Shown piece after piece: positions 1 through 64,000 of a stretch of 64,000 nt of DNA; position 1 is the stretch's first letter; the number at the start of each line of letters is the position of its first letter. The notes beneath the pieces are model-generated. The model was not told the origin of the DNA and did no database searches. It saw nothing but the letters and a program-made list of their open reading frames with translations. The translations under genes were made by a program, and so were the position numbers. The DNA lies in contig JADLSH010000369.1 of assembly GCA_016169945.1 (NCBI GenBank), positions 3,906,001-3,970,000 on the forward strand, in the 5' to 3' direction. This DNA comes from Trachythela sp. YZ-2020. Lineage: Eukaryota > Cnidaria > Anthozoa > Malacalcyonacea > Clavulariidae.

Positions 1-16
1 ATGTTTATTTGTGTAG

Positions 17-3000
17 GTTCTACTGGAGGAAATGCCTGATGGACCCTGCCCAAGCTTACCAAAGCCAGAGTTCCTCGCAAGAGCTGCAAACAGGTTGCGA
101 CAGAGTGCAAGACCAAAGGATCCTGTAAATCTTGAATTTGATTTAAATCATGATCACATCCCTCCTAATTTCCTTAGGGCAGATATCAGGGTTCGTGAGC
201 GCCGTCATCTCATGTTTGCCACCGACAAGCAACTTGATTACCTCAGCAGAGCTAAAGGGTGGTATATCGATGGCACATTCAAATTGTGTCGGCATCCATT
301 TACCCAGCTGCTATCAATCAATGCTTTTGTGAGAAAAGATGATTGTGTCAAGCAGGTACCTCTGTTGTTTGTTTTGATGTCGGGAAAGAGAACATTAGAT
401 TACTGTAAAGTCTTGCGGAAATTAATGAGTATTCTTCCAGCTCGTCCGTCTGTATGCTATGTCACAGTTGATTTTGAAAAGGCACTGTGGTCAGCCCTGA
501 GGCATGTGTTGCTAAGTGTGAAGATTCGAGGATGTGTTTTCCACTGGACACAAGCACTATGGAGGAAGGTTAGTATAGCATTAGCTAAAATAGCATAGAC
601 TATAGGAGATGTTAGGAAATACGGTAAAAATTGTGAAGTACCGACTGGACTAGATTTCAAATCCGCGCAATTTGATCCAGTCCGAGGTGAAGGGGACTGG
701 GTCAAATTGCAAGGACTTGAAATCTAGTCCAGTCCGAATCGGAGGATTTGGAATAACATCTCAAACGAGTGAATCACTACATAAAGTGAGGTGAATTAAT
801 TTTGATCCAGTCCGAGGACGGAATTAATTTTGATCCAGTCCTAGGACTCAATTTACTTCATCAGGTATCCAGTATTATCATGTGAGCAAAATAAAGTAAT
901 ATGGTTGGCTAAGTTACTCATGAATTATTAATGAGTTTGAGATGTCAAAGACTATCTCCAGTATCAAAACTGAACGCTGAACTGTACGGACGCGTGTTTT
1001 AGAGCTCCGTTACTGAATTCAATTCAACAACACTTCGATTAATCGATTCGCTTTGAGCTAGCTTTCCCGAACCGATCGACAAACACTGTGTATATCTCAA
1101 ACTTGTACTGATTACTGAACATATATGATATGTCAGCGAACTTAAGACTGTCTTGGGCTGGCGACCTTGGTGGTCTAAAGAAGTTTGTAAAGGATAACCT
1201 CGAGCTAGAAGGAACCTGGTCATCCCCGGCGGGTGAAAAGAAGCTATTCGAAGCCGATAATGTAAAGATTCTCTGGATGAAAAACAAAAAGTTTCTAACG
1301 ATCGACGGAAGAGATGCAAACAGAATTAAAAACTATATGATCAATGCCATGTTTACAAATTTCAACCCTGATAGTGTCAAGGCTAGCGCGGACATAGCTA
1401 CTAACACTGAGAACTCTCTCAACGGAAACTCAACAACGAAACAGCAGTGCATGGGCTGCGTATGTTCGGATTTGTCTCCGGAGGTGGAGGGTTTAAAGTT
1501 GGACGTCGTCATTCTGGAATCAAAGCTCAGCCATAAAATCCGAGCCATGGAAAATCAATTACTACGCATGAACGAGTGCCGACCAAAGGCAAAGGAGCAA
1601 AACATTAATGCAAATTCTACCGAAAATGTGTTGACAACCTCTACACAAATTAACAGCGACGGCTTGAACGAAACAAAAGAACTCAGTAAATCAAACAATG
1701 CCTCTATATTAACAACGCTCCCGGACGACGTAAGTGCTTTTCCAAATGAAATTCCTGGGAATAGTGGAAATAAAACGAAAGGTATGCACGATTATGGTAA
1801 TTGTAATAAAAACAAATCGCCAATTAACATCGCCAATGTCAATGATACAATAAATAACAAATCTAATTTTGCTGAAATTGTCCGTTCAGTTAACACGGGT
1901 GGAAAAGAATCACAATCCCGCTATATTGCCCAACATAATGCCTACGCTAGTAATGCTCCTCATAGATCTACTAATCAAACTATTCCTGTTCGTATCACCA
2001 CAAGAAGTCAGCCAAGATCAAATCGAAGGAATTCAAATAATAGATCTAGAAAACCGTTTTTTCGTCAAACTTGGCCCCTAACGAACTCACGTCCCACGCA
2101 AGAGACGTTAGTTTGATCTCGGGACCAAATAACACGATAAGAAGGAGCCGATATAACCTTATTGAAATTCCTACTGTCGTCCCGCACTCCTCGAAATCCA
2201 AGCTCCCTACCTTTCTACTATTAAATGCATGTCACATAACTAATAAAATAGACGAACTATCTGCTGTTGTTGCTATAAATAAACCAGAAGTAGTTTTAAT
2301 CACTGAGTCCTGGTTGAACGAAGCCATTCCTGACTCTGCAATAACGATTGGCCCTATGTTCAAAAACTTTCGCTTGGGCAGAGCCACCATTGGTGGCGGG
2401 GTGCTCACATATGTACACTCTAGTATTACGGCTACTCGCTTGATGACAACAGAAACCAGCGACAAAGAAGTGCTATGGTTATTACTGAAGCCTCCTAGAA
2501 CCCCAAGACCATATAGTTCAATAATTGTTGGAGTGGTGTATCATCCTCCGGGGCAACCTGCTGAGAACAATAATGACATGATCGAATACCTTACAACCTG
2601 CCTTGATAGCTTCCTAATTGATAGACCATCATGCGGAATTGTAATTGCAGGTGATTTTAATAAATTAAATTTAAGTCGCCTATGTAATCGTGACAGCTCC
2701 AACGAGAGGCAATAACATTCTGGATCAATTTTATACTAACATGCATAGTAGGTTCAACCCAGTTCAGCACCTACCTCCAATTGGCCGCTCTGACCATCAA
2801 TGTCTACTCCTGACTCCAAAGGAGCAGCAGAAGACGCCGGCCAATTCCAAACGAATTAGGCACTTGACAACTGGAAATCTCAATGCTCTTAGTTTGAAGA
2901 TTATTCAGGAAGACTGGACAACGGTGTACGAAGCTCAAGACATAGATGAGAAAGTGAAGAATTTCAGTTCCACCTTGACGGAGATAATTGAAGAAACAAT

Positions 3001-5656
3001 TCCTGAGAAAACAGTTCGGGTCCATCAATCCGATAAACCGTGGATGACTAGCTACATTAAAACTAAAATCAAACAGCGACAACGAGAATTTTCCCGCGGT
3101 GATACAGCTCGGTACAACCAATTATGCGAGTCTGTTCGTAGATTAATATCAGAAGCCAAAGTCAGGTATTACAATTCTAAAGCAAAAGACTTCCGCTCAT
3201 CTAATCCAGCAATGTGGTATAAGACAATCAATGCTCTTATTGGAGCGAACAATGCTACAAACTCCAGGGTGCACACCCCTGAAATAGAAACTGAAGAGGC
3301 AGCTGAAAAACTACAATCTGTGCTTACTAAACCTTGGGAAAATCTGATAAACGAAAATAAATTGGACGTTGATGAAGTAAATCACCTGCTTAAAGAAACA
3401 CCGCCACCTCTGCCCTCAATTGGTCAAGTCAAAAGTTGTCTAAAACACTTAAATTCAAGGAAAGCGACTGGTGTGGACGAGATTCCGGCTTGGCTACTCA
3501 AACGTTTCGCGGAAGATCTTGCTCCTGTGGTACATAATGTTGTCACATGTAGTATCAATCAATGTCAGTACCCATCACTATACAAACATGCCTTAATAAC
3601 ACCTGTAGCTAAGGTCCCAAATCCACGTGATATAGATAATGATTTCCGTCAGATCTCAGTACTTCCCCAGATGGCCAAAGTCCTAGAAAAACTTCAACTC
3701 CAACTGAATGGCACGGATCTCAAGGTTAAAAATAACCAACATGCATTTACCCACGGACGGTCTACTGTAACTGCCTTAATATCTATGACTCAAAAATGGT
3801 ACAATGCTACAGACAACTATCTAACTGGTAGAAAAGGCGTTCATGCTGTTTTTCTAGATTTCCGGAAGGCCTTCGACCTGGTGAACCACAACATTTTACT
3901 TGAAAAACTTGCGCATATGAACATTAACAAATCATTATGGTTATGGATTAGAAGTTTTCTCACGGGAAGAACTCAACAGGTAAATTTAAGCGGAATCTTA
4001 TCGTCAACTGCCAGTTGCCCTTGTGGCGTTCCACAGGGCTCAGTAATTTCGCCAGCACTTTTAATGTACATATAAATGATTTGGAAGACTCGATCCCTGA
4101 TAATCTGAATATAGATACGGATAAATACGCTGATGATTGCACTCAGGACCAACTAGTCGAACAAGATACATACAGCTCAATGCAAGTCGCAATAGACTGT
4201 GTGTGTAAGTCAAAATGGAACTAAACTCTAAGAAAACTAAAGACATGTGGATATGCTTTACAAATTCTGTTCAAGAACCACCTCCAATCCAAATAGGAGA
4301 TGCTGTTATTGAAAGAGTAAAAACTTTTAAACTACTTGGTGTTTGGTGTCAAAATAACATGAAATGGAACGAACATATTGAGCAAATCACGCGTAAAGCA
4401 AACAAAAGACTTTACCATTTGAGGCAGTGTAAAAAAGCTCATCTGCCTGCAGAGGTTGGTCTTACTACCTACATCTCGAAGATTAGACCTATCCTAGAGT
4501 ATGCTAGTCCAGTCTGGTGTGGCCTACCGGGATATTTGCAAAGTGAAGTGGAAAAGGTACAATTGAGAAGCCTAAGAATATTAGGTTTGAGAAATGACTC
4601 CCTACCAACCTTAGAAGATAGAAGAGGTTGTGCAGCAAATCGTGAGTTTGAACGGATATGTAGAGACCCAGACCATCCATGTCACAAGCTTCTGCCAGAA
4701 AAGATAGTTAATCCGTATGGTTTGCGCGGAGGTTTTAAAGAGTACCAAATCTCTTCCAAAACAGAAAGACACAAAAACTCGTTTATGCCGCGATGCTGTA
4801 ACCAAGTAATTTTATGAAACTGATTTTGAACCTTTTTACACAATCTTAAGTTTACCTATCATATATAGTAAATATTTTTAATTGTAATTATAGCACTATT
4901 TAATTTTGTAAATCCATTGTATTTCTTGTCCTAAGATGGATAATTAAAATATTATTATTATAACCCTTTACTCGGCATGGTTGCCATTTAGAAACTTATT
5001 AATTTTACTCTGGCTAATGCCAGACGATTTTACTCGTCAAGGGGAGACCTTCTGGAAACCTGCCGAGTAAAGGGTTAATGTATTCTCACAAATTTTGTTT
5101 CTTGTTCTCGCAGATACAAGAACTTGGCCTCCAGCAATCATATATTAATGATCAAGGCACCTACAACTACCTTCGCAAGTTCATGGCTCTGCCATTTCTC
5201 CCAGCAGCTGAAATTGCCCCAATGTTCAACCAACTGCAAAGACAGGCAACCACCACCAAACTCCAAAGTTTTGTGAAGTATACTTCCAAAACATGGATTA
5301 AAGGATCAACTTGGCCACCATCCAGCTGGAGTGTTTTCAAACAAGCAGTCCGCACCAATAATGACATCGAAGGGTGGCATAATGCACTGAACCGTCGTGC
5401 TTCTGGGAAATGCCAACTGCCATTCTACCTTCTGATCAACTTACTGCACAGAGAAGCAAGACTGACATCTCGGCAGATTAGGTTGGTGTCAGAGAAGATG
5501 GCGAAACGAATTCAACGACGGAATTATCGTTCAATGCAGGGTCGAGTTTTTGCTCTCTGGCAGGAGTATAAGGACGGTGAGCGATCAGCAATGCAACTCC
5601 TCAAGGCATGCTCCCATCTAAATGGCCAAATAACAAGTAGAGGACAAACAAAATAA
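17..5656 (+). CDS. MULE-family transposase gene, 3' part (two exons, LINE-filled intron)
   Basis: Two exons join in phase 0: 17-568 (acceptor TAG at 14-16, donor GT at 569) and 5114-5656 (acceptor CAG at 5111-5113, stop at 5654). Exon 1 encodes the core of a MULE (Mutator-like) DDE transposase: the motif YIDGTFKLC at about 268-295, then VPLLFVLM, VTVDFEKALWSAL and the GC-FHW motif. Exon 2 continues with the family's aromatic-rich tail, including TWIKGSTWPPSSWSVF and NDIEGWHNALN. The DGTF and DFE acidic residues fit the first two catalytic acids. The N-terminus, where many relatives carry a FLYWCH zinc finger, would lie left of the window. No stop or frameshift is seen in either exon, so this could be an intact transposon gene or a domesticated one; no TIR was seen beside it. 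The 4.5-kb intron holds a dead LINE. Confidence 0.85.
643..734. repeat. Long imperfect hairpin in the MULE gene intron
   Basis: Positions 643-683 are nearly the reverse complement of 694-734, leaving a 10-base loop. Both arms end in GACTGGACTAGATTTCAA. It is probably a small palindromic MITE. No coding content. Confidence 0.75.
793..848 (+). repeat. Two direct copies of a 28-bp unit
   Basis: The unit GAATTAATTTTGATCCAGTC occurs at 793 and again at 821. The GATCCAGTCC core also occurs in the hairpin at 643-734, so all are probably pieces of one repeat family. Confidence 0.6.
1130..2116 (+). CDS. LINE ORF1 protein
   Basis: An open frame of 328 residues precedes the endonuclease/reverse-transcriptase frame and overlaps its start by 46 bases, the usual place of LINE ORF1. 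Residues 1-80 are mixed alpha/beta with several lysines. A helical stretch at about 118-145 (EVEGLKLDVVILESKLSHKI) could be a coiled coil. The rest is rich in Asn, Ser and Arg, as in nucleic-acid-binding tails. No CCHC knuckle is present. By position it would be the RNA-binding chaperone; the family itself is not recognised. Confidence 0.7.
   Translation: MSANLRLSWAGDLGGLKKFVKDNLELEGTWSSPAGEKKLFEADNVKILWMKNKKFLTIDGRDANRIKNYMINAMFTNFNPDSVKASADIATNTENSLNGNSTTKQQCMGCVCSDLSPEVEGLKLDVVILESKLSHKIRAMENQLLRMNECRPKAKEQNINANSTENVLTTSTQINSDGLNETKELSKSNNASILTTLPDDVSAFPNEIPGNSGNKTKGMHDYGNCNKNKSPINIANVNDTINNKSNFAEIVRSVNTGGKESQSRYIAQHNAYASNAPHRSTNQTIPVRITTRSQPRSNRRNSNNRSRKPFFRQTWPLTNSRPTQETLV
2071..4817 (+). 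pseudogene. LINE ORF2 (AP endonuclease + reverse transcriptase), frameshifted
   Basis: The frame is split into pieces at 2071-2715, 2690-4075, about 4030-4224 and 4215-4817. The first piece has apurinic-endonuclease motifs (ITESWLNE, GGGVLTYV, VVYHPPG, IAGDFN); the second begins with the endonuclease SDHQ motif. Reverse-transcriptase blocks follow: ATGVDEIPAWLLK, HAFTHGRSTVTAL, VFLDFRKAFD and VPQGSVISP. After the next shift comes YADDCT, the catalytic YADD box, near 4127. The C-terminal piece has KTFKLLGVWCQNNMKWNEH. All catalytic motifs survive, but the frame is interrupted near 2700, 4050 and 4215, so no complete enzyme is encoded. In an intact element it would copy its own RNA at nicked DNA. 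Confidence 0.9.
4961..5077. mobile_element. Small MITE with 17-bp perfect TIRs
   Basis: TAACCCTTTACTCGGCA at 4961-4977 is repeated exactly inverted at 5061-5077. The 117-bp element directly abuts the LINE 3' end and lies just before the second MULE exon. It contains no coding sequence. Confidence 0.8.
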
Positions 5657-6178
5657 AAACAGAAATTATAATTGCAGTGTCTGGCTACGTACCATCAGCA
5701 ACTGTGGACAGCTGTTTCGCTGTTTTAATTGCCCTTAATAGACAATTTAATAGTACTGTAAGATTTAATACTCTTGGTTTCAACTTGCTTTTGAACATCG
5801 CGTTCAGATGTTTGTCGGATGGTTAAAAACTAGTTGCCGAAGTACGTTCTAAAATTTAGAGGAAGGGATTATTTATTGTATAGTGTTTGATGGATAATAT
5901 CCATTGGATATAAAGAATACTAGATACTTGGTTAAACAGGAACATGTTGCCGACTTAAATTTGTATTTACTTCGCAACATAGTTTTGAACATTGCAACGT
6001 TGTTTTGAAAGTTCAAAGCAATTATAGGTATCGGATTTCAAAAGCACGTTGAAACCGAGAGTAAGAATAGTTTATAGAGTGAAAGATACTAAGATATAGT
6101 GATACCTTAACAAGTGAGGAACCAGGCGGGAATCGTATGCCCACAATTAATACCCAACATAAAACACTTAGTTTAATT
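5657..6178. other. Spacer between the two MULE loci
   Basis: AT-rich sequence without an open frame, a clear hairpin or a tandem repeat. It separates the stop of the first transposase gene from the left end of the large TIR element. Confidence 0.5.
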
Positions 6179-6189
6179 AACAATTATTC

Positions 6190-6266
6190 GCTGAAGGCGA
6201 GGTGAATATCGGTGAATAAAAACCGAGACGAAGTCGAGGTTTTTATTATTGATATTCACCGAGCCT
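6190..6266. repeat. Hairpin expansion near the left terminus
   Basis: GGTGAATATC pairs with GATATTCACC, and an inner ATAAAAACC pairs with GGTTTTTAT around GAGACGAAGTC. At the same place the right arm has only a short CCTCAGGCTCG. The arms are therefore asymmetric exactly beside the terminus. Confidence 0.7.
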
Positions 6267-6337
6267 ATGGGGCGCCAAATGTGTTTTTATTATTTAGCTG
6301 TTTTATGTAGAGTTTTTTAATGATTTAATTTATTATA

Positions 6338-6642
6338 TTAAATAACCAAAAAGCTTGAATTGGTTATTTCAAATAACCACTTTTTGTCCCGAGATTTTAG
6401 TTGGTTATTTCAAATAACCAAGTAATAGAAAAGTTGGTTATTTCAAATAACCACTTCTGTGTGCGTGCATTGATTTGGTTATATCAAATAACCAACTTAG
6501 TACATATTGGTTATATCAAATAACCAATTTAAGCCGACGCGATTTAATTTGGTTATATCAAATAACCAACTTCAAATTACTTGGTTATATTAAATAACCA
6601 ATTTTAAAAATGTGATTTAATTTGGTTATATCAAATAACCAA
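6338..6642 (+). repeat. Array of about eight palindromes, left TIR
   Basis: The near-perfect palindrome GGTTAT(T/A)T(C)AAATAACC recurs about eight times at intervals of 30-45 bp, with non-repeated DNA between copies. Being subterminal and present in both TIRs, it is a good candidate for clustered transposase-binding sites (inference). Confidence 0.85.
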
Positions 6643-6802
6643 AATAATTTTTGAACACTTGGCGCACCAAATGACGTAACAACACAAAACACATTAAGCC
6701 ACCCCTCCCAGAGGCGTAGATTGTACATTTTCGGAACGTTTCCCACGTTGTGACACAAGGTTCAAAGGTTGTCGCCATTTCCTTGTTTTCTCCTGCTTTG
6801 TC

Positions 6803-6877
6803 ATGGCTTCAGATAGATTGGAAAGATCGTTAACCGAAGCTATCGGAAGGGCAATTCAAGAAACATTCAGGCGCGAA
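6803..6877 (+). CDS. Duplicate of the transposase first exon in the left TIR
   Basis: ATG at 6803 opens a 25-codon frame (MASDRLERSLTEAIGR...) ending at a GTAAAT donor at 6878. The same codons occur inverted in the right TIR at 17733-17659, where they splice in phase 0 to the transposase gene. In the left TIR no matching downstream exon exists on the plus strand, so this copy is probably an orphan first exon with a duplicated promoter. It may drive an inward, non-coding transcript. Confidence 0.6.
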
Positions 6878-7471
6878 GTAAATTCACCAAAATATATTCA
6901 CCGTTCATGTCTTATGAATATTTATAATTGTAAACAAATTTCTAGCCGAGGCGCTACTGAACCCGGCGGAGCCTAGTAGAATCTTGGCATAGTCAGACTT
7001 TATTTACGAGCATATTAATAAATGTATCGTTTTACTATGCTCTTTGACTTAGTGTCACTGTAACCATCGCATGGACTAGCAAAAGGGAAGGGCAACTACA
7101 GCCTAATCGCTCTCAGTATAAAATTATATTCATGAATAATGGCTACTCCAATGCAGCTTCAAATGTCTGCATTGGAATTATCTCTATGGAATTATCCATG
7201 TCCAGCAAATAACGAAAGTAAACTCTAATCCAAACCCTAACCCTAATTCGTGTTTGTAGGACATGGAATTATTCCGTCTTGCTCATGACTCAACGCCCTA
7301 ATAAAGGCTCATTAAAATTGACCAATACAAATGCAGCTGGACTATAGGGGAAACCCCAAACCGAAGGAAATGTATTCGCTTGTGCATAAACATGTCAATC
7401 AAGACGAAGAAATGTAATAATATATTTCTGTGTGCGTAAACATGTCAATTAATTCTGGCAATTGATAAAAG

Positions 7472-7617
7472 GAGAATAGTCGCGAATAGTGCGAATAGTC
7501 GACGAATAGTGCGAATAGTCGACGAATAGTGCGAATAGTCGACGAATAGTGCGAATAGTCGACGAATAGTCGCGAATAGTGCGAATAGTCGACGAATAGT
7601 GCGAATAGTCGACGAAT
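7472..7617 (+). repeat. 20-bp GTCGAC tandem array, left TIR
   Basis: Tandem units of GCGAATAGTCGACGAATAGT, about seven copies, with occasional shortened units. The inverted partner array is at 16964-17083 in the right TIR. An in-frame translation gives only a repetitive peptide and is not a gene. Confidence 0.9.
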
Positions 7618-7743
7618 TATGGCGCTTAACATTCGCACATGTTATGAGGATTTCTTTTTAACCAGGTTTGTGGCTATTTTATGTCATTTTACATACCTCT
7701 TTCAAGTGGTTCACCATTGGGTTGCCACAGGGCCAGCATTACG

Positions 7744-7908
7744 CAGGAACGTAGCTAGCCGCTTAATTGGGGAGGGGGGGGGCGAATATTCATATATTCA
7801 TCTTGTGCCAGACTGATTTCTTTTGAATTCTGATTGTTTTTGCGGTATGTGAACTCGAATATATGAATATTCGTCCCCCCCCCAATTAAGCGTATAGCTA
7901 CGTCCCTG
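7744..7908. mobile_element. hAT-like MITE inserted in the left TIR
   Basis: The ends are CAGGAACGTAGCTAG and CTATAGCTACGTCCCTG inverted, followed by a G/C homopolymer and GAATATTCATATATTC palindromes. It is flanked by 8-bp direct repeats, GCATTACG and GCATTATG (7 of 8 identical). The right TIR shows the empty site, GCATTATG, once. An 8-bp duplication and a CAG start fit the hAT superfamily. No coding capacity. Confidence 0.85.
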
Positions 7909-7968
7909 GCATTATGAGTGAAATTTTGATAAAAAATTCGCCTATAAATTATTTATATACAGTAAAAT

Positions 7969-8752
7969 AATTAACAAGAAAAACATCTTTAGTGTTTTTT
8001 ATAATCTGGTGTTTTTATAACACGCCAAAGTCCCTCGAGAAAACACAACTCAATTTGTAACCTGAAAACGTGCGAATTAAATTAATACGTTTCAATATAC
8101 ACAATACACATATAGCCTTAGAGGAAATTAATGTTAAAAGCGCAGTTTGCGATACACTTAATTGAAAAAACTGGTTCGTTTTTTTTCAATTTACTTAGGG
8201 AGGGTGGAGTTTCGTATATCTTTTTTAGTAAATCTAAAAAATGTATTCAAATTATTTTAAATATATAAATAGCGTGTATGAACTCGAGAAAAGTAGAGAT
8301 ATTACTCGCCATATCCTAGCGATTCAAATTATATCAATATCATTGTTCTTTGAAGAAGATCAAGAAACCTAGTGTATCGCGAACTGGCATGCCTTTAAGG
8401 AAACTATATTAATATAATTATTGTCTGCAAATGTTCTTGAAAAATAGAAAATACTATTTGATTAACTGGCATATTTGGTTAAAACAACCAATTAAAATGC
8501 ATCATTTATAATTGTCCATTATATAATGACAATTTTATAATCGACAGTCAGCGTATTCAGTCCTTTTATATAACTATAAGACATGAAAATTGAAACTTTC
8601 AAACATAACAAAACTTTAACATGAAAAGTGAAAAGTGAACGTTTCCAAGATAAACTTTCTCGGTATATCATTACGCAGAATTCTTCTAAACAAATAGATA
8701 GTAGGCCAAGGCTTTTTCAGTGATGACGATATAGCTACAAATGTAGCTTTGT
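7969..8752. other. Non-coding interior of the Mutator-like element
   Basis: AT-rich DNA between the left TIR and the stop of the transposase gene. I see no open frame or repeat. It would hold the transposase 3' UTR, which is read leftward. Confidence 0.45.
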
Positions 8753-9316
8753 TCAGGTTAAGTTTACATATAACCCGGACGAATTAATTATTGCTTTGCT
8801 CTCATCGCTGAGATTCTGCCACATTTGGCTTGCCATTGAAACACGTCCATTGAACATGTGATTTTTCCTCAAAATGTGACTTGGACTGGGGTGGTAATAT
8901 GTAGCTTGAAAGTCTTGAGTGTAGGTTAAGTTACCATGTTGGTCTTTGCCTTTCACACGTTTGTCAAAGTGCTTTACGACCACATTCTTCGGCTCGCGTC
9001 TGTAGCATTCTGCAAATTCTTGACCGCAACCATAACACTTCTTCACTCGATTACTAAGCATCACCAACTCATATGGGTATGGGGAATTACTGGAAAACCA
9101 TTGGTTGGTTCCTTGCAAGTGGGGTGTTGTACTTGACGTTGGAAACCGACTAAACGGTAATTGTGCAGTCGCCGTTTGCGGATACTGAAAGTTGAAGAAA
9201 TATATTTAAACTATATTATTCATGTATTGATAAAACAACATTTTGAAATAACTTCAGCAATAACTTCTATACTCTTGTTTAATATATGTGTTTGTTTACA
9301 CAACAGAACATTTAAC

Positions 9317-9832
9317 CTGTGGTTGAAACGGCATGCGAGGCTGTTGTTCTATTCCTTGGTTCGCCGTAGTTGCATGATGGTGATGTTGGTTAAAAACGGG
9401 CGGTTGATCTGCAGACAATAGTGGCGGGTACTAAATAAAAAAGGCGGTAATTAGGAGTAACACATTTAAAGTGAATTTCACTCATTGAAGTTAAAGGTAA
9501 ATGAAAGTAGGCTATATGTATGTAAGAGTATACCTGTGTCTGGAAAGTCGAGTGTATCTGGCTGTATCTTGTCCCTAACGTGCTTCCAGGAGGACTTTGC
9601 TGGTTGATAATTGGGGATTGGGTAGCACCCAGTAGCTGCGCATACTAAAAATTAAAGTTTATTATTTTATAATTTATTTTTCATGAAAATCGTTTTATTG
9701 CAACACATTTTAGAGCTAAATGCAATCCTTGTGAAAGAACAGTAGAACACGACAATCGTGCTCAACGTTTACCTGTGACTGAAAAGTTGTGTGTTGTTGA
9801 CCGAAGGATTGAGTTGCTGGTGATGTCCACGG
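9317..9832 (-). other. Three Pro/Gln-rich symmetric exons of the transposase gene
   Basis: Exons 9832-9773, 9644-9534 and 9430-9317 are 20, 37 and 38 codons, each phase 0 at both ends, and each ends in F-Q-x-Q just before the donor. The exon ending at 9939 closes the same way (FHPQ). Similar size, phase and ending suggest exon duplication. They encode a low-complexity linker between the SWIM finger and the C-terminal Cys-rich domain. Confidence 0.65.
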
Positions 9833-11440
9833 CTGGGTAAAGAAAACATACAGTATTGTTAAATATATATATTCTTAATTATAACTAAATATATTCTTAA
9901 TTATAACTAAACAAACCTTCAAAATTCAATCACTGTACCTGTGGATGAAAAGTGGGCTGAATTGTAGCCGACGACATTCGGTTGTTAGTGTTATTGTACG
10001 ATGCGTTCAACGATTGTGTCATTGGGAACGAAGACGACAACGATTCATCAGCAACAGCTAGTTCTTCGTCAAGCGCCGCGTGGTCCAACGGATCAATGAA
10101 GGCCCGGGTCGTTGTAGAACTAACAGCTCGTTTCTTCGGTGGCTTTTTCTTCTCATTCTTTTTCTTCCCAGTTGTACTCATGGGTAGCGAAGACCTGGTT
10201 AGGATTGCGGCTGAATTTTGTCCTTTTGGCAGAGATTTTCTCCAACTAAGAAACTGGGACAACGCTCCACGGGACTCAGCAACAGCTATCGAGTGATGAC
10301 AGACTTTAAATGCTTTGTATAAGGGGCAGTCGTCGCACGCCACCTTCCCGTCTTGTGTTGATAGACAAAGTGAGGCAAGCGAGGGTGGGATTCACTGGCA
10401 ACTTGTCTTGCACTGTCGTCGTCGTGGTATTTTCCAACTGGTCTGCAAATCTCGTCATTGTTTAAAATACTCTCAGCCTTCAGCCACATGTTGCGTAATG
10501 AATTTGGTGAAACCGCTTCGGAAAGTCCTGATTCTGCAAGGGAAATCGAAATTGTGTGGTCGAGTTCTTTCAAGCCAGAAACGTTGGTTTTTCGCGATTC
10601 CATAGAAGCATCACTTTGACTGTTGGCAACGGCCTAACTTGACACCCCATCACTTTGGCGACGTGCTTTTTCTTGTCATCTTTAGATTTCTTAATCCATA
10701 CTTCTTTCGGAATTTCCAAATCTTTGTAGCTCATGAAACTGGTAAAGACCTTCGCCTGTGATAGCAAGCTCGACTTGACATGACTGTGCCTCGAGAAACT
10801 CTTCTATTTTCTCAACACATTGGGCAATTGAGAGTTTCGCTGATATTTCATTCTTGAAAACTTTATTGATGCACTCGTTGTTGTTAGTAGTGTACCACGG
10901 GGTTGGACTTCCTTTGATACCAACGCAAGCTCGTACTGAAGTAGTCATGCTCTCGCGCATGTATGGAGCGTGGTATGTGCTAAACCAACTGTGGAATGAT
11001 GTAGCCAAAGACGACTTGTGACAAAGGGTTGTCTCCAGTCGATCCCATTTACTCTTTAAAATGGCGAGTTTCTCGTCAAACTCTTGTGCGTCGAAGGCGC
11101 CGAGAAGACCAAGTATCACTTCTTTCGCATCTTGTTTGCCAAATATGTCGAGGAGAACCTGCGCTTGAATCGGTTGCAGGTTAAATTCAGACATTTTCAT
11201 TTTTAGATTTCGCATCGAGTGGAGGAAACAGCGAAGACCAGTTGCATTTGGAAACGCTGCTACAAGAGCATTGATGAGGGCCTCGTCTCCATCTGTTCCA
11301 AAAGCAATCAAATTAACTAAGTCTTTACGTAAACACCGTAAACTGCTGACGAAGTTGTAGAAGGATGTGAAGTCTTTGCGGTGGTGTACATAGGATGGTC
11401 CGAGCATGACTGGCGAATGTCGTCTTCCATTATGGTCAGG

Positions 11441-11572
11441 AAATGAATTTTCCTGCGGAAGTAGCGCAATAATAAGGATGCAAATTAGTATACGAATTTG
11501 CATAGCACTATAAATATGAGTGAAAATACTGTAGCGCCATCACGTGTAGCACAGACAGCCTTCTTAGTTTTA
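11441..11572 (+). repeat. Split direct repeat A1 (5' terminus)
   Basis: 132 bp matching 12329-12460. It starts AAATGAATTTTCCTGC and ends just before the gag-like start codon at 11575, so it probably carries the element promoter and 5' UTR. Confidence 0.85.
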
Positions 11573-11574
11573 GT

Positions 11575-12670
11575 ATGTCAGATACGGAGCCCACCGATAT
11601 CGAACAACCAACGCCGGTTGCTAGTGGACAACTAAACCTCACCGAACAAGTTTTCGAACGATTCAAATCATATCTTGACCAAAAGGTTTCCAATTTAACC
11701 ACCAATCTTACTGCCAAGGCCGACAGCAGATCTAAGCGTGTCGAGCGCCAAACTACAGGTCAACAACTCAAGCTTGCCGGCAACAAGGATCAGTTTAGTT
11801 TCAACGCCGAGTTACAAAACTCAATCGAAGAAAGTACAGAGTTACTGCAACACCAAGACTTCGAAGGGGCTTTGGTAAAGCTCGAAACGGCTCAGAAATC
11901 TTTACATCTAAGACAGAAGAAAATAAAACTTGCTGACAAAAGCGACGCTGGGTGGTTAGCGGTAAAAGAATACGAAGCTGAAGACCTCGCAAGTAATTCA
12001 GACGATGAGAAACGTATTAAGAAAGCCCAAGCGTCGGCAGTACGGAAGAAAGCTAAATCTAGACAGTCAAAGACTATCAACCAGGCATCCAGGAACGAAT
12101 TTGTTAATCGCTTTCCTGTTCATAGCGACAATCAGCTTTTTCGAGGTAACTCATGCATGGACACAATAGGTATAAGCCTGTACGTAAGTAGCCCTTTCTT
12201 TGTAATATCAGAATGGTAGGCAAGTGCTCACACGTCGCCTACCATGTATACGTTGTGTGTGTAATTAATATAGCGAATGTAGAAGGAAAATGTTTTTCCT
12301 TCGGGCGAACGCAGTGAGTAAAGAAGGAAAATGAATTTTCCTGCGGAAGTAGCGCAATAATAAGGATGCAAATTAGTATACGAATTTGCATAGCACTATA
12401 AATATGAGTGAAAATACTGTAGCGCCATCACGTGTAGCACAGACAGCCTTCTTAGTTTTACAAAACTAATTGCAAGTCTTTCGTTATGCATCCTTCCAAG
12501 TGTTTTATTTTGTTTCAGGCCGTCGCTTTCCTAACGCAACCGACACCTGTTTCCGGTGTGGGAAACGAGGACACTGGGCCGAAACCTGTTACAAGTTTGA
12601 CAGGCAAAGATCGGGTGTGCATACCTTCATCCCAACCAAGGGTTCCAACTTTGGGGAGTCTTCTGGATAG
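11575..12670 (+). CDS. Gag-like protein with CCHC zinc knuckle (two exons)
   Basis: Exon 1 runs 11575-12145 (donor GTAACT) and exon 2 12519-12670 (acceptor TTTCAG), joined in phase 1. Exon 1 gives an acidic start, a helical middle (residues about 80-130) and a Lys/Arg-rich stretch (EKRIKKAQASAVRKKAKS). Exon 2 gives a perfect CX2CX4HX4C zinc knuckle, CFRCGKRGHWAETC, as in retroelement nucleocapsid proteins. The predicted intron contains exactly the internal B1-A2 repeat pair. If unspliced, exon 1 would run on to a stop at 12217-12219. It would package element RNA. An upstream-of-recombinase Gag with CCHC fits DIRS/Ngaro elements. Confidence 0.75.
12217..12460 (+). repeat. Internal B1-A2 repeat pair
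   Basis: B1 (12217-12330) and A2 (12329-12460) meet at GAAGGAAAATGAATTTTCC, with a two-base overlap. The junction equals what would form by joining the right end (B2) to the left end (A1), as expected for a circular intermediate. The pair lies between the gag exon 1 donor and the CCHC exon acceptor. Confidence 0.85.
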
Positions 12671-12813
12671 GGAAATATTTTGGTGTGTTCTCTCGATTTT
12701 TCAGACTAATACTGTTAGCCCATACAGTTTACGAGTGTAAGAGTGTAGAATTAAATATATCAAACTGCACGTATTTGTTGAGTTTTTGTTTTCACGTTTT
12801 CTGGGTCTGGGAC

Positions 12814-12990
12814 CGCCGGATGGCGCAGGAGTGTTTTGATCTACTTGGTAACGTCGCCGGATGGCGAATGACGTTGAAAGTGTTCAGAAATTAGCCGGAT
12901 GGCAAATGAACTTGAAACTATTCGGAAGACGGCCGGATATGGCATTGGAAGGTGAAACTGTTATTATGATAGCCGGATGGCAAATGTAAC
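12814..12990 (+). repeat. Five GCCGGATGGC motifs at about 40-bp spacing
   Basis: Copies start near 12814, 12856, 12894, 12932 and 12972. Four read GCCGGATGGC and one GCCGGATATGGC. The DNA between copies is only weakly alike. They lie between the CCHC exon and the recombinase exon, perhaps as a splicing, protein-binding or recombination region. Confidence 0.7.
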
Positions 12991-13106
12991 AGGAATACCT
13001 TTGGGATTATTTTCCAATGGCTAGTTTATAAGCTTTTGCGGCCCTAGTACTTGTGCATATATGGTTACGTTAAGTGACTTTGTTACCTCTTATTTTCTTT
13101 TTTCAG

Positions 13107-14117
13107 GAGTTAGCTAACGCAACCACATGGGGAGATTTTCCCGTCGAGGATAGAAAAGTTTTGATACGTCAGGTTTTGCGATCGAGAGCCTCGAGTACTG
13201 TCAAAAAGTACGTTCGCGAGCATCGAAAATACATCAGTTTTCTGGTACGTACCAGGCGGCCCACCACAATACCTTCGGACAAGTTACACATCGCTTCCTA
13301 TTTGGCTTATGTATCACAGACCAAAAATAGTTATAATGCAGTCTCGCAAGCATTTTGTGGAATCAAATGGGTTCATTCGTTACCCCCTACCGACGTGAAA
13401 GGCAATCCAGCCGACACTACTCTGTCGGCGAACATAGTGGAAGCTAGTAGAAGGGCTTTCACAAAACCGAGCACAAAAAAGGAACCAATTTCTACATCGA
13501 CCATAACAAAAGTTTGTCAGCAATTCGCTGGACCGTCATGTACTTTGAAGGGGTTACGGACAGCACTAATATTTTCCTTGGGATTTACAGGATTATTTAG
13601 GGTTAGCGAATTATTGGATATCAAGGCACAGGATATTGGGATCCAAGCTGAACATCTCGAGATTGCGGTTCGAAAATCCAAGACTGACCAATATCGACAA
13701 GGAAATATAGTGTATATAGCAAAAACTAACGGGCCAGCGTGCCCACATGCTTTGCTTTTGCGTTTCTATTCTCTCACAGGTATTCAGCCACGTTCAAACG
13801 AGTCCATTTTTCGTTCGCTGTCATCACTGAAGAAAAGTACATTAAATAAAGCAGACAATAAACCTTTAAGTTATTCTCGATGTCGTGAAATTGTTAAAGA
13901 AACTCTGGCCGCCGTTGGCGAGGATCCAGCTCAGTTTGGTACACATAGTCTGCGATCTGGAGGTGCAACTGCAATTGCAGAATCCATGAAAGGAATACCA
14001 GGAGGCGATAGGCTGCTTAGATTGCAAGGGCGATGGAAGTCGGACACTTCTAGGGATATGTACATTAAAGACTCCATGACTAACAGATTGTCAGTTACAA
14101 AGTCACTTCAGTTGTAA
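13107..14117 (+). CDS. Tyrosine recombinase
   Basis: The frame opens from a TTTCAG acceptor at 13104-13106 (ELANATTWGDFPVEDRKV...) to a stop at 14115, about 336 residues. An N-terminal SAM-like core-binding domain (residues about 20-110, SYNAVSQAFCGIKWVH) precedes the catalytic domain. The catalytic residues are all visible: Arg in TGLFRVSELLDI, His-x-x-Arg in GTHSLRSGGATA, Trp in QGRWKSDTS (in place of the second His), and nucleophilic Tyr in SRDMYIKDS. It would cut and rejoin the circular form at the repeats. The exon to which its 5' end splices is uncertain; it may be fused to Gag or start at a separate ATG. The frame has no breaks. Confidence 0.9.
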   Translation, partial: ELANATTWGDFPVEDRKVLIRQVLRSRASSTVKKYVREHRKYISFLVRTRRPTTIPSDKLHIASYLAYVSQTKNSYNAVSQAFCGIKWVHSLPPTDVKGNPADTTLSANIVEASRRAFTKPSTKKEPISTSTITKVCQQFAGPSCTLKGLRTALIFSLGFTGLFRVSELLDIKAQDIGIQAEHLEIAVRKSKTDQYRQGNIVYIAKTNGPACPHALLLRFYSLTGIQPRSNESIFRSLSSLKKSTLNKADNKPLSYSRCREIVKETLAAVGEDPAQFGTHSLRSGGATAIAESMKGIPGGDRLLRLQGRWKSDTSRDMYIKDSMTNRLSVTKSLQL

Positions 14118-14195
14118 AAGCAAATGAAATGTAAAATAAATAAATATTGATAGCGATTAATCATTGTGATAAAAGGAATATGAATAAATGTATTA

Positions 14196-14309
14196 TAGGC
14201 AAGTGCTCACACGTCGCCTACCATGTATACGTTGTGTGTGTAATTAATATAGCGAATGTAGAAGGAAAATGTTTTTCCTTCGGGCGAACGCAGTGAGTAA
14301 AGAAGGAAA
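14196..14309 (+). repeat. Split direct repeat B2 (3' terminus)
   Basis: 114 bp matching B1 at 12217-12330, starting TAGGCAAGTGCTCACACG. It lies 78 bp past the recombinase stop and ends at the host transposase reading frame. Confidence 0.85.
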
Positions 14310-16963
14310 CCCGGGTTTCTAGCAACAAATTGTTATATGTTGTAAATGTTACATCATACTTTCCAATATTGAAGGTAGAATCAACTCCAAGAACTGTAGA
14401 ATCGACATGATTAGTGCAGAAACGCACAAGATCGGTGAGTTGTTGGTTACTCGCAATCAAACAACTCAAATCAGGGTGTATTAGGAGATTCCTGATGGTC
14501 CCACCATCTGGTCTTCTTTCATGTTCCTTCGCCAAGGCAATGAGATCCATAATTTCATCTCTATTCTCACTGGAATGTTCACCTTTCTGAATGTTTTTCC
14601 GAGCATTGTAAACTTGCCTTTGGTCTCTTGGAACTTCTGAAAAGCTTTCGATTTCTGTAATACCACCCTTCTCTGCCCAACTTTTGGAGAAAGTCTCTTT
14701 TGGCGTTTTCTTGGAGGCTGCTAACTCTTTCAAGGTGCTGTGCTGCGTTCTGGTATGAGCTTGTACTCCATATTTTCTGTTTTTGTGAGGAGACAAAACC
14801 AGTGGAACTTCGTTGCCATCTTCGTAGTAATAGTGAACAATGACTACTGGTAGCTGTTTACCCTCCCGTTCCACACATGTGACCGATCTTCGAAAAGACG
14901 TTTTACCATCTGTTGTTTTATGTTTCCAATACGATCTTTTCAGAACAAATATGTTCTTCGGACTGTCACTCACTTTCCTTTGGCTTTGAATCGTGATAGG
15001 TGATATCTATGTTTTCTGCATGTTCATGTACAATGTAACTGGTTTTAGCTTGTCCTCCCCATTTCCACTTTCCATTATCATCTGCCAATAAATCTTTAGG
15101 AGATTTTAACATTTTAGTATCTACTAGAAATACACTGTTGTTTGTACAGGCTTTAGGGACTTTGGAGCAGGTGGGATACATATTAGTCACGGCTTTGTCC
15201 AACAAGATTTGCATTGCAAGGGCATGTTGATATGGGGTGGCACAATCTGTTTCAAGCACCGGAGTTTGATTGTCTTCATTATGATATTGCACATAACTTC
15301 CACGGAATTGTGACTGAAGACGAATGTGCCTAAATGAAGAAATCACTTAATTATGTTGATGCCAATGATACTTAAGTTATATAATATGCTGTATAATATC
15401 CTGTTGCTAATAATGATTTATTCTAAAATATCTACTTAGGATGCACAGTTCATCTTGCACATCAGTCCCACAACAACAACAGCAAGTTGTTTGAAATAAA
15501 TAGAAGCACCAGTACCATCAAATGTTACTTTAGTTACATTACCTAGGAAAATCTGAACTGTCCTCAACATCTTCAAATTTTAGAGTTGCCTGACTTTCTG
15601 GATCCTGACTTTCAGGACCATCACTTTCAACCTCATATATGACTTTTGACTAAACAGAAAATAGGGTAGCTTTATTATTGAATAACTTGATGATGGGAAA
15701 TCAGTGGCAAAAATGACAATTACCATATATTTTAATTTAAATACTGTAGCTCATATCAGGCCTAGAAAAAAGCTTTGAATTCCTGACAGCAAAATCCAAA
15801 AATAGAAATTTCCTTTGCAACTAAATATAAAACTTCCTGCAAAGGCGGATCTCACAGGACACAAAGGCGGATCTCTCAAAGTGTATGGCACACATAGTTG
15901 AAAGAAATAAGATTATATATTATTTTCTGTTGTTAAACATGGAAAACAAGCAAAGCTGCAAATTGTATGGTGTTTCAATTTATAAGATGACAAAATTCCC
16001 TGCAAGATGCAGGAAAATTTCCTGCAGAGAGATTTTGTAAAATTTCCTGGCAGTGGTGCTGCTGGACATTTTCAAGCACTAGCTAATTAATTAAGGGTTT
16101 TGAGGAGCTTGGATTTTTTAGGAGCTGGGAAATATAATTTTATGCACAGGAATGGGGATTTCATGCACTGGGATTTACAGAGAAAAGTACAATAAAATAT
16201 AGGATTATGAATTTCACTGAACTTCAAATGGGGATTTGGTCAAAAATTGAGCTGGGAACTGGGATTGAGACCCCTACAGGACCCTCTTACAGCACAATGG
16301 TAATCTTACCTTTTGGGGCAAAACTTTTTGGGGAGGGTTCAGACTCAGAACTTGATATAATAATTACTTCTTCAGTACTCTGAAACAAAGTATATTAATT
16401 AAATTTTTAGAATAATCCATTATATCAGCATTTTCTAATACCCAAACAGGCTACACAGACCTAAAACACTGAAAACCCACACCCAATAATTTTACCTCCT
16501 GTTTCACTCTGTCTGCCATTGTCTGTATCATAAATGGAGATAAAAATACATATTTCTTTTTGGTATGAATTTTAGAGCACCTCTATTATAGCATAGGATT
16601 TGTCTCAACAACTGGTTTTACTGGTTTTTAGTAATATTAAATGGTATTTATATATAATTGATAATCTATATATTCATGTGTAAACAATAAACAATATTAG
16701 TTTGTATAAAACAAACATTAGACTTCGTTTGTATAAATTATTAAGTGCATAAATTTACACTATTTTACTGTATATAAATAATTTATAGGCGAATTTTTAT
16801 CAAAATTTCACTCATAATGCTGGCCCTGTGGCAACCCAATGGTGAGCCAGTTGAAAGAGGTATGTAAAATGACATAAAATAGCCACAAACCTGGTTAAAA
16901 AGACATCCTTGGACCATCCGCAATCTCTCATAAACATGTGCGAATGTAAGCGCCATAATTCGT

Positions 16964-17083
16964 CGACTATTCGCACTATTCGTCGACTATTCGCACTATT
17001 CGCGACTATTCGTCGACTATTCGCACTATTCGTCGACTATTCGCACTATTCGCGACTATTCGTACTATTCGCGACTATTCTAC
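16964..17083 (-). repeat. GTCGAC tandem array, right TIR
   Basis: Inverted counterpart of 7472-7617, with units of ACTATTCGTCGACTATTCGC. It has fewer and less regular units than the left arm. Confidence 0.85.
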
Positions 17084-17892
17084 TTTTATCAATTGCCAAT
17101 TAATTCTTGGTGTTGAGCAATCAAATTCTACGTTCAAAAATTGAACGGCGTTTAGTCATGAAAGCTGGGTTTTCTTGCAGGCCCTCATTCCCTGTTCTTC
17201 TTTTCCCCTACAACGAGGGCCGACTACGCAGGCTAGTGTAATATAGCAAATATCGTGACATGCCTTCAGGAAATTTTTGACTGCATTTTCAGTACATTTT
17301 GAATGCGTGACATGAGTGCCCCTGGGGCCACTTCAATTTTTCCCGCCATTTCTGGAATGAACAAAGCAGACATTCGAAGCTGCATTGGAGTATCCATTAT
17401 TCATGAATATAATTTTATACTGAGAGCGATTAGGCTGTAGTTGCCCTTCCCTTCTGCTAGTCCATGCGATGGTTACAGTGACACTAAGTCAAAGAGCATA
17501 GTAAAACGATACATTTATTAATATGCTCGTAAATAAAGTATGAATATGCCAAGATTCTACTAGGCTCCGCCGGGTTCAGTAGCGCCTCGGCTAGAAATTT
17601 GTTTACAATTATAAATATTCATAAGACATGAACGGTGAATATATTTTGGTGAATTTACTTCGCGTCTGAATGTTTCTTGAATTGCCCTTCCGATAGCTTC
17701 GGTTAACGATCTTTCCAATCTATCTGAAGCCATGACAAAGCAGGAGAAAACAAGGAAATGGCGACAACCTTTGAACCTTGTGTCACAACGTGGGAAACGT
17801 TCCGAAAATGTACAATCTACGCCTCTGGGAGGGGTGGCTTAATGTGTTTTGTGTTGTTACGTCATTTGGTGCGCCAAGTGTTCAAAAATTAT

Positions 17893-18197
17893 TTTGGTTA
17901 TTTGATATAACCAAATTAAATCACATTTTTAAAATTGGTTATTTAATATAACCAAGTAATTTGAAGTTGGTTATTTGATATAACCAAATTAAATCGCGTC
18001 AGTTTAAATTGGTTATTTGATATAACCAATATGTACTAAGTTGGTTATTTGATATAACCAAATCAATGCACGCACACAGAAGTGGTTATTTGAAATAACC
18101 AACTTTTCTATTACTTGGTTATTTGAAATAACCAACTAAAATCTCGGGACAAAAAGTGGTTATTTGAAATAACCAATTCAAGCTTTTTGGTTATTTA
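17893..18197 (-). repeat. Palindrome array, right TIR
   Basis: Inverted counterpart of 6338-6642. GGTTATTTGATATAACC or GGTTATTTGAAATAACC recurs about eight times, with spacers conserved between the two arms. Confidence 0.85.
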
Positions 18198-18293
18198 ATA
18201 TAATAAATTAAATCATTAAAAAACTCTACATAAAACAGCTAAATAATAAAAACACATTTGGCGCCCCATACGAGCCTGAGGCGAATAATTGTT

Positions 18294-18469
18294 TTAGTAA
18301 AATTACATAGGTGATTATTTGGAAAAAAATACATTTCAAAAATATTTTAATTGAATATTTACGATAAAAGCGGCTTGAAACGCTTTAGGTGATTATCGCG
18401 TATTAATCCGAAGTAGCGCAACCAATCAGCGTTGAGAATTTTCAATAATCACCTATGTAATTTTACTAA
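18294..18469. mobile_element. 176-bp MITE with 26-bp perfect TIRs
   Basis: The first 26 bases (18294-18319, starting TTAGTAAAATTACATAGG) are an exact inverted copy of 18444-18469. It abuts the right end of the Mutator-like element. No coding capacity. Confidence 0.85.
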
Positions 18470-19095
18470 TATAAATTATTAGCTTAAATTATTAATATAA
18501 AACAATTAGTTCTTGTTATAAAGCAATTAGTTCTTATTCTTAATAAATATTCTTATTTATGGCTTTATTCGTGCTTATTCATAGTGTATCTTAGTTTTAT
18601 TTGTGATCTCGCATTGCTTATTACGGTAGGATAGAAGATATCGTTATGAAAAGAATAAAATAACAAGATATTAAGCAGGATAATAGTAACTAAACGAGTA
18701 AGATGTATAAAAAATGTTTGTCACTTACCAGAGCACCACTGACCAGATTAGATAAAGTATTTTGTGGTAAAAATGGCCACGAAAATCAGGCCCTTTTATG
18801 TCTACTCGCAGGCTATAGAAGCCTAAAAGGTAGACTGTCATGAAGTATATCATTCACGCAAGAATACAACCTTGAAACTGTCAATAAAGGTAAATGTCGA
18901 TATAAAAATTATATTTTGGAGTGTGGATATTTAGATAACCTCCGAAAATTAGAGGAGGAACAGGAGCATGTTTATCAACTTATTTTAAACACAATCCCAA
19001 CTCAGGGAAATCAAGTGAGAATTTTACTTTTGTTTCGTTTATTTCCAAATTTTAAAATGTACTGAAATGATCAAAATAAATATTATTGAAGTTTA
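18470..19095. other. AT-rich spacer
   Basis: I see no gene, clear repeat unit or hairpin here, only loose AATTA/TTATT-rich sequence. Confidence 0.4.
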
Positions 19096-19099
19096 ATTT

Positions 19100-19186
19100 G
19101 TGGGCGAAACGACTTTGGTTTGTGGGCGAAACCACTTGTGGGCGAAACGACTGTGGGCGAAACGACTTGTGGGCGAAACGACCGCA
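19100..19186 (+). repeat. GTGGGCGAAACGACT short tandem repeat
   Basis: About five copies of GTGGGCGAAACGACT, some with TTGGTTT or TT between them. The unit is 15-20 bp and not coding in any convincing frame. Confidence 0.8.
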
Positions 19187-19623
19187 ATTCGTTATCATGG
19201 TATGCTTATTTATTGCACCAGCTTTTTGCAAAATTCTTTACATGACACAGAATGTTTCAGACAGGTAAAATCTTTCACAGAAATTTTGAAGCATGAACTG
19301 ATCATAGAAAGTATACTATTATTTACAAGCGCTTATAAATTCTATATGTCCTAATGTCCTATGTGGCGACAGTGCATCACGGTCACTTACGCGTAAAGTT
19401 TCTGTAATAACATTCGTTTAATTTTCAGCCTGACTGATTTAGTGATTCCCCATTATTTATACGCGCAATATTACTCCCACAAGACGTCGTTTCTCGTTTT
19501 ACTATTACTGCGGAAAGCAAAATATTGTAGCTACAACAAGCAAAGTTCGTCGACTTTAATCGTCACAAAAACTCGTTTTGCGGCCGATCTTTTACCATCA
19601 CTATTTGCCCAGTATTACTTTCA

Positions 19624-19859
19624 GGGGCCGGTTGTACGAAGCCCGTTTAGCTTAAACGGTGGATAAGTCGAAAATATAGATCAAGTCTATACATTCATCG
19701 AACAACCAAGCTAAAATATTTCAACTTGAATAGAACAATTATATTTGCAACGACATATTAAGGGCATAAGATTTAAGTTCAGTCATTCACCAAATGTGTG
19801 AAAGTGTTTTTTAATTTTGGCTTATCCACCGTTAAACGACCTTCGTACAACCGGCCCCA
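19624..19859. mobile_element. 236-bp MITE, GGGGCCGGTTGTACGAAG termini
   Basis: GGGGCCGGTTGTACGAAG at the left end is repeated exactly inverted at the right end, followed in both arms by a diverged CGTTTA...ACGGTGGATAAG. There is no coding sequence. Confidence 0.85.
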
Positions 19860-20773
19860 GATGTGGAACTGTCTCCTTTCTTGTAATTTATTTGATTATT
19901 ACGCCGAGAGGCACAGTACGGCGATTTATTCCAAAATTTTCACGTGAATATGCTCACTCATGGCAGACAACATACACACGCGAACAATTTTTTCGCCGAG
20001 AAACGCCCGAAATCAAACCAAATCGGTGACTTTTAACAATATACCAACTCCTTTACATATTTCCAATTAAACTTCAATAATTCCATCGCCCAACACAGCG
20101 CAAATTGAAAATATCTTCTCGTACGTACTGCACCCCATGTACGACGGCCATTGGTGGTCCCTCCAATATGGCCGCCAAATCTAAAACTGGCTTCAATTTT
20201 CATAGGTATGGAAGCAGAGGTATAGAAGCTCGATCCAGGTACTATATTTTCAGATCAGTGCACGGCACGGTTTACAAGGCGATAGCAATATATCTGCTTC
20301 GCAGATACAATGACCAAAGGCCATGCTATACACGGGGAAATTTTTGCTGCAACTTGCAACACAATTTCTGCACAGAGCCATGCATATGTTATGTGGAAAA
20401 GTACGCACAGAGGAACGGGAAAACATGGTACGGGTTTTACTTCATCAATATTATCGTTCTCGTTCATTTCTTTGTTGCCTTCCGGGCACGTTTAGCACGA
20501 AAAATATTGGCAAAGTAAAACGAGATTCTTGCCCACATATATCTGTGAATATGCTATTTACCAGGAGGTGCTCTCTGGGCGAGAATGTTGCAAAGGGTGA
20601 AAACATTCGTGTATGGATGACGTTACAAGTAACCCCAATCTCATAACCGCATTTTTATATTCATGCTTGATATAGTCATAAGCGATGCTTGGAGAATGAA
20701 AACTATGGAAAATTATATATGTGCAAGCATTTTTATAAAAATAGGAAGGGAGGGGGGGGGCTAGGGGCGGAGC
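19860..20773. other. Unassigned sequence with a 137-codon open frame
   Basis: A frame at 20105-20518 encodes 137 residues with no motif I recognise and irregular composition; I do not call it a gene. The stretch includes GGCCATTGGTGG...ATGGCCGCC near 20147-20175, which resembles promoter or first-exon sequence, but nothing downstream supports it. Confidence 0.35.
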
Positions 20774-21013
20774 GGTCAAACGAGGACCATAAGAGTTGCA
20801 ACTTTCGCTCGCGTTTGACCGCCAACTCTCATTGACTCTCATGCACTCCCATCAACTTTCATTGAGCTGGCTCAAATTTTGATGAAAGCTAGTTTTTGCC
20901 ACGCATGGTAATATTCAGTCGACTAACATCAACTCTCATGCAACTGTTGTTCTCGTTGGCCGGATAAGGAGAGTTGAGAAAGCTCTCATGCAAACTCTCA
21001 TCTTCGTTTGACC
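20774..21013. mobile_element. MITE-like element with CTCTCAT repeats
   Basis: GGTCAAACGAGGA at the left and TCTTCGTTTGACC at the right form imperfect inverted ends. The interior repeats AACTCTCAT and CAACTCTCATGCA many times. Non-coding. Confidence 0.65.
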
Positions 21014-21618
21014 AGGGCTTAAAACCTGTTTTCCACTAAGAAAAAGTCGACGTTTGAACTAGGCCATTCTGGACTACATTAACTAATATTTTCTTATGGC
21101 ATGCTTAATATATACATCACATAAATATCCAATTTCAGTTCAGTTCAGTTAGTTAAATTCGAAATTTTTTACTTCAAATGAGCAATGTAATAACAAAAAT
21201 AACAAATTCATTTATACTATAAACCTTTCCAGCTATTTCTCGCCCTAACAGGATGAGCCATAATTGCTAGCTAACATTAAAACTTACTATAAATATAAGA
21301 AATAGCGAATTTAAAGTGCAGTGAAATTACAAGCTACAATTAGGAGATTTCCTATCGGTTTCTACACTAATCATTATGTTTATAGAGAGTACCGTACCCT
21401 AATAATTCTGATTATTATATGTGTTAGTTTGCATGCTATTTCATGCAATGTAGTTATTCATTTAATATATAAGTCTATTCAGTTCAGTTTAGTTCATGAA
21501 ATCCGAAAAATTCTACTACTGCTGTACTTCAAAATTTACATCGTATTTTGGAAATCTATTCCTATACAACTGCCAATAGTCAAGCATACAATAGTTTCGA
21601 TATGATAAAGTGTCCATC
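21014..21618. other. 3' flank of the TRIM-NHL gene
   Basis: AT-rich sequence without a supported gene. CAGTTCAGTT is repeated near 21135 and 21478. It would include the 3' UTR and polyadenylation region of the minus-strand gene. Confidence 0.4.
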
Positions 21619-24600
21619 TCAAAGTTGAGCGGATAAGTAGAGCACAGCACCATTAGAAGCCGTTGTCATAGACGACAACCAACCTGCTCCTTTTTCCTTC
21701 TCCTCAGATGCGAAAACCTCCTTCAAATTTCCTTTCTCATCAAACACTTGAATAGAGCCATACGTGAAATCTGCGACCCAGATATGATCCCAATAATCAA
21801 CAGCTAATGTGATCGGTGCCCAGAATTGACCTCTACCTTCTCCTGGTTCACCAAACTTCTGCATAATCTGACCATCTGGGCTGAAGATCTTTATACATTC
21901 CACTGCGTTCTCTGCATCAAATCCTCCAGGGGGCGTTGGCAAGGGGAGGTAATTTGAAAACCACAATGAAGATTCGGCAACAATAATCTGACCCTGGCTA
22001 TTGAACTGGATGGAAACAGGATACATCATTTCACCATCCTGCTCATCACCAAATGAGCACTTGAATGAGTCATCTGGGTTGAATAACTGAATACGTCGAT
22101 TGCCTGCATCACATACAGCTATGTTATCGTACAAATCAGCCGTTACACCAAGAGGTGAATTCAACTCTCCATCACCTTTTCCTTCATTGCCAATCTCACG
22201 AAGAAAAGTTCCGTCTGTTTCGAACACGAACAACTTATGGCTGGCAGTGTCCGATACAATGATCCGATTTTCACTATCGATTGTAAAATTCCACGGTTTC
22301 TTCGTGACATTGAGCATATCAAAGGTGTATAACGGATTGAAATCGGCATCAAATACACGCATAACGGCTTCGGTGAGGATATATATGTTGCCAACCAGGT
22401 CAGGTCGCATACATAACGTATTCGAAATCAGTTTCCCCTCCAATTGATCCGTTGGCAATTTCTGAAGCAGGCTTGTACCGGTTGAATAATCAGGCTCACC
22501 CTTAATTTCTAAGGTGCGTGGACTTCCTCGCAGAGAGTTTCCATCGACTTGAACAGCCAGGCGATGTCGACCTGGGATGTAGCTGGCGAAATGCACGGAG
22601 ATTGTGTCATCATCGTGAAGTTGCGGCTTCGCTTGGATCACCGTTTGCTTTGGAGTAAGAACTTTGGCTTGGAACAAATTAAGATCTGGTGGAGTTGGTG
22701 GCCCTCTACGTCGGTTGCTTGGTTTAATGATAACATCAACATCTTTACCAACATCAAACACCTATGCAGCAAAACAAAAATTATTATAACTCAAACTAAA
22801 AAAACGCTAACTGCGAGTTAAGAAAACATTTCTATTTCTCTACGTTTTGACAATATTTTAGTCATCATTACCGTTGTTGCAGTGTATTTTATGAAAACTA
22901 CTAAGTGATTCCCGTGATTTAGTAACTGTTTGTTATGCTTAAAATTCCTGATTCCCATATGGGACTGGGAATCCGTAATCTTCAGATTGATAGCCTGACT
23001 ATCTGCCAGTTGAGTTTATGGATTTAAGCCGTGCCCTTGGGGGTGTGATGTTAGTCTGCCAGTTGGTAATGGATAAAAGGAGAATAATAAGGCGAATAAT
23101 GCGAACAGTCGACGAATAGTGCAATAGTGGACGAACCGCGGTGCACATTTTATGGTATTTACTCGTTTCCATATACCGAACTGAAGTCACGTAATTTTCC
23201 CGATTTTCAATTTCATTTTTCTTGATCAGTTTGGTTAGGGTTAGGTTTAGGGTAAGTATATTACAGTGAGGATGAGTTACAAAGTTATTTTATATCTCTT
23301 CGATCTTGAAAAATGACGTCACGTCAGTATGGAAGATGGAAACAAGTGGCGACCTGTTATACCGGCCCTCACCTCTGGCAATGATACATTGGAGTGTACA
23401 TCGTCACATAAACTGTTGGGGGTAATTTTTCAGGATAACCTCAAATGGAATGAACATATTGCAATGATAACCAGCAAAGCATCAAAACGCCTTCATATCT
23501 TACGTGTTTTACGTCGTGGGGGTATCCCCCCAGAAGACCTTATAACTTTATATTATACACTGGTAAGGCCTATTCTGGAATACTGCTGTGCCGTTTGGCA
23601 TTTTCAACTTCCAAAATACCTATCTGAGGAAGTGGAGAAAATTCAGAAACCTGCTATGAGAATAATCCTACCAGGCTATTCATACTCTGAGGCATTACAG
23701 TTCTTCGACTGTCCGAGGCTCGATATCCGCCGAACAGAACTTTCTAAAAGAGTAATGGAAAATATAGCACCTGGAAACCGTCTATCAAACCATTTACCCG
23801 TAAAGAGAAACCAACAGCACTCGTTGAACCTAAGGAATAATAATTGTTTCACTTCTTTTAAATGTCGAACAGATAGATTTTATAATAGCTTTTTTCCCAC
23901 TATGACTCGTATTTTTAATAATAACTTGTAGGTCTTAATTAGTCTATTACACATATGTCTTAAGTTTGATCTGTAATTTAAGTCTAAAACCTGTGCACAC
24001 ATTGTAATTCATTTTATTATGCGAAGATGTGTATGATATACCTTATAATAATAATAATGAAATAAAATGCTACGGTAGGTTACGATACGTTTGAAGTGGA
24101 AAACGGCCTTTAACGGCCCAGACAGACTGAACGCGATTCTACAACGCAGCGCGATTTTTCGATTTTCACTGACATATAACTTTGATCGTGTTTTATGTTT
24201 TTCAAATATTCAGAAGCGCTATAACAGTTTGAGTTATTTTGTCTGCATATCTTTTAAAATTTCCTTCCATAGACGGTTCTATTTACTTTTAAAAACTGAG
24301 GCCTTAAGGCCCGGACACACCGAACGCGATTCGGCAACGCGACGCGATTTTTCTGAATTTTTGAAGATAAAAAACTGTCCCTGAAAGGAACTTTTCAAAG
24401 CTATGCACACCAGACGAGTCAAAATGTATTATCGTTCAGTAATTTTGAAAAATGTTATACCACCATCAAATCTATTTGCTTCTGAAAACTGAAAAATCGC
24501 GTCGCGTTGCCGAATCGCGTTCGGTGTGTCTGGGCCTTTAGCCTTGTGTATTACTATTAGAAGATGTATATGTTTCGTCATTTTTATGCAATGTTGAAGT

Positions 24601-27600
24601 GTTTTCCTTATTTTACAGCATAGCATATTTAGATTATTCGTAGAATATTCTTTGCGTGATCAAACTCAAACATAGCTCAGTAGGTCACATTTAGTATAAA
24701 CTCGCTGATTTAACTGCACAGACGGTAGTCTGGGTAGATAAGGTATATTTTGCTACGAAATCATGTGAAACAATATCTTACTGACTTTAATTAGCGCCCA
24801 GTTGTGAGGAAATTTTGGCCTTCGTTTTCGACATCTTACAACATTGCATACTTAAACTATTGTAGTATATTCTTTGCGTGACTGAAGTATTGAACTCAAG
24901 CACAGGTCAGTAAGTCACATTCTATAAATAAACTCACTGTCGTTCCTCTCGTGAAACTCTATTTTTCTCTTACAGACAGGTTAGTAGGTTATTTTGCAAC
25001 CATCTATAGGTGTATTGACAAATTAATATAAAGTTATTTATCAAATTATATATCTATCTACCTATCGGTGAGGATATTTTTCTCCTTCCAGCCTTCGACG
25101 CACTGAGTGCAGTTTTAATTTGGCAAACTGCTTTAATACATAGGGTAACATAGCACCAACGAAATGTCTCGTATTTGTGGTATATTCTGCCTATGCAGTT
25201 GTAGAGCATTAACCGCAAATTCGTGTATACATGATGGCAGCACTCCCAGGCACTGATGGCAGTACTACTAGGGACTTTGTACCTCAGTTTGTTAGAGCGC
25301 TGCACTGGAATCGCAGGGCAACAAGTTCGAATCCGGCAAGAGATCCTAAGTTGCATTTTTCGCAACTGCTCCTGTATATAAATGTAATATACATTTATAT
25401 AAACCATAAACAACCAATGTCTCACAATGAAGTCGGAATACCTCAAAATAGGTTTTGGAACGCAAAACTACAATGAATTCAATATGAACAAGCCCCTAAA
25501 AGACGTTATCCACCAATAAACCAATAAACTTCCGAGCCACTAGCCAATGAGCCAACCAAGTCAACTAACAAGCAGACAACGAACGAACCAAACGCTCTCT
25601 TAAAGAGAGAGGCTAATTAGCCACCCCTGCAGTGAATCAATTAATGTGCGAGAAGAAAGACAGGCACACATACAGAAACACGTACAGACAGACATTATAC
25701 AGACAGACATACAGACACATAACCAGCAAGCCAACCTGCAATTTCCAAAAGAGATAAAGAGGCTGTCAGCCAACCATAAATGCGATCCACCCAACAAAAA
25801 CTCCAACCTACGAACTAACGAACCAACAAACCAACAAACAAACCAACCACACAACTAATCAACCAGCTAGGCGACTAATCAACCAAACAATTAGCCAACC
25901 CAACCAACCAACCAACTAATCAACCTAACAACAAATCAATGTACTAATCAACCATCCAACCATGCAAGCAAGCAGATGACCAGCCAGACAACCAACCAGC
26001 TAGCCAGCTAGATACTAACTATCCAACTAGGTAGTTCACTCATACAAAGTATTAAATGAGCAAAATATAGACCAGTTAACCGTTCATTCTGCTGGATAAT
26101 TTGAAAAATGTAAATGTGATGAACATGCCTTGACGGACATTGTCCGACAATTGTACGAAGGAAAATAAAATGGTGATTGGTGTTATATAATGCAAATTGT
26201 ACTTATCCATCAGCATATCATGCTTACTGGAATCGTTTGCTTCAAATGTTGTTATTATATGAACCAAAGCTAGATCTGATGGTAAGTGAATTTTATGCAG
26301 GGAACCATTTTTCGTGTCCAACCTGCCCTGGCCAAAAAAGTTAAGTTACACCACTGGAAACATATCAAACAATATACAGCCAGTTTAATCAGTAAACTAA
26401 AAGGCCAGGAAGCTATATACGTATACGTAGGTGTTGGCAACCCGAATAGACATGATGATCGCTGGTATATTTAGATTCTTTGGGTTGTAACTATTCCTCA
26501 TATTGTTACATTGCTGATTGCCTATTGGGATAATGGTCCAGTAAATCGTAGTACTCGATGATAACCTGCTCTTTTGGTTAAGTCAAACGGAAGGCGAATT
26601 TATATTCAGAAATCTAACCCGGTCGACGAGGTTAAAGGCATATGCACTAAGCCACGAGGGCCATCATTTCCCCACCATAATATTGTAATTCAATCAATCA
26701 TGATGTTTTAGCTCTTACCTTGCCTCTCTCTGCAACCAACTCGAAGTTATCAGCTTGTAAAGTTGGAACAACCAGCTCACCAAGACAAGTCGTTACCAAG
26801 TGATCCACGGAGCTATCTAGAACATCTTCCCCAGCCTCAGACTGCAGAGAAACAGTTGGCGTTGCTTGGTTGTTAGCATCAAGCCAGAATGGATTTCTAC
26901 CACTTGTATCGTTGACGTATCTCACCAAATGATCATACATATTCATTATCTCATCATCATTTCCGTTATCCAGAAGATTTCGCATGAACAATACATAGTT
27001 GCCCATTCTCTTTAAATCTGACTCCAACTGCCCCTCATCTCTCTCGCTTTGCTCAACTTTATCTAACACGAGCTGTTCAAGGCGCGATATCATTTCAGAC
27101 GAACGACCTTCAAAACAAAGAAGTACGTCTTACAAAAGTCTGAAAATCTCATTATTGGATTTTGTTATTTCATCTATATCCATCTACATATTTATACCCA
27201 TATTTGTCAAGTAATTCTGGTAACTACTTGAGAGATTTCAAAGATTTCATTATCTCTTTCAGATATAGTTATACGGCGACCAAAACGAAGGCAGTTTATT
27301 ATAAAATACTAACTGGAACCCCACGGTAGAGCAATTCTTAAACATGTTATTATCTGAACTGATTAGAATTAATCTATATAGATTATTCCACTAGGGGTCT
27401 TATTCAAAAATCCTGAAAGGTTTCAGGCTCTAGCCCGGTCCTGTAAGTTTCTAATGTGAATTATATAAATTGAAAATGGTCAAATATATTATATAAATAA
27501 AAATAAGAGATAAAAACCTTCAATAGTTTGAGTGAACTGTTGAATCAGATACTCTTTTCTTTCATTCAGCTTGGTAGTGATCGTATCAACTGATGCCTTC

Positions 27601-28295
27601 AGCGTTTCTTTCTTTTCCCGACAAGTATGCTGTACTTGTTTCACATGCGCGATATGTTTCTCTGCCTTGGTCATGGCTTCATGAGATCTTTCCCGACACT
27701 GGTCCGCTATATCTTTCAAGTTGGCGACAGAATGCGCGGGTTGGGGGTGGTCGACGACCGTACAATCACGACATATCAATATGTTACAAGTTCGACAATA
27801 AAACTTGCAGACAAGATCATGGTCGAGACACTTCATAGCGGGATGAAACTCTTTTGCAGAGGTCGGGGAGAGAAGCATCTTTAGATCAACGACTTTGTGC
27901 TCTTGATACGGTTTAAGACGATTATGTGCGTCAATACATTTCTGACAAAAGAACTCGTCGCACTCGACACATCGCACGATCGCTTTTAAACCGTCTTCGC
28001 AATTGGAACAGAGCAAGCTTTCATTCTTCGATTTTAATTCGGCAACTTCCAACAAATTCTTAATAAAGAAATTCGTTGGTAATCCTTCGATGCCCGATTC
28101 TGGTATGGCGGTTTCGTCGCGGCATAATGGACACGGGATTGAATCATATTTATTCGTTGTCTTTGTCATTTCGTTCAGACATTCCTTGCAATATGAGTGA
28201 AGACATGTTAATGTCTTCGGTTCTCTGAACAGCTCCAAGCAAAGGGAGCAAGTCAGAAGATCTTCAATCGTAGCAGGTGCTTGACCTTCGGCCAT
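21619..28295 (-). CDS. TRIM-NHL protein (TRIM2/3/71 class)
   Basis: Three exons join cleanly: 28295-27518 (phase 1), 27107-26719 (phase 0) and 22761-21619, giving 769 residues. Exon 1 has a C3HC4 RING (CSLCLELF, CLHSYCKEC, CPLCRDE; residues about 14-60), two B-boxes (CSNCEDGLK...FCQKC and CLDHDLVCKFYC...DC) and the start of a coiled coil; exon 2 continues the helical region. Exon 3 begins with a filamin-type Ig repeat (YIPGRHRLAVQVDGNSLRGS), then six NHL-type beta-propeller repeats such as IGNEGKGDGELNSPLGVTA and VCDAGNRRIQLF. The family are E3 ubiquitin ligases or RNA-binding repressors. I chose the ATG at 28295; two codons upstream there is only a GTG. Intron 2 (22762-26718) is full of repeats. 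The exact paralogue cannot be told. Confidence 0.93.
23062..23140 (+). repeat. Solo fragment of the Mutator-like TIR array
   Basis: GGTAATGGATAAAAGGAGAA followed by GCGAATAATGCGAACAGTCGACGAATAGTGC resembles the left TIR around 7450-7520 (GGCAATTGATAAAAGGAGAATAG, then the GTCGAC array), but is short and diverged. It suggests the array occurs elsewhere in the genome. Confidence 0.6.
23329..24066 (+). mobile_element. 5'-truncated LINE, reverse-transcriptase C-terminus
   Basis: A 200-codon frame (to 23931) starts after the catalytic YADD box and contains HKLLGVIFQDNLKWNEHI and LVRPILEYCCAVWHF, the conserved region after the RT palm, and ends with FYNSFFPTMTRIFN. It is related to, but not the same family as, the LINE at 1000-4960. 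An AT-rich tail ending in an ATAATAATAATGAA stretch follows. It lies inside TRIM-NHL intron 2, opposite to the gene. Confidence 0.85.
24305..24540. mobile_element. MITE with long CpG-rich TIRs
   Basis: TAAGGCCCGGACACACCGAA and onward to about 24355 is repeated inverted at 24485-24540 (GGTGTGTCTGGGCCTTTA). A diverged half copy lies at about 24108-24165 (GGCCCAGACAGACTGAACGC). Non-coding. Confidence 0.85.
25275..25400 (+). mobile_element. tRNA-derived SINE
   Basis: TTGTTAGAGCGCTGCACTGG resembles a pol III box A region and AAGTTCGAATCC a box B. The body GTTGCATTTTTCGCAACTGC follows, with an AT-rich tail. The tRNA-like part does not fold into a full cloverleaf that I can trace, so I call it a SINE, not a tRNA gene. 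Confidence 0.7.
25500..26040 (+). repeat. Degenerate AACC/ACCA simple-sequence tract
   Basis: Variations of CAACCAACTAAT and AGACAGACAT fill about 500 bp, a decayed tetranucleotide microsatellite. Open frames here are artefacts of composition. Confidence 0.8.
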
Positions 28296-28740
28296 CTTGG
28301 CCACAGCATCAACACTGAACTAAAACAATCTATAAAGACTTTTTAAAAATAGTTTAAAGTACTTCTTCCGCATGACTGAAATCCCAAAGTGAATAATAAA
28401 ATAATTAAACGGTTGCTATTGGCAAAAAACTAATAACCTTACTTTTTTGTTATGAATGTTACTGTTAATGTAGTATTTTGAAATAGGGAAGCTTAACTAG
28501 ACCAAAAATTCAACAGATAAATAATAAATGTATAAAATTATTCGTGAATTTGTGCACATTTTCTGTTCATATGCCGCCTCTTGTCTTACTCGGTAATAAC
28601 AGAAGTGTAATTAGTATCTAATTCCCAGTAATAAATAAAGAATACACCTACGCAGGGAGAGGTATGACTTCCCATAAGACTGAAAATGTCAAGACAAATA
28701 AATCATGTTCAGACAATTATTATGATAAATCAAAGACCTA
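28296..28740. promoter_or_regulatory. 5' flank of the TRIM-NHL gene
   Basis: Upstream of the TRIM-NHL start codon. AT-rich; I see no TATA box I would trust and no repeat. Promoter position is inferred only from location. Confidence 0.35.
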
Positions 28741-28959
28741 TACAGAGTGTCCCAAAAAAAAGGCTACCTTTTCAAATTCAAATTAGCATGTTAATTCAAG
28801 CAACCTATTGTAGTTTTTTGAAATTCATTATCGCTTTTGAACTACGAATGCGTAAAAACACACAGTTTTATACACATGGGATATTGAATACAATAGGTTG
28901 CTTGAATTAACATGCTAATTTGAATTTGAAAAGGTAGCCTTTTTTTGGGACACCCTGTA
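28741..28959. mobile_element. Mariner-type palindromic MITE (TA target)
   Basis: TACAGAGTGTCCCAAAA at the left and TTTTGGGACACCCTGTA at the right belong to about 70-bp inverted arms (28741-28812 and 28889-28959), flanked by TA on both sides. The CAGGGTGTCCC ends and TA duplication are typical of mariner-family MITEs. The middle contains no gene. Confidence 0.9.
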
Positions 28960-29614
28960 TAGAAGTTTTATTCAAGACGCCATTTCTTCGTCTACATGCA
29001 TAGCGAATTAAGACGTGTCAATAGATAATATTACAGTAAGCAGGTTTGTTGTCATTCTGTTTTTTAATCTTAAATTTACTGAGGAATTGCACAGCGTGAA
29101 AAAAAACACCCAAAACACAAACGCGTCGGTATCTTTATTACTGTATAGAAAATTTAGGTTACATTATAACAGATATAGATCTTTTTCTCAGCAAAATTGT
29201 CATCGCGCGCTCACTTTTGAGTTATTTCTGTGAAAATTGGTACCCACAATGTAGTTAGTAAAGTAACTGTAAAAGCAATGGCTCCCTTCGCGTCAAGAGA
29301 ATTATATGCCGCTGATTTCATCAAAAAAGATGAAAAAATTATATATTGCTTTCAATCAATATAAAAAGTGACAAAATTAATGTTATTATCATACTATATA
29401 ACCCAAATTAACCACAAACCCTCTCACTAAAATATTTTCATTTCCAATGGCATTTATCGTGAATTTTGCTTCTATTTATCACAGTATAATTATTCTGTAC
29501 AATAACTGTTAGTCAGGTCGCTTAATAGCTATCACACAATTTAGCCATGATCGTGACAAGAGTGATAAAAGCATGAAATTTGGCAAAATGCTTCCTTGGT
29601 CATACCTATTAATT

Positions 29615-30069
29615 TTAGAAGGGGTGCCCAAAATTTTATTGCTTGGAATCTATTTCCGGGGAGATTTTCGTGTTTTTACCTATATATTTTCTTATAAAGA
29701 AAAAATGTCAAATTTGAGAATCGCAGTTAGCGAAACGTGAAACATTTCAATGAAATGTACGTGCGAAATGAAACAAAATGAGCTATTGCACGACACTACA
29801 TGTACGTTCTTTGGTAAATAAATTATAGCGCAGTTACAACTTCAGTTGAAATTTCAATGTTCAACTTCTCTTGATAAATAAGTCGTATGGAGGGGAAAAA
29901 TATATAAATTTGCTGATTTTTGTGAGTTCTATCTGTTGCTGCAATCCATTTTGTTGTAGCGGAGTTGCTTATATTTAACTTTTTTCTTCATACGCAAATA
30001 TATAGGCAAAACAACAAAAATGCCCCTGGAAAGAGCTTCAAAGCAATTAAATTTTGGGCACCCTTCTAA
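29615..30069. mobile_element. 455-bp inverted-repeat element
   Basis: TTAGAAGGGGTGCCCAAAAT at the left pairs with ATTTTGGGCACCCTTCTAA at the right; the arms extend about 33 bp. The flanks TATTAATT and TATTGATA may be a diverged 8-bp target duplication. Non-coding. Confidence 0.8.
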
Positions 30070-30788
30070 TATTGATAGATAGGCCCGTGTGTTATCCGAC
30101 ATGTTATGATAATTTCGTTAAGCCACCTGACTATATATATGCAGTATACACGGTTAAACGAACCCAATGGACAAATTAATTTGAAAATGAACGTGACTCT
30201 TCGTCCATCTGGTTTGCTATTCTGTTCTTTATATTCATGCTAATATATGATCTACGCATACTTTTTCATGCATTCTTTAACTTTCCTGCTTGCTATGATA
30301 AAGGTTGTATTTAAATATTTTAAAATCTGGTTTTAAGTAATGTTCCGTGTACAGCGACGCCATAATTTTTCCCACCACTTTGTTTATATGTTCGTATTCA
30401 CCCAAATGACAACTTCTTGCACCCATATTTGATGTTAATACTGTACGTACGCATGCGTCGGGCGTGATCCAAAGGAGAGCCAGCTCCAATCTTCGCCAAA
30501 CATATCATGTTCCAGCACGAGACCAATTAAATGATTTCCAGAAGTTGACATCAATCAAGATTAAACATCAAAACTTCACCCCAATCTACAGTACCGTAGT
30601 ACTAGCTCTAACAATATAGCTTCATAAGAGCCCAAATTGCAACGACATCGTACTCGTTTTCGCGGTCGTTCTCAAATCTAAACACCTAGAGCTGGAGGTC
30701 TTAATTTAACCATTTACATTGCGAGATCAGTGATATCTGATCAATCATACAACACTAAGCGTGGTAAACCTGTGGGAAAACTTACGTT
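30070..30788. other. 3' flank of KRI1
   Basis: AT-rich sequence with no supported gene or repeat. It should hold the KRI1 3' UTR. Confidence 0.4.
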
Positions 30789-35434
<4,646 letters not shown>

Positions 35435-35676
35435 TTTCTTAGTAGTATAGAGCGGGGCTTAATGGACCCCGTTTTATGCGTAAAATTTAACGAGTTATCC
35501 CTGCATAATTCATGAGTTAATTATGTTAATGATCTGAATTAATTAATTCATTTCCGAGGATAATCCGAACAAATCCGAGTATGAGTTATGCATATTAATG
35601 AGCATTTATAATTAGATTCATTCCGACGACGTTAAAACAACGAGAGGTTTCCGACAGTTCGCCATTTTGTTCCAAG

Positions 35677-36045
35677 ATGGCAGAACAGCTAATTCTGGAT
35701 GTTTTTAAGGAAAATAATGTAGAATTAACGAAGGATACTTTACGGTTTTATATAAAACTGCTTTTAGAAAAGCATGAACATACATATAACTCCATGATAT
35801 GTAGTATTGTAAGAGATAATGTGTTTGAAAATTTATGTCAAACATATGAAGAGACTAAGCCTTTAAATTCTGGTAGAATTATGGCTTACTTGGCTTTAGT
35901 TTACAAAGTGAGCGATTTTTGTGACACTGAAACAGTGCGAGAAGCCGTTCGAATATGTGTAGACGATTTAAAACAATTTGATTTAGCGAGCTATGAAATT
36001 AAACTGTCTTGGTTTCAACGCTTAATTTCATGGTTGGTGGGTTAG
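35677..36045 (+). CDS. Bcl-2-like protein, cassette copy 1
   Basis: An intact 122-residue frame. The middle contains NSGRIMAYLALVYKV, matching the BH1 core of Bcl-2 proteins (usually NWGR). The end contains WFQRLISWLVG, in the place of the BH2 tryptophan motif. The rest is alpha-helical and the size is that of a minimal Bcl-2 fold without a long C-terminal membrane anchor. Bcl-2 homologues are carried by several animal DNA viruses, where they block host cell death; the same role here is inference. No intron. It is the first gene inside the left TIR. Similarity is motif-level only, hence the moderate confidence. Confidence 0.65.
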   Translation: MAEQLILDVFKENNVELTKDTLRFYIKLLLEKHEHTYNSMICSIVRDNVFENLCQTYEETKPLNSGRIMAYLALVYKVSDFCDTETVREAVRICVDDLKQFDLASYEIKLSWFQRLISWLVG

Positions 36046-36418
36046 TGTTACAGCTTAACCGCGTGTAATTTGAATATCACTAATTGGAATTGAATAGCGA
36101 AAGTCATTAAGAAGTCATTAACTGTTGTACATGGGTGAACACATTGTACTTTAACGACATTGCCCAAGCCATTAATTTTCCTCATTGACTTTAAAGTGCT
36201 TAAGCAGGACAGAAAGACTGAACACATTGTACTTTAACGACAGTGCCCAAACTTGATTTTGCTGAGCTTGTACAAAAAGGTTGTTAACGACCGGACTAGC
36301 CTGATCTTGTAGTTCTCTACACGGCGAAGTAGGGAGCACACATAGATAGCACAAATTGAAAACTTTCGCTTTGGAGCAACGACGTAAAAATCGTCGAAGT
36401 TGTACTTTAAAAAAAAAT

Positions 36419-36808
36419 ATGTTGCAAGATGATATTTACATTGTTGACGAAAGTCGATTATGTCGGAACCCCCTCAAATTGTTGGAAGCAATTTACGCTG
36501 ATACAGTTGCAAATGAAATTACGCAGTTGTGCCAGGAAAACGAATGTAATATAGACGAAGGATGGCAGACGTACGGTATAGAAGCTATAGAACGTGTTAA
36601 TAGCAAGCATTTGGTTTGGGACTCGTTTGTCGAGGCTGCAAGAATACTGAAAATCAATTGCCACGAAAACGTCCTTGAGCGTTTAAGAGAATTAAAAAAG
36701 GTACCAGAACACATGTTCGTTTACGACTTGGAAGAATCGTATCACTGTAGAAAGAGCCACCAATTACAATGCATCCTAAATTATTTATCTTTTTGGAGGG
36801 AAAAGTGA
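36419..36808 (+). CDS. Unrecognised 129-residue protein, cassette copy 1
   Basis: An intact frame from ATG 36419 to a stop at 36806, identical in protein to the copy at 39082-39471. It is acidic at the start (MLQDDIYIVDESRLC), then helical with repeated leucines (LLEAIYADTVANEI, LERLRELKKVPEHMFVYDLE), and ends LNYLSFWREK. Helical content and the FVEAARILK and LSFWREK segments could suit another small helical-bundle or death-fold protein, but I do not recognise a family. It follows the Bcl-2-like gene by 373 bp in the same direction in all copies. Confidence 0.6.
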   Translation: MLQDDIYIVDESRLCRNPLKLLEAIYADTVANEITQLCQENECNIDEGWQTYGIEAIERVNSKHLVWDSFVEAARILKINCHENVLERLRELKKVPEHMFVYDLEESYHCRKSHQLQCILNYLSFWREK

Positions 36809-37080
36809 ACAAGTCAAGGCTATCGAATGCTCCAATCCGTGTTATTATAATGATAAAGAGGTCAAGGCGATAAACTTTTAATTCCACCTTTGGGATAACT
36901 TTACTTTACATTAAAAGTTATACGTAAAGCACACTGTAACTAAACATTCAGTTATATTAACCGTGTGCATGCGCAATTGAAAATAGAGAAAATATACGTC
37001 TTGTGTACAATTTTATTAAAATATTATTACACTCCGCATAGAGTATATTATATCTGTTTATATAAGGTAGTTGAGGAAGT

Positions 37081-37662
37081 CTAGTCTGAATCAGTATTTT
37101 CGCCCTCTTCAATATAAGCATTGTCTTTTAAAAGACGTTTCAGAAGAAACTTTCTTTTATCAACGGCTGCTTCCAAAGCCTCATCATGATCAAAGTCGTC
37201 ACTGTTTATAAACACATCTCTCGTGTTCATTACTTTTTTATGTACATGATTCCTCCTAAGCTGTCTCATCCACAATAGACGTTCCAGATAAACACTTTCG
37301 AGCTCTTTTTGTAGTTTAGGTAATATCAACGCGTACGCTTGCTTGTTGGAAGTTTCGTCATCAAGACCGTTTTCGATAAGATTCTGTTTTATTTCTTCGT
37401 ACTCGCTGGCAAATCTTTGTTTTGCTTCCTCTATTAATGGTTTCCAAGGATCACTTTCATATTCTAATTCAGATCCTGATTCATTTCCATCTACCTCAGA
37501 ATTTTGTGCATTATCACTATTTGACGCTTCGTCATCTGACTCCATGGGTACGGAATTGTGATCTGTATCCGACTCTTCCTCTCGGAATGGGCAGTATTCG
37601 TTTTCGTGTCTGCGCAAATTAAAGCGACGATTAAAAGATTTACCACAAAACTTGCAGCTCAT
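37081..37662 (-). CDS. Zinc-finger/acidic protein, cassette copy 1
   Basis: An intact 193-residue frame starting at ATG 37662. It opens with one C2HC-type zinc finger (CKFCGKSFNRRFNLRRHENE then C), continues with a strongly acidic Ser/Asp/Glu/Asn stretch (residues about 28-75), then a helical, charged half with YLERLLWMRQLRRNHVHKKV and DKRKFLLKRLLKDN. It converges on the 129-residue gene, with 272 bp between stops. The architecture suggests a DNA-binding regulator; function unknown. I believe related proteins are common in cnidarian genomes but cannot confirm that here. Confidence 0.65.
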   Translation of the reverse strand: MSCKFCGKSFNRRFNLRRHENEYCPFREEESDTDHNSVPMESDDEASNSDNAQNSEVDGNESGSELEYESDPWKPLIEEAKQRFASEYEEIKQNLIENGLDDETSNKQAYALILPKLQKELESVYLERLLWMRQLRRNHVHKKVMNTRDVFINSDDFDHDEALEAAVDKRKFLLKRLLKDNAYIEEGENTDSD

Positions 37663-37702
37663 CACTCTAGCACTGTTAGTAGCAAATGAGGGATTTTAAG
37701 AA

Positions 37703-37855
37703 AATTATTGCCTCATGAGCACTTGCTCTGTTGTATAGCTCATGAATGAGCGTTGACGTAGACAAGCTCACGACGACCACTCATAATTACTCATACCCCA
37801 TGAGCACTCTGAAATGCTCATTTTCGTTGAGCAGAGATAAAAGATGGCCCGAGCA
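37703..37855. promoter_or_regulatory. TGAGCA/TGCTCA-rich spacer upstream of the zinc-finger gene
   Basis: Starting 41 bp upstream of the zinc-finger start codon, TGAGC or its complement GCTCA occurs about eight times in 150 bp, often as inverted pairs (GCTCATGAATGAGC; TGAGCACTTGCTC). The block recurs in every cassette copy (40345-40490, 41530-41680) and once more, partly, at 41058-41140. A self-regulatory operator is possible (inference). Confidence 0.55.
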
Positions 37856-38081
37856 AGACGAAAACATGACAGATGTCCCGTAACTCATTCAGACTGGCTA
37901 CCAGAACTGTAAGAATTTTCATGCCCTATCTACTTTGCCAACAATGCTCCAAACGACTGCTGGCTGCTGGAAGCCGAGTTGAAAAGTACGAAGATATAGT
38001 ATTTTCAACACTTTGGCGCGGTAAGGATAAGTCGTTGCGCTTGGTGTGATTAATTTATCGTTGAGTGAAACATTCACTTGA

Positions 38082-38216
38082 CTAAACAGCGACTGCAGGA
38101 ATAGATTCTGGTCCTGTCTTATTCTTTATGGGCCTAACCCAGGCATATTTACTAAAGCAGTCAATACAAACAAGTAAAAATCTATAATTATCATTCTGTG
38201 TCCTAAGCGATTGAAA
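38082..38216 (-). pseudogene. Polinton-type integrase core fragment, left arm
   Basis: Minus-strand translation gives LLVCIDCFSKYAWVRPIKNK, the second catalytic-Asp region of retroviral-type (rve) integrases as found in Polintons, followed by TGPESIP and then a stop at 38082. The segment with the first catalytic Asp is cut off at 38216. Only about 44 codons remain; it is not functional. Confidence 0.75.
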
Positions 38217-38377
38217 GTTAATTATGTTAATGATCTGAATTAATTAATTCATTTCCGAGGATAATCCGAACAATTCCGAGTATGAGTTATGCATATTAAT
38301 GAGCATTTATAATTAGATTCATTCCGACGACGTTAAAACAACGAGAGGTTTCCGACAGTTCGCCATTTTGTTCCAAG

Positions 38378-38746
38378 ATGGCAGAACAGCTAATTCTGGA
38401 TGTTTTTAAGGAAAATAATGTAGAATTAACGCAGGATACTTTACGGTTTTATATAAAACTGCTTTTAGAAAAGCATGAACATACATATAACTCCATGATA
38501 TGTAGTATTGTAAGAGATAATGTGTTTGAAAATTTATGTCAAACATATGAAGAGACTAAGCCTTTAAATTCTGGTAGAATTATGGCTTACTTGGCTTTAG
38601 TTTACAAAGTGAGCGATTTTTGTGACACTGAAACAGTGCGAGAAGCCGTTCGAATATGTGTAGACGATTTAAAACAATTTGATTTAGCGAGCTATGAAAT
38701 TAAACTGTCTTGGTTTCAACGCCTAATTTCATGGTTGGTGGGTTAG
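38378..38746 (+). CDS. Bcl-2-like protein, cassette copy 2
   Basis: 122 residues, differing from copy 1 by one residue (Gln for Lys at position 19) and otherwise carrying the same BH1-like and BH2-like motifs. Frame intact. This second direct copy begins at 38216 without the outer 75 bp of the element terminus. Confidence 0.62.
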   Translation: MAEQLILDVFKENNVELTQDTLRFYIKLLLEKHEHTYNSMICSIVRDNVFENLCQTYEETKPLNSGRIMAYLALVYKVSDFCDTETVREAVRICVDDLKQFDLASYEIKLSWFQRLISWLVG

Positions 38747-39081
38747 TGTTACAGCTTAACCGCGTGTAATTTGAATATCACTAATTGGAATTGAATAGCG
38801 AAAGTCATTAAGAAGTCATTAACTGTTGTACATGGGTGAACACATTGTACTTTAACGACATTGCCATTAATTTTCCTCATTGACTTTAAAGTGCTTAAGC
38901 AGGACAGAAAGACTGAACACATTGTACTTTAACGACAGTGCCCAAACTTGATTTTGCTGAGCTTGTACAAGGTTGTTAACGACCGGACTAGCCTGATCTT
39001 GTAGTTCTCTACACGGCGAAGTATGGAGCACACATAGATAGCACAAATTGAAAACTTTCGCTTTGGAGCAACGACGTAAAT

Positions 39082-39471
39082 ATGTTGCAAGATGATATTT
39101 ACATTGTTGACGAAAGTCGATTATGTCGGAACCCCCTCAAATTGTTGGAAGCAATTTACGCTGATACAGTTGCAAATGAAATTACGCAGTTGTGCCAGGA
39201 AAACGAATGTAATATAGACGAAGGATGGCAGACGTACGGTATAGAAGCTATAGAACGTGTTAATAGCAAGCATTTGGTTTGGGACTCGTTTGTCGAGGCT
39301 GCAAGAATACTGAAAATCAATTGCCACGAAAACGTCCTTGAGCGTTTAAGAGAATTAAAAAAGGTACCAGAACACATGTTCGTTTACGACTTGGAAGAAT
39401 CGTATCACTGTAGAAAGAGCCACCAATTACAATGCATCCTAAATTATTTATCTTTTTGGAGGGAAAAGTGA
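39082..39471 (+). CDS. Unrecognised 129-residue protein, cassette copy 2
   Basis: Same protein as 36419-36808. The region just upstream has lost about 29 bp relative to copy 1, between short A-rich repeats, without touching the reading frame. Confidence 0.58.
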   Translation: MLQDDIYIVDESRLCRNPLKLLEAIYADTVANEITQLCQENECNIDEGWQTYGIEAIERVNSKHLVWDSFVEAARILKINCHENVLERLRELKKVPEHMFVYDLEESYHCRKSHQLQCILNYLSFWREK

Positions 39472-39725
39472 ACAAGTCAAGGCTATCGAATGCTCCAATC
39501 CGTGTTATTATAATGATAAAGAGGTCAAGGCGATAAACTTTTAATTCCACCTTTGGGATAACTTTACTTTACATTAAAAGTTATACGTAAAGCACACTGT
39601 AACTAAACATTCAGTTATATTAAATTGAAAATAGAGAAAATATACGTCTTGTGTACAATTTTATTAAAATATTATTACACTCATAGAGTATATTATATCT
39701 GTTTATATAAGGTAGTTGAGGAAGT

Positions 39726-40291
39726 CTAGTCTGAATCAGTATTTTCCATATAAGCATTGTCTTTTAAAAGACGTTTCAGAAGAAACTTTCTTTTATCAAC
39801 GGCTGCTTCCAAAGCCTCATCATGATCAAAGTCGTCACTGTTTATAAACACATCTCTCGTGTTCATTACTTTTTTATGTACATGATTCCTCCTAAGCTGT
39901 CTCATCCACAATAGACGTTCCAGATAAACACTTTCGAGCTCTTTTTGTAGTTTAGGTAATATCAACGCGTACGCTTGCTTGTTGGAAGTTTCGTCATCAA
40001 GACCGTTTTCGATAAGATTCTGTTTTCGTACTCGCTGGCATATCTTTGTTTTGCTTCCTCTATTAATGGTTTCCAAGGATCACTTTCATCTTCTAATTCA
40101 GATCCTGATTCATTTCCATCTACCTCAGAATTTTGTGCATTATCACTATTTGACGCTTCGTCATCTGACTCCATGGGTACGGAATTGTGATCTGTATCCG
40201 ACTCTTCCTCTCGGAATGGGCAGTATTCGTTTTCGTGTCTGCGCAAATTAAAGCGACGATTAAAAGATTTACCACAAAACTTGCAGCTCAT
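39726..40291 (-). pseudogene. Zinc-finger/acidic protein, cassette copy 2, frameshifted
   Basis: The same gene as 37081-37662, but a 7-bp deletion near 40025 (ATTTCTT in copy 1, missing here) shifts the frame in the middle. A further small deletion near 39745 removes residues close to the end. The zinc finger and acidic stretch remain open in one frame, the helical half in another. Confidence 0.75.
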
Positions 40292-40497
40292 CACTCTAGC
40301 ACTGTTAGTAGCAAATGAGGGATTTTAAGAAAATTATTGCCTCATGAGCACTTGCTCTGTTGTATAGCTCATGAATGAGCGTTGACGTAGACAAGCTCAC
40401 GACGACCACTCATAATTACTCATACCCCATGAGCACTCTGAAATGCTCATTTTCGTTGAGCAGAGATAAAAGATGGCCCGAGCAAGACGAAAACATG

Positions 40498-41153
40498 ATC
40501 CATTAATTGACTTAATTATACGAAAATACAATCTCTCAAGATGCGACTATAGCGAAATTAACTTGCGGATATAAGTAATGTTCTATTTAATACTTGTAAT
40601 GTTGCATACATCTCTCACCAATAACTTCTATATTATTCTTCTATACATTATTTTCGTTCAGCTTGGGCCACTACTCATATATGCTCAACGTAAATGAACA
40701 TTGTAAGCCCAGTATTTTTATGAGTTCTGTATGAATAAGTTCAATAACATATCGTGAGCGTAGTTCAGCCGTTCTCAATCGATCCCTTCCGAGCGAGCCA
40801 AAAAGCAGTTAATGTAATGTCAACAGGGTTGATTGGCAATACAAAGCAACACCGCAAAGCGAAAATCATTTTACGACCAAGAGTTGAGAACAGGCCTAGT
40901 TTCAGGTTAATCTATTTGGTGTCTTCTAAAAAGACCGCTTGGTTTTTGAGCCTATACTATCCGTAGCAGACATGAATATCCTTTCTGTCTAATCTAGTAT
41001 GCGGCTAAGTGGGGTGTTGAACAGACATAAGGACCAAGTCACTCAAAGTCAGCTCATAGGGTATGAGTAATTATGAGTGGTTGTCGTGAGCTTGTCTACG
41101 TCAATGCTCATTCATGAGCTATACAGACCAAGTACTCATGATTAAGTATAGAT
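40498..41153. other. Central part of the Polinton-like element
   Basis: Sequence not present in the cassettes except for a partial inverted TGAGCA block at 41058-41140. A 70-codon frame at 40754-40966 is not recognised. It may be what is left of the element's original interior. Confidence 0.45.
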
Positions 41154-41321
41154 GATCAATTTGAAGCTGATTTGGCCGATTTTCAATCGCTTAGGACACA
41201 GAATGATAATTATAGATTTTTACTTGTTTGTATTGACTGCTTTAGTAAATATGCCTGGGTTAGGCCCATAAAGAAGAAGGACCAGGATGAATCCCAGTCG
41301 CTGTTTAGTCTCGCTGTTTAG
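41154..41321 (+). pseudogene. Polinton-type integrase core fragment, right arm
   Basis: Plus-strand translation starts DQFEADLADFQS (first catalytic Asp region) and continues to the same CIDCFSKYAWV motif as in the left arm (second catalytic Asp). It then diverges and stops at 41319. It extends farther in the N-terminal direction than the left fragment. The third acidic residue and the rest of the enzyme are absent. Confidence 0.75.
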
Positions 41322-41714
41322 TCATCAACGATTTCACTCATTCATAAAGCGCAACTGACTTTATCGCCACCTTACCGCGCATGTGAGTAAATACTATATC
41401 TTCGTACTTTTCAGCAGCCAGCAGTCGTTTGGAGCATTGTTGGCAAAGTAGATAGGGCATGAAAATTCTTACAGTTCTGGTAGCCAGTCTGAATGAGTTA
41501 CGGGACATCTGTCATGTTTTCGTCTTGCTCGGGCCATCTTTTATCTCTGCTCAACGAAAATGAGCATTTCAGAGTGCTCATGGGGTATGAGTAATTATGA
41601 GTGGTCGTCGTGAGCTTGTCTACGTCAACGCTCATTCATGAGCTATACAACAGAGCAAGTGCTCATGAGGCAATAATTTTCTTAAAATCCTCATTTGCTA
41701 CTAACAGTGCTAGA

Positions 41715-42268
41715 GTGATGAGCTGCAAGTTTTGTGGTAAATCTTTAATCGTCGCTTTAATTTGCGCAGACACGAAAACGAATACTGCCCATTCCGAGAG
41801 GAAGAGTCGGATACAGATCACAATTCCGTACCCATGGAGTCAGATGACGAAGCGTCAAATAGTGATAATGCACAAAATTCTGAGGTAGATGGAAATGAAT
41901 CAGGATCTGAATTAGAAGATGAAAGTGATCCTGAAACCATTAATAGAGGAAGCAAAACAAAGATATGCCAGCGAGTACGAAGAAATAAAACAGAATCTTA
42001 TCGAAAACGGTCTTGATGACGAAACTTGATATTACCTAAACTACAAAAAGAGCTCGAAAGTGTTTATCTGGAACGTCTATTGTGGATGAGACAGCTTAGG
42101 AGGAATCATGTACATAAAAAAGTAATGAACACGAGAGATGTGTTTATAAACAGTGACGACTTTGATCATGATGAGGCTTTGGAAGCAGCCGTTGATAAAG
42201 AAAGTTTCTTCTGAAACGTCTTTTAAAAGACAATGCTTATATTGAAGAAAATACTGATTCAGACTAGA
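41715..42268 (+). pseudogene. Zinc-finger/acidic protein, cassette copy 3, broken
   Basis: Recognisable start (41718), acidic stretch and helical half, but a one-base deletion near 41748, a small deletion near 41935 and a 22-bp deletion near 42025 (between TT repeats) break the frame repeatedly. Confidence 0.75.
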
Positions 42269-42486
42269 CTTCCTCAACTACCTTATATAAACAGATATAA
42301 TATACGTAATAATATTTTAATAAAATTGTACACAAGACGTATATTTTCTCTATTTTCATATAACTGAATGTTTAGTTACAGTAACTTTTAATGTAAAGTA
42401 AAGTTATCCCAAAGGTGGAATTAAAAGTTTATCGTTATCATTATAATAACAAAAGATAAATGATGCATTGTAATTGGTGGCTCTTT

Positions 42487-42757
42487 CTACAGTGATACGA
42501 TTCTTCCAAGTCGTAAACGAACATGTGTTCTTTTAATTTCGTGGCAATTGATTTTCAGTATTCTTGCAGCCTCGACAAACGAGTCCCAAACCAAATGCTT
42601 GCTATTAACACGTTCTATAGCTTCTATACCGTACGTCTGCCATCCTTCGTCTATATTACATTCGTTTTCCTGTATCAGCGTAAATTGCTTCCAACAATTT
42701 GAGGGGTTCCGACATAATCGACTTTCGTCAACAATGTAAATATCATCTTGCAACATA
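42487..42757 (-). pseudogene. Unrecognised 129-residue protein, cassette copy 3, broken
   Basis: Starts like the other copies (MLQDDIYIVDESRLC at 42757) but has lost an internal stretch (after IYADT-like codons, near 42675) and the segment before the C-terminal tail, near 42530. No intact product. Confidence 0.7.
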
Positions 42758-43089
42758 TTTTTTTTAAAGTACAACTTCCACGATTTTTACGTCGTTGCTC
42801 CAAAGCGAACGTTTTCAATTTATCTATGTGTGCTAGAGAACTACAAGATCAGGCTAGTCCGGTCGTTAACAACCTTTTGTACAAGCTCAGCAAAATCAAG
42901 TTTGGGCACTGTCGTTAAAGTACAATGTGTTCAGTCTTTCTGTCCTGCTTAAGCACTTTAAAGTCAATGAGGAAAATTAATGGCTTGGGCAATGTCGTTA
43001 AAGTACAATGTGTTCACCCATGTACAACAGTTAATGACTTCTTAATGACTTTCGCTATTCAATTCCAATTAGTGATATTCAAATTACAC

Positions 43090-43458
43090 GCGGTTAAGCT
43101 GTAACACTAACCCACCAACCATGAAATTAAGCGTTGAAACCAAGACAGTTTAATTTCATAGCTCGCTAAATCAAATTGTTTTAAATCGTCTACACATATT
43201 CGAACGGCTTCTCGCACTGTTTCAGTGTCACAAAATCGCTCACTTTGTAAACTAAAGCCAAGTTAATTCTACCAGAATTTAAAGGTCATATGTTTGACAT
43301 AAATTTTCAAACACATTATCTCTTACAATACTACATATCATGGAGTTATATGTATGTTCATGCTTTTCTAAAAGCAGTTTTATATAAAACCGTAAAGTAT
43401 CCTGCGTTAATTCTACATTATTTTCCTTAAAAACATCCAGAATTAGCTGTTCTGCCAT
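43090..43458 (-). pseudogene. Bcl-2-like protein, cassette copy 3, broken
   Basis: Starts at the equivalent ATG (43458) with the same first residues. Short deletions near 43290-43262, around the BH1-like segment, shift the frame. The sequence matching the C-terminal end is still recognisable near 43100. Confidence 0.7.
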
Positions 43459-43707
43459 CTTGGAACAAAATGGCGAACTGTCGGAAACCTCTCGTTGTTT
43501 TAACGTCGTCGGAATGAATCTAATTATAAATGCTCATTAATATGCATAACTCATACTCGGAATTGTTCGGATTATCCTCGGAAATGAATTAATTATAAAC
43601 TCATTAATATTCAGATCATTAACATAAATAACTCATGAATTATGCAGGGATAACTCGTTAAATTTTACGCATAAAACTGGGTCCATTAGGCCCCGCTCCA
43701 TACTACT

Positions 43708-46700
43708 TTTCTTTCTTTTTAAGATTCTTCAACCGCTTCAATTCCTGTTTCTTTTGTTCTTTTTCCTACACAACGTTTTAACAGAATATGATTTGAGTAA
43801 CAGAATTGAAACAGTTGGAACTAGATGATACGAACAGCTGGACTAAAGTACAGTATATAAAAATAGACAAACTGTACATATACTGGAAGGCTATATCATT
43901 AATGTTAAACTGTTCTCCCTAGATACAGAAAGGTACAGAAAGGGCCATCCCTAATCAGTCCAGTGTTACTGCGGGAGGAATCCGGAGTAGCCGGAGAAAA
44001 CTTGCATGCAGTCTTTGGATCCTAAATGGACGCTCTTTTCTCGCAGCGACTAAGCTGATTGGAAATTTTAATAAAAAGACTGCACATTGAACGTGCACCA
44101 CCGTGGCACAAAATACATCTATTTGGCATCACACTGTATACCTTCAACTTTCGTTCATTGCGTTCCTGCCTTTTGTCTATTCTTTTGTTGTCCTTTCGTC
44201 GAAGAGAACCGGCAACATTTCTTGGGTAGCTTTTTAACTAAAATATTGGGCAGATATATCAATTATAAAATCATTCAGTGTAATCACTCCTTTAAGAGAA
44301 TTATTATTCTTTTACAACTCTTTTACAGTAGATAATATATAGGTATGTCAGTCTACAATGTATCGTTTAGTTTGTTAGCCCAATTGTCTTTCACTACATG
44401 CTTATTATCTGAAACAAAAGCACGCAATCAACAGTAGTCGAGATATCATTTGAGCAGACTTCTCATTTTCACGTTTTCTGTTTACAATGTAGGAGTATCG
44501 TTGGGGTCATAAATATCCCCCCAAAAACAATTGTGCGTTTTATTAGACCAACACGAAACTTAGCAGTCTTATAGTTTTCAAGAGGTGTCTAAAATGATGG
44601 AGTATACCAAAGTCAGCTAATTGCTACTTTTAGACCTCCTCGTAGTGTTGTTTTGCACATATTTAGTGTATTTTTGAAAACAAAACAAGTATATTTCAAA
44701 ACGTTACTTGTGCTGCATCGGGTTCCTCGTATCTAAAATTATGTTTTCTTTCAAATTCTTCCTGTTGTTCCAGTTCACCTTCTTCCTATAAGAATACAAA
44801 AACATGATTTGCTTTCAATATGTTTGACAGTACAAATTAACCTTTATATGAAAAATATAACAGTACATTATATTAAAATACTCAGTGGTTTCTGTGATTT
44901 TTGATAACCAAACACGCACACTCAAAATAGTGTAAATGAATGGCGTACTAAATTAAAAACTGTAGAAAGTAATATATGATCACGTTTATAAATTATATCT
45001 GTAGACCGTACCTGATCAAAATCCGCAACAATTTCGTTATATGTCCGAATCCTAAACGTGAATTGTAATATATACACATGTGATATAAATATTCGTTAGA
45101 AAACTCACGGTAAACGAACTTTTAAGAAACGTGAAAAGTTATTATATAAGTACTGTACATTCATGAAGTATATAATTCTACTGAACCTTCAATTCCAATT
45201 TCGTTTGATAAAAATATACTGGCATTAAAATATACTATAAGATGTACAAGAGCTGTAAGACTAAATTTATTTCATGCACCGACGTATCATACCAAACATT
45301 AGTAAATCTTAAACCTCTTGTGTATCTGTAAATATTATCATGGTGAGGCGAAAGTTGAATAGTGATTGAATCGTTTCAACAGTCAGATTTCTGGGAGCAT
45401 TAGGTGGCTGTAGAAACAACCACTTGTATTTTCTTCTCATGCAGAATTTGCTTTGCTGTGAGTAGACCGTCTGCAACGCAGGTTACTATAAAAACACCTT
45501 AAGAACATTTCCATCTAAGGATGATCCAAAATAGCTAACTTACTGAAGAGAATCTTTATCGATGTACTGTCTTTGTAAAATGAAATTTCTTAGAAATTTC
45601 TCTTTGTCGTCAAGATTGGGATCACTCCAAAGTTGCATTAACGGTTCCTTAACATGGATTAAAATATCATAAATACCAATCCGCCTTGTGACGTCATGAA
45701 GTCGATTAACCTGCGAATCAAGCGCCACCTGGCGGGTAAAGGCCCTATGTCTAGGCTGCATAAATACTACCTGAGCACAGTCATTATTCTTATAAGACAA
45801 AACAAAGCAGTCTTTCTACATTATCATTAATAGAATTACTTTATATCAAACATCACGCAACTGTATATATAATTAAGAAATAGGGTTGGCAACCTCATTC
45901 CCAGGCTAGAGCTGGCTCCAAAATAACGTATAGCTGGAAATGAAAACTGGGGAGAGATTATTACCTCAATGTTGGGCAAATATTTCAAACAAATAGAAAA
46001 GAAAACGAAACAAACCAGTTCTTTCTTGTCTTTCTCAGCTAAATTCCTTTCTTGCAACCAATCAGCGTAGTTCTTATCTTCAATTTCCTGAAAGCCAACG
46101 CGATATATGTTTGGACCAAAAAATATCAGCACAAAAACTTTATGAATTTCTTATCATTTATATTTTTGAATTGTATAATTCTTAGCGCTGTTAAGTATAA
46201 AAATGTGGCACCTACATGCAATCAAACACTTACAAAGCTTACTACTGCGTATTAAGGTCTTATTTAAATTATGCCATATCAAACTACAGTTAACTATAAT
46301 ATAATAATAATATTCAATGGATGAATCAATGGATGTACTGTACATGTACAGAATACAATATACCCCTGCATGTCGTGAAAATTTCATATACTGATAAAAT
46401 GTAATATGATTTTATAATTATGTATGAAATTGCCTTTCTTACGTGAAACCCTTCTAATTCCATACATGCATATATCTTTTTTAGTAATTTGATTATCCTA
46501 TACTTTCACGTGAAACCTGCCCATTTTCACGTGAAACCTGCCTTTTACCCGTACATGGAAGCTCTACATTCCAAAATATATCAAATATACGTAACAGTAC
46601 AGTTCAAATTCCACATTGTCAAATAATTTTGAATGGTGAAAATATCACGCGAAATTACCGTACAGTACCTTTTCTTGCTTCGATTTCTTCCGTTTTGTTA

Positions 46701-49700
46701 AAAAATCATCTTCGTTATGATCAACGGCATTAATCGCATCTTTAAAACTAACAATTGAAAACCATTATCAATTAGAAGAAATGCTACTTAAAATGCATGA
46801 TCTATATCTATTCAAATCGAGAAAGGTCATTTTAAAATGGTAGGAATTGAGTCAAAAGTACTGTATGGTGACTCAAATTAAAAACAGTCATTGTCATAAA
46901 ATATATTGAAATACCTTTTCTTTAACTCTTCCTGTTCCTCTACATAAGTTAATGATGGCTGCAAAAGAAATGAATTCATTTCAATACATAATTTTGATAG
47001 AAAAACATCCTCACAGCACATATGTATTTCATGGAATAATACAACTGCCAATGATTATACTAAATAGAACACCTGAAAAGAAAAAAGGTGTAGCCAGTAC
47101 AGTACTATAAATTATAGTTATCAACCTCCATAGACTAGTCTGCACAAGTAAATGAAATATATCACACTGCCCTTCTCTAAATCCCTGACGTTGTAAATCT
47201 TTAATGCTTATATTAAACGGTGGCGCGGTCGTCAGGGCAAGCGCCTTTCACCTCTGAGTTCGTGGGTTCGATTCTCGCAACGGACTGATGTGAAAAGAGT
47301 CGGTCAACGCTCTGCCGAAAGTCGTGGGTTTTCTCCGGGCACTCCGGTTTCCTCCCACAGGGAAAGTTGACAGGGTGGGTTAGGATAAACACAGTTAAGA
47401 AAGTAATATCACAATCGTTGTAATTCACATGTAAATTTGCGCTATAATAGAAATGTTAATCGTTAATCGCTAAACAAAATCTCAGTAAAGGTAAATAACT
47501 AACAGTACCTGGCCATTTACATGTTGCTCTTCATCATCATCATCATCCACAAAAGCTTCACTAAAACAAAACAAAACAGAAAACAATGTTCGCTCTAGCT
47601 TGGACTTCATCATTCGTCAATCAAAAAATCACTCAACTAAATTATCTAATAAGATAACCACCATGACAATGATGACATTCCAATTTTACCTTCCTTTCTT
47701 GAGAAGCCGTTCTCTTTCATAATCTTTAAGGTAAACTGGCTTGGCTCGTTTTTCTGACTTTTCATGTTCCGCATTTATGTCTTTATCTGTCAACAATATG
47801 ATGTACAGTATATAAATGTGACTTCTTGACTTTTTAAAAATTTTGAAACTATTCAACAGATAAGCATGTGAAGCTATTAATAATCAAAACTTAACCATAA
47901 AATATACTAATTTAGTCTTGCCATTTCATCTGTAAGCTGATCATAATACAACACACTAGTCTATTACACCTTACAAGCTACTATATTAAGTACAATCGAG
48001 TAGACCTACAACGCTCTGCTATTTCACATTTACTGTAACTATTTTGATCAAGTAAACAAATTGTAATATTAAACTGTAACACTTGCCGTCTGAATAGAAT
48101 TTTGAATCCTTATTATATATCTTAGGGTCTTTGTTCTTGATAAGTGCAAGCGTCTTGAGGAAGTCTCTTTCCTTCTCCGTATTAAGCTCCTAAATACAGA
48201 CGAAAACAAGATTTCTATATAGTTGCTGCATTAACGCTAAACTGAAAAAGGACGTGTGCGATGACATTAGTATGATCACCAAAAGACGATTTCAAACATT
48301 TTCTTTTTTAATATGTTAAAACACTCTTGGAAAACTTGAAATTTTGTGAGGAAACTTGCCCACAGATTGTTTTCTTAACTTTAATTCCCTCAAATGAATA
48401 TTAGGGAATTTCATTTAATAAAGGGTCTAGATAGAATTGTTGAAAAAAAGGGAAAGTACACGGTTAAACTGCCGTTTTAAAATTATAATACTTCATTATC
48501 TAGATTTATAAACTGTACAGCAGTATAATTAATGAATTAATGTACTCTCTTATGTACACATATTTGGTAACCCCTATTTTTTTAATTTTATCATGGAAAC
48601 AACGCATAAAGTCACATGCGTAGATGTAAAATGTTTTTCAGATTACCTTGGCATCTTCATCTTCAGACTCACTCGTACTTTCTGAATCTTCATCATTTTC
48701 TCCATATTTATCCTTCACTAAAACCATCCAAATTTGTAAAACGCTAAAGTACTGCTCAGAATAACCTATTAATGCCGCGTTCGCGTTTCGTTCCATATTG
48801 CATTTTTGGATTATACTTTCAGAACGCGTTCGAGGATACGTTTGGAACGCGTTCGATAAGAAATACGGAACGCGTTTCATTACGTGATTGGAACGCGTTC
48901 GATTTTCTGTTGGGAATGCGCTCGATTATGGAACGTGTTCGATAATGCGTTCGAAATGCGTGTGACTATGCCCCTGCAACGTGTTCCCAAATGCAGGGTT
49001 AAACAGGTAAAAGGTAATCAAATCATGAGTTAATACGAACAATCTCAAAATATAAATAATACAGTTGCCACCACTTATATGCAAGCCACATATGCAAAAG
49101 TCGCTTATAAATATGCAAAGATTTTGGGAATCCAAAACCAAACCTTCAGAAAATTAGTCCTTTTAATCCGCTTATATGCAAAATTGCAAACTGCTTATAT
49201 GCAAAAGTCGTTTACATGCAAAAGAAAAATTGAACATTTTGCGTTAAAGTCGCTTATATGCAAAGAAAAATTTTCAAATGTTGCCAAAAAGCAAACATTA
49301 ATTGATTGTTATTTCCAAAAATAAGAACAGTTACCTGGTATATTTTTAGTTTATTGATTAAGTACAATTTTAGAAAGCTGTTGTCACATGTTGCCGAGTT
49401 GAAACTGGCTTTGGTATTTTTATCATTTTGTATTATGCTAATAGATTTTGCTGGATGCGCGTCCTGGGAATGAATCCGCTTATATGCAAAAATTGAGTTG
49501 GCAAAAAGGATATGCATATAAGCGGCGGTGACTGTATATAGATTGTATTGAAAAATGCATGTTGCCTCTAAAATAAGATTGATTGGTCCACAATTGGGTA
49601 GGGAGGAGGGGTCAAAGCAGAACAAGCCTGTGATTATGTCAGATGACAATACCCGGCGTGTGCAATTGATGAAATCGATAATCAATAAAATCGATATCAA

Positions 49701-51266
49701 TTAATATCAATCGATATCAATTAATCGATTGATATTGAAAATCGATGAACAATCGATGGTGAAGGTTTTTGTGACCTTATTGATTGGTATCGATTATCAA
49801 TAGCACTCAATAGACTAATTGCGTTCGATTGGTATTGATTATCAATAACAATCGATGAACTAACAGTGTTCGATTGGTATTCTCGACCATGCCAAAAAAT
49901 TGCGGTCATATAGTATTTGTGTGCTACCCCTAATGCCGCGGGTGATAAGCTAGAAGAGATCTAACACTGTGAGCAAAGGCCGAAGGTTTGTCTGTTTAAC
50001 ACCGTTACACAAACACGGTTATTCAAACATCGTTTCGGCTGCCAGACAACCTTCTGTATACCACCTTATTCAACTTTCTGTTAAATCTATTTCTGCTAAT
50101 ATTTTTTCGTATGAATTAATACAGCTACCCTGTATACAATCGTTGGACAACATCAATGTCCAGAAGAAAATATTCCCAGTAAAAAGTTATTTTATTTTCA
50201 TGATATTCCCACAATGTTATGCCGAAGCTGACTATGCCGAAGACCAATGAACATATATGCATGCTCGCTTTAATATGAAAGCAATTTTAAGTTTAATAAG
50301 CCAAAGTAGATGTAAAACGATATCCATACTTATATTGTGTATTAAAGTGCTATACACATTCTCGCTATTAATTTGGTAAGGTGTGAGATTTACACGATTT
50401 TCATCAACTTTAACTGCAAAGGTACATTCATGATATCCTTTCACAACAACGTTGCGAATAACTAATTGTACGTCTTGACTTTCTTGACTTGTATGTACGT
50501 TATCTGGTTAAGTTGTCAGTTGTGTATCTCCCTTAAAAGTTGAAGATTGCAAACTGTGTGATATTGACCGCAATAAATATAATAGGATATATTAGCTGTC
50601 ACCACTATTGTCTCGTCGTCTTTGGTCGTATTTCCGGTGAAGCTTATATAATTATAAACCTTTATCTTTTTGTTGTCAGTTCTTCTATAAATTCTTAAGT
50701 TCTCTAAGTCGTTTGTTAATTTCATGTTGGTTTTTCCTTTTTCAATTGACACAAAGATAGATACAAACGGAACATTTTAATAGGGTGGGTGAGATTGACA
50801 TTACCAAATTTGCCTTATTAGCCACAGCCGCACAGGCAGATTTGTCATTTACACAATATCAGCTAGACCGGGAATTTAAAAAATCGATGAAATCGATACC
50901 AATCGATGAATATCGATTGACAAACGGGCTGAATTTTGTGACTATCGATTGGTCATCGATTGGCAAATACCAATCGATATCAATTAATTAATTGGTATTG
51001 ATTGATATCGATTGATCGATTGGCTTTCCGATCATCGATTTTCATCGATTGCACACGCCGGGGACAATAGGTCTCCTTTATTTTATGTTTAAAATTGTTT
51101 TCGGTACAAATCAATCAACATTTACATAATTTTATTCAGTATATATCCAACTGATATGGTACTTACATCTATTTAGTTCAGCTTTCTCACTTCGTTTTTG
51201 AAATTTAGCAGCATATGTCTTATTTACTTTTAAAACACAATCTTCGTACTCCATTCCACCCGCCAT
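43708..51266 (-). CDS. KRI1: KRI1 homologue, upstream part (exons 1-12a)
   Basis: Exons: 51266-51167 (ATG), 48717-48647, 48189-48087, 47786-47690, 47560-47509, 46958-46915, 46747-46669, 46087-46016, 45647-45544, 45051-45012, 44785-44708, 43765-43708. All join in phase. The product starts MAGGMEYEDCVLKVNKTYAA, then AELNRLKDKYGEN, DPKIYNKDSKFYSD, KPVYLKDYERERLLKKG, SLTYVEEQEELKK, LWSDPNLDDKEKFLRNFIL, and FERKHNFRYEEPDA, matching the KRI1 family block by block. The intron after 48087 uses a GC donor (GGCAAGT). Exon 12 is cut after 58 bases by the Polinton-like element, which adds Lys and a TAG stop. This haplotype would therefore encode a truncated KRI1 lacking the conserved C-terminal domain. 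Confidence 0.93.
47219..47440 (+). mobile_element. tRNA-derived SINE in a KRI1 intron
   Basis: GGTGGCGCGGTCGTCAGGGC (box A region) and GTGGGTTCGATTC (box B) form a tRNA-like head at 47219-47285. The body contains GGTTTTCTCCGGGCACTCCG and GTTTCCTCCCAC, a conserved-looking central motif, then an AT-rich tail. It lies on the strand opposite to KRI1. Confidence 0.8.
48776..48985. repeat. GAACGCGTTCGA palindrome cluster
   Basis: Around eight copies of GGAACGCGTTCGAT or close variants occur in 200 bp of KRI1 intron 1. The core AACGCGTT is a palindrome with two CpGs. A related block is at 53590-53940 in PIGG intron 2. Confidence 0.75.
49063..49534. mobile_element. 472-bp TA-flanked element with GCTTATATGC repeats
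   Basis: CAGTTGCCACCACTTATATGC at the left and GCATATAAGCGGCGGTGACTG at the right form inverted ends flanked by TA, as in Tc1/mariner/pogo elements. CGCTTATATGCAAA recurs about six times inside, in both orientations near the ends. No transposase frame. Confidence 0.75.
49652..51062. mobile_element. 1.4-kb inverted-repeat element with ATCGAT-rich ends
   Basis: CCCGGCGTGTGCAATTGATG at the left matches inverted CATCGATTGCACACGCCGGG at the right. GACAATA directly flanks both sides. About 230 bp at the left and 180 bp at the right are packed with ATCGAT and ATTGATTATC variants. The middle has no convincing gene. It sits in KRI1 intron 1, just upstream of exon 1. Confidence 0.75.
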
Positions 51267-51789
51267 CTTGAATTACCATGCCTCTACTTCATGTAACAGC
51301 AGTGGCAGAGGTAATCAGAGCAATCACTTTCAAAGATTTATCCCTAAAACAAGGAATTTTGCATAAATGCAGGAGGATTTTTCTCAGAAACAACCAGAAA
51401 CTCAAAGGTTTGAGGATATTTAAATATTTTTCAGGAATTAGAAAGACTCCAAAAAAGACCTAATATTGTTAATGTTAACTGATTTTAAAATGCGCTTGAT
51501 ATCTGTCTTAACTGCCCTCAAAGTGCAGGAAATGTCATTATGATTATCCCAGGTCCCCACTGCCAAATATTAATGAATCACATTGGCAGCACAGTGACTC
51601 TAAGTATTTACTTTATATACGATTTTTTTGTAAATTGCCCAACTTTTGTGTTTTTATCTTGTTGAATTTCAAAGTTACAAAATACAATAATTATGTGATT
51701 ACAGAATTCTTTTGAAAACTAAGGATTTTCGTAACCTTTGTCAAGGAATCTCGAGTCATGGTTGTTGTTATAATATATCGCAGGCTCCA
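51267..51789. promoter_or_regulatory. Bidirectional KRI1/PIGG promoter region
   Basis: The start codons of KRI1 (minus, 51266) and PIGG (plus, 51790) are 523 bp apart in head-to-head orientation, with no repeat between them. Both 5' UTRs and promoters must fit here unless there are upstream non-coding exons. I see no confident TATA or initiator. Confidence 0.6.
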
Positions 51790-54700
51790 ATGGCGGCCAA
51801 GCGACTTGTGCTATATTTTCTTCTTTTTTGTCAAATTTCTGGCATTGCAATATTTCTGAAAGGGTTTTTTCCTCTAAAGAAAAATTCCCCAGGATTTTCC
51901 ACAAGGAATTTGAATGGTTCTATCGTGCATAGTAAATTTGATCGTCTGATTATAGTCATGATTGATGCACTCAGAGCAGACTTTGTTTTTGGAAATAATA
52001 GTTTAATGAGTTTCACCAAGGAGTTAATTGCTCATGGTGATTCTTATAGGTAGGTATCTGTCTTGTACCCAGGTGGCATGGTTCGTGGCATGGTTAGCGG
52101 GCCAGCCCGCTTTGTCCTGGCCCGCTTTGTGAGATCTCATCATGTAATTGATTTTATTGTAAAAATTACTATGGACAAGTGGGCTGGTCTGGTTCTTGAG
52201 ATCTCTCTTCAAAAAGGCGAGATCTTGCATACCGGGATGAAAATTTCCCCATATAAACACTCACTAACCTGGCCAACCCGGTTGCCAGGATGAAAGTTCA
52301 AAGAGACGCCGCCGCCAATTTGTCTGCGAGCTATTTTAAGGACTGTCTAAACAATGTCAAAGGTTAAAACAACAAAATTTTCTCATATAAACACAAGACA
52401 AATTCATCCCGCTTACCGGGCTGGCTCTGTTAGTGAGGCAGCCCGCCTTCCATATAAACACACCCTCAGACTGGTGAGCTCAGATATCAATTCTAAACTG
52501 CATGTTCTCCCTAGAAGTTTTGTCCAACATGGGCCAATCCCTTATTATTGGACAGGGCATGTAAATATATAGAATGTGTGGTGCCAGTGTGGGTAGAGTA
52601 TAGCAAATATACGGCAGTTGACTGTTGTGTAAAACTACCTGAAAACAGTCAACCGCCGTATACGTACATATATGTACATGAAGAAAGCCTGCAGTGTATC
52701 AATCCGGAAGCACTTTTATCACATACAACTGAGATGAAATTATAATCACTGACAACTGAGTATTGCAGGAATCTGTCGCATCTGTCACAGCAACCTCATT
52801 CCCAGGCTCTTCCCTCTTGTGGAGGAAAGACCCTGGTAGGAGCTGGTCATGTGATCTGCTAAAATCTAGCAGATTTTTAATTAGTGTTCATTTGTGTCAT
52901 TTTGGGGAAGGGTGGAAAGGACTAGCTGACCTCTGCTAGGTATATAGTTTTGTTAACCTCATCCCCAGCAAAATGACATAACAACTCTAATTATAAATCT
53001 GCTAGATTTTAGCAGATCACGTGGCCAGTTCCACCAGGGTCTTTCCTCCACAAGAGAGAAGAGCCTGGGAATGAGGTTGCTGTCACAGAGGTGAAAAGCA
53101 CGTGCACCAACCCTTGTGCCACCTACACTCTCATGCAACTTTTACGAGACTGCTCAAAATAACTACTGACTCTAGTATTTCAGTCCCAAACAAAACCTTT
53201 CAGGCAAGTTTCATCACACAACCCACAGAGCTGGTCAAATTAATTTTAGGCTGATCCACACAAATATTTGTTTACCAATTTTTTAACCTCTTCAATTAGT
53301 TTCCAGGCTCACTCCAATCCTCCAACTGTGACTATGCCACGTATAAAGGTATAAAAAAGTTGTTTAGATAAAATTAAGAATTAATTGAGCATCTAACAAT
53401 TTTAGTTATCATGTAAACATATGGATATTATGATTTTGTAGATGGGCATTATATGCAAGGCCTTCTTTTCGTAGGTCATTATATGATGGATATTGTTTGG
53501 AAGTTGGTGTACGCTAGTGCTCGCCCTGAGGCTAAACTTTGTTTTTGTCTGTACACTACTGCTCAGAAGTAGCTGGATGCTCAGCTGCGCTCGTCTTTGC
53601 ATTCAGGACGCGTTCAAGGAAGCGTTCCGGAAATCGTCTTTATCCTCAAAGGCGATTCCGAAGGCTTTTCTCGCACATATCGGATATCTCTGCCATTTCA
53701 GACATTTCAATCTGGTCAGAAATGTATTAAAACTTCAATGCAACGATTAACGTCGGAAAACAGCAATACATTCCAGACTGTGCCGCACTACTCAAGATTT
53801 GAAATCTGAGTGCATGAAACTGTTCCAGAACGCATCAATGTGGCGTTCTGGAACGCGTTAGGGACGCATTATCGAACGCATTCGTATTTGCAACGCAAAT
53901 TTAAACTGATTTAGAACAATGTTCAGAACGTGTTTTTCTTTGGGGCAATTTACGTGAAAAAGACAACTGAACTGTCTTACAATGCATCTTTTCTTTAAGG
54001 CAATCACGACTGGAACTATTCCTGGCTTTATTGATGTCATATTAAATGTTGATTCGAAAGAATTATCTGAGGATAACTTTGTTACACAGATGAAGAAATC
54101 TAAAAAAAAGATTGTCTTCTTCGGTGATGATACTTGGATTAGATTATTTCCAAATCATTTTATAAGACACGATGGAACAACTTCGTTCTTTGTAACGGAT
54201 TATACTGAGGTACAGCACACATATTTATCAATGGTGTTTTTGTCCGTCGTTAATCGATGAGGACCACTATTGTCATCCCGCGTGTAGCTTCTTGTTCATG
54301 TGGTTCTGTATATCCGAAGCATCAACCAGAAACATGTTGCCTTTTAAGTAATTGTAGAACTGTGACAAATGTAATATTGGCGAATATACATTTCTGATTC
54401 TAGATTCCCCCAGCCCCCACGTTGCCCCCCTCCCATTTAGAAGGGTGGTATGATATTCCCATAACAAAACTCTTGCATTTGTACTGAAAGCGCAGTCCCT
54501 TTTAATGGGATATATCAAAAATTGTGGCTGACATTTCTTGATATTACGCCCCAGAGACTCAGGAATACGAACATTTTCTGGGGTAGGACCCCCCTACAAG
54601 TCCGCACAACTCCCTGGGCCCCCATTTACTCCTCCTTCTTAGGTCCCTTTTCCATCATCCCCCTGCCCCCACCACTGACGATGGCCATGCAATGGACCCT

Positions 54701-57700
54701 TTGAACTTAGTAAAATGCCTTCATTCGTTCTCGATTCAATATATCCACCGGATAGTTTTTTTTTGTAAAATGTCTGAAAAGCTGTGAAACTACGGATCTG
54801 AACTTCACAATAAATATAAACTTTAATCTGAGTTAATTACCAGTTATAGCGCTATCTGGGCTTTATACAACCGACCCTGGACTTTAGGAATTGGATCCTA
54901 GAAATGCATGTTCAATCATGGGATACATTGTTCACGTGAAATAGTAATTAATGCCGATCTGCTATTCTTAAAATTTCCATCACTTAACGCAGTTCGAATT
55001 GCTAAACATGCAGTGCTACTGATAAAAATTCACGAGTGAGTAATCATGTTATTCTGATCTTATAAACTGATAGGTAGACAATAACGTAACTCGACACGTG
55101 GTTCCTGAACTGGATAAGAATGATTGGGATGTGATGATCTTACACTATCTTGGTTTAGATCACATTGGTCATCTGGCAGGACCAACCAGTCCACTGGTAC
55201 GACCAAAACTCAATGAGATGGATCAAATTATTGAGCTGATCTATAAAACAGCTCTTCGACAAGATCTTGAAAGAAATATCACAACATTGATTGTACTGTG
55301 TGGTGATCATGGTATGAGTGACGGTGGTAGTCATGGTGGATCATCCGCAGCAGAAACTACCACACCCTTGGTGTTTATCAGTTCATTATATGAGAGAGGA
55401 CAAGGTATAGAAATCATTCTATGACGGCGTCAATATCGTGGCTATACGAATGCAAAATATTGCTTTAAAAAATTTAAAGATCTTGCATGTATGGTTTTTA
55501 GTTGTTTTCTATAATTCTGAGATCAAAGTTTCGATCAATATTTTAAAACGAGGGCAAAGAATTCACACCGCTTCAAATTAGGGATTCGTTGAATTGTATT
55601 TCTTAAATTGAAATGTATTTATAGCATCATCTTTTTTAAAATCTTTATCATAATATTTTAAATTTTGATAGTTTTTGCTACAGTAGAAATTTCTTTACAC
55701 TTTACGTTTAAATTACCAGCCAAGGGTATACAGGTAGGTATTCCTAATAATTAAGATCCTCAAACTATTTTATCCGTCTATAATGACAGGAAAATCGTAT
55801 GAAATGAAGAGAGTAAATCAGATTGACATCACACCCACACTGGCTGTCTTGTTTGGTTTATCGATTCCAAAGAACAGGTAAGGATGTCTACTTAATGTCA
55901 GAACGTACCAACTGCAAAACCTCGACCTCTATACGTGAAGAGCAGAACAGACGTGTATATAGTATATCTCTTTCTCTATTATATAAATGTACCTCTATTT
56001 GATCGTGGCATTCTGCACAGTACAAATTCTTCATGCCCTCAGTTATTCGTTCTCGATTATATGCAGTATACAATGCAGATGCTCTCGCGCATTAGAAGTC
56101 GAGATTATGTGGTTTTGAGTTTTGACTTTCTGCATGAGGACAACCATAACTATATCAGCTTGTGGTGCTTATGTGTAAATTATGGTGGACCCATCACATC
56201 TAACATGATTACTCCTCTTGTTAAGCATTGGAATTCCTATTTCGGACCTGCTCACATGTTACTCTGTTAAAGAACGCCTGGAAGCACTCCGGATGAATGC
56301 TTTACAAATCTCTGAAGTTTATCAGTCCAATACAGATAACGAGTCAGTCGTTGATCTAGATTTAGTTGCAAGGCTACACAATGAATGGCTGAGAGACTAT
56401 GAAAAAAGAAGTCGCATTGGAATTGATCTGGATGCTCGTGCTGAGAAAATATCGAAACTTTACTATTCAGGAATGCAAGCAATGACCGAGAAGCTTACAA
56501 AATTTATGTCCTCCTACGACTTTTATGCTCTGTATATTGGGATATGGCTTCTCCTGCAGTCTTTATTGGGTTCTGTCTGTTTATATGTCAACCTTTTCCC
56601 TCAAGATTTATCGAAGTTTGTTCACGCACATATTTCTACTTTGTTAATTGTATTTTTGGTCATTGCTAATCTAACTGGCTTCATTCACGTCCACCTTTGT
56701 TCAACGCCTGGATTAGGTAATATGATAATATTTCATGATTTTCTACCATTCTACAGTATATGTACATAATATTGTCACGCTGTTGATGTCCCAAAGCCCA
56801 AATAGGGCTCCCATCATTCGGAATATATGGCAGAGAATAGCAGTATTACAGAAATTCAGCGTAGTCTAGAAAAATGCGAAGGGATCGTTGCTTTACCAAA
56901 CCGCTTACATATTACCATAACTAAATCGATAACCATATGAAATCAGGTCTTAAAATACCTAGTTTTTAATCCGGTAACTAATCACTAACTATAGAATGAA
57001 TTACTACACGTTTTATGTAAGTTCTTCCTGTATTTTGCCTGTCCTTGATCACAACATGTATACTCATAGACTGCAACTTCACCCAATTCAATATCGAAAA
57101 ATAGTTTAGTCTCGCCACAAGGTTTAGCGAAACATATATTCGCGGATCCAACAATGAGCAAAAAATGCAGTGTTTAGACAGTATAATCTCTCAGACGAAA
57201 ATGTAGCGCTCTGTAATAGAACTGCCATGCAGGAGATTGAGCTCCAGTAAAGAAGTAGCTACTGATTTATATAAAATTTCACTCTTGCATTTGCTAAATG
57301 GAAAGGTCGTTTGCAACTAACTGAACCATTTATACTATTATAATACTGAAAATAGCTGAATTATACCTAATCAATCATATCAATATTTCTTTTTTGTACA
57401 GGAACAAGTGAGGTGTTCTGTGTCTCGTCTATTCTATCTTTTTCACTGTCGTGTATTTTCATCTTATCAACTGCGATTACATTATTGGGTTTTATGTCCA
57501 TTCTTCTTAATATAATTGATTGTGGTTTGCCGTCATGGATCCACGTATCTTCCTTGGTAAAACCTAAAACCGTGACTTTTCTCACCTTCGGATTACTGCT
57601 ACATAACATAAGTTTGCTTTCCACAAGTTTTATAGAAGAAGAACATCAATCATGGTACTTCTTGACAACTTCCTATCACCTCATTTTATTATATCAAATA

Positions 57701-60491
57701 TATTTCAAGATGCGGAGTACATTACATTCATACTTCAGCGAGAAGGAATCGTCAACCAATGTCTCCCTTGATAATGGAACATCTTCAACAGAAAATCTTG
57801 CAAAAGATAAGATCAAAAATAAGGAAGTAGCAAAAGATCATGTTGGTCAAAGAACTGACCATAATATTAAAATAACTTCAATATATATATTTATTTTGTT
57901 GTTGTGCGATAGAATTCTACGGAGCTGGAATCAAACTGGAATAAAATGGGCAGACCAACCTGATGTTGGAGACTGGTTAGTGAATCCTGAAAATAAGACT
58001 GTATTATCTTTACTTACAATCATATCTTTGGTTGGAATAACTTTATGCAATTTTTATAAAATGGAACAACGTCGATGTGATTTCTTCACGTTTACTACGT
58101 TCACATCCGGTGCTATAAGCATTTACCTTTATAGAGCTGCTACGGGTTGTGTTGGCCTTAGTCTGTGGAGTATTAAAACACCTCGAACTGGAATACAATT
58201 TGCTCAATTTGTTCACCTTTGTGTGTTTATCTTGGTGTTAAAATCATTGTTTCAAGTTATACGCTCTGGGGAAGGTAATAGACATTCAACGCAACAATCA
58301 CCTGCGGAAGTGTTTGTTACTGGTTACGTGTTGTTAATTACGCTTCTTTTACGAACTCATAAAATTCCATTGGTGGCATTGATGCTTCTACAAGTTCATG
58401 TCCACCGCGAAGTTATATGGGAAAGGTAGGGGTGAACTGTACTACTTGTCTTCAAACCTTTGTTGTTGATACTCATCAGCCTGATATGAGATTTCGATGT
58501 CTCAAGCGAATGCCCTTCAGACGTTTTCTACCGTCCTGAAAAAGGGCCGAAGCATTGAAAGCTTCTGTTTTTTAGTTGATGAGTATAACTACTATATCGT
58601 TGCTTAACCCGCGATCAGGCCCTAGCGGTGACCTGTTTAGATCTGGAAATAGTCGGCTTCTTTTAATCTTATCGGATGGAAATAGAGCAGGTTCTATTTC
58701 GATCCGATTTTCTAGACTGACAGATCCAACTGTCGGGTCACTTTAATAGTGGTCACACATTCCGATTTCTCGGATCCAAATCGGATCGTGTGAACGAGCT
58801 TTTAGTATTATTTCTCCGCCGTGGATAGTCTTCCGACACCGCAACTCTGACAGCCAGTAAAAAGCGACACAATATCACGCATGCGTGAACTATCACGTTG
58901 GTCATTGTTTTAGACAAACCCTATAAAGCAACTATCCTGCATGCATCGCATCCATGCAGCATCTAAACTAAAATAACCTGGTTCTTACCATCCTTAGAAC
59001 TAGCGAAAGGCAATGTTCCACACTGGGATTCGATCCCCAAACTCGCGATTGGCAGTTACCTGAGACCACTAAACTACATTTGCTGCAAATCGGGCGAAGT
59101 CGCATGTCATTTCAATTACAAAGAAAATATTAGACTTTACCTATGTACTGCAGTTCCGATGTCAGACAAATGCCCAATTCCTATTCTTTCTTATTCAGAT
59201 GCGAAAGTAATGTGGAGATTATATTAAGTGCTTACTATATTGGTTGGTTCACGTACTTTGCACAAGGAAATTCCAATAGTTTAGCTACGGTCGATATTGG
59301 AGCAGGTTACATTGGCTTGGGGCAAAATTATTGGCCTATCATCGTTGGCTTACTGACATCTTTGGTTACATTTTCTGGACCTTTGTTTTGGCTCATGCAA
59401 GCAGTTATATTTATCCAGAGTAAACAAAATTCCAGTAACAGGTAAGATTTGCGTTTTGCTTCTTCTCGTACGCGAGGATTTGTGTTAATAGTCTTACTGG
59501 CTGGCAATCTGGCTCGATCTCTGTGCGGCCACGTACAAACCTCAAGACTTTTCATTGGCTGTACAGTAGTACCCCTATGACGCCCATTGGGTTGTGACAT
59601 GCAATTCGACCTGGTTATTTACTTGAAAAACCAGAGTAGCGAGCGAAAACCATGTCAGCTATAAGATAGTGACATATAGTGTCCGCCAGATGCCCGTCCT
59701 CCCGTCTTCTTATAGATAGGTGAACAAAAATTCCCACATTGACTGTTCGTTAAGATGGACTATAAGCAAGCGCAAATTATCCTGCTTTGTGCACTGCAAT
59801 AAAATGTACAAAATTATTAAGACCGTGTTCTCAACATTTTCCTGCGTGGCATGGTCGTTTCAAATGCTACGTCCTTGCTATCAATTTTTGCTTTTCTGTT
59901 CGTCTATCAATTTGTCTGACCGTCTCCCTGCCTGCGTGCTCGTTTGTTTTCCTGGTTGCTCGAGTGGTAACGCATGGCGCGATTAGCAGCCGTTCAGTGA
60001 ATGCCAAGTGAAGCCGTTCATTGATGAATTTAGCTAATCTGCACTGTATTAACATAATTTTCCCCGTAATCAGCGTCACCTAACCAGGCGCTATATAATT
60101 GGTAAACATGAAACATTGCTGTGGGTGATCAATGCATGAATGGGCTATTGGGAAGATCTTTTAACCCGTAGAAGCTGTTCTTATATGCCTGGGGCAAAGT
60201 TAGGTTAACTTCAATAAGATGTGCTTCCCTGTTTCCAGTGAAATGTTTCTAACTTGTAATTATATTTGAATTTTTATCAGGTCTAGTTCAGTATGTGGTG
60301 TTAGTCAAGTTTGTACCATTCTCTTGATGATCAAATCATTCAACCTCACGATTTGCACGATATTATCTTGGCTGAACTGTTATCATCTATTTATCTGGAG
60401 TGTTTTCTCTCCAAAACTCTTGTATGAAGGAGTTGTAAGTCTTGTCTTCTGTGTTATTATATTAGCTGTCTCTGCATTTGTCAAAATTTAA
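51790..60491 (+). CDS. PIGG: GPI ethanolamine phosphate transferase 2
   Basis: Nine exons join in phase: 51790-52049, 53300-53348, 54000-54209, 55074-55404, 55790-55877, 56226-56716, 57402-58425, 59199-59441, 60281-60491; 968 residues, against about 980 in mammals. An N-terminal signal anchor (LVLYFLLFCQISGIAIFL) precedes a lumenal alkaline-phosphatase-type domain: VMIDALRADF (metal site), PTVTMPRIKAITTGTIPGF (nucleophile Thr), GDDTW, HYLGLDHIGHLAG, and CGDHGMSDGG. The long exon 7 and those after it encode many transmembrane helices; the end has HLFIWSVFSPKLLYEG, conserved in the family. The enzyme works in the ER membrane, adding ethanolamine phosphate to the second mannose of GPI anchors (in animals with the small subunit PIGF). 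The gene looks intact; I chose the ATG before AAKRLVLYF. Confidence 0.95.
52791..53079. mobile_element. 289-bp palindromic MITE with 9-bp target duplication
   Basis: The ends are CAACCTCATTCCCAGG and its inverse; arms of about 80 bp include AGATCTGC-type sequence around TCTAGCAGAT. The direct repeat CTGTCACAG lies exactly on both sides. A related end fragment (GCAACCTCATTCCCAGGCT) occurs at about 45889. It lies in PIGG intron 1. A 9-bp duplication points to the Mutator superfamily. Confidence 0.88.
53590..53940. repeat. GAACGCGTT/GCGTTC-rich block in PIGG intron 2
   Basis: Copies of GACGCGTTC, AGCGTTCCGG, GGCGTTCTGGAACGCG, GAACGCATTC and CAGAACGTG are scattered over 350 bp, related to the cluster at 48776-48985. 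Open frames here are composition artefacts. Confidence 0.55.
56717..57401. other. PIGG intron 6
   Basis: AT-rich, with no repeat or gene recognised. The donor is GTAATA and the acceptor TTTTTTGTACAG. Confidence 0.6.
58985..59095 (-). mobile_element. tRNA-like SINE in PIGG intron 7
   Basis: On the minus strand, GTAGTTTAGTGGTCTCAGG (box A type) and GGGGATCGAATCCC (box B type) lie 42 bp apart, as in a tRNA head. The anticodon arm is not convincing, so this is a SINE fragment and not a tRNA gene. Confidence 0.65.
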
Positions 60492-60727
60492 AACTACATG
60501 TACGATGAGCCCTCCACATACAATACTGCCTCTATACTTAATATACTGTAGAATTAACTGTTATTTAATTGAATCGATTTTTTAAATAAATGCGAGTTAT
60601 CAATGGTATAAGAATGGACTCGCGAACAATCTATCGATTATGCTGTATGTAGAATATTTATATACAATTTAAAATGGAAATATGACCAGTTTTTCGAAGC
60701 TATCGCAATTTTTATATACATAAGGCT

Positions 60728-61422
60728 ACCGTTCATTATTATGCCTCGGGGTGGCACTGAACCAACCTTACCAAATTCAGGATTTCAAAAATGCTTTTTA
60801 TAAAGTCTTTTCTAGTATCAACTATTAAGATATATAATTTATAACAATGCATCAAAACCCTGAATTTTCCAAGTTAGTAAAAAATCTTATGAAGTATCAT
60901 ACCAAATGCAGTGCCGTTCTTAGGAATTTTTACAGGGGTGTAAGGCCATCTCAACCGACTGACAAACAAACTTGTATCGACTATATCCTATCGAGTTTCT
61001 GTCGCAGGTCTTCAAATGACGCCCGCTAATATCGCACTCTCATTGCAGAATACAAACACGGGTGTCGCCCCCCCCCACGCACCCGCACCCCCTAGCGTCG
61101 GGCCTGACCAAATGCATTTCAAGTGAATTTGTCGTTCGAACATCAAGCACTATTAAAATAATTTTAAATGTTACTGGCACTTTGATTAATATTTAAAAAC
61201 AGTGGGGAAAAGGATTCGTATCATGTCAAGCATTTAAAGATGTTTTATGTCAATGATCTTCAGTTGTTTCTTATATAAAAACTACTTGGTACTCCTTGAA
61301 AGGCACATATTTTTTACCCATCTTTTCATTTTCTTTTTACCCACCCTTTGTGTAGGTGAAAAGATTAGTTACCCACCCCATTTCTCTTCGGTGCCACCCC
61401 GAGGCATAAATAATGAACGGTC
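60728..61422. mobile_element. 695-bp inverted-repeat element
   Basis: ACCGTTCATTATTATGCCTC with GGGGTGGCAC at the left matches inverted GTGCCACCCC with GAGGCATAAATAATGAACGG at the right. The interior has no gene and contains C-rich runs near 61068. Confidence 0.8.
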
Positions 61423-61980
61423 CCTAATAACTATTCTTAACGACTCATACTGTATGACGCAATTTCAAACCTGTGCGACTGCATGTACAAAGTCCTACTT
61501 TCCCTCGTCCCCAAACATTAAATATAGGTAGTCTCAGCACGGGTAAAAGTGGCACGGGTAACATTTTTATCCGTGCCGTGCCAATAATCGTGCGTAGTGT
61601 AAACGGGCCTTGATTCACCTGCCTACAGATCCTTCCCGTAACGCAGAAATTAGGAGGCGCCTGCGGAGAAGGCTAAGTCCGACCTATCTAAAACGTGCCA
61701 AAACCTGGTAAATGCAAAGGTGTAATACACGTCGTAATGTCTGCATTAATGAACATAATAAGGAAATATTAAATTTAATAACATGCATCTACATCTACAT
61801 ATAATTAAGTCGGTAAAATCTACAAATGATATCACACCTATTTTTAAAAAAAAAAATATGATGATGTACATAAATATATAAAAAAAAAAAAAAAAAAAGG
61901 GCAAATGATATAAAGGATAAATTCCATTAGTCCAACTTCAACTAGGTATTAGTAAAGACTTAAAAAAAAAAAGTTCAAAT
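61423..61980. other. Unassigned sequence with poly-A tracts
   Basis: Several A runs (61848-61900, 61962-61972) and no gene. Some may be tails of retroelement insertions. Confidence 0.4.
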
Positions 61981-61984
61981 AACT

Positions 61985-62230
61985 CTCAGCAATCTCTCTG
62001 TAGACTATTCCAATGCCTTATAGTTCTAGGGAAAAAAAAAAAAAAAATGTTGTGTTCTTTGTGGCTTTGTCTTGTATATATCTATATTGATGGCTTGCGT
62101 TGTTCTAAGTTCGGTGTTTGATCATTCAGATGAGGGTGTCAGTCCATCTCGATTTGCCCTCAATCTTATATAACAAACAATTAAGAGAGTCTGTTTTCTT
62201 CTTCTATGCAAAGGTCCATCCCCTCGTTAT
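61985..62230 (-). mobile_element. LINE 3' fragment (reverse-transcriptase end)
   Basis: Minus-strand translation near 62030-61990 gives FPRTIRHWNSLQRDC followed by a stop, the standard C-terminal end of Jockey/CR1-type ORF2, with the adjacent upstream part (62060-62200) degraded by stops. A heavily 5'-truncated, dead copy. Confidence 0.7.
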
Positions 62231-62445
62231 GATGCACGCATAAAATTATCATGGAGATGTTAAACGATCCTTACTGAGAACTGTCTTTCTCGCATTACTA
62301 CATTACTTTGTTCTCATAGTTTCCCATTCCAGTGATTCCACTACTGATATACTGCACTGGCTAGTTGTTAACATCACCCTCACCTTTCAATGCCAATAGC
62401 TCACTCACTCCGTGTCGGTTTTTCACCTCGTGGATCGACATAATA

Positions 62446-62497
62446 ATGGCGTACGGTGGCGAAAGCGACCCGGCATTGGTTATGCGCCATTTTGCCA
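62446..62497 (+). CDS. Candidate first coding exon of an unknown gene
   Basis: ATG at 62446 follows ATAATA and opens MAYGGESDPALVMRHFA, ending at a strong donor (GCCA then GTAAGT) in phase 1. The region is relatively GC- and CpG-rich, as at a gene start. I could not find the next exon in the window, so the gene would have to continue beyond 64000 or the call is wrong. Confidence 0.35.
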
Positions 62498-63134
62498 GTA
62501 AGTGTTGCTCACGCTATCTTGCGAACTATTGCGTCATGTTGCGCAATTTTCTCGCGCATGCGTCTATTTAATAATTCTGTTTTCGCCGTTCATATCTAAT
62601 TTGTGCCCATATTACTAATACGCATGCGATACAAATTATTTAATAATTTTGTTCCAATTACTATAAATACAGAAATCTTAAATATTTTTCTTTCTGAAAA
62701 CAAATATTGACGGGTGCATATGTAATGTCTGATGCATGATTCAAAATCAATAAATATTCACGTTCCATACAGACTACTGTCTACAGTGCATGTGTGTAGC
62801 TTATAAGTTATATGCTCTGGCCTCTGTTTTTTTACATACTCCTCTTCAGAGGAACCAAACGTGGCATAATATCATCCTCACAACAACCTACGATAGTTTT
62901 ACTATCTTGACTTAAAAATACTTTTTAAAAGCTTTTAGCTTTTCGTTTTGTCTAATTTTTAGTCTCAGTTCAGGTTCGTTCTACTTTTTTTCTGTTTTGT
63001 TTTGTTTTGCTTTCATTGCCATCAATGGTTTGTTCTGAACTATTTGGTAGTTTTAATTCAAATGTTTGTAACTGTATTCATGGACAAAACGAGAAGGTAC
63101 TGTAATAAGGTATCTAACTAGTGTTTATAAACCC

Positions 63135-63692
63135 TAACGCCAGGTTTCCATTTCGACCATTTGGTTGTGACGTTGGCAATCAAGTCAAGATGGTCAGGAA
63201 ACTAGAGTTTCGATATATAGTCTACAGTCCTTTTAAAGTCAAGACTCGCTCGACCTGGGGGCTCGGAAGTTGTGTTTTGCGAATGCTACGAACAAATATA
63301 AGCATTGTTTTTCACGCTTGGAGGTCGACTGGTTTTGCGATTGTGAGTTTTGACCTTCAGAGGACAACGTTAATTGAATTAGCTGTATCTATTAATTCAA
63401 TGAAGACTTATTTGCCTGCAGACAAAGCCCAAGAACAATCCAGACCATAGGCATATCCCTGTTCTGTGTTCAGACTATTTCACATCATTAATAGGCCCGT
63501 TTTCTACTGGGCGAATTCGTTCGCACGAAGCGTATTTTCTCTTTGTCGGCATCGCATTTACTAACGTGATAAGCATTTCCGACAAAGAAAAAAAGTCGCT
63601 TCGCACGAACAAATTCATCTAGTGGAAGACGGGCTTCAGACATGCGTCATGGCTTGGTCATGACAGTCGCGTCCAAATGGAAACCAGGCTTA
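63135..63692. mobile_element. Inverted-repeat element with a nested MITE
   Basis: TAACGCCAGGTTTCCATTT at the left and AAATGGAAACCAGGCTTA at the right are inverted, continuing as diverged arms rich in GTCATGACC. Open frames inside are not genes. A second palindromic element is nested at 63493-63636. Confidence 0.7.
63493..63636. mobile_element. 144-bp nested palindromic MITE
   Basis: AGGCCCGTTTTCTACTGG and GCGAATTCGTTCGCACGAAG at the left are inverted at the right (CTTCGCACGAACAAATTCAT, AGTGGAAGACGGGCTT). Confidence 0.8.
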
Positions 63693-63794
63693 ACTCCAAT
63701 ACTCAATAAATATTTCAATTGTATCATTAGACGGGGAGTTATTTTGTGGCTAGCTGTTGCACACTTTCACGCAGATGTTAACATCATTTTTTGA

Positions 63795-64000
63795 TCAGTG
63801 GAGTTTATTTTCTTTGGTGCACACTCTTGATATAGTCCAATCTTGTTCCTGTCCTTTCTTCGTCTCTATAAAAAGAGCCATAACCCATTCTTGAAATGAG
63901 CCAGATCCGAGTGTTACCAAATGCTTTGAATGACTTAAAATATTCATCTCAACAATTGCCACTACCCCGTGGTCCATTAAGGATGGGTCAGTTTGGTGAG
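63795..64000 (-). CDS. C-terminal exon of an unrecognised gene, partial
   Basis: The minus-strand frame is open from the window edge to a stop at 63795 and reads HQTDPSLMDHGVVAIVEMNI, then LSHSKHLVTLGSGSFQEWVM, ending with CTKENKLH. The pattern of a hydrophobic strand, LS-S-HLVTLGSGSFQEW and a final Cys resembles the nucleotide-sugar-binding end of some fucosyltransferase-like glycosyltransferases, but I would not name it. The composition is protein-like. The rest of the gene lies to the right of the window. Confidence 0.45.
   Translation of the reverse strand, partial: HQTDPSLMDHGVVAIVEMNILSHSKHLVTLGSGSFQEWVMALFIETKKGQEQDWTISRVCTKENKLH

What the first reader, a model, noticed from the sequence alone, without database searches (positions are those of the whole stretch)
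35441..43707. Polinton-like element reduced to a triplicated anti-apoptosis-type gene cassette
Seen: AGT termini, 6-bp flanking repeats, 2.6-2.8-kb inverted arms, two integrase-core fragments, and one cassette (Bcl-2-like gene, 129-residue gene, convergent zinc-finger gene) three times. Known: Polintons/adintoviruses have AG-starting TIRs, 6-bp duplications and rve integrases, and normally 15-20 kb of replication and capsid genes. Inference: a non-autonomous family that keeps host-interaction genes inside its TIRs and depends on a full element for movement. I know of no description of TIR-borne multi-copy Bcl-2-like genes of this kind.
Basis: partly seen in the sequence, partly recalled or inferred. 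Interest (0 to 1): 0.92.

Follow-up and report, generated by a model that had tools for sequence, protein, structure and literature searches.

The report
Mirrored Polinton with Bcl-2-like gene
A genome that looks animal carries many short, mirror-image descendants of a virus-like mobile element that have lost its replication and capsid genes but still hold, in both arms, a small gene shaped like the cell-survival protein Bcl-2, and this stretch is one irregular, three-cassette copy of that family.

Summary
Window 35441-43707 is an inserted element with AGTAGTAT ends, a TTTCTT target duplication, inverted arms and three cassettes of g1 (Bcl-2-like), g2 (129 aa) and g3 (zinc finger): all three frames open in copy 1, g1 and g2 in copy 2, none in copy 3. 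It is not an assembly accident: of 18 other copies with both ends, 15 have exact 6-bp duplications and 2 more do if one AGT triplet counts as element. Two g1 copies per element is the norm (18 of 20 other loci); triplication is peculiar to this copy.
Longer relatives (C118, C267, C198) have the same kind of end with g1 in it; C118 has an rve-chromodomain integrase and an adenovirus-type protease, C267 a polymerase region. The window's integrase and putative capsid scraps are 99-100% identical to C118.
g1 has a predicted Bcl-2 fold and an N-x-G-R motif, and is conserved between element lineages (dN/dS about 0.3).
Best reading: a helper-dependent, foldback Polinton family; g1 is an inherited terminal-repeat gene of the parent lineage. 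Helper use, expression and anti-apoptotic action are inferred. Frame breaks in the arms may partly be consensus errors. New variant of a known kind.

The parts
35435..35440 (.). left target-site duplication TTTCTT
   Evidence: identical to 43708-43713
35441..35539 (+). left terminus, AGTAGTAT..., 99 bp
   Evidence: 40 genomic matches of 98-100%, 40 of 147 candidates having been scored
35677..36045 (+). g1 copy 1, Bcl-2-like, 122 aa, open
   Evidence: N-x-G-R at residues 64-67
36419..36808 (+). g2 copy 1, 129 aa, predicted mostly helical (poor model), function unknown, open
37081..37662 (-). g3 copy 1, 193 aa, one C2H2-type zinc finger (just under Pfam cut-off, 23.4 of 25.2 bits) and a long tail, open
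38014..38110 (-). 97-bp scrap of the putative capsid gene of a longer relative, 100% identical to L023
38108..38216 (-). 109-bp scrap of an rve integrase gene, 100% identical to L023; overlaps the capsid scrap by 3 bp
38216..38240 (.). fusion point where the integrase scrap meets a terminus cut at about its 75th base
38378..38746 (+). g1 copy 2, open
39082..39471 (+). g2 copy 2, open
39726..40291 (-). g3 copy 2, frameshifted
40499..41051 (.). central spacer, found between the arms of many other compact copies in either orientation; no match to L023
41146..41279 (+). 134-bp second scrap of rve integrase gene, 99% identical to L023
41718..42267 (+). g3 copy 3, broken
42459..42756 (-). g2 copy 3, broken by several deletions
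43110..43458 (-). g1 copy 3, broken
43609..43707 (-). right terminus, 96% complementary to the left one
43708..43713 (.). right target-site duplication TTTCTT

Best explanation
The feature is one copy of a non-autonomous, foldback-shaped family derived from a Polinton/Maverick-type element. It keeps the parent's ends (AGTAGTAT...) and has replaced the interior by mirror-image arms with a Bcl-2-like gene (g1), a gene for a probably helical protein (g2) and a zinc-finger gene (g3). Shown: shared ends, 6-bp duplications, many copies, longer relatives with the same kind of end and with polymerase-like, protease, integrase or putative capsid genes, few substitutions between the two arms of one element, and 99-100% identical scraps of a longer relative inside this copy. 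Inferred: a longer relative supplies polymerase (protein-primed copying from the AGT ends, with slippage of the AGT triplet) and integrase in trans; the arms stay alike because one end is copied from the other during linear replication; snap-back or template-switch events in that phase turn an ordinary element into a foldback one and made this triple copy. g1 belongs to the terminal repeat of the parent lineage and most likely delays death of the cell in which the parent replicates, as viral Bcl-2 proteins do; the small elements inherit it with the ends.
For: Ends and insertion: 16 of 19 two-ended copies (window plus 18) have exact 6-bp duplications, 18 of 19 if L023 and L028 carry one extra AGT at one end; L016 fails. 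Copy number: the 99-bp end gives 147 first-look candidates, 40 scored, all 98-100%; g2 gives 45 clusters of 58 with an inverted pair, all 45 starting with + and ending with - (from 108 of the 150 matches). Parent: L023 (C118, 9,584 bp) has ends identical for 786 bp that contain g1, rve E 1.2e-10 with chromodomain E 1e-9, adenovirus-type protease E 4.8e-6; C267 has a putative capsid gene 99% identical to that of L023, a polymerase-like piece (5e-23 to a Pfam-positive family B polymerase of this genome) and a right end with g1 (its left end was not fetched); C198 has a similar end with g1. Arm homogeneity: within-element substitutions median 0.10% (16 elements) against 0.89% between elements (78 pairs of 13). 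Exchange with the parent. g1: all 50 listed Foldseek rows and all 50 listed structural-aligner rows from the PDB are Bcl-2 family proteins or their complexes; of the first 10 viral rows 6 have names that I know as Bcl-2-type (2 adenovirus E1B small T, v-bcl2, BALF1, a poxvirus apoptosis inhibitor, an F1L homologue), 3 are gammaherpesvirus ORFs whose names do not say, 1 has no name; dN/dS 0.29-0.33 against C198.
Against: No element was seen to move. The longer relatives seen are not shown to be working: L023 lacks most of the polymerase, the polymerase region of C267 is split over several frames, and none of the four C267 pieces scanned matches a polymerase model in Pfam. g1 does not reach Pfam's cut-off (17 of 31.4 bits); 2 of 10 members of its alignment, g1 included, match PF00452 at E 0.1 or better; a profile of it finds no Bcl-2 chain in the PDB by sequence; the listed fold matches have Foldseek E 0.098-0.60 in the PDB and 0.054-3.8 among viral models, and the aligner's own note says that helical bundles can reach higher scores by chance. 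g2 and g3 show no clear constraint among the small copies (crude ratios 0.77 and 1.03; g1 0.59 from only 11 changes). L009, L015 and L028 have arms 0.5-1.0% apart, about as far as different elements. A genome search with g1 did not complete.
Confidence: 0.77

Rival explanations
1. Satellite of a virus: the small elements are packaged by the capsid of a longer relative and spread between cells, and the survival genes are selected cargo at double dose.
For: Two g1 copies per element; g1 frames are open more often (35 of 45) than g2 (17 of 39) or g3 (17 of 43) and vary less (3.0 against 13.3 and 9.3 distinct changes per 100 bp); a relative carries putative capsid genes (name inferred).
Against: Packaging was not tested; g1 is also kept in longer relatives, so its constancy may come from them; synonymous changes in g1 are rare too (4 distinct), which fits homogenised ends as well as selection; no related locus was found in viral contigs.
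Confidence: 0.15
2. Pure hitch-hiking: the genes do nothing in the small elements and are kept only because they lie in or near the ends that must be copied.
For: g2 and g3 near-neutral ratios with stops; g1 lies inside the 786-bp terminal repeat of L023.
Against: Entire g2 and g3 frames persist in many copies although they are not part of the L023 terminal repeat; some breaks are probably sequencing errors, so decay may be overestimated.
Confidence: 0.4
3. Assembly artefact of tangled haplotypes or chimeric reads.
For: In 10 of the 16 elements compared, the two arms differ by 65 gaps (53 of one base, 29 of them in homopolymers of 3 or more) against 22 substitutions; inverted duplicates lower nanopore base-call quality (PMC7229812, title and start of abstract seen). 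The sequencing method of this genome is not known to me.
Against: 6-bp duplications at 18 of 19 loci, with a different sequence at each locus. The artefact can explain frame breaks, not the elements.
Confidence: 0.05
4. g1 is not a Bcl-2 protein but an unrelated small helical bundle.
For: Weak sequence scores; helical bundles give middling structural scores by chance (note).
Against: The PDB lists are filled by Bcl-2 family members and the viral list is led by viral proteins of that kind; N-x-G-R is invariant in 9 of 9 close sequences, g1 itself and two nearly identical ones included.
Confidence: 0.1

Closest known systems
Polinton/Maverick elements and adintoviruses (PMC6431247 and PMC11071296, passages read; Starrett et al. 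2021 recalled, not held)
   Same: AG-starting inverted ends and 6-bp duplications (recalled as family traits); rve integrase with chromodomain, polymerase region, adenovirus-type protease and putative capsid genes in longer relatives
   Different: The window element is 8.3 kb, has no entire polymerase, integrase or capsid gene, and consists of mirrored accessory genes
Non-autonomous DNA transposons and foldback elements in general (recalled)
   Same: Parent's ends, interior lost, long inverted arms, many copies, presumed movement in trans
   Different: Keeps whole genes inside the arms, and one of them is a gene of the parent's terminal repeat
Viral Bcl-2 proteins, including adenovirus E1B-19K
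   Same: Predicted fold, small size, N-x-G-R motif
   Different: Carried twice per element in the ends of an integrating element; sequence similarity marginal
Burro giant Gypsy elements of planarians with BCL2-like and BIR motifs (PMC6431247, passages read)
   Same: A transposable element with a Bcl-2-type domain
   Different: Domain within a retrotransposon polyprotein, not a separate gene in inverted ends
Symmetric (SYREC) adenovirus recombinants (recalled, not checked)
   Same: One viral end present at both ends of a mirrored, helper-dependent molecule
   Different: Laboratory virus stock with host DNA inside; here a genomic family with retained accessory genes

Membership tests
Polinton/Maverick-derived element | Inverted ends starting with AG | tested here: met
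   AGTAGTAT at both ends of the window element and of 18 other copies
Polinton/Maverick-derived element | 6-bp target duplication | tested here: met
   16 of 19 exact, 18 of 19 allowing one extra AGT; L016 fails
Polinton/Maverick-derived element | rve integrase | tested here: met
   Two scraps in the window element; 360-aa open frame with rve and chromodomain in same-ended L023
Polinton/Maverick-derived element | Protein-primed family B polymerase | tested here: inconclusive
   None in the window element. In C267, whose right end matches, one piece is 34% identical to a Pfam-positive family B polymerase (5e-23) but matches no polymerase model itself; priming was not testable
Autonomous Polinton | Own polymerase, integrase, protease and capsid genes | tested here: not met
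   Window element has only scraps
Non-autonomous derivative | Shares ends with a longer coding relative in the same genome | tested here: met
   C118 at both ends; C267 and C198 at the one end fetched
Non-autonomous derivative | Moves with proteins supplied in trans | not testable with these tools
   No movement data
Adintoviridae | Polymerase with OTU-like domain and recognisable hexon (definition read in passages of PMC11071296) | not tested
   Hexon and OTU comparison not done; the putative capsid protein matched no Pfam, PHROGs or NCBIfam family at E 0.1 and no PDB chain convincingly (best E 0.07)
Bcl-2 family (g1) | Bcl-2 fold | tested here: met
Bcl-2 family (g1) | Pfam PF00452 above cut-off | tested here: not met
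   17 bits against 31.4
Bcl-2 family (g1) | BH1 motif with N-x-G-R | tested here: met
   N64, G66, R67 invariant in 9 sequences; the N is not kept in the more distant P0007, P0009, P0010. Motif name recalled
Bcl-2 family (g1) | Binds BH3 helices and blocks apoptosis | not testable with these tools
   Needs an assay

The most novel reading that the evidence does not exclude
An endogenous satellite of an animal adenovirus-like element: a palindromic family that parasitises a longer relative's polymerase, integrase and perhaps capsid, and pays its way by delivering a double or triple dose of survival genes, with the same foldback plan found again in other element lineages of this genome (orfA plus GRF zinc finger in one; g2-like plus zinc finger in another).
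Probability: 0.15. Interest if true: 0.85.

Novelty: new variant of a known kind. Interest (0 to 1): 0.62.

Why it matters
It ties three things in one genome that are usually seen apart: a Polinton lineage with a Bcl-2-type gene inside its terminal repeat, a large family of short mirror-image descendants with the same ends, and recent exchange between them. That makes helper dependence, end-copying of arms and the worth of a survival gene to a mobile element testable with ordinary sequencing and binding assays. If the small elements are satellites, it would be an animal counterpart of helper-dependent viral satellites.

Tried and rejected
Host gene cluster or segmental duplication: rejected, because the borders are fixed to the base with target duplications. 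Assembly tangle: rejected for the elements, kept for frame breaks in the arms. Microhomology at deletions between arms: mean shared length 1.5 against 0.75 in random placement, 41 deletions of 3 bp or more; confounded by homopolymers and by likely base-calling errors, so no conclusion was drawn. Loop orientation as evidence for flipping: rejected, since the arms are mirror images. g2 structure: model too poor (pLDDT 57.4), not used. Search of viral contigs with g1, the putative capsid protein and g3: 0 relatives each. PHROGs: g2 matches one family of unknown function at 6.6e-4, g1 and g3 nothing better than 0.085. NCBIfam: nothing for g1 and four L023 proteins. Structural rows outside Bcl-2 were not seen in the two PDB lists of 50; that absence is not evidence. 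Literature: 10 searches. Adintovirus plus Bcl-2 gave 0 papers; Polinton plus Bcl-2 gave 3 (PMC6431247, passages read, has BCL2-like motifs in Burro, none seen for Polintons; the other two seen as listings); phrases for non-autonomous or derived Polintons gave 3, seen as listings. The library lacks most subscription papers and Starrett et al. 2021, which I recall as discussing accessory genes; so 'not in print' is not claimed. The species was not identified.


Full report
What is there. The element at 35441-43707 is bounded by AGTAGTAT ends and by TTTCTT on both sides. It holds three cassettes, two direct and one inverted. Copy 1 has open g1 (122 aa), g2 (129 aa) and convergent g3 (193 aa); copy 2 has open g1 and g2; copy 3 has none. 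Between copy 1 and copy 2 lie a 97-bp scrap of a putative capsid gene and a 109-bp scrap of integrase gene, and right of the central spacer a 134-bp integrase scrap. No polymerase match was found in it.

A genome-wide family. The window lies in a 578-Mb, 396-contig genome whose species I could not name. The 99-bp end gave 147 candidates, of which 40 were scored and all matched at 98-100%. I fetched 20 loci. In 18 of them both ends lie in the stretch; 15 of 18 have exact 6-bp duplications, L023 and L028 do too if one end bears AGTAGTAGT instead of AGTAGT, and L016 does not. Of these 18, 14 are 5.1-6.4 kb; L015, L021, L023 and L026 are longer. Two g1 copies are found in 18 of the 20 loci, three with one truncated in L021 and L025. 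L017 and L028 lack g2, and L013 has it in one arm only. With g2 as query, 45 of 58 clusters (hits within 12 kb joined) hold an inverted pair, all in inward order; one cluster of 17 kb probably joins two elements (108 of the 150 matches). So the family is real, and the triplicate is one of several irregular forms.

Longer relatives with the same kind of end. L023 (C118, 9,584 bp) has ends that are identical for 786 bp and contain g1. Inside are an rve integrase with chromodomain, an adenovirus-type protease, a GRF zinc-finger gene, a 443-aa protein that I call a putative capsid protein from its place beside the protease (no family match; no convincing PDB match), and a 297-aa frame that I take for the end of a polymerase: its DNA is 76% identical to the stretch of C267 that follows the polymerase-like piece, but Pfam does not match it. 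C267 has the capsid gene at 99%, a polymerase-like piece related to Pfam-positive family B polymerases of this genome and a right end with g1; its left end was not fetched. C198 has a capsid gene at 84%, orfA at 99% about 3.6 kb away and an end (AGTAGTAATGAGCGGGG) with a g1 of 67% amino-acid identity. The genome also has many family B polymerase genes (783 first-look candidates, 76 scored, 209 matches). g1 is thus a terminal-repeat gene of the longer lineage. Relatives with integrase, protease, polymerase-like or putative capsid genes behind the same kind of end do exist, though none seen is shown to be complete or working.

Recombination and copying. The window's scraps are 99-100% identical to L023 and were not found in the other 19 compact loci, so a small element and a longer one exchanged DNA recently. 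L013 and L025 have one end of the compact type and one with orfA as in L023, L025 also with short polymerase and GRF pieces. Left and right arms of one element differ at a median of 0.10% of sites (16 elements), against 0.89% between elements (78 pairs of 13 elements); L009, L015 and L028 are exceptions. The second and third window cassettes differ from the first by 7 and 10 substitutions, the 26 arms of 13 other elements by 20-33. I infer linear, end-primed replication in which ends are copied from each other; the variable AGT number fits triplet slippage at primed ends, as recalled for adenovirus-type replication.

Errors in the arms. In 10 of the 16 elements the arms of one element show 65 gaps against 22 substitutions; 53 gaps are single bases, 29 in homopolymers, and several recur at the same place in different elements. 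That is the look of long-read consensus error, which worsens in inverted duplicates (PMC7229812, listing with start of abstract); how this genome was sequenced I do not know. Counts of broken g2 and g3 are therefore likely upper bounds. The third cassette of the window has 24 gaps, up to 47 bp, with 10 substitutions; I cannot tell decay from error there.

How it most likely works. Shown: ends, duplications, copies, same-ended coding relatives, exchange with them, similar arms. Inferred: polymerase and integrase in trans, snap-back formation of mirrored arms, cell-survival role of g1 for the longer lineage. Whether the small elements profit from g1 or merely carry it is open; its low variation (3.0 distinct changes per 100 bp against 13.3 for g2 and 9.3 for g3) includes synonymous sites and so speaks for homogenised ends as much as for selection.

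Novelty. Non-autonomous and foldback elements are known kinds, and viral Bcl-2 genes are known. In the searches listed under Tried and rejected I saw no paper that describes a Bcl-2-type gene in Polinton ends or mirrored Polinton derivatives with accessory genes; the library is incomplete and most papers were seen as listings. I class it as a new variant of a known kind.

Noticed in passing
L046 and L047 (C106:4290300-4292300 and 4295900-4297500): A second foldback family: arms of about 1.48 kb, 98.3% alike, with orfA (92% aa to L023 orfA) and a GRF zinc-finger gene, and G-rich repeats at the outer side; orfA gave 458 first-look candidates, 40 scored, with 9 inverted pairs under 10 kb among the listed rows.
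   Followed up: partly
L040 (C44:847000-856999): A third mirrored element with a g2 relative and a g3 relative (39% and 42% aa), and a second g2 relative in inverted order at C44:857122-857370.
   Followed up: partly
L023 and L028 termini: One end carries AGTAGTAGT where the other has AGTAGT; the 6-bp duplication is exact only if the extra triplet counts as element.
   Followed up: partly
L013 and L025: Hybrid elements with one compact-type end and one L023-type end carrying orfA.
   Followed up: no
window 1112-4817: Open frames that look by eye like a non-LTR retrotransposon (endonuclease and reverse transcriptase), lying between two pieces (17-598 and 5018-5656) that look like one transposase gene.
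   Followed up: no
window 13074-14117: 347-aa frame that by eye resembles a tyrosine recombinase.
   Followed up: no
window 21619-28319, minus strand: Frames that by eye resemble a TRIM-NHL gene (RING and B-box at 27489-28319, NHL repeats at 21619-22761), suggesting an animal host.
   Followed up: no
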